This document shows positions 1 to 64,000 of a DNA stretch of 64,000 bases, piece by piece (the stretch's first letter is position 1; the number at the start of each line of letters is the position of its first letter). The stretch is taken from assembly GCF_022664535.1 (NCBI RefSeq), contig NZ_JAKUJY010000004.1, forward strand, positions 1 through 64,000. Direction: 5' to 3'. The position numbers were made by a program, and so were the translations under genes. This DNA comes from Sphingobium trunci (GTDB lineage Bacteria > Pseudomonadota > Alphaproteobacteria > Sphingomonadales > Sphingomonadaceae). The notes beneath the pieces were generated by a model that was not told the DNA's origin, did not search any database, and worked only from the letters and a program-made list of their open reading frames with translations.

Positions 1-1
1 C

Positions 2-466
2 GGCCTGCGCATCCGGCGGACGGGCGTTCGCGATGTGGGGGAGTTTCCCGGGCATTGCTGGCTGTCAGCCCTGTTCCCCAGCGGCAAGGCGTTCGGCATC
101 CTGGCCTTTCCGCCGCGCAAGGACGGCACGCCCGCTTATTCGGAGGCCTTCACCTTCGACGGGCGGACCAAACGCTATGGCAAGGTGGTCGAGGCGCCCT
201 GGCTGACCCGGTTCGAGCCGCATGGCGGGGGGCACGACCTGCTGCTGGAGATGGAGGATGGCGAGCGCATCCGGATCGAGGGGCGCACGCACAACAGCAC
301 TTTCCTGGCCAGGGGAACGCCGATGTTCGGCGACTGGACCCATGGCGGGGGACCGCATCCCACGCCCTTGCCCTTCGCACAGGGCGACGCCCTCTATAGC
401 TGGGACGGCGAGAGCGCCTATGGCATGACCGAGCGGTCCCTGCCGATGGAGCGGTGGGAAAATTAG
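2..466 (+). CDS. Conserved hypothetical protein, 5'-truncated
   Basis: The reading frame is open from the window edge to a TAG at 464-466, so only the C-terminal ~154 residues are visible. The GTG at 35 is in frame but has no ribosome site and the frame continues upstream, so the true start lies outside the window. The sequence is rich in Gly, Trp, His and Phe, with alternating short hydrophobic stretches suggesting a beta-barrel or lipocalin-like fold. It resembles uncharacterised proteins found beside acyl-CoA and SDR genes in sphingomonads (possibly the DUF7064 group; this is recall and was not searched). No catalytic motif was recognised. The following SDR begins 50 bases downstream, so the two are probably cotranscribed. 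Confidence 0.6.
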   Translation, partial: GLRIRRTGVRDVGEFPGHCWLSALFPSGKAFGILAFPPRKDGTPAYSEAFTFDGRTKRYGKVVEAPWLTRFEPHGGGHDLLLEMEDGERIRIEGRTHNSTFLARGTPMFGDWTHGGGPHPTPLPFAQGDALYSWDGESAYGMTERSLPMERWEN

Positions 467-516
467 AGGCCGGGGCGCGTGCGACGCCAGCCGATTTCCG
501 GGAAAGGATCGAGGGG

Positions 517-1275
517 ATGCCGCTGTTTGAAGGGAAGGTCGCGCTGGTCACGGGCGGCGCGACCGGGATCGGGCGCGAAACCGCCCTGCGCTATGCCGCC
601 CAAGGCGCGCGGGTGACAGTCGCGGACATCAATGAGGATGAGGGGCGCAACACCATCGGCATGATCGAGGCGGCGGGAGGAGAGGCCATCTTCATCCGCA
701 CCGACGTGACCAGCCCCGCCGATGTCGAGGCGATGGTGGCGCGGACGGTGGAGCGTTTCGGGCGGCTGGATGCGGCGTTCAACAATGCGGGCACGCCGGG
801 CGGCTTCACCAATGTCGTGGATTGCACCATGGCCGAATGGGAACGGACCGTCGCCCTCAATCTGACAAGCGTGTGGCTGTGCATGAAGCATGAGATTCCC
901 GCCATGCTGGCGAGCGGCGGCGGCGCCATCGTCAATACGGCGTCGGAGGCGGCGAACCATCCCGCCCCGCACATGGCGACCTATGTCGCGACCAAAAGCG
1001 GCGTGGTGGGACTGACCCGATCGGCCGCGCTCGACTTTGCCGGGCAGAATGTCCGGGTGAACGCGCTGCTGCCCGGACCCACGGTCACGCCGATGCTGCT
1101 GCGGGGAACGCAGGGGCTGGATCGCTCGCTCGAGGCCTTCGGCGCGGGCCTGCCGATGGGGCGCGTGGGCCAGCCACGCGAGCAGGCCGATGTGGTGATC
1201 TTCCTCACCTCCGAAATGTCGTCCTTCGTCACCGGCATGGCCGTGTCGGTCGATGGCGGCCTCAACCTCCGCTGA
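517..1275 (+). CDS. Short-chain dehydrogenase/reductase (classical SDR)
   Basis: A 252-residue NAD(P)-dependent oxidoreductase of the usual classical SDR length. The Rossmann motif TGGATGIG spans residues 12-19. Asp37 at the end of beta-2 (VADIN) suggests NAD preference. NNAG lies at 89-92 and the catalytic Ser143, Tyr156 and Lys160 are all present. The frame is open further upstream to a GTG at 454, but that overlaps the preceding gene. The ATG at 517 follows GGAAAGGATCGAGGGG and gives the canonical N-terminus. The gene sits between a hypothetical protein and an epimerase-like gene 12 bases downstream. The substrate is an unidentified alcohol or ketone. Confidence 0.9.
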   Translation: MPLFEGKVALVTGGATGIGRETALRYAAQGARVTVADINEDEGRNTIGMIEAAGGEAIFIRTDVTSPADVEAMVARTVERFGRLDAAFNNAGTPGGFTNVVDCTMAEWERTVALNLTSVWLCMKHEIPAMLASGGGAIVNTASEAANHPAPHMATYVATKSGVVGLTRSAALDFAGQNVRVNALLPGPTVTPMLLRGTQGLDRSLEAFGAGLPMGRVGQPREQADVVIFLTSEMSSFVTGMAVSVDGGLNLR

Positions 1276-1287
1276 GGGAGAATGACG

Positions 1288-2214
1288 ATGCTGGAAGGAA
1301 AGAAGATCCTCATCACCGGGCATACCGGACGGATCGGCCAGGCGATCGCGACCCGCTTCGCTTCGTCCTGCGAGATGTGGGGGCTGGCCCGGTACAGCCG
1401 CGAAGGATCGATGGATGCGGCGCGGGCGCTGGGCGTCATTCCGGTGCAGGGCGATTTCGCGCGCGGCTCGCTCGACCAGGTGCCGACCGATTTCGACTAT
1501 GTGCTGCACATCGCCGCCGACGTGATGCCGCCGACCTCGGAAGACGGCATGATCGACAATAGCGATGGCGCGGCACGGCTGATGAAGCATTGCCGCAACG
1601 CCAGGGCTTTCCTGCATGTCTCGGCCACTGGCATCTACCGGCAGCATCCCGATCCGCATCATCTCTATGGCGAGGACGCCGACCTGGGCGGATTCTATGG
1701 CGGCCATTATGCGCCCACCAAGCTGGCCGGAGAGGGCGCCGTGCGCGCCGCTTGCCTGATCCTGGAACTGCCGACGGTCATATGCCGCCAGAATGTGCAA
1801 TATGGCGGCGGACATGAAAGCGGCGGCCTGATCGACCGCTTCCTCGACATTTTCGTGGAAACGGGCGAGGCCTATCTGCCGCCGGAAGGGCCGCTGATCA
1901 TCGGTCCGATCCACGAGGATGATATTTGCGACATCGTGGAACCGTCGCTGGGCATCGCGTCGGTCCCGGCCGGCATCGTCAACTGGAGCGGCGACGAGAT
2001 GGTCGATTGGCAGGAATTGTTCGAATATGCGGGCGAGCTGATCGGCCGGCGGCCGAACTTCATCCGCAAGCCGGAATTCGCCTTTCCCAACTGCATGCCT
2101 GATCCGGCGAAGCGCCGGTCCATCACCGGGCCGCTCAAGGTGCGGTGGAAGGACGGGGTCAGGCGTTCGCTGGAAATGCGTCACCCCGAACTGCGGTTGA
2201 ACGACGTCGGCTGA
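1288..2214 (+). CDS. NAD(P)-dependent epimerase/dehydratase-like extended SDR
   Basis: A 308-residue extended SDR. The nucleotide-binding GHTGRIG is at residues 11-17, and the active-site pair Tyr141/Lys145 falls in HYAPTK. An ATG at 1282 is also in frame, but GAGGGAG ends one base before it. The ATG at 1288 has a 7-base spacing and is preferred. It is cotranscribed with the SDR 12 bases upstream. Members of this family act on nucleotide sugars or on hydroxysteroid- and isoprenoid-like alcohols. The setting beside an SDR favours a catabolic alcohol dehydrogenase or isomerase over sugar metabolism, but that is inference. Confidence 0.82.
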   Translation: MLEGKKILITGHTGRIGQAIATRFASSCEMWGLARYSREGSMDAARALGVIPVQGDFARGSLDQVPTDFDYVLHIAADVMPPTSEDGMIDNSDGAARLMKHCRNARAFLHVSATGIYRQHPDPHHLYGEDADLGGFYGGHYAPTKLAGEGAVRAACLILELPTVICRQNVQYGGGHESGGLIDRFLDIFVETGEAYLPPEGPLIIGPIHEDDICDIVEPSLGIASVPAGIVNWSGDEMVDWQELFEYAGELIGRRPNFIRKPEFAFPNCMPDPAKRRSITGPLKVRWKDGVRRSLEMRHPELRLNDVG

Positions 2215-2297
2215 TGACCGGCGGGGCAGGAGCTGACCCGGCCGGCCCGGCCCTCGACAATCTGCCGCATGAAAGTTTCGATATGACAGGAAGATCG

Positions 2298-2312
2298 CTA
2301 ACCGTTTCCTAA
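2298..2312 (+). promoter_or_regulatory. Degenerate CtrA-like box upstream of pilus operon
   Basis: Two CTAA tetramers flank exactly seven bases (CTAA-N7-CTAA), the spacing of the alphaproteobacterial CtrA box TTAA-N7-TTAA with the first base of each half changed. The site lies in an AT-rich intergenic stretch 62 bases before the pilus subunit start. It is a weak match. CtrA control of pilus and surface genes is known in this class. Confidence 0.3.
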
Positions 2313-2373
2313 CCTTTTTCCCATATATTGATCTACATTAAGGCGTTTCAACTTTGAGTTGGGAGGGGGCGTC

Positions 2374-2856
2374 GTGCGCAAGTCATGCATAATTGCAGCC
2401 TTGTTCTTTCTGCCGAATACGGCGTGGGCAACAGATGCCACAACCACCATGGGGGTTTCGGCGACAGTGCTGAACGCCTGTCTGGTCACGGCAACCAGTA
2501 TGGCGTTCGGAACCTATAATCCCACTTCATCGACGCCGACGGATGCGACCAGCACGATCAATGTCACCTGTACGCCCGGAACTGCATTCAATGTCGGATT
2601 GAATGCGGGCAGTACGGGCGGAGCCACGGTTTCCACCCGGCAGATGTTGAACGGCGCTACTCCGCTCAGCTATTCGCTTTACAGCAATTCAGGACGCAGC
2701 ACCAATTGGGGTAATACGCCGGGAACCGATACGGTCGCGCAGACCGCGTCGACCATCCTGCCGATATCCTTCACCGTCTATGGCCGAATCCCTCAACAAC
2801 AGAATGTTGGGGCCGGAAGCTACACGGATACTGTCACTGTTACTCTGAGCTACTGA
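2374..2856 (+). CDS. Spore coat protein U-domain pilus subunit (Csu-type)
   Basis: A 160-residue secreted protein. Residues 1-19 form a signal peptide ending in AWA. The rest is a spore-coat-U (SCPU) beta-sandwich with two cysteines (LNACLV and VTCTP) and the C-terminal Tyr typical of donor-strand pilins. The GTG at 2374 follows GGGAGGGGG at good spacing. The in-frame TTG at 2359 would place that ribosome site inside the gene. It is the first gene of a four-gene chaperone-usher operon (subunit, chaperone, usher, subunit) and is probably the main shaft subunit of an archaic (sigma-class) pilus used in attachment and biofilm. Confidence 0.85.
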   Translation: MRKSCIIAALFFLPNTAWATDATTTMGVSATVLNACLVTATSMAFGTYNPTSSTPTDATSTINVTCTPGTAFNVGLNAGSTGGATVSTRQMLNGATPLSYSLYSNSGRSTNWGNTPGTDTVAQTASTILPISFTVYGRIPQQQNVGAGSYTDTVTVTLSY

Positions 2857-2869
2857 AGAGACATCAGCC

Positions 2870-3607
2870 ATGACTGGAAAATCATATGGCGCCTGGTCCG
2901 GATGGGGGCTGGCGGTGAGGGGATTGTGCGCGCTGCTGACGGCGGTCACGGCGCCGGCGGATGCGGCGGCGCTGCGAATCCTGCCGGTACGGATCGAGAT
3001 GGTGGCGGAAAGGCAATTCTGTGCCTTCAGCATCGCCAATGACGATGCGGCCGCGACGACGGTGCAGATCAGGGGCTTTGGCTGGCGCAAGGACAGCGCG
3101 GGCAATGACGAGCTGGATCCGGAAACCGGCCCGATGGTCAATCCGTCGATCGTCAGCATAGCCGGCGGCGAAAGCCGCCTGATCCGATGCAGCCTGCCCG
3201 CCAAGGCGGGATCGCGGGAAGAAAGCTACCGGCTTGTGATTGACGAACTGCCCACATCGGCGGCGGAGCCAGGCACGGTGCGAACCCTGTTGCGCGTCAG
3301 CATTCCCCTGTTCCGTGTCCAGTCCGGCGCATCCCCGCAACTGCGCTGGTCGCTGGGCAAGGGTGCGGACGGACCGCTACTCATGCTCGCCAATCAGGGC
3401 GACCGTCATATCCAGGCGGTGGGCGTGAATCTGCGTCTCGCGAACGGAAGCGCGCAGGCCGTGAAGCTGGATCGCGGCTTCTACCTTCTGGCTGACGGGC
3501 AGATCATGCTGCCGGTCGGACCGCTGGATGGTAGCAGCATTGCCGGAGTGGACGTGCAAACGACCCAGGGAAAGCTGGCCGCTTCCCGCGCCGGCAGCGA
3601 GCGGTGA
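2870..3607 (+). CDS. Periplasmic pilus chaperone (PapD-like, CsuC-type)
   Basis: A 245-residue protein with an N-terminal hydrophobic segment (about residues 14-33) ending in ADA, read as a signal peptide. Two immunoglobulin-like lobes of the fimbrial chaperone family follow (about 35-150 and 155-235). Its role is to bind SCPU subunits in the periplasm, complete their fold by donor-strand complementation and hand them to the usher. It lies 13 bases after the first pilin and 12 bases before the usher. Identification rests on the overall pattern and on operon context, which is diagnostic. Confidence 0.85.
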   Translation: MTGKSYGAWSGWGLAVRGLCALLTAVTAPADAAALRILPVRIEMVAERQFCAFSIANDDAAATTVQIRGFGWRKDSAGNDELDPETGPMVNPSIVSIAGGESRLIRCSLPAKAGSREESYRLVIDELPTSAAEPGTVRTLLRVSIPLFRVQSGASPQLRWSLGKGADGPLLMLANQGDRHIQAVGVNLRLANGSAQAVKLDRGFYLLADGQIMLPVGPLDGSSIAGVDVQTTQGKLAASRAGSER

Positions 3608-3619
3608 GGCCAGCGTTCG

Positions 3620-6004
3620 ATGGCAACCGCCCCTGCATGGCGACGGGTGGGGCAGGGCGCATCGATTTTGGCCATCGCCGTGCCCATGGCCCTGCCGTGG
3701 CAGGCCATTGCGTCGGACCTGCCCGTCGCCATCGCGGTTCCCATGGTTTCGAAGCCTGACGCGCGGCCGCCCGAAGCACAATCCCCGGTGCGCGCCATGC
3801 CGGTCGGTGTGGTCATCAACGGCCGGCCGCTCGTCGAACCCTGCCTGATCGTGAGCAGGCAGGGGCAATTGTTCGTCCGGCAGGACATGCCCCGCCAATG
3901 GGGCCTGCGATTGCCGGAGGGGATGACGACAATCAGCGTGGATGGAGCGGATTTTTCCTTGCTGGATGGCCTGCCGGGTCTGTCGGCCCGGCTGGACAGC
4001 ACGGGCGCGACGCTGCTGATCGATGCGGCGCCGTCGCTGTTCCCCGGCGCGCATGTCGGCGGCGGGCAGCGCAGCTTGCCGGTCATGGAAGCGGCACCGG
4101 CCCAATATATCGGCTATGATCTCTCCCTGTCGCGGACGAGCGGGCAATGGGCCGCCTCCGCCTTTCTGGACGCGGGCGTTTCGGGCGGCTGGGGCGTCCT
4201 CGGCACGACGGCGCTGGTACAGCAGGGCATGGGCAGCCGGGCTGTGGTCCGGCTCGACAGCAATTTCATTCGCGATTTTCCCGACGAGCGCCTCCGGCTG
4301 ATATTGGGCGATGCGGTGACGCGGGGAGCCGACTGGAACCAGCCGGTTCGCTTTGCCGGAGTGAGGCTGGGCACGGATTTCTCGCTGGCGCCCGATGATA
4401 TCACCTATGCCCTGCCGCGCTTTTCCGGATCGTCCGCCCTGCCGTCGGTGGTGGAACTGGCGGCGGCCAGCAGCCGCCAGACCCTCACCATGCAGCCGGG
4501 CGATTTCACCATCGACTATCAGCCTGTCTTCACCGGCGCGGGGGAGGTGACGATGACCGTCCGCGACGCCAATGGCGCGGCACGCACCGTCACGCGCAGC
4601 TTCTACACCAGTCCGCGCCTGCTGCGCGAAGGGCTGGACGACTTTTCCCTGGAGGCCGGGTTCCTGCGCAGGAATTTCGGAGGGCGCAGTTTTTCCTATG
4701 GCGCGCCCTTTGGCGCGGGTTTCTGGCGGCATGGCCTGGGCGGTGGGCTGACATTGGCGGGGCGCGTCGAGGCGAGCGGGGACGTGCAGATGGCGGGGCT
4801 GGGGCTGGGCCTGATCCTGTCCTCCTGGGGTGAGGTGACATTGTCGGGGGCGGGGTCGCAAAGCCGTTCCGGTGACGGGTTCATGTGGCGCGCGCAGTTC
4901 CAGCGGATCACGCCGCGCTATTCCGTCACCGCCAGCTATCAGGAGGAAGGCGCTGCCTTCGTGCAGGTTGGGGATGCGTTGCCGTCCCTGGACAAGCGCC
5001 GCGAGTTCATCGTGGCGGGCAGCCTGCCCCTGGGCCGCATCGGCAGCGTGAATGCCAATTATCTGGAGAATGACATGGGGCAGGGGCATCATTTTGCCAC
5101 CGGATCGCTGTCCTATGGGGGCAATATCGGGCCTGCCTGGCTGGCGTTTGGCGTGCGGCAGACGAGGACGGCGGAACAACGGAATAACAGCCTGTTCGGA
5201 TCGTTCACCCTGCCCCTGGGCGCACGCTCCAGCGCGGGGCTGTTCGTCGATGGAAAACGCATTGCCGCCAGCGTCACCCATACGCCGCCGCCGGACGAGG
5301 GTTGGGGCTATCGCCTTCTCGCCTCACGCGAAGAGGGGGGTGTTGCGATCGCGGAAGGCGGCCTGACATGGCGCACGGCGGCGGGCGACATCGATCTGTC
5401 GGCGAGCCGCTGGGGCGACACCGAAGCCGTGCGTCTGCAGGCGAGGGGCGCGTTGTTGCGGGCGGGCGGGCGGATCGTTGCCGTTCCGCAGCTCGACTAT
5501 GCCTTTGCCGTCGTCGATGTGACCGCGGATCAGGAGGTGACCGTCCTTTTCGAAAATCGCCCGGTGGCCCGCAAGGCGGGGGAGGGCCGCCGGGCTGTCA
5601 TTACCGGGCTGCAACCCTATTCGGTCAATCGGATCGCCGTGGATCTGGACGATCTGCCCATCGACACGATGGTCATGTCGGCCGAGAAAAGCGTGGTTCC
5701 AGGCTACAGGCAAGCCGTCAGGGTCAATTTTGGGGGACCGTCCGCCCGTCCCGTCACATTGCATGTGGTCGATGCGGGCGGCGCCGCCGTCCCGGAAGGC
5801 CTGGCCGTCTCCACCGGCGGTTCCGTTTCCGGAATCAGCGGCCATGACGGCGCGATATTTCTGGCCGATGCACAGGAAGGGCAGGAGGTCGTGCTGAGAG
5901 GAGCGGCCACGGCATGCCGCGCCGTCGTTCCGGCCTTGCCTGTCGGCCAGTCCATGGCGAAGATCGCGCCTGTGCCCTGCATGCCATTGCCGGAGGGACA
6001 ATGA
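3620..6004 (+). CDS. Outer-membrane fimbrial usher (CsuD-type)
   Basis: A 794-residue outer-membrane usher, the normal length for the family. A signal peptide covers about residues 1-32. The remainder shows the alternating beta-barrel pattern. The usher periplasmic N-domain (about 50-140), the 24-strand barrel with plug (about 160-640) and C-terminal domains are inferred from position. The ATG at 3620 follows GGTGAGG. It secretes and assembles the flanking SCPU subunits. Its stop overlaps the start of the next pilin (ATGA), showing translational coupling. Confidence 0.9.
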   Translation: MATAPAWRRVGQGASILAIAVPMALPWQAIASDLPVAIAVPMVSKPDARPPEAQSPVRAMPVGVVINGRPLVEPCLIVSRQGQLFVRQDMPRQWGLRLPEGMTTISVDGADFSLLDGLPGLSARLDSTGATLLIDAAPSLFPGAHVGGGQRSLPVMEAAPAQYIGYDLSLSRTSGQWAASAFLDAGVSGGWGVLGTTALVQQGMGSRAVVRLDSNFIRDFPDERLRLILGDAVTRGADWNQPVRFAGVRLGTDFSLAPDDITYALPRFSGSSALPSVVELAAASSRQTLTMQPGDFTIDYQPVFTGAGEVTMTVRDANGAARTVTRSFYTSPRLLREGLDDFSLEAGFLRRNFGGRSFSYGAPFGAGFWRHGLGGGLTLAGRVEASGDVQMAGLGLGLILSSWGEVTLSGAGSQSRSGDGFMWRAQFQRITPRYSVTASYQEEGAAFVQVGDALPSLDKRREFIVAGSLPLGRIGSVNANYLENDMGQGHHFATGSLSYGGNIGPAWLAFGVRQTRTAEQRNNSLFGSFTLPLGARSSAGLFVDGKRIAASVTHTPPPDEGWGYRLLASREEGGVAIAEGGLTWRTAAGDIDLSASRWGDTEAVRLQARGALLRAGGRIVAVPQLDYAFAVVDVTADQEVTVLFENRPVARKAGEGRRAVITGLQPYSVNRIAVDLDDLPIDTMVMSAEKSVVPGYRQAVRVNFGGPSARPVTLHVVDAGGAAVPEGLAVSTGGSVSGISGHDGAIFLADAQEGQEVVLRGAATACRAVVPALPVGQSMAKIAPVPCMPLPEGQ

Positions 6005-6477
6005 TGAAGGCTATCGGATATGGGCTGGTCGCGCTGGCCGGGATGACCATGGCCACGCCGGGCTGGGCCTGCACGCTGTGCAGTTGTTCGGCTTCGACCA
6101 CGGGCGTGAGCTTTGGCGGTTACGACCCCGGTGCCTCCAGCCCCAAGGACGGCTCCGGCACCGTCTCGTTGAGCTGCACCGGCCTCGTTTCGCTGGCCGG
6201 AACCATAGACATGGCCATGAGCCCCGGCAATTCGGGCAATGCGCTCGCCCGCAAAATGACGCAGGGTGCCGCGAGCCTGAACTATAATCTCTATACCAAC
6301 AGCAGCCGGACAACGATCTGGGGCACGGGTTCGGCAGGCACCAGCATCGTCAGCGCCACATTGACGGGCCTTTTGTCCTTCAGCCAGACCGTTCCCGTCT
6401 ATGGCCGGATTCCCGCGGGCCAATGGGTGCAGGCCGGCCCCTATGCAGACAGCGTGATCGTCACCATCACCTATTGA
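6001..6477 (+). CDS. Spore coat protein U-domain pilin, probable tip subunit
   Basis: A 158-residue secreted SCPU protein. The signal peptide ends near GWA at residue 23, followed by an unusually Cys-rich mature start (CTLCSCS). The C-terminus again ends in Tyr. The start at 6001 overlaps the usher stop and is preceded by CGGAGGG; the adjacent ATG at 6004 is an alternative. As last gene of the operon it occupies the place of the tip adhesin (CsuE) in the Csu system, but it is short for a two-domain tip protein. It overlaps the convergent PAS gene by 11 bases. Confidence 0.8.
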   Translation: MMKAIGYGLVALAGMTMATPGWACTLCSCSASTTGVSFGGYDPGASSPKDGSGTVSLSCTGLVSLAGTIDMAMSPGNSGNALARKMTQGAASLNYNLYTNSSRTTIWGTGSAGTSIVSATLTGLLSFSQTVPVYGRIPAGQWVQAGPYADSVIVTITY

Positions 6478-7384
6478 GGGACGAGGGGCTGCCTTCCGCC
6501 GCCGTGCCGATCAGGAAGACGCCCCCCACCTGTCCATCGGCCACGTGAAGCGGCGCGGCATGGAGCCAGATCGCCTTGCTTCCGGCGTCGTTGCCCACAA
6601 GCCCGGCCGCCATGCCGAACGGGGTTCCGGAGGTCAGCAGGTCTTCCATGGCGTCGCTGATCGTTGCCCGGCTCGAAGCATCGAACAGGGTGGCGAACCT
6701 GACGCCGATAATGCGGCTTTCATCAGTGCCCAGCCATCGCGCGAGCGCGGAAGAGGCATGGGTCACATTGCCCCTGATATTGAAACTGCCCCTGGCGAGG
6801 CCCGGCATGTCGTCGATGAGCGCCTCATAGGCTGCGGTCCGCGCATCATGATCGCGCAACGTTATCCGGTCGCTGATTTCATCGGACAACAAGGCGAAGC
6901 CGCCGGGGAAGGGCGTGATCCGAAAGCGGAAGACCTGGGACTTTCGGCCGGGCATGTTGAGCTCGAACTCTTCCGCGAGGCCGGTTTCGCGTACCCGGTC
7001 GAGCGCGCGCGCGATGAAATGATGCTCCTGGTCGGCCAGCAACTGAGGCAGCGGTGTTCCGCGCACTTCCTGTTCGCTCACTTCCATGCATTGGCGGGCT
7101 GCAAGATTGATACGTACCACATGGAGATTTTCGTCGGTCAGGATGACCTGCGTCGAAATCATGTCGAGCAGGATATCGAACCCGGCGGACGGATGGCTGA
7201 TGTCGGGAAGATGCCGCTGGCCCTTGGACAGGCGAAGGAACAATTCGGTCGAAATCAGCGAGAGATTGATATTGCCATGATTCATGATGTGGACGGGTTC
7301 GTTCAGCGCGTGCCGCGAATGGGCCGCGAAATGCCGAATCAGAGCCGTCGCGGTAACAATCTGGCCTGAGGGAATGTCGTCCAA
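6467..7384 (-). CDS. PAS-domain protein without output domain
   Basis: Two PAS-like sensor folds occupy the central and C-terminal parts. The first has ILTDENLHVVRIN and a PLPQLLADQE region; the second has a RGNVTHASSALARWLG motif. No histidine kinase, GGDEF, EAL or DNA-binding module follows, so it may signal through a partner. The open frame begins with an ATG at 7447, but AGGAGAGAGAGGGAG just upstream of a TTG at 7384 is a much better ribosome site, and the residues it would otherwise encode are a simple Arg/Glu run. The TTG start gives 305 residues. Its placement between a pilus operon and an adhesin suggests a role in surface attachment control. Confidence 0.7.
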   Translation of the reverse strand: MDDIPSGQIVTATALIRHFAAHSRHALNEPVHIMNHGNINLSLISTELFLRLSKGQRHLPDISHPSAGFDILLDMISTQVILTDENLHVVRINLAARQCMEVSEQEVRGTPLPQLLADQEHHFIARALDRVRETGLAEEFELNMPGRKSQVFRFRITPFPGGFALLSDEISDRITLRDHDARTAAYEALIDDMPGLARGSFNIRGNVTHASSALARWLGTDESRIIGVRFATLFDASSRATISDAMEDLLTSGTPFGMAAGLVGNDAGSKAIWLHAAPLHVADGQVGGVFLIGTAAEGSPSSLNR

Positions 7385-7720
7385 TATCCTGCGCTCCCTC
7401 TCTCTCCTGGCATGGCCGCGCGATGTTCGTAATTTACATCCGGGCATTCAGCCTTGTTGAAACGCTATCGTAACGATGATTCTCTGTCGATCCGATATTG
7501 CCAAAAAAATCCTGCTAAATCATCAAAATTGAGAGTTTTTCTGAATTGCCGGGCCGATCCGGGTGGCCATTCGCGATATGTATTTTTCGTAAAATCACGC
7601 TCCCCGGCCTTCGCACGCTTTTAGCCGCGAGCGTTGCATCCTGCTCCTGGGAGATGGAATATTCGGCTCAACCGATCACAGGAGAGGTGAGCGGATGTTC
7701 CTGGCAACAGGGGCCAGGTC

Positions 7721-9661
7721 ATGCCGTACAAAGCACCGCCAGAAATATCCTGCCATGTTCCGGCCGGACTATGGACCAGGGGGCTGATCACGGCCGCGCT
7801 GCTTGCCGGGGCCGGCCAGAGCATCGCCGCTCATGCCAATGTGGTCAGCGCCTGTTCGGGCGTCAGCCTGCCCAAATCGGTGCTGACCCAGACCATCGGG
7901 GACGTCATCACGCCCGTGCTGGCGCCCGTGGAATCGACGCTGAACTCCCTGCCGCTCGTGAATATCGATCTGGGTATCAGTTCTGCACTGAGCAACGCGG
8001 CTTCGGGCGCACCGATCAACCTCCAGGTGCTCGACATCAACGGCAATGCCGTCAACCTGCTCGCCGACCCGACCTGTGAGACCACGTCGGACAGTTTCAG
8101 CCTTCTGACGCCGAAGGGCATCTCCTTCGGCGGCAACAAGATAACGGGATTGGGCACGCCCGGTCTGGAAGCCAATGCCGGCGAACTGGACGCCATCGCC
8201 ATCGGCAATCTCGCCAATACCTCCATCGGCGCATTCAACGCGGTTGCGATCGGTTCGGGCGCATCGGTGACGCATGCCGGCAGCGTCGCGCTGGGATCGG
8301 GATCGGTCGCCAATGGGTCGACGCTCAATCTGCCCGCCTATCTCGTCGGCGGCACGGCCAGTGCGGAGGTGAATATCGGCGCGCGCCGCATCACCGGGCT
8401 GGCCGCCGGCGCCAATCCGACCGATGCCGTTAATGTCGCCCAGTTGCAGGCGGTCAACGACGCGCTGGGCACGCTGGCGGGCAATGCCGTGCAATATGAC
8501 AGTGGCGCGCGCACGCTCGTCACCTTGCAGGGGGCTTCGGGCACGCGGATCACCAATCTCAGTCCCGGGACCGTCAGCGCCACCAGCACGGACGCGATCA
8601 ATGGGTCGCAGCTTCAGGCCACGAACGATCAGGTGGCCCAGAACAGCACGGCGATCGCCCAGCTCGGCTATGATCTGGCGGTGCTGAGCGATCTGGCGGT
8701 CAAATATCAGGACAGCACGAAATCCAGCATCATCCTGGGCGGCGTGAGCGGCACCACGATCGGCAACCTGTCACCCGGCAGCGCTGGCAAGGATGCGGTG
8801 AACATATCGCAATTGACCAGTGCCTCCAACGGCGGCGGGGGCGGAGGGGGAACGTCCCAGGACGCGCTTCCCTACGACCCCGCCGTCCAGGCCTATAATG
8901 CGGCGCGCGGTGGTATCGATCAGCAGATCACCGGGGTCGCCGCCGGAAATCTGAGTGCCAGCTCGACCGATGCGGTGAACGGCGCGCAACTTTACGCCAC
9001 CAATGTGCAACTGGCCTATAATATGACCGCCATCACCGATATTCAGGAAGGGCGGGCCGGTTTCCTTCAGGTCAATAACAGTTCCGGCTATGCCAAACCC
9101 GTCGCCAGCGGAACGGATGCGATGGCCGCGGGCGCGGGCGCTGTAGCCTCCGGCGGCAACAGCATGGCTGTCGGCACGCTCGCGGAGGCGCTGGCGCCAT
9201 CGAGCGTCGCGCTTGGCTACGCATCCGTGGCCGATCGGGCGAACAGCGTATCGGTGGGCAGCGCGGGAAGCGAGCGGCAGATCACCCATGTGGCGGACGG
9301 CACGTCGGCGACGGATGCGGTCAACCTGCGCCAGCTGCAAGGCGGCATGGGACAGGCGGTGGATGCCGCCAATGCCTATACGGACATTCGGTTCAACCTG
9401 TTGAACAGTGGCCTGCGCGATCTGCGCCGCGATGCGGAGGGTGGCACGGCGGCGGCGATGGCCATGGCCGGCATCCCGCAATTTTCGGAAGCGGGGACCG
9501 GCACGCTGGGCTTCGGCATGAGCAGTTGGCAGGGTGAACATGCCATCGCCATGGGCCTGTCCAAGGTGTCGGACAATGGCCGCCTCATCGTCCGCGCGGC
9601 CGCCACCTACAACAGCCGCAATCAGGGGGGTGCCAATGCTGGTTTCGGTGTCGCATTCTAA
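7721..9661 (+). CDS. Trimeric autotransporter adhesin (YadA-like)
   Basis: A 646-residue type Vc autotransporter. A signal peptide covers about residues 1-38. YadA head repeats (AIAIG, AVAIGSGAS, SVALGSGS) lie near 160-200. Five neck motifs of the DAVNxxQL type lie near 222-250, 275-306, 345-367, 400-428 and 520-546, and a Gly-rich linker near 370-378. A second head patch (SMAVGTLA, SVALGYAS) precedes a C-terminal YadA anchor (about 560-646) ending in Phe. There is no in-frame start upstream because of a TGA at 7688. It trimerises in the outer membrane and mediates adhesion. The last 26 bases overlap the OmpA/BamE-like gene. Confidence 0.9.
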   Translation: MPYKAPPEISCHVPAGLWTRGLITAALLAGAGQSIAAHANVVSACSGVSLPKSVLTQTIGDVITPVLAPVESTLNSLPLVNIDLGISSALSNAASGAPINLQVLDINGNAVNLLADPTCETTSDSFSLLTPKGISFGGNKITGLGTPGLEANAGELDAIAIGNLANTSIGAFNAVAIGSGASVTHAGSVALGSGSVANGSTLNLPAYLVGGTASAEVNIGARRITGLAAGANPTDAVNVAQLQAVNDALGTLAGNAVQYDSGARTLVTLQGASGTRITNLSPGTVSATSTDAINGSQLQATNDQVAQNSTAIAQLGYDLAVLSDLAVKYQDSTKSSIILGGVSGTTIGNLSPGSAGKDAVNISQLTSASNGGGGGGGTSQDALPYDPAVQAYNAARGGIDQQITGVAAGNLSASSTDAVNGAQLYATNVQLAYNMTAITDIQEGRAGFLQVNNSSGYAKPVASGTDAMAAGAGAVASGGNSMAVGTLAEALAPSSVALGYASVADRANSVSVGSAGSERQITHVADGTSATDAVNLRQLQGGMGQAVDAANAYTDIRFNLLNSGLRDLRRDAEGGTAAAMAMAGIPQFSEAGTGTLGFGMSSWQGEHAIAMGLSKVSDNGRLIVRAAATYNSRNQGGANAGFGVAF

Positions 9662-10439
9662 GCGCGGCTGGTGCCTTTGCGGGCTGATGCTGGCGCTGTC
9701 GGCAATGCAGGCGCGGGCGGCCGAGCCTGTATTCCTGCCCGACATCGCGCCCGCGTCGGATTTTCCCGACCCCGCTCACGCAACCCGCCGGGAGGGCCTT
9801 TTCCTGCCCATCGAAATGCCGCGTCTGCTGACGCCGGGCATGACCAAGAAACAGGCCTATGCCTTGCTGGGCGTGCCGCATTTCCATGAGGGCCTGTTTG
9901 GTGAACGCAGGTGGAATTATATCCTCAATTTCTACACGGGATCGGGAACGGCCTACCGGATATGCCGCCTGCAACTGCGCTGGGGCCGCCATATGCGGCT
10001 GGAAGGGATGGCGTGGAGCAGCGAGGATTGCCGGGCCGCCGTCTATCCCGTACCCGAAAAGCGCGACATGCTTGTCCCGCAGCCGCCGGTCCGGACGCCG
10101 GAGGCGCCTTCGCTCACCTTCTATTTCGATTTCGACAAGGCGGATCTGAGTGAAAAGGCCTATCGGGATCTGACGGCCTTTGTCGCGGCAAACCCGGGCC
10201 CCGGCCGCAAATTGTCCATCATCGGCTTTACCGACGGGGCGGGCCCCGACGCCTATAATGACCGGCTGAGCCTCAGGCGAGCGGACATGGTGGCGAAAAG
10301 CCTGGTTGCGCTGGGCGTGGCTCTGCCCGATTTGCAGATTTCCGGTGCGGGAGAAAGATCTCCGGCTCGAGAGGCGGAAGATGGGATGAGGGAGCCCCTG
10401 AACCGGCGGGTCGTGGTGAGGGCCATGAGCGGGTCCTGA
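9636..10439 (+). CDS. OmpA-family protein with BamE-like domain (TpgA-like adhesin partner)
   Basis: A 267-residue protein. Residues 1-28 are a signal peptide ending in ARA. A SmpA/OmlA (BamE)-like segment near 60-95 reads LTPGMTKKQAYALLGVP. A C-terminal OmpA peptidoglycan-binding domain (about 158-267) contains FYFDFDKADLS, FTDGAG and the NRRVVV ending. The ATG at 9636 follows six G residues and lies 26 bases inside the adhesin gene, so translation is coupled. The same combination occurs in TpgA, which joins the Acinetobacter adhesin AtaA to peptidoglycan. By analogy this protein would anchor the upstream trimer to the cell wall. Confidence 0.82.
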   Translation: MLVSVSHSKRGWCLCGLMLALSAMQARAAEPVFLPDIAPASDFPDPAHATRREGLFLPIEMPRLLTPGMTKKQAYALLGVPHFHEGLFGERRWNYILNFYTGSGTAYRICRLQLRWGRHMRLEGMAWSSEDCRAAVYPVPEKRDMLVPQPPVRTPEAPSLTFYFDFDKADLSEKAYRDLTAFVAANPGPGRKLSIIGFTDGAGPDAYNDRLSLRRADMVAKSLVALGVALPDLQISGAGERSPAREAEDGMREPLNRRVVVRAMSGS

Positions 10440-10467
10440 CGCCAAAGGCGGGGGCCTGCTGATGCGG

Positions 10468-11118
10468 TCATGAACGGGGGGCCAGACCGCTGGTGACGAT
10501 ATCGACCAGGGAGGCAGCGATTTCCTCCGCACTTTTCGGCCCGGCCGGATCGTGCCAGCGCGCGGGCCAGTTGAGCGCGCCCGCCAGCGTGAAGGCGGTG
10601 AACTTCACATCGGCCGGCGCGATCGAACCGTCCGCAATGCCCGCCTCGATCAGGCCGCGCAGCGCCAGATCAATGTCCCGCTTGCTGGCGCGGAACCGGA
10701 CGGCGGCCTCCGGCGAGAGCGATTCATCGCCGGTCCGCACCATGCAACGGCCGAAATCGTCCATGTTGATCCGCGCATATTGGACCAGGAACCGCCGCAG
10801 CCGCTCCAGCCCGCTGCCCGGCTCGCCCCCGGCCGCCTCGGCTGCCCGGCGCAGGGGTTCCAGCCCACGCGTCACGCATTCGATCAGCACCTGTTCCTTG
10901 TTGCCCAGATAATGATAGATTGTCGGCTTGCTGACGCCCAGCGAGGCCGCCACATCGTCCAGCGAGGTCGCATGAAAGCCGCGCGCATTGAACATGCGGA
11001 CCGCCGCGCGCAGCACGGCCTCCCGCTTTTCTTCCCTGTCCCTGATCTTTTCCTCGCGCGTCCTGAACGGGGAGGGCGTCGCCGGGGCGTCCGGGCGGAT
11101 GGGGGCATTGCCGGGCAA
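10468..11118 (-). CDS. TetR/AcrR-family transcriptional regulator
   Basis: A 216-residue repressor-type regulator. The N-terminal helix-turn-helix reads SLDDVAASLGVSKPTIYHYLGNKE and the C-terminal part is a ligand-binding helical bundle. The best start is a TTG at 11118 preceded by AAAGGAG with 6-base spacing. An upstream ATG at 11175 would put a perfect operator-like palindrome (11169-11180) inside the coding region. It is divergent from an acetyl-CoA acetyltransferase, which it probably controls together with itself. It is convergent with the OmpA-like gene. Confidence 0.85.
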   Translation of the reverse strand: MPGNAPIRPDAPATPSPFRTREEKIRDREEKREAVLRAAVRMFNARGFHATSLDDVAASLGVSKPTIYHYLGNKEQVLIECVTRGLEPLRRAAEAAGGEPGSGLERLRRFLVQYARINMDDFGRCMVRTGDESLSPEAAVRFRASKRDIDLALRGLIEAGIADGSIAPADVKFTAFTLAGALNWPARWHDPAGPKSAEEIAASLVDIVTSGLAPRS

Positions 11119-11140
11119 TGAAAACTCCTTTGCCCCACCA

Positions 11141-11180
11141 TTGACAAGAAACGCAGCAATAAGCAATATACTCACGAGTA
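11141..11180 (+). promoter_or_regulatory. Promoter and TetR-type operator upstream of thiolase
   Basis: TTGACA at 11141-11146 is followed by a 17-base spacer and CAATAT at 11164-11169. The palindrome TACTC-AC-GAGTA covers 11169-11180, at the end of the -10 element. The position fits repression of the downstream acetyltransferase by the divergent TetR protein. Binding is inferred. Confidence 0.5.
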
Positions 11181-11276
11181 GATAAAGGCGAACGGGTCCG
11201 TGCCATCAAGGTCCGGCTCCCCATCCGATCGTCAGCGCACGGGCGTCGCGCCCGGTCTTTGAAAGGTATCTCCGTC

Positions 11277-12461
11277 ATGCAGAATGATCCTGTCGTCATC
11301 GCGGGCTATGCCCGGACCCCCATGGGCGGATTCCAGGGCGTGCTCTCGCCGCTCAAGGCCACCGATCTGGGCGCGGCGGCGGTGAAGGCGGCCGTCGAGC
11401 GTGCCGGGGTCGCGACCGATGCGGTCGACCGCATCTATATGGGCTGCGTACTGCCTGCCGGGCTGGGGCAGGCGCCCGCGCGCCAGGCCGCGCTGGGCGC
11501 GGGCCTTGGCCTCAACACCGAAGCGACCACGGTGAACAAGATGTGCGGATCGGGGATGCAGGCGGCGATCATGGCACATGAGGCGCTTTCCGCCGGTGCC
11601 GCGGACGTCGTGATCGCGGGCGGGATGGAAAGCATGACCAACGCGCCCTATGCCCTGCCCAAGCATCGCGGGGGAGCGCGTATCGGCCATGACCGGATCG
11701 TCGACACGATGATGATGGACGGGCTGGAGGATGCCTATGAGCCGGGCAAGGCGATGGGCGTCTTCGCCGAGGAGGCGGTGCGCGACTATCAGTTCAGCCG
11801 GGCCGAGCAGGATGATTATGCGATCCGTTCGCTCACCCGCGCCAATGAGGCCATCGCCAGCGGCGCCTTTGCCCGCGAGATCGCGCCGGTCACGGTTGCC
11901 GGACGCGGCGGCGACAGCGTGGTCGATACCGACGAACAGCCCGGCAAGGCGCGGCCGGACAAGATTCCCTCGCTCAAGCCCGCCTTCGTCAAGGACGGCA
12001 CGATCACGGCCGCCAATGCCTCCTCCATTTCGGACGGCGCGGCGGCGCTGGTGATGACGCGGCAGAGCGTTGCCCAAAAACTGGGCCTGCCCATCGTGGC
12101 GAAGGTCGTCGCCACTGCCGCCCACGCCCATGAGCCCGCCAAATTCACCACCGCGCCGGTCCCAGCCATGCGCAAGGCGCTGGAAAAGGCCGGATGGTCG
12201 GTGGACGATGTCGACCTGTTCGAAGTGAACGAGGCCTTTGCCGTGGTGGCGATGATCGCGGCGAGGGAACTCAACATTCCGGCGGAGAAGCTGAACGTCA
12301 ACGGCGGCGCGACGGCGCTCGGCCATCCCATCGGCGCGTCGGGCGCGCGTATCCTGGCGACGCTGATCGCCGCGCTGGAGAATAGGGGGCTGAAGCGCGG
12401 CGTCGCGAGCCTCTGCATCGGCGGCGGCGAAGCGACGGCCATGGCGGTCGAGCTGGTCTGA
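11277..12461 (+). CDS. Acetyl-CoA acetyltransferase (thiolase)
   Basis: A 394-residue degradative/biosynthetic thiolase that condenses two acetyl-CoA or cleaves 3-oxoacyl-CoA. The complete triad is visible with standard numbering: nucleophile Cys90 in NKMCGSGM, His350 in ATALGHPIGASG, and Cys380 in CIGGGEATA. The ATG at 11277 follows GAAAGG; an in-frame TTG at 11259 is unlikely. It is probably regulated by the divergent TetR protein. It could serve PHB synthesis or the final step of the acyl-CoA pathways in this region. No phaB or phaC neighbour is present. Confidence 0.92.
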   Translation: MQNDPVVIAGYARTPMGGFQGVLSPLKATDLGAAAVKAAVERAGVATDAVDRIYMGCVLPAGLGQAPARQAALGAGLGLNTEATTVNKMCGSGMQAAIMAHEALSAGAADVVIAGGMESMTNAPYALPKHRGGARIGHDRIVDTMMMDGLEDAYEPGKAMGVFAEEAVRDYQFSRAEQDDYAIRSLTRANEAIASGAFAREIAPVTVAGRGGDSVVDTDEQPGKARPDKIPSLKPAFVKDGTITAANASSISDGAAALVMTRQSVAQKLGLPIVAKVVATAAHAHEPAKFTTAPVPAMRKALEKAGWSVDDVDLFEVNEAFAVVAMIAARELNIPAEKLNVNGGATALGHPIGASGARILATLIAALENRGLKRGVASLCIGGGEATAMAVELV

Positions 12462-12469
12462 CCGGGATC

Positions 12470-12504
12470 GACGGCGGGCTCCGCTGCAGCAGGCCCGCTC
12501 CGTC
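12470..12504. terminator. Bidirectional hairpin between convergent genes
   Basis: GCGGGC at 12474-12479 pairs with GCCCGC at 12493-12498, extended below a two-base bulge by GACG/CGTC. The stem sits between the stops of the thiolase and the alpha-glucosidase and is followed on the plus strand by TATTCT. There is no long U run. Confidence 0.5.
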
Positions 12505-14102
12505 TATTCTGCCTTCGCGACCAGGCCGGAGGTGGCGGGCAAATGCCAGGCCTCCGCGCCGCCGGTGGAGAGCAGCGGCGTCCACCCCCCGGCATCGCGC
12601 GGCTTCCATGCCCACGCCTTGTCGCCCAGGTTGAAGACGCAGAGCATCCGTTCGTCGCCCCGCGCCCGTTCGAACGCCAGAAGACCATCCGGCGCGTCGA
12701 GAAAATCGATCGTCCCCGCGCGCAGGGCGGGCGATCCGTTGCGCAGGGCCAGCACCTTGCGGGTCCAGTGGAGCAGGGAATCCGGCTGCGCCTCCTGCAC
12801 ATCCACCGCCAGCGCGCGATGCGCTTCCCCGACCGGCAGCCAGGGCCGGGTACTGGAAAAGCCGAGATAGGGCGCATCCGACCGCCACGGCATCGGCGTC
12901 CGCGCCCCGTCGCGGGACAGGGTCAGCGGCCAGTTGGCGATGGCTTCGGGGTCCTGCAGGTCCTCAAAGGCGATGTCGACCTGCGGCAGCCCCAGTTCCT
13001 CGCCATAATAGAGGAAGATATTGCCGCGCAGGCATGCGAGCAGCAGCATCTTCATCCGGCAATAGACGGTCGGGTCCGCCCCCTTGGCCCAGCGTGACAC
13101 GGCGCGCGGCGCATCGTGATTTTCAAATGCCCAGCTGGGCCAGCCCGTCCCGGTTTCGGCGGGCCATTTGACCAGCGCCGTCTTGAGAAATTGAGCGGTC
13201 AGTTCCGGCGCATAGAGAAAGTCGAAGCCATAGGCGGTGTTCAGCCGGTCGTTGCCGCGGGTAAAGGCCTTCATCTCCACGTCGCTATTGTCGCCCCCGA
13301 CCTCGGCGACGGTGAACCGGTCCTCATATTCGTCGAAGACCTGCCGCACCTTCTCCAGAAACAGGGGAATGTCGGGATGGCTCTGGCTGTATTTCTTGAT
13401 CTGGAAGTCGAAGGGGCGCGTGCGGACCTTCCCATTGTCGGGCGCGGGCGGATTGTCGCGCAGTTTGGGGTCGTGCATCGAATGGTTGATCGCATCGATG
13501 CGGAAACCGTCCACGCCCCGGTCCAGCCAGAAGCGCACGATATCGAATATCCGATGCTGCACCGGCGCATGATGCAGGTGCAGTTGCGGCTGCTCGCGCA
13601 GGAACTGGTGCATATAATATTGCCTGCGCCGCGCATCCCAGGTCCAGGCCGGGCCGCCGAATACCGACTGCCAGTTGTTGGGCGGCGATCCGTCCGGCTT
13701 GGGATCGGCCCAGACATACCAGTCGGCCTTGGGATTGTCCCGGCTGGAGCGGCTTTCGATGAACCAGTCATGCTCGTCGGAGGTGTGCGCCCAGACCTGA
13801 TCCACGATGATGCGCAGGCCAAGCTCATGTGCCCGGGCCACCAGCGCGTCGAAATCCGCCAGCGTGCCGAAGATCGGATCGACGTCGCAATAATCCGACA
13901 CGTCATAGCCGAAATCGCGCATCGGGCTCCTGAAGAAGGGCGACAGCCAGATCGCGTCCACGCCCAGCGATGCCACATAGGGCAGATGGGCGGTGATGCC
14001 GTTGAGATCGCCGATGCCATCCCCATTGGAATCGGCAAAGCTGCGCGGATAGATCTGATATATGGCGGCGCCGCGCCACCAGGGGAGAGCGGGATCGGTC
14101 AT
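12504..14102 (-). CDS. Alpha-glucosidase, glycoside hydrolase family 13
   Basis: A 532-residue cytoplasmic GH13 enzyme hydrolysing terminal alpha-glucosyl bonds of maltose-, isomaltose- or sucrose-like sugars. The (beta/alpha)8 barrel begins at WWRGAAIYQIYPRSF. The catalytic nucleophile Asp203 is in DGFRIDAIN, the acid/base Glu267 in VAEVGGDN, and the transition-state Asp330 in FENHD. The usual QPDLN motif reads QPQLH, as in some proteobacterial alpha-glucosidases. There is no signal peptide. No sugar transporter or LacI regulator lies nearby, so it stands alone among catabolic genes. Confidence 0.9.
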   Translation of the reverse strand: MTDPALPWWRGAAIYQIYPRSFADSNGDGIGDLNGITAHLPYVASLGVDAIWLSPFFRSPMRDFGYDVSDYCDVDPIFGTLADFDALVARAHELGLRIIVDQVWAHTSDEHDWFIESRSSRDNPKADWYVWADPKPDGSPPNNWQSVFGGPAWTWDARRRQYYMHQFLREQPQLHLHHAPVQHRIFDIVRFWLDRGVDGFRIDAINHSMHDPKLRDNPPAPDNGKVRTRPFDFQIKKYSQSHPDIPLFLEKVRQVFDEYEDRFTVAEVGGDNSDVEMKAFTRGNDRLNTAYGFDFLYAPELTAQFLKTALVKWPAETGTGWPSWAFENHDAPRAVSRWAKGADPTVYCRMKMLLLACLRGNIFLYYGEELGLPQVDIAFEDLQDPEAIANWPLTLSRDGARTPMPWRSDAPYLGFSSTRPWLPVGEAHRALAVDVQEAQPDSLLHWTRKVLALRNGSPALRAGTIDFLDAPDGLLAFERARGDERMLCVFNLGDKAWAWKPRDAGGWTPLLSTGGAEAWHLPATSGLVAKAE

Positions 14103-14524
14103 CGGGGCAAGGCACTCCGGACAGCGGGGGCGCTATGGTTGAGAAGAAGGCGGCGAGGGGCGGGCTGGGTGCCGGAGCGGTCGATCATCTCCGCGATCCG
14201 GCACGGATGCTCGGTCATCAGATCGTCCAGACCCATAAAGTCCCCCATGGTCGAACTCTCGTCCGAAAAGCCCGTCGCGCCGCAATCATGATAGTGGCGC
14301 GGATCGTTGTGCCAAGCGGGGAATTTCAGCCTGTTGCACCAGGACCGCGATTGCCGTCTCCTGGCAAGGCAGACATGTTCTGCAACAGCTTTGGCGTGTC
14401 ATGCAAAACTTATGGCACGTGCTGCCAATGATATGGCGCAATGCCGTGGCTACTTCTCGTCATGAGGCGCGGATCATGTTCCTGCGCTGGATGGATTTCT
14501 CATTGGAAGGAACGGATCGGACAG
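14103..14524. other. 422-base intergenic region with nested inverted repeats
   Basis: No convincing gene was seen between the divergent glucosidase and SDR genes. Exact arms CTGTTGCA (14331-14338) and TGCAACAG (14381-14388) enclose CCAGGA (14339-14344) and TCCTGG (14359-14364). A further repeat, TGGCA-CGTGC-TGCCA, lies at 14413-14427. These could be binding sites for the AraC protein encoded at the end of the downstream operon, or leader RNA structure. The promoter was not identified. Confidence 0.4.
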
Positions 14525-15358
14525 ATGGTCAAAGTCGCACTCGTCACAGGCGCCTCCTCCGGCATCGGGGAGGCCACGGTTCTCAAGCTTCAGGCGCTTG
14601 GCTATACCGTCTACGGCGCCGCCCGCCGGGTCGATCGCATGCAGCATCTGGCCCAGTCCGGCATCCGCGTGCTGGAGATGGACGTCACCGACGATGCTTC
14701 CATGCAGGCGGGGATCGACGCGATCATCGGCGAAGCGGGCCGCATCGACGTGCTCGTCAACAATGCCGGTTACGGCTCCTACGGCGCGATCGAGGATGTC
14801 CCGATGGAGGAGGGGCGCGCCCAGTTCGACGTCAATGTGTTCGGCGCTGTCCGGCTGATCCAGCTCGCGCTGCCGCATATGCGGGCGCAGCGATCGGGCA
14901 CGATCGTCAACATCACCTCGATGGGCGGCAAGATCCATACACCGCTGGGCGCCTGGTATCATGGCACCAAATTCGCGCTGGAGGCCATGAGCGACTGTTT
15001 GCGCATGGAGGTGCAGCCCTTCGGCATCGACGTCGTCGTGATCGAGCCGGGCGGGATCAGGACCGAATGGGCCGGTATCGCCGCGGACAAGCTGCGCGCC
15101 ACGTCGGGCCATGGCCCCTATGCGCCGCAGGCCAATGCCATGGCGGTTTCCATGGTCGGCGAGGCGAGCGTGAAGCGTCAGTCGCCGCCTCAACTCATCG
15201 CCGATACGATTGGCAAGGCCGTCACCGCGAGGAAGCCCAAGACGCGCTATGCGGTCGGCTTTGGCGCCAAGCCGATGATCTTCCTGCGCGGCCTTCTGTC
15301 CGACCGTGCCTTTGACGGGCTGATGCGTCAGGCCACCGGCATCTCGAAGGTTTTGTAA
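14525..15358 (+). CDS. Short-chain dehydrogenase/reductase
   Basis: A 277-residue classical SDR. TGASSGIG lies at residues 8-15, an NNAG motif in VLVNNAGYG, and the active site Tyr145/Lys149 in WYHGTK. The longer C-terminus, with ARKPKTRYAVG, is typical of SDRs acting on lipophilic alcohols. The frame opens at 14441, but the ATG at 14525 gives the standard N-terminus; its Shine-Dalgarno (GGAAGGAA) is somewhat distant. It heads an operon with an aldehyde dehydrogenase 16 bases downstream and an AraC regulator. The pair suggests alcohol to aldehyde to acid oxidation. Confidence 0.87.
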   Translation: MVKVALVTGASSGIGEATVLKLQALGYTVYGAARRVDRMQHLAQSGIRVLEMDVTDDASMQAGIDAIIGEAGRIDVLVNNAGYGSYGAIEDVPMEEGRAQFDVNVFGAVRLIQLALPHMRAQRSGTIVNITSMGGKIHTPLGAWYHGTKFALEAMSDCLRMEVQPFGIDVVVIEPGGIRTEWAGIAADKLRATSGHGPYAPQANAMAVSMVGEASVKRQSPPQLIADTIGKAVTARKPKTRYAVGFGAKPMIFLRGLLSDRAFDGLMRQATGISKVL

Positions 15359-15374
15359 ATCCAAGGAATGATGG

Positions 15375-16799
15375 ATGCGTGATATTCTGAACCATTATAT
15401 CGACGGGGACTGGGTCGCTTCCACCGGGGAAGGGATGCAGGACATCGTCGATCCGTCGACCGGCCATGTGTCGGGCCGCCTGATCCTTGGGACCGCGGAG
15501 GATGTGGAGCGGGCCGTTGCGGCGGCGCGGCGCGCTTTCCCCGGCTATGCGCGCGTCGGCGTGCAGGACCGCGTGGCATTGCTCCATCGCATCGCCGATC
15601 TGCATGAGGCGCGGGTCGAGGACATGGCGCAGGCGGTGACCGCCGATATCGGCATGCCCATCGCCTTTGCCCGCATGACGGTTGCGGCGGGCGCAGGGCA
15701 GTTCCGTTCGCTGGCGAAGGCGCTGCCGGATTATCACTTCGCCCTCGACCAGGGCGGCACCCGGATCGTGAGGGAGCCGATCGGCGTCGCCGGACTGATC
15801 CCGCCATGGAACTATCCCGCGCTCCAGTCGGCGGAAAAGATCGCCCCGGCCCTGGCGGCGGGCTGCACCATGATCCTCAAGCCCGGCACGCCCTTCACCA
15901 ACCAGGTGCTGGCCGAAATCCTGCATGAGGCGGGCGTGCCCAGGGGCGTGTTCAATCTGGTGAACGGGCGCGGATCGGTGATCGGCACCGCGCTCAGCCG
16001 TCATGCCGACGTCGACATGATCGCCTTTACCGGATCGACCGGCGTTGGCATCCAGGTGCAGAAGGACGCCGCCGAAACGGTCAAGCGCGTCAGCCTGGAA
16101 CTGGGCGGCAAGTCGCCGCACATCATCCTGCCGGACGCGGACTTCAAAGCCGCCGCGCAGGGAGCGGTGGCCAAGGTCATGAGCAATAGCGGCCAGACCT
16201 GCGCCGCCCCCACCCGGACCTTGATCCCGCGCGCGCGCAAGGCCGAACTGGAGGCGCTGATCCTTGGGGCGGCCGAAGCGATCCGGGTCGGCGATCCGCT
16301 GGCGGACATGTTCATGGGACCGGTCGCCAACGAAGCGCAGTGGCATACGGTGCAGCGCTACATCCAGTCCGGCATCGACGAAGGCGCGACGCTGCTCTGC
16401 GGCGGGCCGGGGCATCCCGAAGGGCGGGACGAGCGCTGCGCAGGGGGCTGGTTCGTCCGTCCGACCGTCTTCACCGACGTCGGCAACGGCATGAAGATCG
16501 CCCGCGAGGAGATTTTCGGGCCGGTCATGTCGCTGATCGCCTATGACTCGGTGGACGAGGCCGTCGCCATCGCCAACGACACGCCCTTCGGCCTTGCCGC
16601 CTATGTCGATGGCGGCGACGAGGCCCTTGTCCAGAGCGTCGCCGGGCAGTTGCGCGCGGGTCAGGTCATGCTGAATGGCGCGAATCCCGATCTTCAGGCT
16701 CCGTTCGGCGGCTACAAGCAATCGGGCAATGGACGCATCTGGGGTCTTGCGGGGCTGGAGGAATATCTGGAGACTAAGGCCATGGTAGGAATCCGCTGA
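15375..16799 (+). CDS. Aldehyde dehydrogenase (NAD(P)+)
   Basis: A 474-residue ALDH-superfamily enzyme oxidising an aldehyde to a carboxylate. The catalytic general base Glu242 is in ELGGKSP and the nucleophile Cys276 in SGQTCAAP, with the usual 34-residue spacing. The cofactor motif FTGSTGVG and the C-terminal EEIFGPV and PFGGYKQSG motifs are present. It lies between an SDR and an AraC regulator whose ATG overlaps its stop by one base. The three genes look like an inducible alcohol-oxidation operon. The substrate is unknown. Confidence 0.93.
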   Translation: MRDILNHYIDGDWVASTGEGMQDIVDPSTGHVSGRLILGTAEDVERAVAAARRAFPGYARVGVQDRVALLHRIADLHEARVEDMAQAVTADIGMPIAFARMTVAAGAGQFRSLAKALPDYHFALDQGGTRIVREPIGVAGLIPPWNYPALQSAEKIAPALAAGCTMILKPGTPFTNQVLAEILHEAGVPRGVFNLVNGRGSVIGTALSRHADVDMIAFTGSTGVGIQVQKDAAETVKRVSLELGGKSPHIILPDADFKAAAQGAVAKVMSNSGQTCAAPTRTLIPRARKAELEALILGAAEAIRVGDPLADMFMGPVANEAQWHTVQRYIQSGIDEGATLLCGGPGHPEGRDERCAGGWFVRPTVFTDVGNGMKIAREEIFGPVMSLIAYDSVDEAVAIANDTPFGLAAYVDGGDEALVQSVAGQLRAGQVMLNGANPDLQAPFGGYKQSGNGRIWGLAGLEEYLETKAMVGIR

Positions 16800-17830
16800 T
16801 GGCGCAGGTCGACAAGTGCAAGATACCGCAGGCATTCTGGCGGGCGGCCGAACAGTTCGGCATCCGGCCCGCCGCATTGCTGCGGCAGGCGCGGCTGCCG
16901 CTGACCTTGCATCTTGGCGGCCCGGCCTTTGTCGGCACGGCGCAATATTTCGCGCTGATGCAGGCGCTGGCGGATCTGTCGGGCGATCCGGCGCTGGGCG
17001 TCCGCATGGTGCGGGAAGTCGACACCGCCGTGCATCCGCCCTCCAGCCTCGCCGCCTTCTATGCCCGCGATTATCGCGACGGGCTGGCGCGGCTGGCCCG
17101 GTTCAAGCGGCTCTGCACGCCCGAGCAGTTGCGGATCGTCGAGACGAGGGGAGACTGCGCCATCTGGGTGGAATGGCCCTTCGCCATCGGGCCGGAACCC
17201 GATATCTCGGTCGACATCACCTTTGCGACATTGGTGGAACTGGGGCGGCGCTCCACCGGGCGGCTCATCGTGCCGCGCAGGCTGGATCTGTCCCGGCGGG
17301 GACCCGTGGGCGCGACCCATGCCGATTATTTCGGCTGCCCGATCCGCACCGGTGCGCCGCGCGACCTGCTGTTGCTCGACGCGGCCGATCTGGACCGGCC
17401 ATTTCCCGGCCATAACCCGGAAATGCTGGAGATGCTGACGCCTGCGCTGGGGACCGCGCTGGCCGAACTGGAGGCGCAGAGTTCCATATCCGAACAGGTG
17501 AAGATCATGCTCAAGAGGAGCCTTGCGAGCGGCCAGCCGGGCCTCTCCGACATGGCGAAGCAGCTCGGCATGAGCGACCGCACGCTGCAACGGCGCATCA
17601 CGGAGGAGGGGTCGACCTTTCGCGACCTGCTGACCGAGGCGCGCCGCGATCTTGGCCGCCATCTGCTGACCGATCCGGCCACCGAGATCGAGGAGGTCGC
17701 CTGCCTGCTCGGCTATCAGGATACGACCTCCTTCTATCGCGCCTTCCGCGAATGGGAGGGGATGCCGCCGAACCGGTGGCGCGAGATGCATATATCCCGG
17801 CCGGTTGGGGCATCCGCCGCCCTGTCATGA
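16799..17830 (+). CDS. AraC-family transcriptional regulator (OruR/ArgR-like)
   Basis: A 343-residue activator. The N-terminal two thirds match the arabinose-binding-like sensor of OruR-type AraC proteins, which often answer to lipophilic or amino-acid substrates. The C-terminal third (about 230-330) carries two helix-turn-helix motifs, LSDMAKQLGMSDRTLQRRI and IEEVACLLGYQDTTSFYRAF. Its ATG overlaps the aldehyde dehydrogenase stop, so regulator and enzymes are cotranscribed, implying positive autoregulation. Candidate binding repeats lie at 14331-14427. Confidence 0.88.
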   Translation: MAQVDKCKIPQAFWRAAEQFGIRPAALLRQARLPLTLHLGGPAFVGTAQYFALMQALADLSGDPALGVRMVREVDTAVHPPSSLAAFYARDYRDGLARLARFKRLCTPEQLRIVETRGDCAIWVEWPFAIGPEPDISVDITFATLVELGRRSTGRLIVPRRLDLSRRGPVGATHADYFGCPIRTGAPRDLLLLDAADLDRPFPGHNPEMLEMLTPALGTALAELEAQSSISEQVKIMLKRSLASGQPGLSDMAKQLGMSDRTLQRRITEEGSTFRDLLTEARRDLGRHLLTDPATEIEEVACLLGYQDTTSFYRAFREWEGMPPNRWREMHISRPVGASAALS

Positions 17831-17833
17831 CCG

Positions 17834-17864
17834 CCATCCTTCCGGTGCCGGCCCGACAGGATGG
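17834..17864. terminator. Bidirectional hairpin between AraC and SDR genes
   Basis: Exact 7-base arms CCATCCT (17834-17840) and AGGATGG (17858-17864) enclose a GC-rich loop that contains CCGG-TG-CCGG. It sits between two convergent stops. No U tract follows. Confidence 0.5.
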
Positions 17865-17867
17865 AGA

Positions 17868-18614
17868 TCACACCCCGCCGGCGGCGATGATGCTTTCCCC
17901 GCTGACCCAGCGGCTGTCGTCCGATACCAGCAGCGCGACCAGATCGGCCATGTCCTCCGGCGTTCCGATCCGGCCCTGCGGATGGCGGCTGGCGAAGCGG
18001 ACCTTGGCCTCGTCGCCCATGCCGCGCGTGATGAAATCGGTGTCGATCATGCCCGGCTGGATCGAATTGACGGTGATCCGCCGCGCGGACAGTTCCACCG
18101 CCCAGGCGCGGGTGAAGGCATCGACCGCCGCCTTCGTCCCCGCATAGGGGCCCAGGCCAGGCAGGCGCGCCAGCACGGCGGTGGAGGAGAAGTTGACGAT
18201 CCGGCCGCCGTCGCGCAGCAGCGGCAGCACCTTCTGCGTCAGGAAGAAGAGGCCGCGCGTGTTGAGCCCGAACAGCGCGTCAAATTCCTCGACGCTGCAT
18301 CCGGCGAGCGTCATGTCGGACTTTTGCGAACCGCGCCCGGCATTGTTGACGAGGATGTCGATACTATCCACCCGCCCTTTGATTTCCGAGACCATCCGGT
18401 CGATCGACGCGAGGTCGGAACAGTCGCCCTGCACCGCAAAGGCCTGGCCGCCCTTGGCCACAATCTCGTTCACCAGCGCCGTCGCTTCCGCTTCGCTGTG
18501 GACATAGTTGACGATCACCGCGGCGCCGTCGGCGGCCAGCCGCCGCGCGACAGCCGTGCCGATGCCCCTGGACGCGCCCGTGACCAGTGCCGTCTTGCCC
18601 TTCAAATCCGCCAT
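17868..18614 (-). CDS. Short-chain dehydrogenase/reductase (FabG-like)
   Basis: A 248-residue SDR. TGASRGIG lies near residues 11-18, NNAG is present in ILVNNAGRG, and the active-site pattern is YAGTK with an upstream Ser in FSSTA. The open frame extends upstream to 18695, but the ATG at 18614 follows GAGGAATGCAGGA and gives the canonical start. It is the last gene of the minus-strand operon headed by the molybdopterin oxidoreductase (24161 to 17868). It may reduce or oxidise a ring or side-chain alcohol in the same pathway. Confidence 0.88.
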   Translation of the reverse strand: MADLKGKTALVTGASRGIGTAVARRLAADGAAVIVNYVHSEAEATALVNEIVAKGGQAFAVQGDCSDLASIDRMVSEIKGRVDSIDILVNNAGRGSQKSDMTLAGCSVEEFDALFGLNTRGLFFLTQKVLPLLRDGGRIVNFSSTAVLARLPGLGPYAGTKAAVDAFTRAWAVELSARRITVNSIQPGMIDTDFITRGMGDEAKVRFASRHPQGRIGTPEDMADLVALLVSDDSRWVSGESIIAAGGV

Positions 18615-18657
18615 TCCTGCATTCCTCTTTGCTTGATATCGGAAAATTCCATGCGTC

Positions 18658-19668
18658 CTAGATACGGTGCGGGTGCGGCCCGAATTCGGCCTCATAATAG
18701 GGCACGACCATGCCGCCGCGCGGCACGATCCGGTCGACGGCCTTGCGATCCTCGTCCGTGATGCTGACCTCCAGTGCCTTCAGATTGTCCTCCAGCTGTT
18801 CCATGGTGCGGGGGCCGATGATGGCGCTGGTGACGCCGGGCTGGCCCATCACCCAGGCGAGGGCGAATTGCGACAGGGTGCAGCCCTTCGCCTCGGCCAG
18901 TGCCGCCAGCTTTTCCACCGCGTCGTAGACCGGCTGGACCCAGCGCGCCTTTTCCAGCGGATTGCCCGGCCAGCGGGCATAGCGCGCCTCGTCGGGATGG
19001 GGCGCCTTGCCATGGCCATATTTGCCCGACAGCAGCCCGGCCGCGAGCGGGCTCCAGGGCAGGACGGCCAGGCCATAGGTCTGCGCCATGGGGATGAGCT
19101 CGCGCTCTATGCGGCGCTCGAAGATATTGTAGGGCGGCTGTTCCGTCACGAAGCGGTTGAGCCGCTGGCGGTCGGATGTCCACAGCGCCTCCATCACCTG
19201 CCATGCCGCGAAGGTCGAAGTGCCGATGTACCGGACCTTGCCCGATGTCACCAGATCGTCCAGCGCGCGCAGCGTCTCGTCGATCGGGGTGTTGGGATTG
19301 GGCCGGTGCTGCTGGTAGAGGTCGATATAATCGGTCTTGAGGCGGCGCAGGCTCTTTTCGCACTGTTCGATGATGAAGCGGCGGGACGAGCCCATCATGT
19401 TCGGCCCTTCGCCGATGCGGATATAATATTTGGTGGCCAGGATCACCTGGTCGCGCCTGCCGTTGCGCTTCAGCGCGTCGCCCGTCACCTCCTCGCTCCG
19501 GCCGCGGCCATAGCTGTTGGAGGTGTCGAGCAGGTTGATCCCGGCATCCAGCGCGCGATCAATGATGGCATAGGAATCCTCCGGCGTGGTGCGGTCCCCG
19601 AACATCATGCAGCCCAGCGCCATGGGGCTGACCTCCACCCCCGTCCGGCCCATCAAGCGATATTCCAT
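18658..19668 (-). CDS. Aldo/keto reductase
   Basis: A 336-residue NADPH-dependent TIM-barrel reductase of the YghZ/aryl-alcohol dehydrogenase group. The catalytic tetrad can be placed: Asp and Tyr in DTSNSYGRG, Lys in ATKYY and His in QQHRPN. Upstream ATGs at 19671 and 19680 are also in frame; GGAGAGG precedes the start at 19668 at usable spacing. It belongs to the five-gene molybdoenzyme operon, between the CMD-like protein and the SDR, and would provide carbonyl reduction. The substrate is not deducible. Confidence 0.88.
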   Translation of the reverse strand: MEYRLMGRTGVEVSPMALGCMMFGDRTTPEDSYAIIDRALDAGINLLDTSNSYGRGRSEEVTGDALKRNGRRDQVILATKYYIRIGEGPNMMGSSRRFIIEQCEKSLRRLKTDYIDLYQQHRPNPNTPIDETLRALDDLVTSGKVRYIGTSTFAAWQVMEALWTSDRQRLNRFVTEQPPYNIFERRIERELIPMAQTYGLAVLPWSPLAAGLLSGKYGHGKAPHPDEARYARWPGNPLEKARWVQPVYDAVEKLAALAEAKGCTLSQFALAWVMGQPGVTSAIIGPRTMEQLEDNLKALEVSITDEDRKAVDRIVPRGGMVVPYYEAEFGPHPHRI

Positions 19669-19701
19669 CATCCTCTCCATCTTTTCCGCCGGGCCTTCGG
19701 A

Positions 19702-20445
19702 TCAGGCAGGAAGCGCCTGTCTTTCCAGCTCCGTCCGCATGGCATCTATACCCGTAATATAGGCATGGCTGCCAAGGCCCATGCCCAGTTGCATCGCGGC
19801 ATATATCTCCTCGGCCGACGCACCATGGGCAAGGGCGAGGCGGCTGTGGCGCCGCACGCCCTCCACATTCGCGAGCGGCGCGCATCCGCACAGCGCGATG
19901 GAAATCAGCGCGCGGCTCTTGGCGTCGAGCGCCGGTTCATCCTCGATGGCGTTGGTGAGTTCGAGCCAGGCGGTGAAATGGTCGGGCATATGGGTGATGG
20001 CGATATCCATCCATTCGTCCCAATAGCCTGCCCGGGCGATGAACGCGCTCTTGTAGGCGCGGGCCGCCTCGACCGCCGCGGGCGGTGCCGTGGGAGGCCG
20101 CACGCCCGCGGCTTCCAGTTCCTGATGGATGGCGAGCAGCGCGGGGCCGTAGGACCGCTCCGACGCTTCCGTGGCGAGGCGCAGCACTTCGATGATCTCC
20201 GGCACGGTCGCGCCCGCCTTGAGCGCCAGTCCGGCGTGGAGCGCGATGCCGCTGGGGAACAGATGGGTGACGACCGAATCCACGCCGATCCAGATCAGTT
20301 CGCGCAGCTTTTCGGAGATATGGCCCGCCGCGACGACCGGCGCCACGAAAGCGGACATGCGTCGCACCGCCCCCGGCGCGTGACGGACATAGACGGCCCA
20401 GACATCCTCTCCCCCGGCTATGTCGCGCAAGTCGGTTTCCGGCAT
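19702..20445 (-). CDS. Carboxymuconolactone decarboxylase-like protein, tandem CMD fold
   Basis: A 247-residue all-helical protein with two AhpD/CMD-like halves (about 45-110 and 165-235), each with the GLALKAGA/SRLALAHGA helix. The redox CxxC of AhpD is absent from the first half (THLFPSGIALH), so a peroxidase role is unlikely. The second half keeps CGC but not in the AhpD spacing. Such proteins act as decarboxylases or hydrolases of lactone-like intermediates, or have unknown function. The start is supported by GAGAGGAGCC. It lies between the ferredoxin-reductase and aldo/keto reductase genes of the operon. Confidence 0.72.
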   Translation of the reverse strand: MPETDLRDIAGGEDVWAVYVRHAPGAVRRMSAFVAPVVAAGHISEKLRELIWIGVDSVVTHLFPSGIALHAGLALKAGATVPEIIEVLRLATEASERSYGPALLAIHQELEAAGVRPPTAPPAAVEAARAYKSAFIARAGYWDEWMDIAITHMPDHFTAWLELTNAIEDEPALDAKSRALISIALCGCAPLANVEGVRRHSRLALAHGASAEEIYAAMQLGMGLGSHAYITGIDAMRTELERQALPA

Positions 20446-20466
20446 GGGATCGGCTCCTCTCGATTT

Positions 20467-22071
20467 TCAGCCTTTGGCGACGGCGACCAGTTCGGCGATG
20501 CTGGTCAGCTTCGCGCGGACCTGCGCCGGGCTGGTGGCGTTGGCCCGTTCGTGGCGGTCTATCCGTTCCCAGCCGTCGAGGCCGAAATGGTCGGATCGCC
20601 TGGCGCCTGCGAGCGCCGCGAAGGCCGCGTCGTCGCCGGATGGCGCGGGGAGCCGTCCTGCACCGAAATCCGCGATCAGGGCGTCGACGGTCTCGGCGGC
20701 GCAGCGTCGGTTCGACCCGATGACTCCGGACGGGCCGCGCTTGATCCAGCCGGTGGCGTAGGTGCCCGGCAGGATGCGGCCGCCTTCATTGGGGTAGATG
20801 CCCCGTGCCTCGTCATAGGGCAGGCCCTCCAGCGCCGCGCCGCGATAGCCGATGGAGCTGATGACGAGACCGCAGTCGAGCGCTTCCGGCGCGGCATCGG
20901 CATCGTCCGTGCGCGAGAGCAGCAGGCGTTCGGTGTGGCCATCGCCTTCTATGGCCAGGGGCGCGCGGAAATAGCGGAAGACAAGGCGCTTGCGATGGCC
21001 CCGCAGCGGACGCCGTGCCATATCGGCGAGCAGCGAGCGTTTCAGCCGTTCGGCGAAGCTGCCGGAAGCGTCCTGATCGAGCAGGGCGGGCGGCGCGTCG
21101 ACGATGATGTCGATATCCTCCATTCGCGCGAGGGCGGAGAGTTCGGACGCGGTGCCCGCCGTCTGCGCGGGGCCGCGCCGTCCGAGGATGACGACTTCCT
21201 CGATGGCGCTGCCGGCCAGCGCGGCGCGGGCGGGGGCGGCGATGTCGCTCGTCGCAAGGTCCGCTTCGCTGCCGAGCAGGATGCGCGCCACGTCGAGCGC
21301 GACATTGCCGTTGCCCACGATCACCGCGCGGCGCCCGGACAGGTCGGGGGCGAGGCCGGCATGATCGGGATGGCCATTATACCAGCCGACGAAGCGGCTG
21401 GCGGAGAGGACGCCCGGCAAATCCTCCCCGGCGATGCCGAGGTTGCGTCCGCCCGGCGCGCCGACGGCATAGATGATGGCGTGGAAATGGGCGTGCAGTT
21501 CGGCCACGCTGATGTCGCGGCCGATCTCCATGTTGAAGAGGAAGCGGACGCCGCCGCGCGCCAACTGGCGCTGGAAAGCGTCGGCGGCGCGCTTGGTGCG
21601 CTGGTGATCGGGCGCGACGCCATAGCGGACCAGTCCGCCGAAGGCAGGCAGCCGTTCGATCATTATGATCTCGGCACGCACGTCCCGCCGCTCCAGCAGG
21701 TCGAGCGCGGCATAGCAGGCGGAGGGTCCGGTGCCGACGATCGCGACGCGCAGTTCAGGGGCGTCCGCCCGTTCCGGCCTGCCCGCCATCAGGACCGGGC
21801 GGCGCGGGGCGCGGCCGGTTTCCGCATAATAGGCGTTGGCGAAATCGGCGAAGCAGCGATCCTCCTCCGTCAGCCCATGGTCGGGCACGATGGCGTCCAC
21901 CGGGCAGGCTTCGGCGCAGGCGCCGCAATCGACGCAGGCGACGGGATCGATGTAAAGCATCTCGACCTTGGCGAAGTCGCCTTCGTCGGTGGTGGGATGG
22001 ATGCAGTCGACCGGGCAGACCGGCACGCAGGCGGCATCGACGCAGCAGCTTTGCGTAATCACATAGGTCAT
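20467..22071 (-). CDS. Ferredoxin-fused NADPH oxidoreductase (FprB-like)
   Basis: A 534-residue fusion. The N-terminal ~65 residues are a seven-iron-type ferredoxin with cysteines 9, 15, 19, 23 and 46, 49, 52, 56. The rest is an adrenodoxin-reductase-like flavoprotein: an FAD-binding GTGPSACYAALDLL near 113-126, an NADPH-binding VIVGNGNVALDVARILL near 245-261, and GYATGWIKRGP near the C-terminus. The architecture matches mycobacterial FprB. It passes electrons from NADPH through its own Fe-S clusters to a partner. Its start overlaps the upstream molybdoenzyme stop by 4 bases (ATGA), so that enzyme is the probable partner. Confidence 0.9.
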   Translation of the reverse strand: MTYVITQSCCVDAACVPVCPVDCIHPTTDEGDFAKVEMLYIDPVACVDCGACAEACPVDAIVPDHGLTEEDRCFADFANAYYAETGRAPRRPVLMAGRPERADAPELRVAIVGTGPSACYAALDLLERRDVRAEIIMIERLPAFGGLVRYGVAPDHQRTKRAADAFQRQLARGGVRFLFNMEIGRDISVAELHAHFHAIIYAVGAPGGRNLGIAGEDLPGVLSASRFVGWYNGHPDHAGLAPDLSGRRAVIVGNGNVALDVARILLGSEADLATSDIAAPARAALAGSAIEEVVILGRRGPAQTAGTASELSALARMEDIDIIVDAPPALLDQDASGSFAERLKRSLLADMARRPLRGHRKRLVFRYFRAPLAIEGDGHTERLLLSRTDDADAAPEALDCGLVISSIGYRGAALEGLPYDEARGIYPNEGGRILPGTYATGWIKRGPSGVIGSNRRCAAETVDALIADFGAGRLPAPSGDDAAFAALAGARRSDHFGLDGWERIDRHERANATSPAQVRAKLTSIAELVAVAKG

Positions 22072-24161
22072 GCGGCGCGCTCCACCATCAGCGGGACGCC
22101 GGTCAGCACCGGCATATGGTTGACCGTCTGGGTGAGCGCGTCATGGCCGGTCAGGACGTTGACATTCACCCCCTGCGCCGAGGCGGGGTCCAGCCCGCCC
22201 CAGCCATGCGTCAGCGACACGCAGCCCGGGCGCAGCGTCGGATCGGCGCGGGCAACGGCCGTGACGCTGCCATGGCGGGAGGTCAGGCGGACCTGGCTGT
22301 CCTCCGCAATGTCCAGCCGGGCCATGTCGCCGGGATGGAAATGGGCGGGGTTGAAACCGTCGCCGATGTCGCGGAACTCCCGGCCGAGCGTGTTCATGAT
22401 GCCGCGCATGCGCCGGACGATCAGGCGCAGTTCGCCATCGCCCGCGCCGGGGCGGGCGAGCGCGGCAGCGATTTCCTGCGCCACATCTTCGGGAATGAGC
22501 TGGAGGCGATTGTCCTTCATCGCGTCGGATGCCGGTTCCACCTTCGCCTGTCGCGGCGCGGCGAGCAGCCCGTGCGGCGCGGCGGCGATCTCCGCCAGAG
22601 GCACGCGGCCGCGCCCCGCCGCCCATTGGAGCAGCGTTTCGGACGAAGGCGGCGCGTCCATGTCGAGGTCGCGTCCGGACACGCGGATCGGAATGTCCAT
22701 CACCCGCGCCAGTTCGAAGAAGAAGCGCCAGTCGTCGATCGTGCCCGGCGGCGGTTCGACGATGGGGCCGGTCGCCATCGCATAGGGTTTGGGGAAGACA
22801 TATTCCATCGTCATCGTATGGTCGCCGCGTTCGTAGAACATGGTCGGGGCGATCACATAGTCGGCCATCTGCGCGGTTTCGGAGAGGCGGGTGTCGATGG
22901 CGACGAGCAGGTCGAGCGACGCGAAGGCCCGCCGCGTGCGATCCGCGTCCGGCATGGCGAGCAGCGGGTTGGCGCCCGAGACGATGAGCGCGCGGATGCG
23001 GTCTTCGCCCGGCTCCAATATCTCGTCGTTCAGCGTGCAGGAGGGCAATTCGCCCATCAGGACGCCGGCGCCGAACCGGCTGCGCCAGCCGCGTTCCCAA
23101 CTGCGCGCGGGCGGCGAGACTTCGGCACGCGCGGGGAGGTCCGGCATCATCACCGCCGGGCCGAAGGCGGGTTCGCCCTCCCGCCGGTAGCGGCCGCAGA
23201 CCACGTTGATGCAGGTCGCCAGATGCTCGGCGACGTTGGAATCCGGACCCATGCAGACGCCGGTGCCGGTCGACACCATGCCGCGCGGGCCTTTCGCGAA
23301 CAGCCGGGCGGCCTCCAGCAACTGGCCGGCCGGGATGCCGGTGACCGCCTCCACGCGCTGTGGCGTCGCCGATGCGACCGCATCGGCGAGCGCTTCGACT
23401 CCGTCGGCGAAGCGATCGCAAAATTCGCGGTCGTGCAGCCCTTCGGACAGGATGATGTTGAGGATGCCCGCGAAGATCAGGGCGTCATGTCCCGGCACCG
23501 GCATCAGGTGGATGTCGGCCTGATAGGCGGTTTCGGTGCGGCGCGGGTCGATGACGATCAGCTTCAGCCCGCGCTCGCGCGCCGCGCGGAGCGAGGCGGA
23601 GGGGTTGTGCATCAGCACCCCGTCCGCCGTGCCGCCATTGACGGAGATTAGCGGATTGGTGCCCGCAAGCATCCACACATCGGCATCGTCGAAGCCCTGC
23701 CGCCCGCCCATATAGTCGCCCATGCGGCCGCTCACGACCCATTTGGCCGACTGGTCGATGGTCATGGTGGAAAAGATCTTGTGCGATCCCACCCCCTTCC
23801 ACCAGGCGGCGGCGATGGATCGGGTGAGGCTGTTGAACGCCTGCTGCGTTCCCCGGAACATGCCGGCCGACTCGGCACCGCTCTCACCGATGATCTCCGT
23901 CAGCCTGGCGCCGATCTCCGCCGCCGCCACCAGCGGATCGATGGGGGCGAAGCTGCCGTCGGGCTGTTTCTTGAGCGATTGGGTGAGTCGCGAAGGGCCG
24001 GCCAGCAATTCGCCCCCGCGCCGTCCCTTGGGACAGGTGAAGCCCTGCGACAGCGGATTGTCGGCATCGCCGACGATCTGGACGATGCGGTTGTCCTCGA
24101 CATTCGCGATGATGCCGCAGGATGCCTGGCAAATCCGGCAATAGCTGATCTTCTGTACCAT
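22068..24161 (-). CDS. Molybdopterin-dependent oxidoreductase (DMSO-reductase family)
   Basis: A 697-residue cytoplasmic enzyme. The N-terminal [4Fe-4S] site has Cys8, Cys11, Cys15 and Cys43. The bis-MGD-binding core and the C-terminal molydop-binding domain (about 580-690, with SLTHGWGG) are recognisable. No twin-arginine signal is present. The ATG at 24161 follows GAGGGAAAAAG. In the usual Mo-ligand region (STMTIDQSAKWV) no Cys or Sec is evident, so the ligand may be Asp or Ser. Nitrate reductase, formate dehydrogenase and hydroxylase or dehydroxylase roles are all possible. Coupling to an NADPH-ferredoxin reductase suggests a reductive or hydroxylating step in catabolism. Confidence 0.85.
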   Translation of the reverse strand: MVQKISYCRICQASCGIIANVEDNRIVQIVGDADNPLSQGFTCPKGRRGGELLAGPSRLTQSLKKQPDGSFAPIDPLVAAAEIGARLTEIIGESGAESAGMFRGTQQAFNSLTRSIAAAWWKGVGSHKIFSTMTIDQSAKWVVSGRMGDYMGGRQGFDDADVWMLAGTNPLISVNGGTADGVLMHNPSASLRAARERGLKLIVIDPRRTETAYQADIHLMPVPGHDALIFAGILNIILSEGLHDREFCDRFADGVEALADAVASATPQRVEAVTGIPAGQLLEAARLFAKGPRGMVSTGTGVCMGPDSNVAEHLATCINVVCGRYRREGEPAFGPAVMMPDLPARAEVSPPARSWERGWRSRFGAGVLMGELPSCTLNDEILEPGEDRIRALIVSGANPLLAMPDADRTRRAFASLDLLVAIDTRLSETAQMADYVIAPTMFYERGDHTMTMEYVFPKPYAMATGPIVEPPPGTIDDWRFFFELARVMDIPIRVSGRDLDMDAPPSSETLLQWAAGRGRVPLAEIAAAPHGLLAAPRQAKVEPASDAMKDNRLQLIPEDVAQEIAAALARPGAGDGELRLIVRRMRGIMNTLGREFRDIGDGFNPAHFHPGDMARLDIAEDSQVRLTSRHGSVTAVARADPTLRPGCVSLTHGWGGLDPASAQGVNVNVLTGHDALTQTVNHMPVLTGVPLMVERAA

Positions 24162-24316
24162 CTTTTTCCCTCGGGGCGGCCTTTCGTCCGGCCCCATCCT
24201 CTCATGCGCGGTCCCCCCGGGAGGTTCCCCCCTGCGCAGGCCCCCCGGCCCTTATATCGCTTCCCAGGCGCTAACATCAGGGATGGCGTCAATCATTATA
24301 GAAGATGCATATCAGT

Positions 24317-24334
24317 CATAATATATATGTTATG
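24317..24334. promoter_or_regulatory. AT-rich palindrome in LysR/molybdoenzyme divergent region
   Basis: CATAATATATATGTTATG is a nearly perfect inverted repeat in an AT-rich island, 24 bases before the LysR start and about 155 bases before the molybdoenzyme start. It is the natural candidate for the LysR protein's binding site, or for the -10 region of its promoter. Confidence 0.45.
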
Positions 24335-24357
24335 AATGCGGTGTCTGCGGGAGCCAG

Positions 24358-25254
24358 ATGATGCGATTGCGGTTGAACGATCTGGAGACTTTCGCGGCGG
24401 TCGGGCGGCATTTGTCCTTCACCCGCGCCGCCGCCGAACTGGGTATTTCCCAGGCCCGGGTTTCGGCCGTCATCAAGGGGCTGGAACAGCAATTGGGCGT
24501 GGCGCTGCTGCACCGCAGTTCGCGCAATGTGCGGCTTTCCCTCGCCGGAACGGAGATGCTGGCCCATGCGCAGGAGGTTCTGTCCGCGCTCGACCGGGCG
24601 GCGGAATGCGCCGCCGGCTGGCGATCCCGGCAATTCGGAAGCATCCGGATCGGGGCGCCGCTGAGCACCGCGCTGATCCCGGCCCGTCGCGAAATGATCG
24701 AACGGTTCCAGATGGCGCGGCCGGACGTGACGATGACGATCGTGAACGAACTGACCGGGCCTTTGCTGGACATGCTGGGGGAGGGGGCGATCGACATCGC
24801 GATCACCTTCGGCGAATGGCAGCGCCCGGGCATCGAAAGTCACCGCGTCGCGACCGCGCGGGGATATCTGATCGTGTCGGAGGGCGACCCGCTGGCGGCA
24901 CTGGACGTCGTGACGGCCGACCGGTTGAAGGGGCGCGCGGTGGCCGTCTTCCCGCGATCCATCGGCGTGCTGCACGATCCGCTGTACGAGCCGTTCCGGC
25001 AGGCCGGATGCAGCCTGGTCGAAGCGCCCGAACCGGCCATGTCCTCGCTGATCTCTTTCGGCCGGCGCAATCGCCTGCCCACCGTCATCCATCTGTGGGA
25101 GCCCTCGGAACTGGCCGCTTATCCCGATGCGGTTCCGCTGGCCGAGCGCGCCTTCGATTCCGTCCTGACGATCTTCAAGCGGACCGACGTGACGAGGGGG
25201 ACGACGGCCAAATTCTGGGCGTTGGCGACGGGCCGGGCCGAAGCCGCCCTTTGA
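24358..25254 (+). CDS. LysR-family transcriptional regulator
   Basis: A 298-residue regulator of normal LysR length. The N-terminal winged helix (residues 1-62) contains SFTRAAAELGISQARVSAVIKGLEQQLG. The C-terminal part is a periplasmic-binding-protein-like effector domain (about 90-295). The start follows GGGAGCC; a second ATG at 24361 is adjacent. It is transcribed divergently from the molybdoenzyme operon, the standard arrangement for a LysR activator and its target. Confidence 0.92.
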   Translation: MMRLRLNDLETFAAVGRHLSFTRAAAELGISQARVSAVIKGLEQQLGVALLHRSSRNVRLSLAGTEMLAHAQEVLSALDRAAECAAGWRSRQFGSIRIGAPLSTALIPARREMIERFQMARPDVTMTIVNELTGPLLDMLGEGAIDIAITFGEWQRPGIESHRVATARGYLIVSEGDPLAALDVVTADRLKGRAVAVFPRSIGVLHDPLYEPFRQAGCSLVEAPEPAMSSLISFGRRNRLPTVIHLWEPSELAAYPDAVPLAERAFDSVLTIFKRTDVTRGTTAKFWALATGRAEAAL

Positions 25255-25320
25255 TCGTACCCGGGCTGGACCCCGGTCTTGCCCTGCCTTGCGACAGTGC
25301 ATGAGACATATTTCAATTTC

Positions 25321-25337
25321 GTATCAAATCATGATAC
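25321..25337. promoter_or_regulatory. Operator candidate for TetR gene: GTATCA-N5-TGATAC
   Basis: A perfect 6-base inverted repeat with a 5-base spacer lies 50 bases before the TetR start, inside an AT-rich patch that probably holds the promoter. TetR operators of this form usually serve autorepression and control of the adjoining genes, here the P450 and MAPEG genes. Confidence 0.5.
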
Positions 25338-25387
25338 AAACACCTATTGAAGTTTCATGCGGCAGGGATCGAATCGGAGACATGCGG

Positions 25388-26110
25388 ATGGCAGCGGGCG
25401 TGAAGGGCAGGCTTGCCGTGCGAAGCGGCGATGACGCCGACCCGATTCTGGATGCCGCCGTGCAGGTGGTCCGCGCCCATGGCATAGACGGCGCGACCAT
25501 CGATCGCATCGCCGAGGCTGCCGGATTGAGCCGCGCCACCCTCTATCGCCGCTTCAGCAGCCGGGACGCGATCATAGCCGACGTGCTGCGGCGGGAGGCG
25601 GCGCCCTATGTACGGGAAGCCAGGGCGGTATCCGAAAGCGCGGAGAGTTTTTCCGCCGGCATCATCGCCGGCTTCGTCTTCACGATCGAGGCGATGCCGC
25701 GCTATCCGATCGTCGAATCCGTCTTCGTCAGGCAATTGAGCGACAATAATGCGCGCATGCTCCAGCCCGTGTTCCGGGAACTGGTGGGCCAGGGTCTGGG
25801 CAATCTGCTGGCCGTGCGCACCGGCTGCGATCCCTTCACCGGCAGCGACCGCGACGAACTGTTCGACTGGCTCGCCCGCACCTTCCTGAACATCGCGGCG
25901 CGCGCGCCCTGGAACAGAGCCGAACTGGAACGCCATGTCGCGACCTTCGTCCTGCCGGTGCTGGATGCGCGCTATTCGCAGGTCGTTGCCGAGCGCAAGG
26001 ACGATATCCTCGTCCGGCTCGCCCAGGTCGAGGCCGCCGCCCAGGCGCTGGCCGGACAATGCGCCGAAATCCGCCGCCTGATCGGCGGCCATCACAGCCC
26101 TCAAGGATAG
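25388..26110 (+). CDS. TetR-family transcriptional regulator
   Basis: A 240-residue regulator. The helix-turn-helix is ATIDRIAEAAGLSRATLYRRFSSRD near the N-terminus, followed by a longer ligand-binding domain and a C-terminal helical tail. The frame opens at 25289, but GGAG at 25376-25379 gives 8-base spacing to the ATG at 25388; the ATG at 25382 is also possible. It sits just upstream of a cytochrome P450 gene with a 5-base gap and shares its strand, so it probably autoregulates a TetR-P450-MAPEG operon through the palindrome at 25321-25337. Confidence 0.86.
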   Translation: MAAGVKGRLAVRSGDDADPILDAAVQVVRAHGIDGATIDRIAEAAGLSRATLYRRFSSRDAIIADVLRREAAPYVREARAVSESAESFSAGIIAGFVFTIEAMPRYPIVESVFVRQLSDNNARMLQPVFRELVGQGLGNLLAVRTGCDPFTGSDRDELFDWLARTFLNIAARAPWNRAELERHVATFVLPVLDARYSQVVAERKDDILVRLAQVEAAAQALAGQCAEIRRLIGGHHSPQG

Positions 26111-26115
26111 AAATC

Positions 26116-27309
26116 ATGAATGCGATTGCCGTGCCGTCCCATGTCCCGTTCGACCGGGTGCTGGATTTCGACATGATCGCCGATGTCGCCAAGGGCGGCC
26201 TGCAGGATGCCCACCGCGCGCTGCACGACAAGGCGCCGGACGTCTTCTTCACGCCCCGCAACGGCGGCCACTGGGTCGCCACGCGCATGGCCGACATCAC
26301 CGAGATCATGACCAATCCGGAGGTGTTTTCCAGCGCCGACGCGCTGCCGCCCATGCCCTGGTACATGCCCAAGATGAAGCTGCCGCCGCAGGACATGGAC
26401 CCGCCGCAGCATATGCGTTACCGGCTGCTGCTGCTCAAATTCCTGGCCCCGCGCGAGGTCAAGAAGCTGGAAACGCGCATTCGCGCGCTGATGACCGAAC
26501 TGATCGACGCCGCGCTGGCGAAGGGATCGGTGGACTTCGTCGCCGATGTCGCCGTGCCCTTTCCCGTCAAGATCTTCATGGGCATGATGGGCATGGACAT
26601 GAGCCGCTTCCGCCAGTTCGTCGGCTGGGCGAACGCGGCGCTGGCATCGGCCAAGCCCAGGGACCGGGTGATGCCCTTCATCCGCATCAACCTCTATATG
26701 CGGTCGCTCATCAAGCAGCGGAAAAAGCATCCGGGCGACGATGTCGTCTCCATGCTGATCGCCTCGGAGGTCGAGGGCAAGAAACTGTCGGACGGCATGA
26801 TCCTGCAGATCTGCAACCTGCTGTTCCTTGCCGGGCTGGATACGGTGACGAACGGGATGACCTTCATCCTGCGCCATCTGGCGGAGCATCCCGACCAGCA
26901 GCAAAGGCTGCGCGACAATTCCGACGAGATACCGGGCGCGATCGAGGAGATGCTGCGCCGCTATGCCTTCGTCACGGTCATCCGCCGGGTGACGCGCGAC
27001 ACGGTGCTGAACGGCGCTGCGCTGCACGCGGGCGACATCATCTATGGCAGCCTGGCGGGCGCCAGCAATGACGAGCGGGTCTTTCCCGATCCCGGCACGG
27101 TCGATCTGGATCGGCCGCGCCCGTCCCATGTCGCCTTCAACACCGGGCCGCATAATTGCGCGGGCGCCAATCTGGCGCGGCTGGAGCTGAAGGTGTTTCT
27201 GGAAGAATGGCTGAGGCGCGTTCCGCCCTTCCGGCTGAAGCCTGGCCAGCATCTGGAGACGCGCGGCGGCGCGATCCTCGCGATCGAGCAGTTGCAGGTC
27301 GTCTGGTAA
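26116..27309 (+). CDS. Cytochrome P450
   Basis: A 397-residue soluble bacterial P450 monooxygenase. The I-helix motif LFLAGLDTVTNG, the K-helix ExxR (EEMLRR) and the heme-binding FNTGPHNCAGANLAR with axial Cys348 are all present. The start follows AAGGATAG at correct spacing. There is no dedicated ferredoxin or reductase beside it. The ferredoxin-fused NADPH reductase at 20467-22071 is one candidate partner in the window. It would insert an oxygen into a hydrophobic substrate, consistent with the surrounding SDR and acyl-CoA genes. The substrate is unknown. Confidence 0.93.
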   Translation: MNAIAVPSHVPFDRVLDFDMIADVAKGGLQDAHRALHDKAPDVFFTPRNGGHWVATRMADITEIMTNPEVFSSADALPPMPWYMPKMKLPPQDMDPPQHMRYRLLLLKFLAPREVKKLETRIRALMTELIDAALAKGSVDFVADVAVPFPVKIFMGMMGMDMSRFRQFVGWANAALASAKPRDRVMPFIRINLYMRSLIKQRKKHPGDDVVSMLIASEVEGKKLSDGMILQICNLLFLAGLDTVTNGMTFILRHLAEHPDQQQRLRDNSDEIPGAIEEMLRRYAFVTVIRRVTRDTVLNGAALHAGDIIYGSLAGASNDERVFPDPGTVDLDRPRPSHVAFNTGPHNCAGANLARLELKVFLEEWLRRVPPFRLKPGQHLETRGGAILAIEQLQVVW

Positions 27310-27315
27310 AGGGGA

Positions 27316-27759
27316 ATGGCGGTGGTGGCGACGCAGGAGATTGTGAAGCCGGTCGCTGTGCTGGCGGCCTGGACCATGGTGATGCTGGTCTGGCTCTATG
27401 TCAGCCGCACCGCCGCCCGCGACCAGATCAAGGTCGATCCGCGCGACATGGTGGGCGGGACGAGCTGGGACGTGGACCGCATGCTGTCGGGCAAGGCGAA
27501 CTGGGCCGCGCATAATTACAATCATCTGCACGAGGCACCGACCGTCTTCTATGCCGTCGCGCTGCTGCTGGCCCTGATGGGGCAGGGCAACGGGATCGCT
27601 GCGGCGCTGGCCTGGGCCTATGTCGCGCTGCGCATCGTCCATTCGGTCTGGCAGGCGACCGTCAATCGCATCCTTGTGCGGCTGGCGCTGTTCGGCCTGT
27701 CGTCGCTGGTGCTGATGGCGCTGACGCTGCTGGCGGTGAAGGCGGCGTTCGGTTTCTGA
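27316..27759 (+). CDS. MAPEG-family membrane protein
   Basis: A 147-residue integral membrane protein with about four hydrophobic segments, starting near residues 10-29, 78-95, 97-112 and 120-143. The MAPEG signature region HNYNHLHEAPTVFYAVALLL is clear. Eukaryotic MAPEG members are membrane glutathione transferases or eicosanoid enzymes; bacterial ones are largely uncharacterised. It follows the P450 by 6 bases and may handle reactive P450 products. A paralog is at 33858-34313. Translation begins right after AAAGGGGA. Confidence 0.85.
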   Translation: MAVVATQEIVKPVAVLAAWTMVMLVWLYVSRTAARDQIKVDPRDMVGGTSWDVDRMLSGKANWAAHNYNHLHEAPTVFYAVALLLALMGQGNGIAAALAWAYVALRIVHSVWQATVNRILVRLALFGLSSLVLMALTLLAVKAAFGF

Positions 27760-27765
27760 AAACGG

Positions 27766-28374
27766 TCAGCCGGCGGGCGTGATGCCCGCCAGGATCAGAT
27801 AGACGATACCCGGCAGCGCGTCGTGGAAAGACTCCAGCGTCGCGCCGGTCGCATGTTTGGCACCGTAAGCGGCGAAGAACAGGGTCGTCGCGACGTCGGA
27901 TGCGGATTGCCCGGCGCGGGCGAGGCTGACCTCGCCCGCCGCATCGGCCTGCTGCAGCAGCAGCGCGAGCCGTTGCCCGAAGATGCGGATCGGATCGTCG
28001 GTGGGGATGGTCGCCTCGCCAGCGGCAAAGGATTTCAGTTCCTCGATATGCTCCGAATTCCCGAACCAGGAAAGGGCGGTGCCGTAGACCGCGTCGAGAA
28101 AGGCCGTGACCCGCCGCTCGAGTGGTCCCGTTGTTGTTTCGGCTGACGCGCAGCGCTGTTCCTGCGCCAGCTGGAAACGCCGGATCATTTCCCGGAACAT
28201 TTCCTCCTTGCCGGAAAAGTGCAGGTAGAGCGTCGCCTTCGCCACGCCCGCCTCGCGCGCGATGTCGTCCACCGACGTCCGCCTGTAGCCATAGCGCACG
28301 AACAGCGACCGGGTGGCGGCGATGATCTGGTCGGTCTTGGGTGCCGAAGCGAGGACAGGTGTGGACAGGTTCAT
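27766..28374 (-). CDS. TetR-family transcriptional regulator
   Basis: A 202-residue regulator with the helix-turn-helix SVDDIAREAGVAKATLYLHFSGKEEMF. The ATG at 28374 is preceded by AGGGA at 8 bases; a GTG at 28392 is in frame but less likely. It is divergent from an SDR gene at 28467 and convergent with the MAPEG gene. The intergenic segment carries CTAGACCAAAA (28403-28413), which recurs in inverted orientation before the amidohydrolase gene. A GC hairpin (GGCGGGC/GCCCGCC, 27772-27790) lies in its last codons and may act as a terminator. Confidence 0.87.
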   Translation of the reverse strand: MNLSTPVLASAPKTDQIIAATRSLFVRYGYRRTSVDDIAREAGVAKATLYLHFSGKEEMFREMIRRFQLAQEQRCASAETTTGPLERRVTAFLDAVYGTALSWFGNSEHIEELKSFAAGEATIPTDDPIRIFGQRLALLLQQADAAGEVSLARAGQSASDVATTLFFAAYGAKHATGATLESFHDALPGIVYLILAGITPAG

Positions 28375-28402
28375 GCGACCATTCCCTAGCACAAAAAAAC
28401 GA

Positions 28403-28413
28403 CTAGACCAAAA
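28403..28413. promoter_or_regulatory. Shared motif CTAGACCAAAA, copy 1
   Basis: An 11-base motif in the 92-base region between the TetR gene and the divergent SDR gene. Its exact reverse complement is at 34449-34459. It is a candidate TetR-controlled site, by recurrence and position only. Confidence 0.35.
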
Positions 28414-28466
28414 AGACAGAATCAGTATATATGGTTCATATCACAAAAGTCGGACAGGAGATTGCA

Positions 28467-29207
28467 ATGGCACGTTTCACGGGAAAATCGGTCGTCATCA
28501 CGGGCGGATCGAGCGGCATCGGCCTGGCGACGGCGCAGCGAATCGTGGCCGAGGGCGGGCAGGCGCTCATCACGGGCACCAATGCGGAGAAACTGGCGGC
28601 GGCGCGTGCCGAGGGCATTCATGCGCTGGAGAATAACGCGGCCGATTTTGCTGCCGCTGACGCCCTGGCCGCCAAGGCGAAGGAATTGTTCGGCCAGATC
28701 GACGGCGTTTTCCTGAACGCCGGTATCGGCAAGGGCGCACATTTGGGCCATATCACCCCGGAATTCTACCATCTGCAGATGGACCTGAATGTCGGTGGCG
28801 TCATCTTCGGTGCGCAGGCGCTGCTGCCCTTGCTACGGCAGGGTGGATCGATCCTGGTGACCGCCTCGGCCGCGAAGGATCGGGGCATTGTCGAAGGCGC
28901 GATCTATTCTGCCACTAAGGGCGCGGTCCGTTCGATGGTACGCGGGCTGGCGCGCGAACTTGCGCCCCAGGGTATCCGCGTCAACTGTGTGAGCCCCGGC
29001 CCGATCGAGACGCCGTTTTTCGAGCGAATTGGCTTGCCCAAGGAAGTGCTGGACATGATCGTGCAGCACGCCACCCAGACCAATCCGCTGGGTCGCATGG
29101 GCCGCGTCGAAGAAGCTGCGGCGGTCGCTGCCTTCCTGCTGTCGGACGAGGCAAGCTTCGTGACTGGCGCCGACTATGCCGTCGATGGCGGCGAAGCACA
29201 GCTCTGA
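28467..29207 (+). CDS. Short-chain dehydrogenase/reductase
   Basis: A 246-residue SDR. TGGSSGIG spans residues 12-19, the Asn-Ala-Gly motif reads LNAGIG in place of NNAG, and the active site is YSATK with Ser in TASAA. The ATG at 28467 follows CAGGAG at 6-base spacing; the open frame reaches back to 28431. It heads a plus-strand run of SDR, SDR and MDR reductase with 15- and 63-base gaps. It is divergent from TetR, whose regulation is likely. Confidence 0.9.
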   Translation: MARFTGKSVVITGGSSGIGLATAQRIVAEGGQALITGTNAEKLAAARAEGIHALENNAADFAAADALAAKAKELFGQIDGVFLNAGIGKGAHLGHITPEFYHLQMDLNVGGVIFGAQALLPLLRQGGSILVTASAAKDRGIVEGAIYSATKGAVRSMVRGLARELAPQGIRVNCVSPGPIETPFFERIGLPKEVLDMIVQHATQTNPLGRMGRVEEAAAVAAFLLSDEASFVTGADYAVDGGEAQL

Positions 29208-29222
29208 CCGGAAAGGCAAGAC

Positions 29223-30140
29223 ATGACCGATCGCGTTGAAGCGCTGGGTTTCGGCAAGCGCAGCACGGCGGAAGAGGTGACCGAAGGCGTGGACCTGTCT
29301 GGCCGGACGGTGCTGCTGACCGGCTGCAATTCGGGCATCGGGCTTGAAACGATGCGGGTGCTAGCGCTGCGTGGCGCCCGCATCATCGCGGTCGCGCGGG
29401 ACGAGCAGAAGGCACGGGCGGCGCTGGCGAGCGCAGGCGTGGCGGACGGCATGGCGGTGGGCGCGGAGTTCACCGACCTGAGCTCCGTCGCGCGCGCCGC
29501 CGATGCGATCCTTGCCAGCGGCGTCCCCATCGACATCGTCATCACCAATGCGGCGATCATGGCCCTGCCGAAGCTGGAGACGGTGAACGGCCTCGAAAAG
29601 CAGTTCATGGTCAATCATGTCGCGCATCACCTGTTGGTGACGCGCCTGCTGCCCGCGCTCCGGCGTTCCGGCCGGATCGTGGTGGTGGCCAGCAATTCCC
29701 ACAATTTCGCGCCGCCGGACAAGGGCATCGATTTCGACAATCTGGACGGCGCCAGGGGCTATAGCGGTTTCCGCTTCTATGGCCAGTCGAAGCTGGCCAA
29801 TGTCCTGTTCTCCAGGGAACTGGCCCGGCGGCTGGCGATGGAGAAGATCACGGTCAACGCGCTGCATCCCGGGCTGATCGGCGCGACCGGGCTGCACCGC
29901 TACATGAAGGGGCCGCTCAACTGGATCGTCAATCTCGTCGCGCTGTTCGGCAAGACCGTACCGCAGGGCGCCGCAACCACCTGCCTGCTGGCGGCCCATC
30001 CCGCGCTGGAGGGGACGAGCGGCGGCTATTATTCCGACTGCCGCCCGGCCAAGTCATCCGCATTTGCCGGGCAGGCCGATCTGGCGCGCAAGCTGTGGGA
30101 CCGGACCGACAAGATCATCGCCGGGTTGGGCATCGCCTGA
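29223..30140 (+). CDS. Short-chain dehydrogenase (retinol dehydrogenase-like)
   Basis: A 305-residue SDR of the retinol dehydrogenase/WWOX-like group. It has a ~30-residue N-terminal extension (TAEEVTEGVDLSGRTVLLTG) before TGCNSGIG, an ITNAAIM motif in place of NNAG, and an active site in YGQSKLANVLFSRELARR. It is likely to oxidise or reduce a bulky lipophilic alcohol or ketone. It follows the previous SDR by 15 bases. A relative with the same STxEVxxGVDLxGR opening is at 31991-32950. Confidence 0.9.
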   Translation: MTDRVEALGFGKRSTAEEVTEGVDLSGRTVLLTGCNSGIGLETMRVLALRGARIIAVARDEQKARAALASAGVADGMAVGAEFTDLSSVARAADAILASGVPIDIVITNAAIMALPKLETVNGLEKQFMVNHVAHHLLVTRLLPALRRSGRIVVVASNSHNFAPPDKGIDFDNLDGARGYSGFRFYGQSKLANVLFSRELARRLAMEKITVNALHPGLIGATGLHRYMKGPLNWIVNLVALFGKTVPQGAATTCLLAAHPALEGTSGGYYSDCRPAKSSAFAGQADLARKLWDRTDKIIAGLGIA

Positions 30141-30203
30141 TTCATTGACCTGCCTGCCGGGATCGAATGCTGACCGGCCAGCCCCCTGAAGGAGAGAGTC
30201 CGG

Positions 30204-31214
30204 ATGACCGTCAATCGCCGCTTTACCCTGATCCAGCGCCCCTCCGGCCTGCCGGACGCGTCGAATTTCCGTCTGGTCGAGGAAGCCGTTCCGGCCATCG
30301 GCGATGGCGAGTTCCTGATCCGCAACCATTATGTCTCGCTGGATCCCGCGATCCGCAACTGGCTGAACGAGACGGTCACCTACATGCCGCCGATCGCGAT
30401 CGGCGATGCGCTGCGCGCCTCGACAGTCGGGGTGGTGGAGGCCAGCAATCATCCCGGCTTCGCGGTGGGCGACTGGGTGTCCGGCCTCAACAAGACCGAG
30501 GAATATTCCATCGGCGGGCGCGATCCCTTCACGCAGAAGGTCGATGTGGGCCTGGCGCCTTCGCCCTCCGCTTTCCTGTCGGTCGCGGGCGGAACCGGGC
30601 TGACGGCATGGTTCGGGATCGAGGCGGAACTGAAGCCGGAAAAGGGCCAGACGCTGCTGGTGAGCGGCGCGGCGGGCGCGGTCGGGTCGATCGCGGGGCA
30701 GTTAGCCAAGCGGCGCGGCGCGCGTGTGGTGGGGATCGCCGGGGGCGCGGAGAAATGCGCGCGGCTGACCGAGCGCTACGGCTATGACGCCGCGGTCGAC
30801 TATCGCGGCAAGGATGTCGAACGGTTGAGCGCCGACATCGCCGCCGCCTGCCCGGACGGCATCGACCTGGTGTTCGAGAATGTCGGCGGCGTCGGGCTGG
30901 ACGCGACCCTGCTTCATATCAACCGCAAGGCGCTGATCATCCTGTGCGGCCTGATCTCCGAATATAATTCGCCGCGTTACGGCACCCGCCAACTGATCGA
31001 GGTGCAGATGCAGGGCGCGACGATCAAGGGCTATCATGTGGCCGATTACGGCATGCAGATGGGCGAAGGGCGCCGGGCGATCCTGGACCTGCTGGCGCGG
31101 GGCGAGCTTGTCCATGACGAGCATGTGCTGGAGGGCATCGACAATGCCCTGCCCGCTTTCCTCAGCCTGTTCGACGGCAGCAACCAGGGCAAGGTGATGC
31201 TGAAGCTGGTTTGA
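30204..31214 (+). CDS. NADP-dependent MDR oxidoreductase (PTGR/CurA-like)
   Basis: A 336-residue zinc-free medium-chain reductase. A GroES-like N-domain is followed by a Rossmann domain with SGAAGAVGS near residues 154-162 and ENVGG near 231-235. It resembles prostaglandin reductase and CurA, which reduce alpha,beta-unsaturated ketones with NADPH. The start follows GGAGAGAGTCCGG. It is closely similar over its whole length to the 57129-58139 protein of identical length, so the window holds two copies of this step. Confidence 0.9.
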   Translation: MTVNRRFTLIQRPSGLPDASNFRLVEEAVPAIGDGEFLIRNHYVSLDPAIRNWLNETVTYMPPIAIGDALRASTVGVVEASNHPGFAVGDWVSGLNKTEEYSIGGRDPFTQKVDVGLAPSPSAFLSVAGGTGLTAWFGIEAELKPEKGQTLLVSGAAGAVGSIAGQLAKRRGARVVGIAGGAEKCARLTERYGYDAAVDYRGKDVERLSADIAAACPDGIDLVFENVGGVGLDATLLHINRKALIILCGLISEYNSPRYGTRQLIEVQMQGATIKGYHVADYGMQMGEGRRAILDLLARGELVHDEHVLEGIDNALPAFLSLFDGSNQGKVMLKLV

Positions 31215-31260
31215 GAAGACTGGCAATTAGAGAAGATTGCCGATCGTGCAGGAGCCCCCC

Positions 31261-31749
31261 ATGCCCAGCCCAAGATCCCGTCCATCGCGCCGTGCCATGA
31301 TCGTCATGATCGTCGCGATGGCGCTCCTGGCGGCAGCCGCCTTATTCCTGCCGATAACCGGGGCGCAGAGGTCCGCGCCCGATGCGATTGCAGGCGTCTG
31401 GTCCGCCGATGACGGGTCGTCGAACCTCGATTTCATGCGCGCCGCGGGCGGCTATCAGGCCCGCATCGTTTACGGCCGCAAGCTGATGGAGCCGGATGGC
31501 GTTTCGTTCAAGCGGGATGCCCTCAATCCCGATCCGGCCTTGCGTTCGCGCTCGATGAAGAATGTCGTGATCGTCACCGGGCTTCGCTATGACAACGGAA
31601 TTTGGACCGGCGGCTCAATCTATGACGCGACTTCAGGGCGGACCTTCCGCTGCATGCTGTGGATGAAGAACGGCGCGCTCTATTTGCGGGGCTATTTCGG
31701 CTTGCCGCTGCTGGGCGAGACCCGCAGCTTCCACAGGCTTGCCGCCTGA
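31261..31749 (+). CDS. DUF2147-family exported protein
   Basis: A 162-residue protein. A basic N-terminus is followed by a hydrophobic segment (about residues 12-35) that could be a signal anchor. The C-terminal beta-rich region has IAGVWSADDG, RIVYGRKLMEPDG and a MKNGALYLRGYFG ending, the DUF2147 pattern. These proteins are secreted or envelope-associated and of unknown function. The ATG at 31261 follows GCAGGAG; a TTG at 31237 is in frame but has no ribosome site. It lies 46 bases after the MDR reductase gene. Confidence 0.75.
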   Translation: MPSPRSRPSRRAMIVMIVAMALLAAAALFLPITGAQRSAPDAIAGVWSADDGSSNLDFMRAAGGYQARIVYGRKLMEPDGVSFKRDALNPDPALRSRSMKNVVIVTGLRYDNGIWTGGSIYDATSGRTFRCMLWMKNGALYLRGYFGLPLLGETRSFHRLAA

Positions 31750-31851
31750 GCGGACGAGAGCCCGACAAGAGAAATCCGGGGGCCATTGCCGCGGCATAAG
31801 GCGGAGGACTATCCGTTCCGCCTTTCAGGCCGTCGATGTCGATTGGTCCAG

Positions 31852-31887
31852 GAGCATGATCCGATCAACCTGAATCGGATCATGCTC
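31852..31887. repeat. Perfect 14-bp stem-loop, possible dispersed repeat
   Basis: Arms GAGCATGATCCGAT (31852-31865) and ATCGGATCATGCTC (31874-31887) pair exactly around an 8-base loop, followed by TCTTTGCC. It lies between convergent genes. Similar CATGATCCGAT palindromes recur between genes in several alphaproteobacteria (from memory), so it may be a repeat element, a terminator or both. Confidence 0.6.
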
Positions 31888-31990
31888 TCTTTGCCTTTGA
31901 CTATTGCCATTAAAGTATCGCGCGCAAAGTTGGGAATCGATTTGCGCTCAAAGCGATACGAAAACAAAGAACTGGCGCGCGACTTACGCC

Positions 31991-32950
31991 CTAGAACCGC
32001 TCGCCCACCATCTCCTCGCTCCTGGCCCACAAGGCCTTGGCCCGTTCCGGGTCCAGGGCATAGCTGCGCACGCCCGACCGGCCTGGTCCGTCCTTGACCT
32101 CCGCCACATGGCAGTCTTCGCAATAGCGTCCGCCGATTTCATCGGCATCGGCGACCACCGCGGCCCAGGTCGTCGTCGCCGCCCCTTCGGGAATGGACTT
32201 CAGGGTGGACAGGGATTCGCCGGGGGCAGCGATGGATTTCGCCAGCTCCATGAACCGGGCCATGACGTCGCCGTCCATATGGCGGCCAAGTTCCGTCCGG
32301 ATGCCGCCGGGATGGACGGCTGCCGCGCGGATGCCCCTGTCCCTGTGGCGGCGGTCGAATTCGACCGCGAACAGGACGTTCGCCGTCTTGGAGCGGCCAT
32401 AGGCGGGAAAGCGGTCATATTCCGTCCGCTCGAATCCGGGGTCTTCCAGATTGACGTCGGAAAACCGGTGACCGGCCGAGGCCAGCACCACCAGCCGGCC
32501 GCCCGGACGGATCAGGCCCGCAATGCGGTTGACGAACAGGAAATGCCCGAGATGGTTGGTGCCGAATTGCGTCTCGAAGCCGTCCACGGTCTTGCCCAGC
32601 GGCGGCGCCATCACGCCTGCGTTCGCGATGACGATATCGAATGCCCGCCCCTGCCCGACGAGGGCGTCGGCGGCCTTGCGCACGCTGGCCAGGGAGGCGA
32701 GGTCGAGTTCGATCAGTTCCAAGCTTCCCCCACCCGCGCTTGCGGCCTCGCGCACCGCTTGCGTCGCCTGCCCCGCCTTTTCCAGATCCCGCGCGGTTCC
32801 CACCACCGACGCCCCATGGGCCGCCAGCGCTCTTGCCGTCTCCACCCCAAGACCGGCGGACACGCCGGTTATCAGCACGCTCCTGCCTGCAAGATCTACC
32901 CCCGCAAGCACCTCGTCCGTGGTCGATTTCTCTCCGAATGTCCGCGCCAT
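31991..32950 (-). CDS. Short-chain dehydrogenase (retinol dehydrogenase-like)
   Basis: A 319-residue SDR of the same group as 29223-30140, with an N-terminal extension TDEVLAGVDLAGRSVLITG. The nucleotide motif is TGVSAGLG, the Asn motif is IANAGVM, and the active site lies in YGRSKTANVLFAVEFDRR. The start is supported by AAAAAGGAGAG. It follows an enoyl-CoA hydratase and a MAPEG gene on the minus strand and may form an operon with them. The substrate is likely a bulky alcohol or ketone. Confidence 0.9.
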   Translation of the reverse strand: MARTFGEKSTTDEVLAGVDLAGRSVLITGVSAGLGVETARALAAHGASVVGTARDLEKAGQATQAVREAASAGGGSLELIELDLASLASVRKAADALVGQGRAFDIVIANAGVMAPPLGKTVDGFETQFGTNHLGHFLFVNRIAGLIRPGGRLVVLASAGHRFSDVNLEDPGFERTEYDRFPAYGRSKTANVLFAVEFDRRHRDRGIRAAAVHPGGIRTELGRHMDGDVMARFMELAKSIAAPGESLSTLKSIPEGAATTTWAAVVADADEIGGRYCEDCHVAEVKDGPGRSGVRSYALDPERAKALWARSEEMVGERF

Positions 32951-32980
32951 CTCGTCTCTCCTTTTTCAATGCCGGCAGCG

Positions 32981-33757
32981 TCAGCCCTGCTGTTCGCGTC
33001 CGCGCGCGATCACCGCGGCGCGCCGCGCCTCTACGTCCTCGGGGCGCAACCGGGCGCTGTCCGCCTCGGCGCGCGCGCGTTCCAGCACCATGGCTTCACC
33101 GAAGGGCAGGGCGTAGCCATCGTCGATCAGGCGCTTGTAGCGTTGCACCATCTCCGGCTCGCTGGATGCGATCTCGGCGGCCAGTGCGCGCGCCGTTGGC
33201 ATCAGGTCCTGCGGCGCCACCACATCGCTCAGCAGGCCCCAGTCCAGTGCGGTCTGCGCGTCGATGAAGTTGCCCGTCAGGGAGAGCCGCTTGGCCCGGT
33301 AAATTCCGATCAGCCGCGGCAGCTTTTGCGACAGGCCCGAACCCGGCGTTACCCCGACGCGGGCATGGGTATCGGCGAAGCGGGCATTGGTCGATCCGAT
33401 CAATATGTCGCAGGCGAGCGCCACCTCGAAACCGCCGGTGACCGCCACGCCGTTGATCGCGCCGACGATGGGCTTGGGGCATCGCGCCAGCGGCGCCGCC
33501 AGGCTGTCGCGCCGCCGCCCGCCAGGCCCCGTCAGCAAGCCGAACTGTCCGATTTCCTTGAGGTCGAGGCCCGCCGAGAAAGCGCGCTCGCCCGCGCCGG
33601 TCAGGATCACCACCTTCACCGCGTCATCGGCGGCGATGGCGTCGAACGCCTCCGCGATCTCCTTTTGCAACGCAAGCGAGAGGGCGTTCATGGCCTCCGG
33701 ACGGTTGAGGGTCAGAATCGCGATTCCGTCGGATGTTTCATTCAAGACCAGGCTCAT
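32981..33757 (-). CDS. Enoyl-CoA hydratase/isomerase family protein
   Basis: A 258-residue crotonase-fold protein. The oxyanion-hole segments are GERAFSAGLDLKEIG and INGVAVTGGFEVALACDI. The classic Glu pair of mitochondrial hydratase is not complete: the second position near THARVGVTPGSGLSQ lacks a clear Glu, so isomerase or thioesterase activity is also possible. It lies between the MAPEG gene (100 bases upstream) and the SDR (30 bases downstream). It probably acts on an acyl-CoA in the surrounding pathway. Confidence 0.87.
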   Translation of the reverse strand: MSLVLNETSDGIAILTLNRPEAMNALSLALQKEIAEAFDAIAADDAVKVVILTGAGERAFSAGLDLKEIGQFGLLTGPGGRRRDSLAAPLARCPKPIVGAINGVAVTGGFEVALACDILIGSTNARFADTHARVGVTPGSGLSQKLPRLIGIYRAKRLSLTGNFIDAQTALDWGLLSDVVAPQDLMPTARALAAEIASSEPEMVQRYKRLIDDGYALPFGEAMVLERARAEADSARLRPEDVEARRAAVIARGREQQG

Positions 33758-33857
33758 AGGACCAGGATTCCCTTGTTCATGCCGTTCCTTCGGCCATAGC
33801 TATCTCGACATCGGGTCGGCGGAGGCGCGGAAGTCTGTTCGCCCGCCGCGATGCAGT

Positions 33858-34313
33858 TCAGCCATAACGGAGCGCGAAGTGAAGGACGTGGGCCGCCATC
33901 AGGGCAAGCGTGACGGACGACAGAAAGAATAATGTGAATCGGACGTAGATGGTATTCACGAACGACTGCCAGATCGAATGAAGGATCCGCAGGCCGACAT
34001 AGATCCAGGCCAGCCGCACATCCCATGCCCAGGGGCCGATGAGAATCAGCGCGATGGCAATAGCGTAGAAGATCGTCGGCTGTTCGAACAGGTGATTATA
34101 GTTCTGGCCCGGCCACATATATTCCGGCCTGATGCGTGCCTGGTAGAAATCGCCCTGCATTCCGGCGGGCAACTGGTCGGGCGTCACGCCCGCCTGAGCC
34201 ATGCCGCGCGAGCGGGCGATCGTCATCCAGATCATCATGACCAGGGTCCACAACACCAGCACCGCGAGCGGCGCCAGAAGGTGGATCTGTTCAGGCTTGA
34301 GGTCCGTTCCCAT
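33858..34313 (-). CDS. MAPEG-family membrane protein
   Basis: A 151-residue integral membrane protein with about four hydrophobic segments. The signature GQNYNHLFEQPTIFYAIAIAL aligns with that of the 27316-27759 protein, showing paralogy. The ATG at 34313 follows GAGGAGAGAT; a longer frame to 34343 is unlikely. It is divergent from the amidohydrolase gene and heads a minus-strand group with a crotonase and an SDR. The biochemical role of bacterial MAPEG proteins is mostly open. Confidence 0.84.
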   Translation of the reverse strand: MGTDLKPEQIHLLAPLAVLVLWTLVMMIWMTIARSRGMAQAGVTPDQLPAGMQGDFYQARIRPEYMWPGQNYNHLFEQPTIFYAIAIALILIGPWAWDVRLAWIYVGLRILHSIWQSFVNTIYVRFTLFFLSSVTLALMAAHVLHFALRYG

Positions 34314-34448
34314 ATCTCTCCTCTTTCCCGCCATCGGCAGCATGGGGGCGGATGAGTTCGTCTCCGCCCCTTCCTACCAGACCATATTCCCGGGCGGACT
34401 CATTCCGGCATTTGCCTTTGTGCAGGATCATCAATACCCGATGTCCTG

Positions 34449-34459
34449 TTTTGGTCTAG
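34449..34459. promoter_or_regulatory. Shared motif TTTTGGTCTAG, copy 2
   Basis: Reverse complement of the 28403-28413 motif, in the 273-base region between the MAPEG gene and the divergent amidohydrolase gene. A short palindrome, TACTTAGTA, follows at 34514-34522. Either could be a regulator site. Confidence 0.35.
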
Positions 34460-34586
34460 ATGGTATTTTCGTACCGGCCTCTCTCAGGCCCACGCGGGGC
34501 TCATTTGATCCTTTACTTAGTACAGGATGTCATCGACATTTGCGGCGAACAAGGAGTCGGACGAACGATCCCGCGGGAGAGAAGAG

Positions 34587-35885
34587 ATGCAGTTGAACGA
34601 CATGATCCTCATCAGCGTGGACGACCATAATGTCGAGCCGCCCGAGGCGTTCATCCGGCACTATGCCGATGCCCACAAGGCGGAGGCGCCGCGCATCGTC
34701 AAGAAGGACGGGAAGGATGTCTGGACCTTCCAGGGCAAGATCTTCCCGACCATAGGCACCAACGCCGTCGTCGGCCGTCCGCGCAGCGAATATGGGATGG
34801 AACCGGACGAGTTCGACCAGATGCGTCCCGGCACCTATGATCCCAGGGCGCGGATCGACGACATGAACGTCAACGGTCAATTGGCGGCGATCAACTTCCC
34901 CACCATGCCGCGTTTCGCGGGCAACACCTTCTTCCAGTTCCCGGACGATCACGGCCTGCGCGCGGTGCGGGCCTATAATGACTGGCATGTCGATGAGTGG
35001 TGCGCCGCCGGGCCGGGCCGCTTCATCCCGATGATCATCCTGCCCATCTGGGACATGAACGCCACGGTCGAGGAACTGAAGCGCTGGGCGAAGCGCGGCG
35101 TCCATGCGATCTCCTTCCCCGACAATCCCGCGCGCTGCGGTTTCCCCAGCATCCACGATCCCTATTGGGACCCGATGTGGAACGTGCTGGACGACTACAG
35201 GATGGTCATCAACTGCCATATCGGCACCGGCACCTCAGCGGCGCACGCGTCCGACGATTCACCGATCGACGCGTGGATCACGACCATGCCGATGTCGATC
35301 GCCAATTCGGCGGCCGACTGGCTGCACGCACCGATGTGGAAGAGATATCCGAACCTGAAGATGGCGCTGTCCGAAGGCGGCATCGGCTGGATACCCTATT
35401 TCCTGGAGCGCGCCGACTTCACGCATGAGCATCATCATGAATGGACCTTCACCGATTTCGGCGGGCGTCAGCCTTCGGATCTGTTCAAGGAACGGATCAT
35501 CACCTGCTTCATCGACGACAATGCGGGGCTGGAGATGCTGCATCACATGAACCCGAAGATGGTGATGTGGGAATGCGACTATCCGCACTCCGATACGCTC
35601 TGGCCGAACTGCCCCGAATATCTGTGGAAGTCGATCAGCAAGCTGCCGAAGGAGACGATCGACGACATCACCCATCTGAACGTGATGCGCGAATATAGTT
35701 TCGATCCCTTCTCGATCCTGGGCCGGGACAATTGCACGGTCGGTCATCTGCGCGAACTGGGCAAGGATGTCGACGTGTCGCCGCGCCATCATCTGGGTGG
35801 GCGCCGCACCGACAGCATGGACCAGACCGGCGGCGCGCGGAAACCGGTGACGTCGGGCGAGATCGTCAAGATGCTCGCCGGTTGA
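34587..35885 (+). CDS. Amidohydrolase family 2 protein (ACMSD-like)
   Basis: A 432-residue TIM-barrel metal enzyme related to aminocarboxymuconate-semialdehyde decarboxylase and resorcylate decarboxylases. The first metal motif is modified: ISVDDHNVEPPEAF carries DxH in place of HxH. Further ligands can be placed in INCHIGTG and in WECDYPHSDTLWP (Asp). The ATG at 34587 follows GGGAGAGAAGAG; a longer frame starts at 34527. Possible reactions are non-oxidative decarboxylation or C-C hydrolysis. It is followed 18 bases later by an alpha/beta hydrolase, suggesting a two-gene operon. Confidence 0.87.
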   Translation: MQLNDMILISVDDHNVEPPEAFIRHYADAHKAEAPRIVKKDGKDVWTFQGKIFPTIGTNAVVGRPRSEYGMEPDEFDQMRPGTYDPRARIDDMNVNGQLAAINFPTMPRFAGNTFFQFPDDHGLRAVRAYNDWHVDEWCAAGPGRFIPMIILPIWDMNATVEELKRWAKRGVHAISFPDNPARCGFPSIHDPYWDPMWNVLDDYRMVINCHIGTGTSAAHASDDSPIDAWITTMPMSIANSAADWLHAPMWKRYPNLKMALSEGGIGWIPYFLERADFTHEHHHEWTFTDFGGRQPSDLFKERIITCFIDDNAGLEMLHHMNPKMVMWECDYPHSDTLWPNCPEYLWKSISKLPKETIDDITHLNVMREYSFDPFSILGRDNCTVGHLRELGKDVDVSPRHHLGGRRTDSMDQTGGARKPVTSGEIVKMLAG

Positions 35886-35903
35886 ATCGGACGCCAATCC
35901 GAC

Positions 35904-36626
35904 ATGGCGACCTTCATTCTGATCCACGGCGCCTGGCATGGCGGATGGTGCTGGGAAAAGCTGGTGCCGTTGCTGGAGGCGAGGGGCCATCGCGCGCTTG
36001 CCCCCGATCTGGCGGGGATGGGCAACGACCGCCGCGTGCTGGGCGAGGGGGTGCTTGCGCTCTGGGCCGATGAGATTGCCGATCTGGTCCGGCAGCAGGA
36101 GGAGCCGGTGATACTGGTCGGCCACAGCCGCGGCGGGATCGTCATCAGCGAAGTGGCCGAGCGGGTGCCGGACCATGTCGCGCGGCTGGTTTACCTCACT
36201 GCCTATCTGGTGCCCCCGGGGGAGGCGGCGCTGGCGGTCAGCCTGTCGCAGCCCGGCATGCCCGACCTGCGGCCGATGCTGACGCAGACGGCGGATGGCA
36301 GGGGCAGCTATTTCGCCTCTGGCGGGACCGCGCCGCTCTTCTACCATCAGGTCGATCCCGCGCTGGTACCCGGCATAGAGGCGCGGCTGTGCCCGGAGCC
36401 GCACGAGCCGGTGGTCACGCCGCTGATGCTGACGGCGGAGCGGTTCGGCCGGGTACCGCGCAGCTATGTCGAGGCGGGTGAGGACAAGGCGCTGATCCCT
36501 GCCCTCCAGCGCGCGATGCGGGAACGGATGCCATGCGAGAGCGTGTTGACGCTGCCCTCGGACCATTCGCCCTTCTATTCGATGCCGGAACGGCTGGCCG
36601 ACGCGCTGATCGGCCTGGCGGGTTGA
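35904..36626 (+). CDS. Alpha/beta hydrolase (esterase, plant methylesterase-like)
   Basis: A 240-residue serine hydrolase. The nucleophile Ser75 lies in GHSRGG, with the oxyanion motif LIHGAWHGGWCW at residues 6-17. The catalytic Asp is likely in GEDKALIP and His in PSDHSPFYS near the C-terminus. The pattern is that of the salicylate/jasmonate methylesterase and hydroxynitrile lyase group. It lies 18 bases after the amidohydrolase gene. It may cleave an ester or a ring-cleavage product. Confidence 0.88.
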   Translation: MATFILIHGAWHGGWCWEKLVPLLEARGHRALAPDLAGMGNDRRVLGEGVLALWADEIADLVRQQEEPVILVGHSRGGIVISEVAERVPDHVARLVYLTAYLVPPGEAALAVSLSQPGMPDLRPMLTQTADGRGSYFASGGTAPLFYHQVDPALVPGIEARLCPEPHEPVVTPLMLTAERFGRVPRSYVEAGEDKALIPALQRAMRERMPCESVLTLPSDHSPFYSMPERLADALIGLAG

Positions 36627-36628
36627 AG

Positions 36629-36649
36629 GGGAGGGGCAAAACCCCTCCC
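36629..36649. terminator. Bidirectional terminator hairpin
   Basis: Perfect 8-base arms GGGAGGGG (36629-36636) and CCCCTCCC (36642-36649) around a CAAAA loop, between the convergent esterase and dehydratase genes. No U run follows on either strand. Confidence 0.6.
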
Positions 36650-36657
36650 TTCCCGTC

Positions 36658-37914
36658 TCAGTCCGCGTAGCGCGCGACCTCATGCGCGAACATCGCGTCG
36701 ATATCCTCCTGCGCGGGACGCGGCAGTTCCACCGCCTTGTCGCGCGTCGGCAACAGCACGACCGCGCTGCCCGGCGTCACCACCGTGCCCCACTGATTTT
36801 CGATCCGCAGGTCGAGATGCACCTCGTTGCGGCCGTCCACCTGCTGCTTTTTGCGCACGCTGCCTTTGATCCAGTAGGTGTCGCCGGTATAGACGAACTT
36901 GCGGTGCTGGCAGGACAGTTTCCACAGCCAGCCATCGTCGCCCATCCAGTTGGTGACGGTGTTGGTCAGGAACGTCTCGCGCAGGCCGCCATAATCATAG
37001 GGCACGGGAATGCCGAGCTCGTTCGCCCAGGCGGTTTCCCAGTGCAGGCGCTGCACCGTGTCGGGCACGTTCAGCGCATTGGGCGTATACATGCCTGGCA
37101 CCTTTTTGCGGATCTTCCAGGATTCGCGGAAGGCGCCCGGCGGCGTGAGTTGCATGCCCCAGCCGATGTGCCAGACGATCAGGTCGCTGGTGCGCAGCGG
37201 CCCACGCACGATGGTGGGAATGTCGGCGCCCTCGCGCACATCTTCCCAATAAAGGGTGTCGGCGCCGCGCAGCGTCTCGGCCTCATAGGCGGCGTCGATC
37301 TCCGCGAGCTGTTCGGGCGTATAGGGCTGGGGCAGCTCATATTCCTTCTTGCGCTCCTTGGATGCATGGCGTTCCGCCCGCATCCAGGTGCCGCGCTGGA
37401 TCGCATGCAGGTCGCCATGCTGGTTGCGGAAGATCATGCCCTTGATCTCCGACACGGTGCGGCCGGAAAAGCTGCTCTTGTCGTTGACCTGCACGCCGAT
37501 CAGCGCACTGCGCTGGGTGAGCTGGTCACCCAGTTGCAGCGGGCGCCACCATTCGAATTCCATCATCGACTGGTAGGAACCGAGCCCGGCCAGCGGGTCG
37601 CCCTTCAGCTTCGCCTTGTCCTCGGCCGACAGCGCCGGGGCATCGGACACGCCCATGGTGTAGAGCATGTTGGGCGGCGCGATCAGCCCGCCCCAGCGCG
37701 TCGTCTTGCCATAATCGGGATCGCACCACAGCGGGTTGTTGTCGCCATAGCCATTGGCGAAGCGGCGCGTATTGTCCCAGGTGACTTCGCGATTGTGCGG
37801 CGGCGTCGGCTTGTTGTGTTGTATACCGATGCGCTCGCGCAGGCGCGCGATCCCGGCATCGGTCAATATGCCATAGCCGCCCTCGGCTGGTTTTTCGGCT
37901 GTGTCTGCGGACAT
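36658..37914 (-). CDS. MaoC/FAS1-like double-hotdog acyl dehydratase
   Basis: A 418-residue protein with two hotdog-type halves. An N-terminal FAS1-like dehydratase domain covers about 30-190, with FANGYGDNNPLWCDPDYG and WGGLIAPPNMLY. A C-terminal half covers about 230-400 and ends in a substrate-site-like TVVTPGSAVVLLP. Enzymes of this type hydrate enoyl-CoAs (R-specific) or act in sterol side-chain oxidation. The start follows CAGGAGAAGAGAC. It is downstream of an enoyl-CoA hydratase gene with a 34-base gap. A mesaconyl-C4-CoA hydratase role can be considered because of the Mct-like gene nearby, but this is speculative. Confidence 0.8.
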   Translation of the reverse strand: MSADTAEKPAEGGYGILTDAGIARLRERIGIQHNKPTPPHNREVTWDNTRRFANGYGDNNPLWCDPDYGKTTRWGGLIAPPNMLYTMGVSDAPALSAEDKAKLKGDPLAGLGSYQSMMEFEWWRPLQLGDQLTQRSALIGVQVNDKSSFSGRTVSEIKGMIFRNQHGDLHAIQRGTWMRAERHASKERKKEYELPQPYTPEQLAEIDAAYEAETLRGADTLYWEDVREGADIPTIVRGPLRTSDLIVWHIGWGMQLTPPGAFRESWKIRKKVPGMYTPNALNVPDTVQRLHWETAWANELGIPVPYDYGGLRETFLTNTVTNWMGDDGWLWKLSCQHRKFVYTGDTYWIKGSVRKKQQVDGRNEVHLDLRIENQWGTVVTPGSAVVLLPTRDKAVELPRPAQEDIDAMFAHEVARYAD

Positions 37915-37948
37915 GTCTCTTCTCCTGAAACGGGTGAAAGGGTCTTGC

Positions 37949-38785
37949 TTATTGGCCGGTGAAGCGCGGCGCCCGGCGTTCGATGAAATGGGCGATGCCC
38001 TCGCGGAAGTCGGCGGTCTTCAGGCTGCGGCCCGCCTCCAGATAGGCGAGGATCGCGGCTTCCATGAACGTCTGCCGCTGCGCCTTCCAGATCTGCCGCT
38101 TGATGACCCGGGTCGAGTTGGGCGAGACATTGACGGCGATGTCGCGCGCATATTCAAGTGCGCGGGGCATGAGTTCGTCCCGCGGGACCACATGGTTCAC
38201 CAACCCCATCGTTCGCGCCTCCTCGGCAAAGACGCGGCGGCCCGACAACAGCATGTCGGCGGTCGCGCCGGTGCCGATCAGTTCCACGAGCAGCCAGGCG
38301 ATGCCGGTTTCCGCCGTCAGCCCGCGCCGGGCGAACACGGCGGAGAACATGGCGTCGCTGCTGGCAAAGCGCACGTCGCTGCTGACCGCCATCGACAGGC
38401 CGATCCCGGCGCAGCGCCCGTTGACGGCGGCGATCACCGGCTTGCTCATCGCCTTGGGCAGGACGAAGCGGCTGCGCAATTCGGGCGGCGCGTCGCGGAA
38501 CACGTCATATTTGGCGAAAGGCCGTTCGGGATGGGGGAAACCCTCGCTCGTCCCCTTCTCGCTGCTTTGCTTGAGGCTGACCATGTCGGACCCGACGCAG
38601 AAGCCCTCGCCCGTGCCGGTGATGACGACGGCGCGCACGTCCTGGTCCTGCTCCAGCCGGATCATCGCATCGTCGAACATCTGGTTCATTTCCGGGGTGA
38701 AGGCATTGTTGCGTTCCGGCCGGTTGAACGTGACGATGCCCACGCCGTCCTCGACCGAACAGAGCAGATGCGGTTCGCCTGTCAT
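37949..38785 (-). CDS. Enoyl-CoA hydratase/isomerase family protein
   Basis: A 278-residue crotonase-fold protein with oxyanion-hole segments GEGFCVGSDMVSLKQ and VNGRCAGIGLSMAVSSDVRF. A Glu is present in RRGLTAETGIAW, the position of the second catalytic residue. The ATG at 38785 is preceded by GAGGAGAAGGAC; the frame opens further upstream at 38851 without a better start. It heads a two-gene minus-strand unit with the double-hotdog dehydratase and is divergent from a GntR regulator, which probably controls it. Confidence 0.88.
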   Translation of the reverse strand: MTGEPHLLCSVEDGVGIVTFNRPERNNAFTPEMNQMFDDAMIRLEQDQDVRAVVITGTGEGFCVGSDMVSLKQSSEKGTSEGFPHPERPFAKYDVFRDAPPELRSRFVLPKAMSKPVIAAVNGRCAGIGLSMAVSSDVRFASSDAMFSAVFARRGLTAETGIAWLLVELIGTGATADMLLSGRRVFAEEARTMGLVNHVVPRDELMPRALEYARDIAVNVSPNSTRVIKRQIWKAQRQTFMEAAILAYLEAGRSLKTADFREGIAHFIERRAPRFTGQ

Positions 38786-38856
38786 GTCCTTCTCCTCTTC
38801 GGCGCTTGCGGGGGCAAGAAGCCCCCATGCGGCCTGACCGCATATGCACAAGCAGC

Positions 38857-38885
38857 TTGACCGAAAAGTGTCAATATCATTTATA
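38857..38885 (+). promoter_or_regulatory. Sigma-70-type promoter candidate for GntR gene
   Basis: TTGACC at 38857-38862, a 17-base spacer and TTTATA at 38880-38885, in the AT-rich region between the hydratase and the GntR gene. The AT-rich sequence around the -10 (ATCATTTATACGAT) has dyad character and may hold a GntR site. Confidence 0.45.
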
Positions 38886-38932
38886 CGATTACGCGACTGG
38901 CTGGCGTTCGCGCCGATGCTGCTCTATCAGCG

Positions 38933-39739
38933 GTGTGGCGTGGATTGCGCGATATTCTGGGTGGATTGGCGAGGGACGTGATCGAAAAGCAAATTCCACA
39001 GCCCGTCCGCATTCCCAAGGCGGCTGAAATCGTCGCCAGCCATATCCGCAAGCAGATCGTGCGCGGCGAACTCAAGCCCGGCGACAAGCTGCCCGCGGAG
39101 CCTGTCCTGCTGGGGCGGTTCGATGTGTCGCGGCCGACGCTGCGGGAAGCGCTGCGCATCCTGGAGTGGGAAGGCCTCATCACCGTCACGCGCGGAGCCA
39201 AGGGCGGCGCCAGCGTGAATGCGGGCCTGTCCGACCTTGTCGCTCGGGCGACCGGGATTGGGCTGCAATCGCGCCGCGCATCGATCGCCGACCTGTTCGA
39301 GGCGCGGACGATGATCGAGCCGCATGCCGCCCGGCTGGCGGCGGAACGGCGGCCGCACGAGGCCGCTCAGGTGCTGCGCGCGCTGGTGGTGACGGAACGG
39401 GCGAGCGTCCATGATGCCGCCGCCATGGCGCGGGCGGTGGCGGGTTTCCATCAGGCGGTGCTGGACGAATCCGGCAATATCACGCTGTCGGTGGTGGGCG
39501 CGGCCCTACGCTCGATCGTCGAACGGCATCTGGAACTCACCTATCGCCAGCGCAACCCTTCGGCGGCGTCGGCCAAGAGCATCCAGCGCGGTTTCGCCTC
39601 GCACGCCAAGCTTGTGGACCTGATCGCCGCAGGGCGGGGCGAGGATGCCGAGAAACATTGGCAGGAGCATATGGTCGTCACCAGCAAGGTGCTGCTGGAC
39701 CGGGCCGGGATGATGGCGGTCGTCGATATCATGGACTGA
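38933..39739 (+). CDS. GntR-family regulator, FadR/FCD subfamily
   Basis: About 268 residues. The N-terminal winged helix (about 25-95) contains RGELKPGDKLPAEPVLLGRFDVSRPTLREAL and a GAKGGASV wing. A C-terminal FCD helical effector domain follows, with metal-site-like FHQAVLDESGN. The start is uncertain: the GTG at 38933 opens the frame, but the GTG at 38978, just after GAGGGAC, is a real alternative. It lies between the divergent hydratase unit and the convergent Mcd-like gene. FCD regulators commonly answer to carboxylic acids or acyl-CoAs. Confidence 0.87.
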   Translation: MWRGLRDILGGLARDVIEKQIPQPVRIPKAAEIVASHIRKQIVRGELKPGDKLPAEPVLLGRFDVSRPTLREALRILEWEGLITVTRGAKGGASVNAGLSDLVARATGIGLQSRRASIADLFEARTMIEPHAARLAAERRPHEAAQVLRALVVTERASVHDAAAMARAVAGFHQAVLDESGNITLSVVGAALRSIVERHLELTYRQRNPSAASAKSIQRGFASHAKLVDLIAAGRGEDAEKHWQEHMVVTSKVLLDRAGMMAVVDIMD

Positions 39740-39775
39740 CGGGAGCGCCGCCCACGTCCGCCACTTCCCGTCAGT
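39735..39775. terminator. Bidirectional terminator hairpin, 10-bp perfect stem
   Basis: ACTGACGGGA (39735-39744) pairs exactly with TCCCGTCAGT (39766-39775). It spans the stops of the convergent GntR and Mcd-like genes and would end the seven-gene acyl-CoA operon. The 21-base loop is long and no U tract is seen. Confidence 0.55.
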
Positions 39776-41408
39776 TGCGTCCGGCCAGCAATCCGCGCGC
39801 GATCACCTGCGCCTGGATTTCCGCCGCGCCCTCGAACACGTTGAGGATGCGGGCGTCGCACAGCACGCGGCTGATCTCGCTTTCCAGCGCATAGCCGTTG
39901 CCGCCGTGGATCTGCAGCGCATTGTCGGCATTGGTCCAGGCGACGCGCGCGGCGAGCAGCTTCGCCATGCCCGCCTCCACGTCGCAGCGGCGGCCCTTGT
40001 CCTTCTCGCGCGCGGCGAAATAGGCGAGCTCGCGCGCGGCGATGGTTTCGACCACCATCATGGCGAGCTTGTCGGAGACGCGCGGGAAATCGGCGATGGG
40101 CTTGCCGAATTGCAGGCGTTCGGTGCCATAGGCGAGACCCAGTTCGAAGGCGCGCCAGGCGACGCCGACAGCGCGCGCGGCGGTCTGGATGCGTGCGCCC
40201 TCGAAGGTCTTCATAAGCTGGCGGAAGCCTTCGCCGTCCTGTCCGCCCAGTAGCGCGTCGGCGGGCGCGGCGAAATTGTCGAACATCAGCTCATATTCGC
40301 GCATGCCGCGATAGCCCAGCACCTCGATCTCGCCGCCCGACATGCCTTCCGCCGGGAAGGGATCGGCGTCCGTGCCGCGCGGCTTGGGCGCGAGGAACAT
40401 GGAAAGGCCGGCATTGCCCGGACCACCGGTGCGCGCCAGCAGCGTCATCAGGTCGGATCGCGAGGCATGGGTGATCCATGTCTTCGCGCCCGAAATCCGC
40501 CAGTCGCCATCGCCATCGCGCACGGCTCGGGTGGCGAGATTGGCAAGGTCGGAGCCGTTGGATGGCTCGGTGAAGACGGCGGTGGGCAACACCTCGCCCG
40601 ATGCGATGCGGGGCAGCCATTGCGTCTTCTGCTCCGGCGTTCCGGCAAGGCCGATCAACTCGCCCGCAATTTCCGATCGGGTGCCGAGCGATCCCGCGCC
40701 GATCCAGCCGCGCGACAATTCCTCCGTCACGACGCACATTTCGAGCTTGCCGAGACCAAGGCCGCCAAACTCCGGCGCGATGCACACGCCGAAGGTGCCA
40801 AGGTCGGCGAGTTCAGCGATCAGTGCGTCCGGGATCAGCGCATTGTCGAGGTGCCAGCGATGGGCGAAGGGCGTGATCTTCTCGGCGGTGAAGCGGCGGA
40901 ACTGATCGCGGATCGCGTCGATCGTGCCATCGCCCGTCGCTTCGGAAATATGCGCGCCCTCGCGGATGTGGCGCAGCAGCGCGGCGCGGGGAGCCGGGTC
41001 GTCGGCCTTGGCGATGAAAGCGGCGATGGCGGGATCGGCGGCGAGATCGGCGGCGGCGGACGCAAGGCCGAGTTGCGCGGGGCGCACGAACTCATTGGGG
41101 CTGATCGGCAGGCCGCCCACTATCTGCGCGGCATATTCGCCGAAGGCGAGGTCGACGATGGTGGCTTCGGCCGTTCCATAATCGCCCTGCGCGGCGAGGT
41201 TGTCGGCCCAGGCGCCCAGCGCCTCCAGCGCGGCGATGGTGGTGGCGATCCAGGCAAGGCCATGGGCGGCGCGCTGGTCCGCGTCCAGCTTGCGCGGGTC
41301 GACCTTGCCGTCGGTGGCGACGCGGGCGGCAAGGCTCGCCTTCGCCGCTTCGCCGAACCGCGCCAGCGCGGTGAGCGCGCCTTTGATCTCGTCCTTCTGC
41401 CCCGTCAT
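39771..41408 (-). CDS. Acyl-CoA dehydrogenase, (2S)-methylsuccinyl-CoA dehydrogenase (Mcd)-like
   Basis: A 545-residue flavoprotein, about 150 residues longer than ordinary acyl-CoA dehydrogenases. The extra N-terminal helical domain and total length match methylsuccinyl-CoA dehydrogenase. The core has [47 protein letters not shown] and a C-terminal [18 protein letters not shown], a pattern I recall from Mcd of the ethylmalonyl-CoA pathway. It would oxidise methylsuccinyl-CoA to mesaconyl-C1-CoA. Its start overlaps the Mct-like gene stop (ATGA). No ccr, ecm or mcl gene is seen in the window, so it may serve a catabolic route. Substrate identity is inferred. Confidence 0.82.
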
Positions 41409-42619
41409 GCCCCTGCCACGATCCCCTTGTCGAAAAGCCGTCCGATCTCGCCCGATCCCAGACCGAGCGCGTCCGCCAATATTTCCTCGCTATGTTCGCC
41501 GAGCCGCGATGCGCGCACCGGCGCCAGCCGTTCTTCACCGGGCAGCGTCGCGATCGCGCCCGGCACCGGATAGCGTGCGCCGCTGACCTGCTCAATCTCC
41601 GAAAAGAGCGGGTTGGCCGTCACCATCGCCGGGTCGCGCACCGCTTCGTGCATCGCCAGATAAGGCCCCCAGCAGCAGCCATTGGCGTCGAATTCGCGCG
41701 CCAGATCGTCCGCGTCACGCAGCGCCACCGCAGCTTCGACCAGCGGGAACAGCGCGTCGCGATGCTGGAAGCGCACACCCTCGTCCGTGGCGAAGCTGAC
41801 GCCGCGCGATGCTTCGATTCCGGCCACCGCTTCGCTGATGCCCAGAACCTTGACCAGCCCCGTCCACTGGCGCGGGGTGATCGCCATCACCATCAGCCGC
41901 TTGCCGTCCGCGGTGCGGAAGTCGCGGCCGAAGGCGCCGAACACGTCGTTGCCATAGCGCGCCCGGTCGCCGCCATGCAGCGTCTCGGCCAGCTGGCCCA
42001 GATTGGCGATGGTGGCGATGCCGACATCGGCGAGCGGAATGCGCACCTCCTGCCCCTTGCCCGTCGCCCGGCGATGCTGAAGCGCGGCCAGCGTCGCGAA
42101 GGCGGCATAGCCGCCGGTCAGCAGATCCCAGGCGGGCAGCACATGGTTGACCGGCTGATCGCCGAGGGTCGCCGGACCCGTGATCTGTGGGATGCCAAGC
42201 GCCGAGTTGACGGTATAGTCGAGAGCGGGGCCGCCATCCGCCTGCCCCATGACGCGGGTCAGGATCAGGTCGGGCCGCCGCGCCGACAGCTTCTCCCACG
42301 ACAGGAAGCCGCTCACCGGGAAATTGGTGAGGAAAATGCCCGCGTCGTCACCCGGCGCCGTCGCCAGCGCGGCCAGCAGTTCGCGCCCTTCCGCGCTGCC
42401 CAGGTCGAGCGCGACGGACTTCTTGCCCTTGTTCAGCCCCTCCCAGTAGAAGCTGGCGTCATTGTCCGCCTTGGGCCAGCGGCGATAGTCCGGGCCGCCG
42501 CCGATCTGGTCGACGCGGATGACCTCCGCACCCATCTGCGCGAGGTAAAGACCGGCGCTCGGACAGGCGACGAAGGAGGATGCCTCCACGACACGCAGGG
42601 GCGAGAGCAGCGAATACAT
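41405..42619 (-). CDS. Class III CoA transferase, 2-methylfumaryl-CoA isomerase (Mct)-like
   Basis: A 404-residue CaiB/BaiF-family protein. The likely catalytic Asp165 is in [13 protein letters not shown]. Segments [38 protein letters not shown] and [12 protein letters not shown] match what I recall of mesaconyl-CoA C1-C4 CoA transferase from the 3-hydroxypropionate bicycle, an intramolecular transferase making 3-methylfumaryl-CoA. Length also fits (about 400). Alternatives are an alpha-methylacyl-CoA racemase or an ordinary CoA transferase. The start follows GAGGAATTCC. It is translationally coupled to the Mcd-like dehydrogenase, whose product would be its substrate. Confidence 0.78.
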
Positions 42620-42633
42620 GGAATTCCTCTATC

Positions 42634-43830
42634 TCAGCCCTGCGCCGCGAAATCGCGCAGCATCTGCTTGGCGATGACGAGCTGCTGGATCTGCGTCGTG
42701 CCTTCATAGATGCGATAGACGCGGGCGTCGCGGAACAGCCGTTCGGCCTCATATTCCGCCAGATAGCCGGCACCGCCATGGATCTGTACCACCCGGTCGA
42801 CCACCCGGCCGCAGGCTTCGGTCGCGAACATCTTGAAGGCAGCGGCCTCCAGGCTGGAACGGCCGCGCTCGCTGCGGGCGCAGGCGTCCCACATCATGCA
42901 TTCCGCGGCATAAAGCTCGGTCTTCGAATCCGCCAGCATCGCCTGGATGAGCTGGAAATTGGCGATCGGTTCACCGAACGCCTTGCGCTCCGTGGCGTAG
43001 CGCAGCCCGGTTTCGAGCGCACGCTCGGCAAGGCCCAGCGCGCCCGCGCCCACGGAGAGGCGACCCGGATCGAGCGCCTTCATCGCGGCGGCGAAGCCCT
43101 TGCCCTCGACCTCGCCCAGCAGGTTGCGCGCGGGGATGCGGACATCCTCCATGATGACGTCGGCGATCAGCGCGCCGCGCTGGCCCATTTTCGCGTCGGG
43201 CGTGCCGATGCTGATGCCGGGGGTCTTCATGTCGACCAGAAAGGCGCTGATATGGGCATTGCCCGGCAGATTCTCCGCCGATGTGCGCGCCATGATGAGG
43301 GCGATGCCCGCGATCGGCGCATTGGTGATGTAGCGCTTCGTGCCATTGAGCACATAATCGTCGCCGTCCCGCACCGCGCGGGTCTTGAGGCCCGCCGAGT
43401 CCGATCCGCTGTCGGGTTCGGTGAGGCCGAAACTGGCGATCTCGCCGCCGCAGAGGCGCGTCAGCCACTCCTGCTTCTGCGCGTCCGTTCCGGCGGTCTT
43501 GAGCGCGGTCGTCACCATGCCGGTGCCGATCGCCATGGTCGCGCGGAAGGCGGGGGCGGCACGACCCAGTTCGCGAATGACGCGGATATATTGGGTGAGG
43601 CTGAGGTCGGCGCCCCCATAGGCTTCGGGCGTCGTCACGCTGAACAGGCCAAGATCGCGCATTTCCGCGATGATCTCGGCCGGCACGCGATTATCCTCGA
43701 TGACGCGCGGCTCGGCCGGGATCAGCCGGTCGCGCACGAAGCGGCGGAGCTGGTCGAGGAAAGACTCGAACAGCTCCGCGTCCATGCCGCTGCCGGTCAC
43801 CGGCCGGGTCGGCGCGGTGACTTCAAGCAT
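42634..43830 (-). CDS. Acyl-CoA dehydrogenase
   Basis: A 398-residue FAD enzyme of short/medium-chain type. The FAD/substrate motif FGLTEPDSGSDSAGLKT, a KRYITNAP segment and a C-terminal catalytic-type Glu in RIYEGTTQIQQLVIAKQML are present. The ATG at 43830 overlaps the thiolase stop by 8 bases; an ATG at 43785 is an alternative, and the frame continues to 43902 without a better start. It lies fifth in the operon and is the natural candidate for the alpha,beta-desaturation step before the MaoC hydratase. Confidence 0.9.
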   Translation of the reverse strand: MLEVTAPTRPVTGSGMDAELFESFLDQLRRFVRDRLIPAEPRVIEDNRVPAEIIAEMRDLGLFSVTTPEAYGGADLSLTQYIRVIRELGRAAPAFRATMAIGTGMVTTALKTAGTDAQKQEWLTRLCGGEIASFGLTEPDSGSDSAGLKTRAVRDGDDYVLNGTKRYITNAPIAGIALIMARTSAENLPGNAHISAFLVDMKTPGISIGTPDAKMGQRGALIADVIMEDVRIPARNLLGEVEGKGFAAAMKALDPGRLSVGAGALGLAERALETGLRYATERKAFGEPIANFQLIQAMLADSKTELYAAECMMWDACARSERGRSSLEAAAFKMFATEACGRVVDRVVQIHGGAGYLAEYEAERLFRDARVYRIYEGTTQIQQLVIAKQMLRDFAAQG

Positions 43831-45031
43831 CGGCCAGGCCGACGATGGCGATTGCGGACACATTCTGGCTCGGCATGCCGCCCAGATTGTGGCTGAGGGC
43901 AAGGCTGGGCGGGGTCTGGCGCTGCCGGGCGCCCGCGCGGCCCAGGAGCTGGAGGTAATTTTCGTAGATCATCCTCAGGCCCGACGCGCCGATCGGATGG
44001 CCGAAGCATTTGAGGCCGCCGTCGATCTGACAGGGCACCTGCCCGTCCGCATCGAAGAAGCCGTTCAGCACGTCCTTCCATGCCTCGCCTTCCTTGGAGA
44101 GGTAGAGATCCTCCATCGTCACCAGTTCGGTGATGGAGAAGCAGTCATGCACCTCGGTCAGGCTGATCTGGTTGCGGGGATCGGTGACGCCCGCCTCCTT
44201 ATAGGCCTTTTGCGCGGCGACGCGGGTGGTGTGGAAATAGCTGCCGTTCCAGCCGCCGCCCTGCTGCATTTCCCAGCCGTTCGAAGAGGCGATCTGGAGC
44301 GCCTTGACCGTCACCAGATCCTTCTTGCCCAGGCTCCGGGCGATTTCCGGCGTGGTGACGATGGCGCAGGCCGCGCCGTCCGACACGCCGCAGCAATCGA
44401 ACAGGCCGAGCGGTTCCGCGATCATCGGCGCGTTCAGCACCGTGTCGAGGTCGATCGCCTTTTGCAGATGCGCCTTGGGATTCTTCGCGCCATTGGCATG
44501 GCTCTTGACCGAGACATGGGCCATGGCGCGCTTGAGGTCATCCTTGCTGACGCCGTGGGTCGCGCGATAGGCCGAGGCGAGCTGGGCGAAATTGCCCGGC
44601 GCGGAGCCGGTGACGCCGATCATGTCGGATGTCGTGCCGCGCGAACGCACGGGCAGGCCGCCATAGCCGGTGTCCTTCAGCTTCTCGACACCCAGCGCCA
44701 GCGCGATGTCCGCCGCGCCCGAGGCCACGGCATAGACCGCGCCGCGGAAGCTTTCGGTGCCGCTGGCGCAATAATTCTCGACCTTCGTCACGCCGCAATT
44801 GTTGAGGCGCAGCGCGACGGCGAGCGGAATGCCCGACGGGCCGATATTGACCGCGTCGAACGCGACGCCCAGCCAGGCGGCGTCGATCTGCGAGGTGTCG
44901 ATGCCCGCATCGGCCACCGCTTCCTCATAGGCCTCGACCATCAACTGGTCGGCGTCCTTGTCCCAGCGCTCGCCGAACTTCGCGCATCCCATGCCGAGGA
45001 TGGCGACCTTGTCCCTGATGCCGCTTGCCAT
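43823..45031 (-). CDS. SCP2/lipid-transfer-type thiolase
   Basis: A 402-residue thiolase-fold enzyme. Nucleophile Cys88 lies in VENYCASGTES, and His is in KCFGHPIGASG. The C-terminal active loop reads ALSHNLGGMPS, so the second Cys of classical thiolases is missing, as usual in SCPx-type thiolases. The start follows GGAGACAAGAC. It adjoins the HMG-CoA-synthase-fold/DUF35 gene with a 32-base gap. Such thiolases typically work with a DUF35 protein. The expected role is thiolytic or aldol-type release of acetyl- or propionyl-CoA. Confidence 0.88.
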   Translation of the reverse strand: MASGIRDKVAILGMGCAKFGERWDKDADQLMVEAYEEAVADAGIDTSQIDAAWLGVAFDAVNIGPSGIPLAVALRLNNCGVTKVENYCASGTESFRGAVYAVASGAADIALALGVEKLKDTGYGGLPVRSRGTTSDMIGVTGSAPGNFAQLASAYRATHGVSKDDLKRAMAHVSVKSHANGAKNPKAHLQKAIDLDTVLNAPMIAEPLGLFDCCGVSDGAACAIVTTPEIARSLGKKDLVTVKALQIASSNGWEMQQGGGWNGSYFHTTRVAAQKAYKEAGVTDPRNQISLTEVHDCFSITELVTMEDLYLSKEGEAWKDVLNGFFDADGQVPCQIDGGLKCFGHPIGASGLRMIYENYLQLLGRAGARQRQTPPSLALSHNLGGMPSQNVSAIAIVGLADA

Positions 45032-45063
45032 GTCTTGTCTCCTAAATAGCGCGTCCGAACGGG

Positions 45064-46518
45064 TCAGCCGACCGGCACGGCCTTCCAGAAATATTTGGTG
45101 AAATCGCGCCGCTCATCGACGGCCTTGATGCGGAACATCATCATCATCTCCGCGCCGACCTCCACCTCTTCGGGCGAGCAGTCCGCGAATTCCGCGATCA
45201 TGCGTCCGCCGCCGTCAAAGTCGATCATACCATAATAGCTGGGCGGCGCGGGCGAATAGGTCAAGGCGTCGGCGGTATAGGTGACGACCCGCGCCTTCCT
45301 GTCCGCCAGCGGATAATCCTCCTGCGTGTGATAGGCATGGTCGTTGGGATTGACCGAAATATCGCTCCTGGGGAACTGCACCGTCCCGGTCTTGGTGCAG
45401 CGGCCGCCGACAAGGCCGAGCACCGTCTTGCGGTTGCGCCACAGCGTCGTGCCGGGCTGCTTCTCGTCATTCTCGGCACGCATCCCCTTGTCGAGGGCGA
45501 GATTGCCGCGATGGAACAGCCAGCGGGCGTAATTCTCGTCCTTGACGCCGCGCGCCAGCGATCCCTTGACGCCGCGCCGGGCGGGGAGGGTGGCGGCCTT
45601 GCCGGTCGCCTCGAACAGCAGCACATCGACACCCTGGCCGAAGCCGGTGAGCAGGATCTTCTCGCCCGCCTGCGCCTGTTCCAGCGCCGCGACGAGGAGG
45701 AGGATGGGGTGGGCGACGCCGCTGTCGCCAAGGCTGGCCGCCAGCGTGTCGGCCACGGCCTCCGCCTTGATGCCCGCCTTCTTCGCGACGCCGTCGGCCA
45801 CGCCGCGCAGCGTGATCGGCATGATGAAGCGGTCGATCTCGCCCGCCGCGACGCCCAGCACGGCCAGCGCGTCCTTCACTGCCTTCACCGTCATGCCGGT
45901 ATAGCCTTCGTCCCTGATCCAGCGGCTTTCCCAGCTATAGTCGAAATCCTGGCCGTTGCTGCGATAATGATCGACGAAATCGATTGTCGTCGAATGGCTG
46001 CCCAGGAAACGTGCGACGACATCGCCCTGACCGATCAACAGACCGGCGGCGGCATCGCCCTGCACCATCTCGCCTTCCGAAGCGGGCCTGGACAGGCGCA
46101 TTTCGGACGCGATGGCGAGATGCGGCGCGGCCCCGCCCTTTGCGGCGGCGAGCGCCTGGATAAGCTGCGAGGTCGCGGCGCGCAGGCTGCCGGTCGCGTC
46201 GAGCGCGGCGGTGCCGTCCTCCAGCACCAGTGCCTCCTTGACGACGCCCGCGTTCAGCCGGTCGGTGAAGGGCAGGGTGGTCGAGGCGAGGCTGACCGTG
46301 CCGATGCTGGCGCGATCCACCTGCGTCAGCGCGTCGCGTCCGGCCTCCACCGCCATGGTGATGGCGTCCTCGTCCCAGTTGGCGATGGCGCGCTCGCCCT
46401 TGGCAAGGCCGCCCAGTCCTCCCGCGAACCATTTGTTGGTCGCATGGATGACGCTGCGCTGGAGCCGCTTGCGCGGGACATAGGCTCCAAACCCCAATAT
46501 GCCGGTCTCAGCGGTCAT
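45064..46518 (-). CDS. HMG-CoA synthase-fold protein fused to DUF35 OB domain, active residues replaced
   Basis: A 484-residue protein. Residues 1-330 follow the HMG-CoA synthase/KAS III fold (ILGFGAYVPRKRL at the start). Residues about 370-484 are an OB-fold DUF35 domain with a reduced zinc ribbon (GGRCTKTGTVQFPRS; one Cys of the first pair replaced by Thr). By my alignment with bacterial HMG-CoA synthase, Glu79 corresponds to Ser79/Thr80, Cys111 to Ser111/Leu112 and His233 to Met233, so synthase chemistry is improbable. The start overlaps the MaoC gene stop (ATGA). It may form a complex with the adjacent thiolase, like the archaeal thiolase/HMGCS/DUF35 assembly. Confidence 0.83.
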   Translation of the reverse strand: MTAETGILGFGAYVPRKRLQRSVIHATNKWFAGGLGGLAKGERAIANWDEDAITMAVEAGRDALTQVDRASIGTVSLASTTLPFTDRLNAGVVKEALVLEDGTAALDATGSLRAATSQLIQALAAAKGGAAPHLAIASEMRLSRPASEGEMVQGDAAAGLLIGQGDVVARFLGSHSTTIDFVDHYRSNGQDFDYSWESRWIRDEGYTGMTVKAVKDALAVLGVAAGEIDRFIMPITLRGVADGVAKKAGIKAEAVADTLAASLGDSGVAHPILLLVAALEQAQAGEKILLTGFGQGVDVLLFEATGKAATLPARRGVKGSLARGVKDENYARWLFHRGNLALDKGMRAENDEKQPGTTLWRNRKTVLGLVGGRCTKTGTVQFPRSDISVNPNDHAYHTQEDYPLADRKARVVTYTADALTYSPAPPSYYGMIDFDGGGRMIAEFADCSPEEVEVGAEMMMMFRIKAVDERRDFTKYFWKAVPVG

Positions 46519-47354
46519 AGATACTCCACATAGCCATTGTTGAGGACCACCTTGTCGCGCTCGACGACGCGGCAGCGGAAGGCCGCCTTGCCCGGGCCTT
46601 CGCGCCACAGGGCGGTTTCGATGGTTTCGCCCGGATAGACTGGGGCGGAAAAGCGGGCGTCGATGCGGCGGATGCGCGCCGGATCATTGCCGGTCAGCAG
46701 CGCCAGCAGCGCCCGGCCCGCCACGCCATAGGTGGCAAGGCCATGCAGGATCGGCCTTTCGAAGCCCGCGCCTGTCGCCACCGCCGGATCGGCGTGCAGC
46801 GGGTTCATGTCGCCCGAGGCAAGCCGGTAGAGCAGCGCCTGATCGTCGCGTGTGGGAATGGCCAGCACGGCGTCTGGCGCGCGATCGGGCACCGGATAAG
46901 GCGCGGGCTGTTGCCCCTCCGACCCGCCATGGCCGCCATCGCCGCGCAGATAATTGGTGTTGCGCACCGTCGCGATGTGGGTGCCGTCCTCATGGCTGAT
47001 CTCGCGCGTCTGGATCACCATCGCGCCCTTGTCCGCGCCCTTGTCGAAGATCGGGCCGAACTTCGTGCGGCCGATCAACTCGCCCGTCAGCGGCAGGGGC
47101 GCGTGGAGGATGAGGCTGGTTTCGACATGCAGCATCTTTTCCCAGGTGACGCCCAGCGCCGGATCGCGCCAGACGAAGCCGGGATAGGCCATCACCACCG
47201 CCATGGTCGGCAGCACCTTCAACCCGTCCTCATAGACAAAGGGCAATTCAGTTGCGCCCACGCCCATCGCGTAGAGCATCACCTTGAATGGGTTGATGCT
47301 CTGCCGGCTTTCGATCGCGGGCAGGTCGATCAGCTTCCGGGGGTCGAAGGCCAC
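46515..47354 (-). CDS. MaoC-family enoyl-CoA hydratase 2 (HSD17B4-type)
   Basis: A 279-residue double-hotdog hydratase adding water to 2-enoyl-CoA with R stereochemistry. The hydratase-2 signature GDMNPLHADP followed by GFERPILHGLATYG lies near residues 184-215, with the catalytic Asp and His present. The N-terminal hotdog carries the substrate pocket. It lies 12 bases after an HSD17B4-type SDR, so the pair reproduces the two activities of peroxisomal multifunctional enzyme 2. Its stop overlaps the start of the HMG-CoA synthase-like gene. Confidence 0.92.
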   Translation of the reverse strand: MAFDPRKLIDLPAIESRQSINPFKVMLYAMGVGATELPFVYEDGLKVLPTMAVVMAYPGFVWRDPALGVTWEKMLHVETSLILHAPLPLTGELIGRTKFGPIFDKGADKGAMVIQTREISHEDGTHIATVRNTNYLRGDGGHGGSEGQQPAPYPVPDRAPDAVLAIPTRDDQALLYRLASGDMNPLHADPAVATGAGFERPILHGLATYGVAGRALLALLTGNDPARIRRIDARFSAPVYPGETIETALWREGPGKAAFRCRVVERDKVVLNNGYVEYL

Positions 47355-47366
47355 CTCTTCTTCGCC

Positions 47367-48287
47367 TCAGACCGGATCGTAGGGGAAGATGTCGGAGGAC
47401 CGGGCCAGCGGCGTGAAAGCATGTTCCATCGCGGGAATGAGGTCGGACACGATGCTTTCGGGCGTCCAGCCATTCGAACGCTGCATCGTCTTGACCGGGC
47501 GGTTCTTCGAAAAGACGAACACCTCATTCTTGCGCACGCCGAACGTCTGGCCGGTGACATGCTTCGCCCCGTCGGAAAGCAGGGCGGCGACCATCGGCGC
47601 GATCTTTTCGGTGGTCATGGTCTTGGCGCGTTCGATCCGCTGCTCTTCCTCCGGGTTGGATGCCGGTATAGTCGCGACCAGGCGGCTCCAGGCGAAGGGC
47701 GCGATGCAGTTGGAGCGGACGCCGAACCGTTCCATGTCGAGCGCGATCGAATTGGACAGGCCGAAAATGCCCATCTTCGCCGCGGAATAATTGGCCTGCC
47801 CGAAATTGCCGATCAGCCCCGAAGTGGAGGTGAAATGGACATAGGAGCCGCCATTCTGGTCCTTGAAATAAGGCGCCGCCGCCTTGGCGACATAGAAGGA
47901 ACCATTGAGGTGGACGTCGACGACCTGCTTCCAGTCCTCGATGCTCATCTTGTGGAAGATGCGGTCGCGCAGGATGCCCGCATTGTTGACGACACCGTGG
48001 ATGCCGCCGAAATTCCTGACCGCATCCTCGATGATCGAGGTCGCGCCCAGCGGATCGGCGACGCTGGCGCCGTTCACCACTGCCCGGCCGCCTTCGGCGC
48101 GAATCTGCGAAACCACTTCCTCGGCGGGGCCAGCGTCTGCGCCTTCGCCTTCGGCCGATGCGCCCAGATCGTTGACGACCACCGCCGCGCCCTGACGGGC
48201 GCAGAGCAGCGCGATGTCGCGGCCGATGCCGCGGCCCGCGCCGGTCACGGCGACCACTTTTCCGTCCAGCCGCGCCGACTCGCTCAT
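47367..48287 (-). CDS. 3-hydroxyacyl-CoA dehydrogenase-type SDR (HSD17B4-like)
   Basis: A 306-residue SDR of the multifunctional-enzyme-2 type. TGAGRGIG lies near residues 16-23, the VVVNDLG segment with Asp favours NAD, NNAGILRDR is characteristic of this group, and the active site is YSAAK. A C-terminal extension (about 250-306) exceeds the classical length and is usual here. The start follows GGACGGGAAAGGC. It is the first gene of a seven-gene minus-strand acyl-CoA operon and would oxidise the 3-hydroxyacyl-CoA made by the MaoC enzyme. Confidence 0.92.
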   Translation of the reverse strand: MSESARLDGKVVAVTGAGRGIGRDIALLCARQGAAVVVNDLGASAEGEGADAGPAEEVVSQIRAEGGRAVVNGASVADPLGATSIIEDAVRNFGGIHGVVNNAGILRDRIFHKMSIEDWKQVVDVHLNGSFYVAKAAAPYFKDQNGGSYVHFTSTSGLIGNFGQANYSAAKMGIFGLSNSIALDMERFGVRSNCIAPFAWSRLVATIPASNPEEEQRIERAKTMTTEKIAPMVAALLSDGAKHVTGQTFGVRKNEVFVFSKNRPVKTMQRSNGWTPESIVSDLIPAMEHAFTPLARSSDIFPYDPV

Positions 48288-48322
48288 GCCTTTCCCGTCC
48301 TCTTCCCGTTTGCGTGATAGAT

Positions 48323-48351
48323 TACTTAGTTGAGGCCGTCAGTTTATTCAA
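48323..48351 (-). promoter_or_regulatory. Promoter candidate for the seven-gene acyl-CoA operon
   Basis: On the minus strand TTGAAT (48351-48346), a 17-base spacer and TAAGTA (48328-48323) form a sigma-70-like promoter. Transcription would start near 48316, about 28 bases before the SDR gene. The IclR-type palindrome at 48367-48380 would then be centred near -57, an activator-like position. Confidence 0.45.
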
Positions 48352-48366
48352 CAGCTAGAATTGCTA

Positions 48367-48380
48367 TTCATGATCGTGAA
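48367..48380. promoter_or_regulatory. IclR operator candidate TTCATGATCGTGAA, copy 1
   Basis: A near-palindrome (TTCA-TGATCG-TGAA), 14 bases before the IclR start at 48395 and 5 bases after a TAGAAT -10 candidate (48356-48361). The identical 14-mer precedes the second IclR gene at the same distance. It is probably bound by one or both IclR proteins. Confidence 0.65.
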
Positions 48381-48394
48381 CGATAAGAAAGGCT

Positions 48395-49198
48395 ATGATC
48401 TCCGCTAATCCCGATCGACGCCCGCGCCCGCCGGTCAATTCCGTCGTCCAGGCCATATCCATCCTGCGCCATCTGGGGACGCTTCCCGAAGGCGCCGGGG
48501 TCAATGCCATCGCGCGCGCGGTCGGCATCGGGCCAAGTTCCTGTTTCAACGTGCTGCGGACCCTGGTGGGCGAGGATCTGGCGATCTTCGATCCGGCGAC
48601 GAAGCGTTATACGCTGGGCCTGGGTGCGGTGGACCTGGCCCGGCGCGCCCTGGGTGGGGACGCGATGGTGCGGGCGGCGCGCGCGCCCATGGATGCGCTG
48701 GCCGAAGAGCATGACGCGGCCGTTGGCTTGTGGCGTTATACCGGCAGCCGCCTTGTCCTCGTCGCATTGGCGGAAAGCGCGTCGGCAACCCGTATCCATC
48801 TGGTCGTCGGACAGCGCCAGCCCGGTTCGGCAGGCGCGACCGGAAGGGCGATGCTGGCCGCGCATGGGCTTTCCGATGCGGAGATTGTCGAGGCTTATGA
48901 AGGCGTGCGCTGGCACAGCGCGCCCGGAGCATCCACTTTCCTGGCGCAGGTCCGGCGCGCGGCCGAACTGGGCTGGGCGCTGGACCTGGGCAATGCCAAT
49001 CACGGCATAGCCTCGGTCGCGTCCGCAATCGCCGACCGTGGCGCCAGCCCGCGCTTCGTCCTTTCCGCGTCGATCTTCGACGGGCGGGAGGATGCGGCCG
49101 GGATGGCGCGGATCGGGCAGGCGCTGCGGGCCGCTGCGCTTGGGCTCGGCAAGTTCGCCCATGGCAGGATGCCGGACGTGGCGCCGGGAGGGGAATGA
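48395..49198 (+). CDS. IclR-family transcriptional regulator
   Basis: A 267-residue regulator. An N-terminal winged helix (about 15-75) has SVVQAISILRHLGTLPEGAGVNAIARAVGIGPSSCFNVLRTL. A C-terminal effector (GAF-like) domain covers about 85-260. The paralog at 60818-61591 shares the same N-terminal layout, with PVxSVVQA starting at residue 13 in both. It is divergent from the seven-gene acyl-CoA operon and convergent with an acyl-CoA dehydrogenase pair. Repression of its own gene and control of the operon are likely. IclR effectors are often small organic acids or CoA intermediates. Confidence 0.9.
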   Translation: MISANPDRRPRPPVNSVVQAISILRHLGTLPEGAGVNAIARAVGIGPSSCFNVLRTLVGEDLAIFDPATKRYTLGLGAVDLARRALGGDAMVRAARAPMDALAEEHDAAVGLWRYTGSRLVLVALAESASATRIHLVVGQRQPGSAGATGRAMLAAHGLSDAEIVEAYEGVRWHSAPGASTFLAQVRRAAELGWALDLGNANHGIASVASAIADRGASPRFVLSASIFDGREDAAGMARIGQALRAAALGLGKFAHGRMPDVAPGGE

Positions 49199-49253
49199 GC
49201 CGGAAGGATGCATGGGGCCTGTTCCCTCGACTTCTTCCCTCCCGGCCCCTTCT

Positions 49254-50141
49254 CTATGCCAAGAGCTGCGTCATATCGGCAGGCGCGATAAACTGAAGCA
49301 GGTGCGCCCGCTTCAGGCAAAGATGGGGTGCCGCTTCGTCCGTCATGCCGATGCCGCCATGGACCTGGATATTGGCGCGGCCATTGTCGATCGCGGCCTG
49401 ATCGGCAAGGCGCTTGGCGGCGGCGACATGGAAGGCGGCATCGCTCTCCCCGGCGTCGAGCGCGCAGGCGGCATAATAAAGCTGCGACCGGGCGACCGCC
49501 GCGCGGACCGCCATGTCGGCGCAGATATGCTTGATCGCCTGGAACCAGCCGATCGGCCGTCCGAACTGCTCGCGTATCTTGGCGTAGCCGGTTGCCATGT
49601 CCCGCGCCGCATCGGCCGCGCCGATGGCGAAGGCGGCGGACAGCAGCCGCAGGTGAAGCACGGCGCGCGGATCGTTGACGCGCGCAATCGAGGGCAGGGC
49701 GTCGAGGCGCGCGACCGTCGCCGACAGGTCCAGCGACGGCGCGGCGGCGAGCGAGCCGGGCAGGGCGAAGCTGCCCAACTCGCCGTCGAACAGGCCGACC
49801 GCGCTTGCCGCGCCGTCCGCGTCGATCAGGCGCGCGCTGCCGTCCGGGGCGGGCAGCGCGATGGCGGCCTTGTCCCCGCTCCCCGTCCAGCGCGCGCCGA
49901 CGGCGCTCGACAGCAGGGCGACCGGGGCCAGGAAGCGGCCGAGTTCGGCGAACACCAGCGCTTCGGTCGCATGGTCGAGGCCGGTGTCCGGGGCGGTCAT
50001 GCCGATCCATCCCATTTCCGTCAGGCTGGACCAGAGGCCGGGACGGCGCGAGCGCGCCTCCTCCAGCGGCATATGGTCGCGGCACCAGTCGGCGGTGGCG
50101 GTCTGATAGGCGGTCTGGTCTTCGCTGGGGGTCAGGTCCAT
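49254..50141 (-). CDS. Acyl-CoA dehydrogenase small subunit (lacks middle-domain motif)
   Basis: A 295-residue protein of the acyl-CoA dehydrogenase family, about 90 residues shorter than usual. The C-terminal helical bundle is clear (REQFGRPIGWFQAIKHICADM, QVHGGIGMTDE). The middle beta-domain with its SEPxxGSD FAD/substrate motif is not visible. Such subunits pair with a full-length partner in alpha2beta2 enzymes. The start follows GAGGTGACATC directly after the partner's stop (4-base gap), so the two are cotranslated. A second pair of the same design is at 61614-63745. Confidence 0.85.
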   Translation of the reverse strand: MDLTPSEDQTAYQTATADWCRDHMPLEEARSRRPGLWSSLTEMGWIGMTAPDTGLDHATEALVFAELGRFLAPVALLSSAVGARWTGSGDKAAIALPAPDGSARLIDADGAASAVGLFDGELGSFALPGSLAAAPSLDLSATVARLDALPSIARVNDPRAVLHLRLLSAAFAIGAADAARDMATGYAKIREQFGRPIGWFQAIKHICADMAVRAAVARSQLYYAACALDAGESDAAFHVAAAKRLADQAAIDNGRANIQVHGGIGMTDEAAPHLCLKRAHLLQFIAPADMTQLLA

Positions 50142-50145
50142 GATG

Positions 50146-51297
50146 TCACCTCGATTTAGGCAGGCCGAGCAGACGCTCGCCGATGATGTCGCGCTGGATC
50201 TGGGCGGAGCCGCCCGCGATCGTCTGGGCGAAGCCGCGCAGATAGTCGGAAATGCCATTGTCGTCGCCATAGGCGAAGTCGATCATCTCCTCGCCCATCA
50301 GCAGCACCGCCATCCGCTCCAGCCGCTGGCCGAGTTCCGACGTGAACAGGCGGATCACCGACGCCTCCGGTCCCGGCTGGCCCGTCCGCATCACTTCGGA
50401 AATGTTGCGGTAGGTCATCGCCCGCAGCGCCGCGACCTCGCTGCGCATCTGCGCCAGGCTCTCGGCGATGCGCATGTCCTTTATCAGGCCTCTGGCGCGC
50501 GCCTTTTCGATCAGATCCTCGATCTCGCGGCTCTGCGCCACCTGGTCGGCGATGAAGCCGGTACCGCGTTCGAAACTGAGCGTCGACATCGCCACCTTCC
50601 AGCCATTGCCAAGGCCGCCGACCACATTGGCCAGGGGGATGCGCACATCGTCATAAAAGACTTCCGCAAACTCGGTTTGGCCGGAAATCTTGCGGATCGG
50701 CCGGATGGTGATGCCCGGCACATGCATGTCGCAGATCACCCAGCTCAGGCCCTTGTGCCGTTCCGACCCCTCTTCCGTGCGCAGCACCAGTTCCTGCCAG
50801 TCGGCGACATGGGCGAAGCTGGTCCATATTTTCGAGCCGTTGACGACCAGTTCGTCGCCCTCGATCCGCGCCTTCGTGCGGATGCCCGCCAGATCCGATC
50901 CGGCGCCCGGCTCGGAAAAGCCCTGGCACCAGATCGCCTCCCCTTTCAGGATGCGCGGCAGGTGATAGGCCTTCTGCTCCTCGCTGGCGTTGATGATCAG
51001 CGTGGGACCGCCATGGTTGATGCCGACGAAATTGGCGCCGATCCAGGGCGCGCCGGCCCTGGCATATTCCTCCAGCCAGATCACCTGCTGCACGATCGAC
51101 AGGCCGCGTCCGCCATATTCGGAGGGCCAGTTGATGCCCGCCCAGCCCGCGTCGAACAGACGCCTTTGCCATGCCTTGTCGAAATCGATGGCGTCGATGG
51201 CATCGGGCGGCCGTCTCTCGGCCGGGACGTTCGCATGCAGCCAGTCCCGGCATTCCTCGCGGAACCGGGTTTCCTCCGGCGAAAAGCCGATGTCCAT
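50146..51297 (-). CDS. Acyl-CoA dehydrogenase large subunit
   Basis: A 383-residue full-length acyl-CoA dehydrogenase. It has a FSEPGAGSDLAGIRTKA motif, a VNGSKIWTSFAHVADW segment and a C-terminal helical domain ending GGSAQIQRDIIGERLLGLP. The ATG at 51297 follows AAGGAGG with 6-base spacing. The open frame continues upstream only as antisense of nothing functional. It precedes the short dehydrogenase subunit and follows an MFS transporter gene by 89 bases. It probably forms a heteromeric enzyme with the short subunit for a bulky or branched acyl-CoA. Confidence 0.92.
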   Translation of the reverse strand: MDIGFSPEETRFREECRDWLHANVPAERRPPDAIDAIDFDKAWQRRLFDAGWAGINWPSEYGGRGLSIVQQVIWLEEYARAGAPWIGANFVGINHGGPTLIINASEEQKAYHLPRILKGEAIWCQGFSEPGAGSDLAGIRTKARIEGDELVVNGSKIWTSFAHVADWQELVLRTEEGSERHKGLSWVICDMHVPGITIRPIRKISGQTEFAEVFYDDVRIPLANVVGGLGNGWKVAMSTLSFERGTGFIADQVAQSREIEDLIEKARARGLIKDMRIAESLAQMRSEVAALRAMTYRNISEVMRTGQPGPEASVIRLFTSELGQRLERMAVLLMGEEMIDFAYGDDNGISDYLRGFAQTIAGGSAQIQRDIIGERLLGLPKSR

Positions 51298-51386
51298 CAG
51301 CGGGCCTCCTTCGCGGATTGGATCGGATCGGGCAGGGTCATGGCTTGCTGTTCCTCTTCCTTGATATGGGTCCTTACGGATTCTTT

Positions 51387-52712
51387 TCAGGCAGTTGCCG
51401 CCCGCGCCGCTCTGGCCGCAACCGCCCTGCGCACCGGCTTCATCGCCATGAAGCACAATATCCCGCAGGCGACGAGTCCGATCAGCACGATCAGCAGCGC
51501 ATAGCGCAACGCTTCCTTGCCGAAGGCCGGCGCGAAGACATCGCTCATGATGCCGACGAACAGCGGCCCCAGCCCGGCGCCGACCAGCGTGCCCGCCAGC
51601 GTCATCATGGCCGCGGTCAGCCCCCGGTTGCGCGAATCCACCAAGCCCATGGCGACGGCATAGGTGGGCGGCAGCCAGAAGGTCATGAAGAAATTGGCGA
51701 GGGCGAGCCCGATCAGCGACAGGGCAAGATTGTCCGAGAGCAGGAACAGCAGGCCGGGCGGCGCGGAAAGGATCGTGCCCCAGCCCGCGACCTTCAGATA
51801 GGTGGGGAGGTCGCCTTTGGCGAAGCGATCCGCCAGATGGCCCGCCGCGACATTGCCGAAGAACAGCCCGCCCGCGATGCACACGCCCATGAACATGCCG
51901 ACCTGCATCGTCGTCAGCCCATGGACCCGCAGATAGAAGGTCGGCCCCCAGCCGAGGATCGAATAGCCCGTGAACGAGCAGCTCATGGCGATGTAGAGGG
52001 CAAAGCGCAGCGCGGGGGTGCCCAGCACCACGGCCAGGGCTTGCCTGAGCGATATCGGCACGCCTTCCGGCCGGGCACCTTCGTCCGACAGGCCGCGCGG
52101 CGGTTCGCGCACGGTCAGCAGCATGACGAGCGCCAGCACCAGCCCCGGCGCGCCCACGACGATGAAGGCGGTGCGCCAGTCGAACAGGGTGTTGAGCCAG
52201 CCGCCCAGGAACAGGCCCAGCGCGATGCCGACGGCCTGCGTGCCCGACCAGATGCCGATCACAGTACCGCGCTCCCGTACCGGATAGAGATCCGAGAGCA
52301 GCGACTGGCTGGCGGGACCGCCGCCCGCCTCTCCCGCCGCCACGCCGATCCGGGCGAGCGCGAGGTGGATGAAGCTGGTGGCGAGGCCGCACAGCATCGT
52401 CGATACGCTCCAGACGACCAGGCATGCGGACAGCAGGGTGCGGCGCGATCCGCTGTCGACCATGCGCGCCACGGGCACGCCGGCGATCACGTAGAAGGCG
52501 GAAAAGGCGATGCCGGACAGCAGTCCCATCAGCGAATCGCTGACCTTCAGATCGGCCTGGATCGGCTGGAGCAGGATTGCCAATATCTGGCGGTCGATGA
52601 AGTTGACGATGCCGACCAGGCAGAGGACGAACAGCACATAATGCCTGCGCCCGCGCGTCCACCAGCGACGTGCCATGGCCGCTGCCGAGTCCGTCTCTCC
52701 GCCATTCGCCAA
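51387..52712 (-). CDS. MFS transporter (spinster-like)
   Basis: A 441-residue major facilitator with about twelve membrane segments. The early motif GIVNFIDRQILAILLQPIQADL is typical of the spinster-like/aromatic-acid group of sphingomonads, with VARMVDSGSRRTLL as the loop 2-3 motif. The start is a TTG at 52712 with AAAGGAG at 7 bases; the first internal ATG is at residue 13. It probably imports the substrate degraded by the adjacent acyl-CoA dehydrogenases. It is divergent from an SDR gene at 52947. Confidence 0.92.
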   Translation of the reverse strand: MANGGETDSAAAMARRWWTRGRRHYVLFVLCLVGIVNFIDRQILAILLQPIQADLKVSDSLMGLLSGIAFSAFYVIAGVPVARMVDSGSRRTLLSACLVVWSVSTMLCGLATSFIHLALARIGVAAGEAGGGPASQSLLSDLYPVRERGTVIGIWSGTQAVGIALGLFLGGWLNTLFDWRTAFIVVGAPGLVLALVMLLTVREPPRGLSDEGARPEGVPISLRQALAVVLGTPALRFALYIAMSCSFTGYSILGWGPTFYLRVHGLTTMQVGMFMGVCIAGGLFFGNVAAGHLADRFAKGDLPTYLKVAGWGTILSAPPGLLFLLSDNLALSLIGLALANFFMTFWLPPTYAVAMGLVDSRNRGLTAAMMTLAGTLVGAGLGPLFVGIMSDVFAPAFGKEALRYALLIVLIGLVACGILCFMAMKPVRRAVAARAARAATA

Positions 52713-52946
52713 AGCGTCTCTCCTTTTCCGCTTGCGCTATACTGCGCCCGCCTTTGCCGGATGCGACATGGCCCGGTCTGGCTTTTCCCCTCCTTTGTCT
52801 ACGGCTGTTTACCGGCCGTCAAGGCGCTTCGAAAAGGGGGGAGGGGATGCGGACGCTTGCGCAGCGTGCCGAAATGAGGGACGTTTGCCCGACAGAATAA
52901 GGGCGTGCGGCATCGACGCGCCGGCCCGATCAGGAAAGGATATCGC

Positions 52947-53786
52947 ATGGCCCGACCCGTCGCCTTCATCACCGGCGCGAGCAGGGGCATCGGCAAGGCC
53001 ATCGCCCTGTCGCTTGCCGAAGCGGGCTACGACCTTATCCTGTCCGCGCGCACGGTGGCGCCGGGCGAGGCGCACGACCATTCGCTGACCGTGCACAAGA
53101 CCGATGCCCGCCCGCTGCCCGGCAGCCTGCAGGAAACGGCGGCGGAGGTGGAGGCGAGGGGCGCCCGCTCGCTGCTGGTGCCGATGGACCTGACCGACCG
53201 GGCGTCGGTGGGCGCGGCGGCTCAGAAGATCATCGACAATGGGGCGGCGGTTGACATGATCGTCCATAATGGCCGCCATATCGGTCCCGGCCTGATGGAC
53301 CTGTTCCTGGACATCCCCGTCGATGCCTATGCCAAATTCTTCGAGGCGCATGGGATTGCGCCCATCATCCTCACCCGCGCGCTGTTGCCCGGCATGTTGC
53401 AACGGGGCGGCGGCACCGTCATCACCATCACCTCCAGCGCCGCCTATGAAACGCCGCCCGCGCCCGCGGGCAAGGGCGGCTGGGGGATGGGCTATGCCGT
53501 GGGCAAGGCGGCCGGGCATCAGTTGGTCGGCACTTTGCACGCGGAATATTTCGGCCGGGGCCTGCGCGCCTATAATGTCCAGCCCGGTTTCATCGGCACG
53601 GAACGCAACCATATCGTCGCGTCCGACCTGGGCCATGAACTCTCGCGCGCCGCGCCGCCCTCGATCATCGGCGCGCTGGTCAAATGGCTGGTGACAGAGG
53701 CTGAGGCCGAAACGCTGTCGGGCAGCACCATAGAGGCGCAGGACTTCATCCGCGAACGCGGCATCGCCCCGGGCTGGGTGGCCTGA
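52947..53786 (+). CDS. Short-chain dehydrogenase/reductase
   Basis: A 279-residue SDR. TGASRGIG lies at residues 9-16, an IVHNGRH segment stands in place of NNAG, and the active-site region is long: Ser in TSSAAYE and YAVGK after an insertion (GKGGWGMG). The ATG at 52947 follows AGGAAAGGATATCGC; the frame opens at 52905. It is followed 27 bases later by a second, non-canonical SDR. The substrate is unknown. Confidence 0.85.
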   Translation: MARPVAFITGASRGIGKAIALSLAEAGYDLILSARTVAPGEAHDHSLTVHKTDARPLPGSLQETAAEVEARGARSLLVPMDLTDRASVGAAAQKIIDNGAAVDMIVHNGRHIGPGLMDLFLDIPVDAYAKFFEAHGIAPIILTRALLPGMLQRGGGTVITITSSAAYETPPAPAGKGGWGMGYAVGKAAGHQLVGTLHAEYFGRGLRAYNVQPGFIGTERNHIVASDLGHELSRAAPPSIIGALVKWLVTEAEAETLSGSTIEAQDFIRERGIAPGWVA

Positions 53787-53813
53787 GCGCGCAATCATCA
53801 TTGAGGAGCGGAC

Positions 53814-54608
53814 ATGGATTTCGGCATCAAGGGAAAGGTCGCGCTGTCCAGCGGCGGATCGAAGGGCATGGGCCGGGCTGTGTCGATCGATCTGGCGCGC
53901 GAAGGTTGCAGGGTGGTGGTCTGCGCCCGGGGAGAGGAGGCGGTGGACGAGACCGTCGCGGATATCCGCGCCCGAGGCGGCGAGGCCGTGCCCGCCTATG
54001 TCGACATGGCCAAGAAGGACGGGATCGAGCGCGCCGTCGCCATAGCCCGCGAACATTGGGGATCGCCCGACATCGTCGTCGGCAATGTCTATGGGCCGCA
54101 GCATGGCCGATGGGAAGAGACCAGCGACGCCGATTTCCAGGAAGCCTATGACCAGATGCTGATGAGCCAGGTCCATCTGCTGCGCGCGGTGACCCCGGCG
54201 ATGAAGGAGAAGGGCTGGGGCCGCATCGTCCTCATCGGTTCCACCTCCTCCAAGCAGCCGCACAAGGAACTGCCGCTGCTCACCGCCAACGTCACCCGCG
54301 TCGCGGCGGTGGCGCTCAACCGCAGCGTCGCCAATGAACTGGGCAGGTTCGGCATCACCATCAACACGATCGGCACCGGCGGCTTCGCGACCGAGCGTTA
54401 TTACAGCTATATGCGCAAGACCGTGGAGGCGCAGGGCGGCGTGTTCGATGAGCGGGAGGCGGCGCGGCGGGAGGAAATCCCGGTCGGGCGCCTTGGCACG
54501 CCGGAGGAGATGGCGGCGGTGATCGCCTTTCTCTGCTCTGCCCGCGCCAGTTACGTCACCGGACAGTTCATCATGGTGGACGGCGGATCGGTGAACTCGC
54601 TAATGTGA
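53814..54608 (+). CDS. Non-canonical SDR lacking the catalytic Tyr-Lys
   Basis: A 264-residue SDR-fold protein. The glycine motif reads SSGGSKGMG, the NNAG position reads VVGNVYGP, and the expected YxxxK region reads LPLLTANVTRVAAVAL, so neither Tyr nor Lys is in place. The C-terminal RLGTPEEMAAVIAFLCS and VDGG segments are normal. FabG-like relatives with this change are common but little studied; activity may depend on other residues or be lost. The start follows GAGGAGCGGAC. It is cotranscribed with the preceding SDR. Confidence 0.85.
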   Translation: MDFGIKGKVALSSGGSKGMGRAVSIDLAREGCRVVVCARGEEAVDETVADIRARGGEAVPAYVDMAKKDGIERAVAIAREHWGSPDIVVGNVYGPQHGRWEETSDADFQEAYDQMLMSQVHLLRAVTPAMKEKGWGRIVLIGSTSSKQPHKELPLLTANVTRVAAVALNRSVANELGRFGITINTIGTGGFATERYYSYMRKTVEAQGGVFDEREAARREEIPVGRLGTPEEMAAVIAFLCSARASYVTGQFIMVDGGSVNSLM

Positions 54609-54619
54609 TACCATCGTGC

Positions 54620-54634
54620 TCGGTCTTCGACCGA
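54620..54634. terminator. Short hairpin after SDR pair
   Basis: TCGGTC (54620-54625) pairs with GACCGA (54629-54634) around a TTC loop, 12 bases after the SDR stop. The rest of the 150-base gap to the VOC gene shows no gene. It is a weak terminator candidate. Confidence 0.35.
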
Positions 54635-54758
54635 TTACAAACGGGTTTCGCTCAAGCGCCGTGCGGGCTTGACCAAGGGTAGATGAGTGAGGCTAGTCGA
54701 ACCTTGCAATGATTCGCACGGCACATGCCGATGACACGGAAAAAGGGAGAAGAGAGAC

Positions 54759-55136
54759 ATGCCGGGATATAGCACGGTCGGTTCCAACAAGCTGCCCGAG
54801 GCGCTCGCATTCTACGATGCGCTGCTGGGGTCGATCGGTATCGGCAAGATGTTCGACCATCCCTCCGGCGGCCGCATCTATGCGGGCAAGGACGGCAGCT
54901 TCTTCGGCGTGCTTGGTCCCTATGACGGGCAACCGGCAACGGTGGGCAATGGCTCCATGACCGGCTTTCCGCTGGATTCGGAGGAGAAGATCGCTGCCTT
55001 CCATGCCAAGGCGCTGGAACTGGGCGGAACCTGCGACGGCGCGCCCGGCCCGCGTGGACCGGAAGGGGCGGGCATTTACTTCGCCTATGTGCGCGACCTC
55101 GACGGCAACAAGCTGTGCGCCTATAAGTTCGGCTGA
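54759..55136 (+). CDS. VOC-superfamily (glyoxalase-like) protein
   Basis: A 125-residue protein made of two beta-alpha-beta-beta-beta modules, with FYDALLGSIGIGKMFDHPSGGRIYAG and FAYVRDLDGNKLCAYKF. A metal-site Glu and His are not obvious at both usual positions, so it may bind rather than catalyse. Family members include glyoxalase I, extradiol dioxygenases and resistance proteins. The start follows GGGAGAAGAGAGAC. It stands alone, convergent with the lipocalin-like gene. Confidence 0.82.
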   Translation: MPGYSTVGSNKLPEALAFYDALLGSIGIGKMFDHPSGGRIYAGKDGSFFGVLGPYDGQPATVGNGSMTGFPLDSEEKIAAFHAKALELGGTCDGAPGPRGPEGAGIYFAYVRDLDGNKLCAYKFG

Positions 55137-55145
55137 ACGGCCGGG

Positions 55146-55161
55146 TGCCCCGACCGGGGCA
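55146..55161. terminator. Bidirectional hairpin after VOC gene
   Basis: TGCCCC (55146-55151) pairs with GGGGCA (55156-55161) around GACC, between two convergent genes. Confidence 0.45.
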
Positions 55162-55182
55162 TCCGCTTCCTGAAAATCTGGA

Positions 55183-55608
55183 TCAATCGGACACGCGGCG
55201 CCATATCAGCGTGGATGGCATGGTGCCGACCGACTGTTTGACGGTCAGTTCCAGCTTGTCGTCGTAGAGGCGGGCATGCCGTTCCTGCAGGGTGCCGACC
55301 AGCGCCGGGTCCAGGCAGAAGCGGAAATCATGGGTGATGACCTGCCGTGCCTCGTCGATGCGATAGGGGCCGGAATAGGCCATGTAGTTGCGCGCAAGCG
55401 GTCCTGCCACATCATCGCCGCTGGCGTGATAGGGCACATCATGGTCCCTTGCGCGTCCGCCGCGCGCCATGTTCACGCTGACATAGCCGCGCGTGTAGAC
55501 GATGCTGCCTTCGGGATGGCGGCCGAAGGGGCTGACCTGCCGCCCATCCTCCAGCGTGGCGATGAAGCTTTCCAGCTCCCATGCGCCCAATATCTTCTCT
55601 CCGATCAT
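55183..55608 (-). CDS. Lipocalin-like domain protein
   Basis: A 141-residue protein of the bacterial Lipocalin_5 type. It has ILGAWELESFIATLEDGR, a PFGRHPEGSIVYTRGYVSVNMA strand pair, and later YRIDEARQVITHDF. It probably binds a hydrophobic ligand; no enzymatic role is established. The ATG at 55608 begins the domain. An ATG at 55671 with AGGAGG ten bases upstream is a serious alternative adding 21 residues. It lies directly downstream of an enoyl-CoA hydratase gene. Confidence 0.75.
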   Translation of the reverse strand: MIGEKILGAWELESFIATLEDGRQVSPFGRHPEGSIVYTRGYVSVNMARGGRARDHDVPYHASGDDVAGPLARNYMAYSGPYRIDEARQVITHDFRFCLDPALVGTLQERHARLYDDKLELTVKQSVGTMPSTLIWRRVSD

Positions 55609-55685
55609 TCGTCCTGGCTTTCTGTGTGAAGGGGCGCGCTCCAGTTTTTTCGCATCGTTCCAGGCGCGCATTTCCAAACAGCCTC

Positions 55686-56453
55686 CTAGTGGAAGCGGCT
55701 GAAATCGGGCGGGCGTCGTTCGAGGAAGGCGGCGAAGGCCTCGGCGGCTTCCTCCGATCCGAGCCGTTCTTCGAATATCCTGTCCTCCACCGCCATCCGG
55801 GCTTGCAGCGCTGCGGCTTCGCGCATCAGGCGCTTGGTTGCGATCAGCGAGGCGGGCGGCTTGGCGGCGAGCCGGACGGCAAGCGCCCTGGCGGCCTCCC
55901 GCAATTCCTCCTTCGGGACGATGCGATTGGCAAGACCCCAGGCCAGCGCATCCTGGGCGCTCACCGGTTCGGCGAGCGCGAACATGGCGAAGGCACGGGC
56001 ATGGCCGATCCGTTGCGGCATCAACAGGCTGGACCCGGCTTCGGGCACCAGCGCCAGATCCACGAAGGGCGTGACCAGCCGCGCGTCGGGGCTCATCAGC
56101 ACCATGTCGCAATGCAGCAGCATCGTCGCCGCCACGCCGATCGCTCCGCCTTGCACCGCTACGACCAGCGGTTTTTCCGCTCGCGCGATCGCGGCGATGA
56201 AGCGCAGCACATTGCGCTCGTTCGGCGCGCCGCCATTATGCGCGGCGAATTCGCTGATGTCGTTGCCCGCGCTGAACATGTCGCCTTCGCCCCGGAACAG
56301 GATCGCGCGGACCGAACGATCCTCCTGCGTGGCTTCCAGCGTGTCGGCGAGAGTCTTGTACATGGCATCGGTCAACGCGTTCTTCTTGTCGGTGCGATCC
56401 AGCGTCAGCGTCAGCACGCCGTCGGCGCGCTCGACTTTCACATGATCGGTCAT
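55686..56453 (-). CDS. Enoyl-CoA hydratase/isomerase family protein
   Basis: A 255-residue crotonase-fold protein. Oxyanion-hole segments are GEGDMFSAGNDISEFA and VQGGAIGVAATMLLHCDMVL, and a Glu sits in FVDLALVPEAGSS, the usual second catalytic site for isomerase-type members. The C-terminus MREAAALQARMAVEDRIFEERLGSEEAAEAFAAF resembles delta3-delta2-enoyl-CoA isomerases. The start is preceded by GGAGGAATC. It lies 22 bases downstream of the cupin gene on the minus strand. Confidence 0.87.
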   Translation of the reverse strand: MTDHVKVERADGVLTLTLDRTDKKNALTDAMYKTLADTLEATQEDRSVRAILFRGEGDMFSAGNDISEFAAHNGGAPNERNVLRFIAAIARAEKPLVVAVQGGAIGVAATMLLHCDMVLMSPDARLVTPFVDLALVPEAGSSLLMPQRIGHARAFAMFALAEPVSAQDALAWGLANRIVPKEELREAARALAVRLAAKPPASLIATKRLMREAAALQARMAVEDRIFEERLGSEEAAEAFAAFLERRPPDFSRFH

Positions 56454-56475
56454 GATTCCTCCTGTCCTGTGAGGG

Positions 56476-57012
56476 TCAGCGCAGCGTCCAGCGCGTGTCG
56501 GGGACCGGCAGTGCCTCCGCCGCGTCGGACCAGAGCGTGACCCCGCCCGCGCCGCTCATCCGGTGCTTCCACCACCAGGGCAGGCGGGCGGGCATCGGGC
56601 AGGACAAGATCTCGATCCCCCGCTGTGCCAGCGTCCGTTCCCACAGCGCGACGTCGCCATTATAGGCCGACCCCTCGCCCGCGACGAAGCCGTAGAGCTC
56701 GCATCCTTCGGGCCCTGCCTCCCACGGCCCGAATATGTCGCCATATTCCAGCATGATGTGAGTGCCCGCGCGGGCGACGATATCGCCGCAGCGCAGGTCG
56801 CCCCGCAGGATCAGGTTGATATGGTCGCCATGATGGCCGTGGCTGGGGCTCCAGGCGCCCGGGTCCCAGCGGTTCCAGAAGGCGATGTAGCGGGGCGACA
56901 GCTCGATCCATTTTTCCCAGATCGACGCGATGGAGCCGTCCGCCAGACGGTAGCGCGTCATCTCCTCCGCCGGGATGTCGTCCAGATGCTTGAGGTCGGG
57001 ACCGCCGCGCAT
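56476..57012 (-). CDS. Cupin-domain protein
   Basis: A 178-residue protein with a single cupin barrel. A histidine-rich metal-site motif, SHGHHGDHINLIL, is near residues 57-69, and a second motif GDIFGPWEAGPEGCELYGF follows. Several Trp residues lie in the C-terminal third. Cupins of this size include dioxygenases, isomerases and binding proteins; no specific function is recognised. The start follows AAGGAGAGC. It heads a minus-strand unit with the hydratase and lipocalin-like genes and is divergent from an MDR reductase. Confidence 0.75.
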   Translation of the reverse strand: MRGGPDLKHLDDIPAEEMTRYRLADGSIASIWEKWIELSPRYIAFWNRWDPGAWSPSHGHHGDHINLILRGDLRCGDIVARAGTHIMLEYGDIFGPWEAGPEGCELYGFVAGEGSAYNGDVALWERTLAQRGIEILSCPMPARLPWWWKHRMSGAGGVTLWSDAAEALPVPDTRWTLR

Positions 57013-57128
57013 CGCATGCTCTCCTTCTTTATCGTCGTGCCGCCATAGTGACGCCGCCCTGTCAGCTTGACAAGGTTAACCTGGTAAGCAAGCTGCCCGC
57101 CCAACCACAGTCAGGAGAAGGAATCGCC

Positions 57129-58139
57129 ATGGCCGTCAACCGCCGCTTCACGCTCGTCTCGCGGCCCGACGGGGCGCCCCGCCCGTCCGATTTCCGGCTG
57201 GTGGAGGAGGCGGTGCCGGTCATAGGAGAGGGCGAATGCCTGATCCGCAACCATTATATCTCGATCGATCCGGCGATCCGCACGTGGCTCAATCAGGAGG
57301 ATACCTATATGCCCGCCATCGCCGTGGGCGACGCGCTGCGGGCATCGACGCTGGGCGTCGTGGAGGCGAGCAACCATCCCCGGCTGAAGGTCGGCGACTG
57401 GGTGCAGGGACTGAACCGGATAGAGGATTATTCGGTCTGCGGGCCGGATGGCGCCAATGGCCGCGTGGATGTGAGCCGCGTGCCTTCGCCCAGCGCCTTC
57501 CTGTCGGTCGCGGGCGGGACGGGGCTGACCGCCTGGTTCGCGGTGGAGGAGGAGTTGCAGCCCAAAGCGGGCCAGATGCTGCTGGTCAGCGGCGCGGCGG
57601 GCGCGGTGGGATCGATCATCGGCCAGCTGGCGCGCGGACGCGGGGCGCGGGTGGTCGGCATAGCGGGCGGCCCGGCCAAATGCGCGCGCCTGGTCGAGCG
57701 ATATGGCTATGACGCGGCGGTCGATTACAAGGGCAAGGATGTCGACGCCCTGCGCGCCGCCATCGCGCAGGCCTGTCCCGATGGCGTCGACCTGCTGTTC
57801 GAGAATGTCGGCGGCATCTGCCTCGACGCCGCGCTGCTCAACATCAATCAGGGCGGGCTGGTCGTCGTTTGCGGCCTGATTTCGGAATATAATGGCGAAC
57901 CCTATGGCACCCGCCAGCTCATTCGCCTGCTGATGCATTCGGTCGCGATGCGCGGCTATGTTCTGCCCAAATATGCGGCGCGGCTGGGCGAGGGGCGCAA
58001 GGCGCTGATTGACCTCGTGGCGCGCGGCGAGCTGGTCTATGACGAGCATGTGGAGGAAGGGATGGAGAATGTCCTGCCTGCCTTCATGCGCCTGTTCGAC
58101 GGCTCGAACGAGGGCAAGATGGTGGTGAAGCTGGTCTGA
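57129..58139 (+). CDS. NADP-dependent MDR oxidoreductase (PTGR/CurA-like), second copy
   Basis: A 336-residue zinc-free medium-chain reductase, paralog of the 30204-31214 protein. Both begin VNRRFTL and share VEEAVP, IRNHY, SDPA-like, GDALRAST, VEASNHP, SVAGGTGLTAWF, SGAAGAVGS and FDGSN segments. It would reduce an activated double bond with NADPH. The ATG at 57129 follows CAGGAGAAGGA. It starts a plus-strand operon with a flavin reductase and an acyl-CoA dehydrogenase. Confidence 0.9.
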   Translation: MAVNRRFTLVSRPDGAPRPSDFRLVEEAVPVIGEGECLIRNHYISIDPAIRTWLNQEDTYMPAIAVGDALRASTLGVVEASNHPRLKVGDWVQGLNRIEDYSVCGPDGANGRVDVSRVPSPSAFLSVAGGTGLTAWFAVEEELQPKAGQMLLVSGAAGAVGSIIGQLARGRGARVVGIAGGPAKCARLVERYGYDAAVDYKGKDVDALRAAIAQACPDGVDLLFENVGGICLDAALLNINQGGLVVVCGLISEYNGEPYGTRQLIRLLMHSVAMRGYVLPKYAARLGEGRKALIDLVARGELVYDEHVEEGMENVLPAFMRLFDGSNEGKMVVKLV

Positions 58140-58160
58140 GCCGGCCGGAAGGGAAAAGCG

Positions 58161-58796
58161 ATGCGCTTCGTGATGGCCGACCTGCCAGTGCGGGACCGAT
58201 ACAAGATACTGGTGTCGTCGGTGACGCCGCGCCCGATCGCCTGGGTGACGACGCTGGGGAAGAATGGCGTGGTCAATGCCGCGCCCTACAGCTTCTTCAA
58301 CGCCATGGGCGACGATCCGCCGCTGGTCGTGCTGGGCCTGCTCAAGGATGTGAAGACGGGCGGCGACAAGGATACGGCGACCAATATTTTCGACACCGGC
58401 GAATTCGTCATCAACCTGGTCGCCGAAGATGACATCGAGGCGATGAACATGTCCTGCGTCGATGCGCCGCGCGAGGTAAGCGAGATCGACTATGCGGGTA
58501 TCAAGACCGTGCCCGCCACCATGGTCGCGCCGCCGCTGATCGCGACGTCGCCGGTCAGCTTCGAATGCCGCCGGGTGGAGATGCTGGAGATCGGCCCGCG
58601 CCAGGTGATCGCCGTGGGCGAGGTGCTGGTCGCCCATGTCCGCGACGAATTCATCGCCGACCGGGAAAGGCTGCACCTTGACACCCCCGCCATGAAGCTG
58701 GTCGGCCGCATGCATGGGCCGGACGTCTATCTCCGCAACAGCGACACTTTCCGCGTGCCGCGCGGCCGCTACGACCCCGCTGACGCCAAGGGATGA
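58161..58796 (+). CDS. Flavin reductase-like (FMN-binding split barrel) protein
   Basis: A 211-residue FMN-binding split-barrel protein. SSVTPRPIAWVTTLGKNGVVNAAPYSFFNAM near residues 19-49 is the flavin-binding signature, and the RxxDLW-like C-terminal part has DVYLRNSDTFRVPRG. Relatives supply reduced flavin to monooxygenases or have other reductase roles. The start follows GGAAGGGAAAAGCG. It lies between the MDR reductase (21-base gap) and an acyl-CoA dehydrogenase (49-base gap). No flavin-dependent monooxygenase is adjacent. Confidence 0.85.
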   Translation: MRFVMADLPVRDRYKILVSSVTPRPIAWVTTLGKNGVVNAAPYSFFNAMGDDPPLVVLGLLKDVKTGGDKDTATNIFDTGEFVINLVAEDDIEAMNMSCVDAPREVSEIDYAGIKTVPATMVAPPLIATSPVSFECRRVEMLEIGPRQVIAVGEVLVAHVRDEFIADRERLHLDTPAMKLVGRMHGPDVYLRNSDTFRVPRGRYDPADAKG

Positions 58797-58845
58797 GGCG
58801 CATCGGGATCGCCAGGTAAGAATATCATCAGAGGATCGAGGATTT

Positions 58846-60012
58846 ATGAGCATTTCGCAGGAAGTCAGGACGCTCGCGGACAAGGTGGAGGTGTTCGTGC
58901 GCGAGGTCATCGTCCCCTATGAGAAGGATCCCCGCCGCGACCATCATGGCGGGCCGCTTGATGAAATGGTGTTCGAGATGCGGGAAAAGGCGCGCGAAGC
59001 GGGCGTCCTCACCCCGCATATCCGTGCCGACGGATCGCACCTGACCCAGCGGGAGACGGCGCATGTCCTGATCCGGTCGGGCCTGTCGCCGCTCGGCCCG
59101 CTCGCCTGCAACACCAGCGCGCCGGACGAGGGCAATATGTATCTGCTCGGCAAGGTCGGTAGCCCCGAACTCAAGGAACGGTTCCTGAAACCGCTGGTGG
59201 AGGGGCGGGGCCGCTCCGCCTTCTTCATGACGGAGCCGGATGGCGGGGCGGGGTCCGACCCGTCGATGATGAAGACCAGCTGCCGCCCCGACGGCAATCA
59301 TTGGGTGATCAGCGGGCGCAAGACCTTCATCACCGGGGCGGACGGGGCCAGCGTCGGCATCGTCATGGCCAAGGCGGATGAGGGAGCCTGCATGTTCCTG
59401 GTCGACCTGCCGCATCCCGCGATCCGCATCGAACATGTGCCCAACACCATCGACAGTTCGGTGCCCGGCGGCCATGCGACGATCACGATCGACAATCTGC
59501 GCCTGCCCGCCGACCAGATGCTGGGTGAGCCGGGCGAGGGTTTCAAATATGCGCAGATCCGCCTCAGCCCCGCGCGCCTTTCACACTGCATGCGCTGGCT
59601 GGGCGGCTGCATCCGCGCCAATGAGATCGCGACCGACTATGCCAACCGGCGCATGGCCTTCGGCAAGACGCTGATCGATCATGAGGGCGTGGGCTTCATG
59701 CTAGCGGACAATCTGATCGACCTGAAGCAGGCGGAGCTGATGACCGACTGGTGCGCGGGCGTGCTCGATACCGGCGTGCTGGGCACGGCGGAAAGCTCCA
59801 TGGCGAAGGTCGCCGTGTCGGAGGCGCTGATGCGGGTGGCGGACCGCTGCGTCCAGGTGATGGGCGGCACCGGCGTCACGGACAAGACCATCGTCGAGCA
59901 GATGTTCCGCGAGATCCGCGCCTTCCGCATCTATGACGGCCCGACCGAGGTGCATAAATGGAGCCTGGCCAAGAAGATCAGGCGCGACTGGAAGGCCGCG
60001 CAGGCGGGTTGA
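58846..60012 (+). CDS. Acyl-CoA dehydrogenase
   Basis: A 388-residue FAD-dependent dehydrogenase. It has a FMTEPDGGAGSDPSMMKTS motif with a one-residue insertion relative to EPxxGSD, ISGRKTFITGADGASVG, and a C-terminal RIYDGPTEVHKWSLAKKIRRD. The last motif resembles the APH(ACAD10/11)-like and long-chain groups in which EGPxEVH replaces EGT. Here the Glu position reads Asp (YDGP), as in several members of that group. The ATG at 58846 follows GAGGATCGAGGA. It ends an operon with an MDR reductase and a flavin reductase. Confidence 0.9.
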   Translation: MSISQEVRTLADKVEVFVREVIVPYEKDPRRDHHGGPLDEMVFEMREKAREAGVLTPHIRADGSHLTQRETAHVLIRSGLSPLGPLACNTSAPDEGNMYLLGKVGSPELKERFLKPLVEGRGRSAFFMTEPDGGAGSDPSMMKTSCRPDGNHWVISGRKTFITGADGASVGIVMAKADEGACMFLVDLPHPAIRIEHVPNTIDSSVPGGHATITIDNLRLPADQMLGEPGEGFKYAQIRLSPARLSHCMRWLGGCIRANEIATDYANRRMAFGKTLIDHEGVGFMLADNLIDLKQAELMTDWCAGVLDTGVLGTAESSMAKVAVSEALMRVADRCVQVMGGTGVTDKTIVEQMFREIRAFRIYDGPTEVHKWSLAKKIRRDWKAAQAG

Positions 60013-60038
60013 AAAGGACCGTCGGACGCCGGTAGCCG

Positions 60039-60590
60039 TCAGCTGTTCCAACTGGCTTCGAAACGCTCCAGGACCCGCAGGACTTCGGGCGGGACGGTAT
60101 AGACCGCCAGCCGCTGCGCGCCGCGATTTTCATGGTCGACGCGATAGCCCTGATAATGGCGTTTCACCAGGCCCGCGCGCACCAGTTCCGACACGGCGCG
60201 GCTGACCGCCGTCTTGCCCGACGCGCATATGCGGTTCGCGATCTCGGTCTCGGCCAGTTTCTCGGCCGCCGCGTCGTCGGTGGGACGCGGCCGTTGCTCC
60301 CTGATCTCGCGCCGCACCTGCTCTCGCAGGCTTTGCCGCCGGTGGTGCCGCTCCGCGCTGGGCATGATCGCGGCGGCCAGCCATTCGCGGATGGGCACAA
60401 GCCGCTCGCCTTCCCTGACATAGGGGCCGGCCACGCCGCTGCCCCTGCCGGCCCGCGCGATCAGGTCCAGCACCATGAAAGTGTAGCGCGGCCGTGCGGA
60501 ATGGCTGGCGATCGCCTGCATCAGGCCGGGGAAGCCGGGCGCGACATGGGCCTCGGCGGGAGGGCGAAGATCCAGTTCCAGGTTCATCAT
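60039..60590 (-). CDS. Winged-helix protein of unknown function
   Basis: A 183-residue basic protein. The last 75 residues look like a winged helix-turn-helix (TEIANRICASGKTAVSRAVSELVRAGLVKRHYQGYRVDHENRG, a helix-turn-helix with wing). The middle (about 80-115) is a charged helix rich in Arg, Glu and Gln. The N-terminal region is not recognised. It is divergent from the second IclR gene, and an exceptionally long inverted repeat (60664-60715) lies 74 bases upstream, suggesting it binds there. An ATG one codon later is equally possible as start. Function is unknown. Confidence 0.7.
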   Translation of the reverse strand: MMNLELDLRPPAEAHVAPGFPGLMQAIASHSARPRYTFMVLDLIARAGRGSGVAGPYVREGERLVPIREWLAAAIMPSAERHHRRQSLREQVRREIREQRPRPTDDAAAEKLAETEIANRICASGKTAVSRAVSELVRAGLVKRHYQGYRVDHENRGAQRLAVYTVPPEVLRVLERFEASWNS

Positions 60591-60663
60591 GCGAACGAAT
60601 CAAGCACAAAGGCGCCCCGATGGGAATCCTCGATCTGCGTTCCGGGGGAATGGCCCGTCCATT

Positions 60664-60715
60664 TGCCACCCGTGTCACTTTACCCGGAACGCCAGGCAAA
60701 GTGACACAAATGGCA
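60664..60715. promoter_or_regulatory. Long inverted repeat upstream of winged-helix gene
   Basis: TGCCA-N3-GTGTCACTTT (60664-60681) and AAAGTGACAC-N3-TGGCA (60698-60715) are exact mirror arms around a 16-base spacer. Fifteen of 18 positions per arm are fixed by the symmetry. The GTGTCACTTT half-site may itself be a dimer site, so two dimers could bind. It is probably the operator of the winged-helix gene. Confidence 0.65.
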
Positions 60716-60757
60716 TGTTGGGAAGGTTCGAAGGAGGCCCTCGACTCTCCAAAGCAG

Positions 60758-60787
60758 TTGTAAAACCCATTTAACTATGCGAATACT
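60758..60787 (+). promoter_or_regulatory. Promoter candidate for second IclR gene
   Basis: TTGTAA at 60758-60763, an 18-base spacer and AATACT at 60782-60787. The -10 abuts the IclR operator at 60788, the same arrangement as at the first IclR gene. Confidence 0.45.
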
Positions 60788-60805
60788 CATTCATGATCGT
60801 GAATG
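60788..60805. promoter_or_regulatory. IclR operator candidate CATTCATGATCGTGAATG, copy 2
   Basis: Contains the same 14-mer TTCATGATCGTGAA (60790-60803) as upstream of the first IclR gene, with the symmetry extended by two bases on each side. It ends 14 bases before the ATG at 60818, identical to copy 1. If translation began at the ATG at 60803, the operator would overlap the start codon. Confidence 0.65.
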
Positions 60806-60817
60806 AACGGGAACCGC

Positions 60818-61591
60818 ATGGGTGATCTACGCGCCGCCGCGCCAGCGCGCGCGCCCGTCAGTTCGGTCGTTCAGGCCATGGCGATTCTGCGGCATCTGGC
60901 TTCGCTTTCGGAAGGTGCGGGCGTGAACGGCATCGCGCGGGCGACGGGCATCAATCCCAGTTCCTGTTTCAACGTCCTGCGCACATTGCTGCTGGGCGGG
61001 ATGGTCACGTTCGATCCCGCGACGAAGCTCTATAGGCTGGGGCCGGGCGTGGTGGACCTGGCCCGGCGCGCGATGGGGGGCGAATCCTTGGTTCGTCTGG
61101 CGCGGGCGCCGATGGCGCGGATCGCCGAGCGCTATGAAGCGACGATCGGTCTCTGGCGTTCCAGCGGGCGTGACCGGCTGACGCTGATCGAACTGGCGGA
61201 AAGCGGCGCTGCCACACGCATCCATTTGATGATCGGGCAGCGGCAGCCCGCGGTGGCCGGGGCCACCGGCCGCGCTGTCCTGGCGGCGCGCGGCGTGGAC
61301 CGGGATGCGGTGGCGCGCGCCTATGGCGAGGTCCGCTGGCGGCAGGCGCCGGGCGAGGACGCCTTCTTCGCGCAGGTCGAACAGGCGCGGCAGCGCGGTT
61401 GGGCGGAGGACCATGGCAATATCAATCATGGGATTTCGACCGTGGCGGCGACAGTCACCGACATAGACGGCGAGGTGCGTTTTGTGCTTTCAGCGTCGAT
61501 ATTCAGCGGACGCGAGGGAGAGGACCTGGCGCCGATGGGCACCGACCTGCGCGCGCTGGCAAGACAGTTGAACGAAGCCATAACGGATTAA
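60818..61591 (+). CDS. IclR-family transcriptional regulator, second copy
   Basis: A 257-residue regulator paralogous to 48395-49198. The winged helix has SVVQAMAILRHLASLSEGAGVNGIARATGINPSSCFNVLRTL. The effector domain carries GAATRIHLMIGQRQPAVAGATGRAVLAARG, matching SASATRIHLVVGQRQPGSAGATGRAMLAAHG in the first copy. The ATG at 60818 is chosen over the one at 60803 because operator spacing and N-terminal length then equal those of the paralog. It is followed 22 bases later, on the same strand, by the second acyl-CoA dehydrogenase pair, so it probably controls that operon and itself. Confidence 0.9.
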   Translation: MGDLRAAAPARAPVSSVVQAMAILRHLASLSEGAGVNGIARATGINPSSCFNVLRTLLLGGMVTFDPATKLYRLGPGVVDLARRAMGGESLVRLARAPMARIAERYEATIGLWRSSGRDRLTLIELAESGAATRIHLMIGQRQPAVAGATGRAVLAARGVDRDAVARAYGEVRWRQAPGEDAFFAQVEQARQRGWAEDHGNINHGISTVAATVTDIDGEVRFVLSASIFSGREGEDLAPMGTDLRALARQLNEAITD

Positions 61592-61613
61592 CAAGGCAGG
61601 AAGGAAAAGAATC

Positions 61614-62594
61614 TTGTCCACGACGGATGGAGAGATGCTGCTGGATGTGGTGGACCGGTTGTTCACCGATCTGACGGAAGATGGCGCGATGCGGCGCGCG
61701 CGCGCGGGCGAATGGCTGGGTGAGGCATGGTCGGCGGTCGAGGAAATGGGCCTGCCGCTGGCGCTCGTGCCGGAGGAGAAGGGTGGCTTCGGCATTGCAG
61801 CGTCCGACGCGCTAGCGATCGTGCGGCTGACCGGGCGCCATGCCTTGCCGCTGCCGCTGGCGGAAACCATGCTGGCCAATCATCTGCTGGCCGAGGCGGG
61901 CCTGCCGCTCGCCCAGGGGCCTGCGAGCATCGCGGTGGCCGCCGGCGCTCCTGTTCCATGGGGTCGCTTCGTTCGCACGCTGGTCCGGGAAACGTCCGGC
62001 GGCGGGGTCGAGCGCGTCGATAGCTGGACCGTCACGCGGGAAGGGCGCAATCTCGCCAACATGCCGCGCGATGCGGTTGCTTTCGCGACGGACGGTTCGG
62101 CCGCAACGCATGGCGGCCTGCCCGTTCTGGCGGCGGGTGCGGCGATCCGCGCGCTCCAGATCGCAGGCGCCATGGAGCGCGTCGTCGAACTGACCGCCAC
62201 CCATGTTTCGGAACGCCAGCAATTCGGCCGTCCGATCTCCAAATTCCAAGTCGTTCAGCACGAAATCGCCAAGCTGGCGTCGGAAGCGGCCGCCGCTTCG
62301 GCCGCAGCCGACATGGCGGCCGAAGGTTTCCTGCGCGGTGCGGCCGGCGGACTTGCCATTGCGGCGGCGCGGGTGCGCTCGGGCGAAGCGGTCGGCATCG
62401 GCACCAGCGTGGCTCAGCAGATGCACGGCGCCATCGGCTTTACCGAAGAACATCGGCTGCATTGGTACACGACATCGCTGTGGAGCTGGCGCGACGAGTT
62501 CGGCACCCACAGCCATTGGGCGCAGAAACTTGGCGCGGCCGCCCTGGCGGCCGGGGGCGCGCAATTCTGGCAATTCGTGACGGAGGCCGCATGA
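61614..62594 (+). CDS. Acyl-CoA dehydrogenase small subunit (lacks middle-domain motif)
   Basis: A 326-residue protein of the acyl-CoA dehydrogenase family. The N-terminal helices include LPLALVPEEKGGFGIAASDALAIV. The C-terminal bundle has SERQQFGRPISKFQVVQHEIAKLASEAAAAS and MHGAIGFTEEHRLHWYTTSLWSWRDEFG. The central SEPxxGSD motif is missing, as in 49254-50141. The start is a TTG at 61614 with AAGGA at 8 bases. Its stop overlaps the start of the full-length partner (62591), so a heteromeric enzyme is likely. Confidence 0.85.
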   Translation: MSTTDGEMLLDVVDRLFTDLTEDGAMRRARAGEWLGEAWSAVEEMGLPLALVPEEKGGFGIAASDALAIVRLTGRHALPLPLAETMLANHLLAEAGLPLAQGPASIAVAAGAPVPWGRFVRTLVRETSGGGVERVDSWTVTREGRNLANMPRDAVAFATDGSAATHGGLPVLAAGAAIRALQIAGAMERVVELTATHVSERQQFGRPISKFQVVQHEIAKLASEAAAASAAADMAAEGFLRGAAGGLAIAAARVRSGEAVGIGTSVAQQMHGAIGFTEEHRLHWYTTSLWSWRDEFGTHSHWAQKLGAAALAAGGAQFWQFVTEAA

Positions 62595-63745
62595 TGGACG
62601 CTATTCATTTCGCTTCGCCGCCCCGGCATGAGGGCGCGGAAACCCTGCGGCAGGAAGTCCGTGCATTCCTCGCCGAACAGCTCAAAGACCGTTCGCCGCT
62701 GCGCAAGTCGGACAGCTGGAACGGCTTCAGCCGGGAATTCAGCCGGGCGATGGGGCAGCGCGGCTGGCTCGGCATGACCTGGCCCAAGCGCTATGGCGGC
62801 CATGAACGCAGCGCCTTCGAACGCTATGTCGTGGTGGAGGAGATATTGGCGGCGGGCGCGCCGGTCGCCGCCCACTGGATCGGCGACCGGCAGAGCGGGC
62901 CGACCATCCTCGCCTATGGCACGGAGGAGCAGAAACAGACGCTGCTGCCCCGGATCGCGGCGGGCGAACTGGTGTTCTGCATCGGCATGAGCGAGCCGGA
63001 CTCGGGCTCGGACCTTGCCGCGACGCGGACCCGCGCCGAACGTGTGGAGGGCGGCTGGAAGGTGACCGGCACGAAGCTGTGGACCACCAACGGCCATAAT
63101 GCCGACTGGATGATCCTGTTCTGCCGGACCTCGGGCAGCACGGCGGACCGGCAGGCGGGAACCAGCCAGTTCCTGGTCGATTTGAAGAACACGCCCGGCG
63201 TCACCATCCGTCCGATCATCGACCTCGCCGGACAGCATCATTTCAACGAGGTGCATTTCGATGGCGCGCTGCTGCCGCCCGACGCCCTGTTGGGGACGGA
63301 AGGGCAGGGGTGGAATCAGGTGATGGGCGAACTGGCGTTCGAACGGTCCGGCCCCGAACGCTTCCTGTCCTCGATCCAGCTGATCGTCGAACTGGTGAAT
63401 GTGCTTTCGGGCCGCGACAGCGATCTGGCACGCGCCGCCGTCGGCCGGCTGGTCGCGCACTTGCTCGTGCTGCGCCGTCTGTCGCGGGGCGTGGCGGCGA
63501 TGCTGGAGGCGGGGGAGAATCCTGCCATCCACGCCGCCATCGTCAAGGATCTGGGCGCGGTGTTCGAACAGTCGGTGCCGGAAATCGCCCGTACGCTGGT
63601 GGATGCCGAACCCGATATCGGGTCCGATCACGCCTTCCAGGCGGTGCTGGCCAATATCATGCTCAACGCGCCCAGCTGGTCGCTGCGCGGCGGCACGCGG
63701 GAAATCCTCCGCGGTATCATCGCACGGGGTATCGGGCTGCGCTGA
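62591..63745 (+). CDS. Acyl-CoA dehydrogenase large subunit
   Basis: A 384-residue full-length acyl-CoA dehydrogenase with IGMSEPDSGSDLAATRTRA, VTGTKLWTTNGHNADWMILFCRT and a C-terminal SWSLRGGTREILRGIIARGIGL in place of the usual EGTxxIQ segment. Two ATGs are adjacent; the one at 62591 overlaps the preceding stop and follows CGGAGG. It forms a pair with 61614-62594. A DUF35 gene follows after 100 bases, implying that thiolase-type genes lie just beyond the window. Confidence 0.92.
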   Translation: MMDAIHFASPPRHEGAETLRQEVRAFLAEQLKDRSPLRKSDSWNGFSREFSRAMGQRGWLGMTWPKRYGGHERSAFERYVVVEEILAAGAPVAAHWIGDRQSGPTILAYGTEEQKQTLLPRIAAGELVFCIGMSEPDSGSDLAATRTRAERVEGGWKVTGTKLWTTNGHNADWMILFCRTSGSTADRQAGTSQFLVDLKNTPGVTIRPIIDLAGQHHFNEVHFDGALLPPDALLGTEGQGWNQVMGELAFERSGPERFLSSIQLIVELVNVLSGRDSDLARAAVGRLVAHLLVLRRLSRGVAAMLEAGENPAIHAAIVKDLGAVFEQSVPEIARTLVDAEPDIGSDHAFQAVLANIMLNAPSWSLRGGTREILRGIIARGIGLR

Positions 63746-63772
63746 AAACTGGCAGTGCGAACAGGCATGAAG

Positions 63773-63800
63773 GGCGGCGGGCGTTGATCGTCCCGCCGCC
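63773..63800. terminator. Perfect 9-bp hairpin within the operon
   Basis: GGCGGCGGG (63773-63781) pairs exactly with CCCGCCGCC (63792-63800) around a 10-base loop, between the dehydrogenase and the DUF35 gene. There is no U tract. It may be an attenuating or mRNA-stabilising structure rather than a full stop. Confidence 0.4.
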
Positions 63801-63845
63801 GGGTCCGTTTCAGGCGGGCCGATAAGAACAAGGAAAGGAATATCG

Positions 63846-64000
63846 ATGCGTCTGCTGCCGGAACTCACCCCTGAAACCACCGCTTTCTGGACCGGCGGCG
63901 AGAGGGGCGAACTGCTGATCACCCATTGCGACGCCTGCGACCATGCGATCCATCCGCCCGAGCTGATCTGCCCCAAATGCCTCAGCCGCTCGGTCACGCC
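63846..64000 (+). CDS. DUF35/OB-fold zinc-ribbon protein, 3'-truncated
   Basis: The frame is open from the ATG at 63846, after AAGGAAAGGAATATCG, to the window end, giving 51 residues. A zinc ribbon is complete: Cys28, Cys31, Cys42 and Cys45 (HCDACDHAIHPPELICPKC). The FWTGGERGELLITHC opening is typical of DUF35 proteins that assist SCP2-type thiolases and aldolases by binding acyl-CoA. The OB fold lies beyond the window. It belongs to the operon of the second acyl-CoA dehydrogenase pair, so a thiolase gene is expected next. Confidence 0.88.
   Translation, partial: MRLLPELTPETTAFWTGGERGELLITHCDACDHAIHPPELICPKCLSRSVT

Follow-up and report, generated by a model that had tools for sequence, protein, structure and literature searches.

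A fused HMG-CoA-synthase-like/DUF35 protein without a catalytic triad beside an SCP2-type thiolase in Sphingobium trunci: a probable non-catalytic thiolase subunit

Described Systems

The direct precedent for the locus considered here is PhlACB, an acyltransferase of P. protegens. PhlA lacks the key Cys and Glu and is judged to have no direct part in acyl transfer; only the residues of PhlC act, but all three subunits are needed for function (PMC6392133). PhlACB (5m3k, 5mg5) and CsATase (9skh) combine an HMG-CoA synthase (HMGCS)-like part without Glu and Cys, a DUF35 part and a thiolase with an active Cys88, an arrangement further characterized in PhlACB-type enzymes by an (A2C2)2B4 assembly and CoA-free acyl transfer. 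In PhlACB, which serves antibiotic biosynthesis, the A and B parts are not fused. The same three folds can be found in the archaeal HMGCS/thiolase complex (6esq, 6et9; PMC6392133, PMC12329534), which is biosynthetic, is built from separate subunits and has a synthase that keeps its Glu/Cys/His triad in our alignment. MucABC of Streptococcus macacae (9vbo, 9vbt) likewise has a synthase-like subunit, a DUF35 subunit and a subunit matching the window's thiolase, all separate; it is encoded in acylated tetramic acid gene clusters and its role is called unknown in PMC9112991.

Regarding catabolic systems, BbsAB, Ltp2-ChsH2, and Sal-Shy associate a thiolase-fold enzyme with a DUF35 domain, and the portions of PMC12329534 used here describe no synthase-fold partner for them. 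The same portions list complexes in which DUF35 is bound to its thiolase, with zinc coordinated by four Cys, or by Cys3His1 in Shy. Fusions of DUF35 to members of the thiolase superfamily are mentioned in general terms in PMC2954200, and a literature search found no published work on the fused catabolic form. The association of a dead synthase and DUF35 with an active thiolase is already known from PhlACB, and the protein considered here would be a fused, catabolic version of it.

We analyzed such a fused protein in a 64,000-nucleotide stretch of Sphingobium trunci DNA, hereafter the window (Table 1). In the window the PhlA- and PhlB-like parts are joined in one polypeptide rather than provided as separate subunits, so that an inert synthase-fold part, a DUF35 part and an active-site-bearing thiolase are encoded together by two genes. 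An earlier sequence-only reading had taken the archaeal complex as the comparison and missed PhlA; the archaeal complex gives the highest Z score for both halves of the fusion.

Table 1. Features of the fusion locus in the window.
Feature	Position	Strand	Description	Basis
Acyl-CoA dehydrogenase	39771..41408	-	545 aa	
CaiB-family protein	41405..42619	-	nearest model 2-methylfumaryl-CoA isomerase, 408 bits vs cut-off 725	
Acyl-CoA dehydrogenase	42634..43785	-		start inferred from homologue starts
SCP2-type thiolase	43823..45031	-	partner; catalytic C88, H295-D-C297, H345 intact	NCBIfam NF004810, structure matches
HMGCS-like/DUF35 fusion protein	45064..46518	-	484 aa	
DUF35 domain	45067..45447	-	zinc-ribbon + OB fold, residues 358-484	Pfam, fold comparison
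Linker	45448..45492	-	residues 343-357, low model confidence	pLDDT, conservation
HMG-CoA-synthase-fold domain	45493..46518	-	residues 1-342, without Glu/Cys/His	fold, profile match to PhlA and 6esq_I
MaoC-type hydratase	46515..47354	-	MFE-2 hydratase-2 N-terminal domain	
SDR dehydrogenase	47367..48287	-		

Architecture of the Fusion Protein

The ATG of the fusion gene (46518..46516) overlaps the stop codon of the MaoC gene (ATGA), and its own stop codon (45066..45064) is separated by 32 bases from the downstream thiolase gene, which has an AGGAG site. The N-terminal part has the HMG-CoA-synthase/KAS III fold. The AlphaFold2 model of the whole protein, built from 50 rows, has a pLDDT of 90.2 and a pTM of 0.92, and in this predicted model residues 4-342 are closest to the archaeal HMGCS 6et9_I (VIA-align: Z 43.9, 331 residues aligned, rmsd 2.1), followed by PhlA-type chains (Z 41.0-42.0) and MucABC (38.5). 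The PhlA-type chains, slightly below the archaeal HMGCS by fold, are the best matches by sequence, with profile scores of 185 and 176 bits vs 158. The fusion shares the fold of archaeal-type HMG-CoA synthases and scores below their cut-offs (149.5 vs 244 for NF003274; 98.5 vs 353.35 for TIGR00748).

The C-terminal part is a DUF35 OB-fold domain (PF01796, OB_ChsH2_C; 35.6 bits vs a cut-off of 27.1), while zf-ChsH2 (PF12172) stays under its cut-off (19.2 vs 23.2). Modelled alone (pLDDT 80.5), this half is closest to 6esq_F (Z 14.1, rmsd 3.1, 125 aligned), then to MucABC and PhlB-type chains (Z 12.8-13.0) and to Sal-Shy, Ltp2-ChsH2, Trf, and BbsA (Z 11.2-11.9); rows less than 1 Z unit apart are treated as ties. 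For each half, the closest chains of known structure, by sequence and by fold, belong to three-part complexes, namely PhlACB-type, archaeal HMGCS/thiolase and MucABC.

In the linker region pLDDT falls to 64 for residues 341-350 and to 49 for residues 351-360. Conservation over residues 341-360 is ordinary (0.65, rank 229 of 465 windows of residues), and G345, R347, A348, E349, and D351 are conserved in at least 95% of 95 rows; the linker may occupy the place of the PhlB N-terminal tail. Model confidence is also low at residues 181-200, where conservation reaches 0.73 against 0.63 in the rest of the protein (rank 49 of 465); as an interface signal this is weak.

Loss of the Catalytic Triad

Catalytic positions were assigned from profile alignments to 6esq and 1tvz together with a joint alignment including control synthases. 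This joint alignment shows Glu, Cys, and His in 6esq, in 1tvz from S. aureus and in the proteobacterial synthases L111, L112, and L114, and Cys and His in four FabH-like rows. In the fusion the three positions are held by T80, L112, and P234, where PhlA has C/G/Q and MucABC C/E/Q, and none of the 20 fused rows of the joint alignment has Glu, Cys, or His in its catalytic place. The sequence-only reading had seen all three residues as replaced, which holds in an alignment that recovers the triad of real synthases. Its assignments need adjustment: of the pairs proposed for the Glu and Cys positions, T80 and L112 are the equivalents and S79 and S111 are not, and the residue at the His position is P234 instead of M233, neither being His. 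Ser111 as the Cys equivalent is ruled out by the profile alignments, which place L112 there.

The replacements persist among homologues. In 95 fused rows, the window included, the Glu position is T92 V2 A1, the Cys position Q58 L28 R5 M4 and the His position P79 A12 S3 G1. Nine rows obtained by sampling 398 genomes of the phylum, and 14 taken from plasmid records (among them Rhodococcus, M. avium, Streptomyces and two Haloarcula), bring the total to 118 rows, with no Glu, no Cys (one gap) and a single His (L118). Since 80 of the 95 loci were found via the motif DEDx[IVL]TMA and are the best 80 of at least 574 confirmed relatives, the tallies lean to near kin and the conservation of that motif is partly built in; a few rows are near-identical, L004 and L044 being identical. 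The tallies across 95 and 118 fused rows indicate that the replacement is not chance, and at the level of sequence the loss of the triad is confirmed and stronger than first claimed.

Zinc Site of the DUF35 Half

The window protein has no four-Cys zinc ribbon. The zinc-ligand positions 374/377/388/393 read C-T-S-D, so that three of the four Cys are gone (T377, S388, D393) and only C374 is left, where the sequence-only reading had seen the loss of at least one; PhlB, in contrast, keeps Cys4 (PMC6392133). All four Cys can be found in 49 of the 95 rows, the first only in 44 and none in two, with no row showing two or three; in one plasmid-record row (L123) a count of four was settled by eye. In the 46 zinc-less rows the second Cys is replaced by Thr (44) or Ser (2), the third mostly by Ser (33), and the fourth mostly by Asp (27) or Asn (6). 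A single loss of the site is not favored, as a quick tree has two changes, with C-T-S-D or C-T-S-N commonest in both groups (23/40 and 4/6), though the topology test falls just short of rejecting one clade formally (p-AU 0.051, on 91 rows, the long-branch rows L012-L015 left out). Further zinc-less rows lie outside that tree (L104-L106, L108, L109, L118, and L126). Zinc loss is not peculiar to the fusion, since one standalone DUF35 of the window's genome (L146, 1038-1608) lacks the Cys that five others keep. According to PMC12329534, the substrate cleft of Sal-Shy is shaped by the zinc knuckle, and by analogy loss of the knuckle may reshape the thiolase pocket.

The Partner Thiolase

The neighboring thiolase scores 683 bits with NF004810 (cut-off 403) and matches 6esq_A and BbsB (7pxp_C). 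Its Cys88 had been read as intact, and so it is, together with H295-D-C297 and GH345P. Among readable rows, Cys88 is kept in 89/89, His295-Asp-Cys297 in 87/87 and Gly-His345-Pro in 86/86, and 13 more thiolases beside plasmid-record fusions keep all the catalytic residues. Compared with the window proteins, the thiolases average about 76% identity and the fusions 55%. A stop is flagged in two of the thiolase matches, L155 and L170, whose open frames are 441 and 403 aa.

A thiolase was located at 89 of the 95 loci, the window included. It lies directly downstream at 88 (gap about -17 to 189 bp) and about 1.8 kb away at L086. At the remaining loci, the contig ends after the first 24 to 71 thiolase residues (L053, L071, L075) or inside the fusion (L087), or no thiolase is nearby and one is carried on another contig of the genome (L002 and L058, 86% and 72% identity). 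In the 55 loci longer than 15 kb the thiolase is always on the same strand. Among phylum-sample fusions, seven of nine adjoin the thiolase, and in the other two (G568, G438) it is on another contig, which at G568 a contig break could explain, the thiolase lying at a contig end. Counting these, four genomes hold the thiolase apart from the fusion (G272, G568, G438, G672). In G272 the fusion and a FadE homologue are on one contig (L168, 9016-11629) and the thiolase on another (L167, 9031-10236), and the roughly 8 kb around each contain no further operon gene among those tested.

In the window's order, taken as Sphingomonadales on the basis of its closest named relatives, the fusion was found in 15 of 296 genomes and the thiolase above cut-off in the identical 15 (Fisher p 1.6e-25, relatedness ignored), and three further genomes have a weaker thiolase match and no fusion. 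Between fusion and thiolase, pairwise distances are correlated (r 0.88, 89 sequences), as shared descent would also produce.

Distribution and Origin

The fused form is sporadic (10 of 398 genomes in the phylum sample, where the eight remaining matches are single-domain proteins, against the 15 of the order). An origin confined to sphingomonads is refuted by the presence of triad-less fused forms in other proteobacteria, actinobacteria, and haloarchaea. A split form can be found in an alphaproteobacterium, a member of the window's class (L110), where thiolase, triad-less synthase and DUF35 are consecutive genes on one strand. The joint tree gives no supported joint clades for the fused groups and PhlA, so it establishes no single origin of the fusion or of the triad loss. 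The fusion/thiolase pair is distributed widely yet sporadically, often amid acyl-CoA catabolic genes.

Gene Context

The window order SDR, MaoC, fusion, thiolase, FadE, CaiB, FadE is repeated in S. paeninsulae; Variovorax shares it up to CaiB. SDR, a MaoC protein with an MFE-2-type N-terminal domain and an SCP2-type thiolase are what we take to be an R-specific beta-oxidation set. Orthologues (at least 40% identity, same strand) of SDR, MaoC, and CaiB occur in only 23, 19, and 16 of the 55 loci longer than 15 kb, so that the window's pathway is not general to the family. Within 9 kb, open reading frames of the acyl-CoA dehydrogenase cluster occur at 41/81 loci and of the SDR cluster at 47/81, contig ends cutting many. 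CaiB orthologues stand beside 18 of 80 fetched loci, every one with a zinc-less fusion. In M. avium and two of three Rhodococcus records (the exception being DK180) the pair comes after genes for AMP-ligase and ring-hydroxylating dioxygenase, and in two Haloarcula records, one in a phenylacetate region, the thiolase is upstream. In such varied catabolic settings the pair behaves as a portable module.

The ligase and dioxygenase genes preceding the pair, and the sequence matches to PhlA-type chains, would suit a complex acylating or deacylating a carbon of an aromatic or dearomatized substrate, as in PhlACB or in IpfDE, which PMC9195938 names as the thiolase of ibuprofen breakdown and which is likened here by description. 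We regard this reading as unlikely for the pair, because the window operon contains FadE, MaoC, and SDR genes with no ring dioxygenase adjoining, and these genes also flank the pair in S. paeninsulae and Variovorax. A steroid pathway for the window is not supported either, as steroid-linked NCBIfam models matched below cut-off only (IpdE2 77 vs 450; EchA19 188 vs 400; steroid 3-ketoacyl-CoA thiolase 237.5 vs 515).

Six standalone DUF35 matches were observed in the genome besides the fusion (C34:64005, 69078, 107605, and 146515; C18:32338; C35:18017), four of them sharing a contig with the window. Five have a thiolase match no more than 0.4 kb away, whereas for C34:64005 the nearest is at about 5 kb. 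This clustering suggests a catabolic hub. Elsewhere in the window, a gene run at 2870-10439 resembles, by reading only, a chaperone-usher pilus cluster, and a P450-like gene (26059-27309; no NCBIfam match at 1e-60) adjoins a small membrane (MAPEG-like) gene (27316-27759), a second small MAPEG-like gene lying at 33858-34343; these gene labels were assigned by eye.

Proposed Role of the Fusion

Most likely, the fusion is no enzyme itself but serves an acyl-degrading enzyme as a scaffold or pocket subunit. More specifically, we consider it probable that it is the obligate non-catalytic subunit of a multi-component thiolase. The synthase-fold half, having lost the triad and retained the fold, would be an inert second lobe; the DUF35 half would bridge it in cis to the adjacent thiolase, which would provide the chemistry via Cys88, His345, and Cys297. 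For the window, the substrate would be a bulky or branched acyl-CoA, with the complex carrying out the thiolytic last step of the beta-oxidation set formed by FadE, the MaoC hydratase, SDR and the thiolase. The sequence-only reading had proposed a dead synthase domain serving its thiolase as scaffold or substrate shuttle; the partner role is well supported by the triad loss, the invariant thiolase residues, the shared 15/296 genomes and the PhlACB precedent, while we infer the physical complex, the CoA holder, the substrate and any shuttling. Among the observations that count against this explanation, DUF35-thiolase pairs without a synthase half exist (BbsAB and Ltp2-ChsH2; PMC12329534), and in the window's genome all but one of the six standalone DUF35 genes are near a thiolase match.

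Also set against an inert lobe is the conservation in or near the old pocket of T80 (92/95), S111 (S84/T9 of 95), E150, E197, and R199 (95/95). These residues could serve a synthase-fold half that is still enzymatic, e.g., as a hydrolase or decarboxylase acting on the thiolase substrate or product. This is very unlikely, given that the nucleophile position drifts, that the His position is mostly Pro, that E150 and R199 align with archaeal HMGCS residues too and may be structural, and that PhlA itself is judged to take no direct part in acyl transfer. Least probable of all is that fusion and thiolase share a pathway without binding, the fusion being a free CoA-binding or regulatory protein, as their separation in four genomes might suggest, against which stand the binding of thiolase by DUF35 in described complexes, the DUF35 half being nearest, by about 1 Z unit, to the bridging DUF35 of three-part complexes, and the correlated distances of the two proteins, with shared descent as another source.

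Returning to the non-catalytic subunit, a broader and tentative reading, which we hold somewhat less probable than its opposite, is that the pair represents a widespread class of catabolic thiolases with an obligate fused subunit, in which the dead synthase pocket would form the half of the thiolase active site that holds CoA or substrate. The zinc knuckle would then have been lost repeatedly, mostly to C-T-S-D/N on each occasion, reshaping the pocket for different substrates.

Public records name these proteins "OB-fold domain-containing protein", "3-oxoacyl-ACP synthase III C-terminal domain-containing protein", "hypothetical protein" or "hydroxymethylglutaryl-CoA synthase", the last of which is probably wrong as to function. 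With a pseudo-enzyme subunit linked to a single thiolase, it can be tested what a dead synthase domain adds, be it assembly, CoA binding or pocket shape, and the fused form, as a two-gene system, is a simpler test object than PhlACB.
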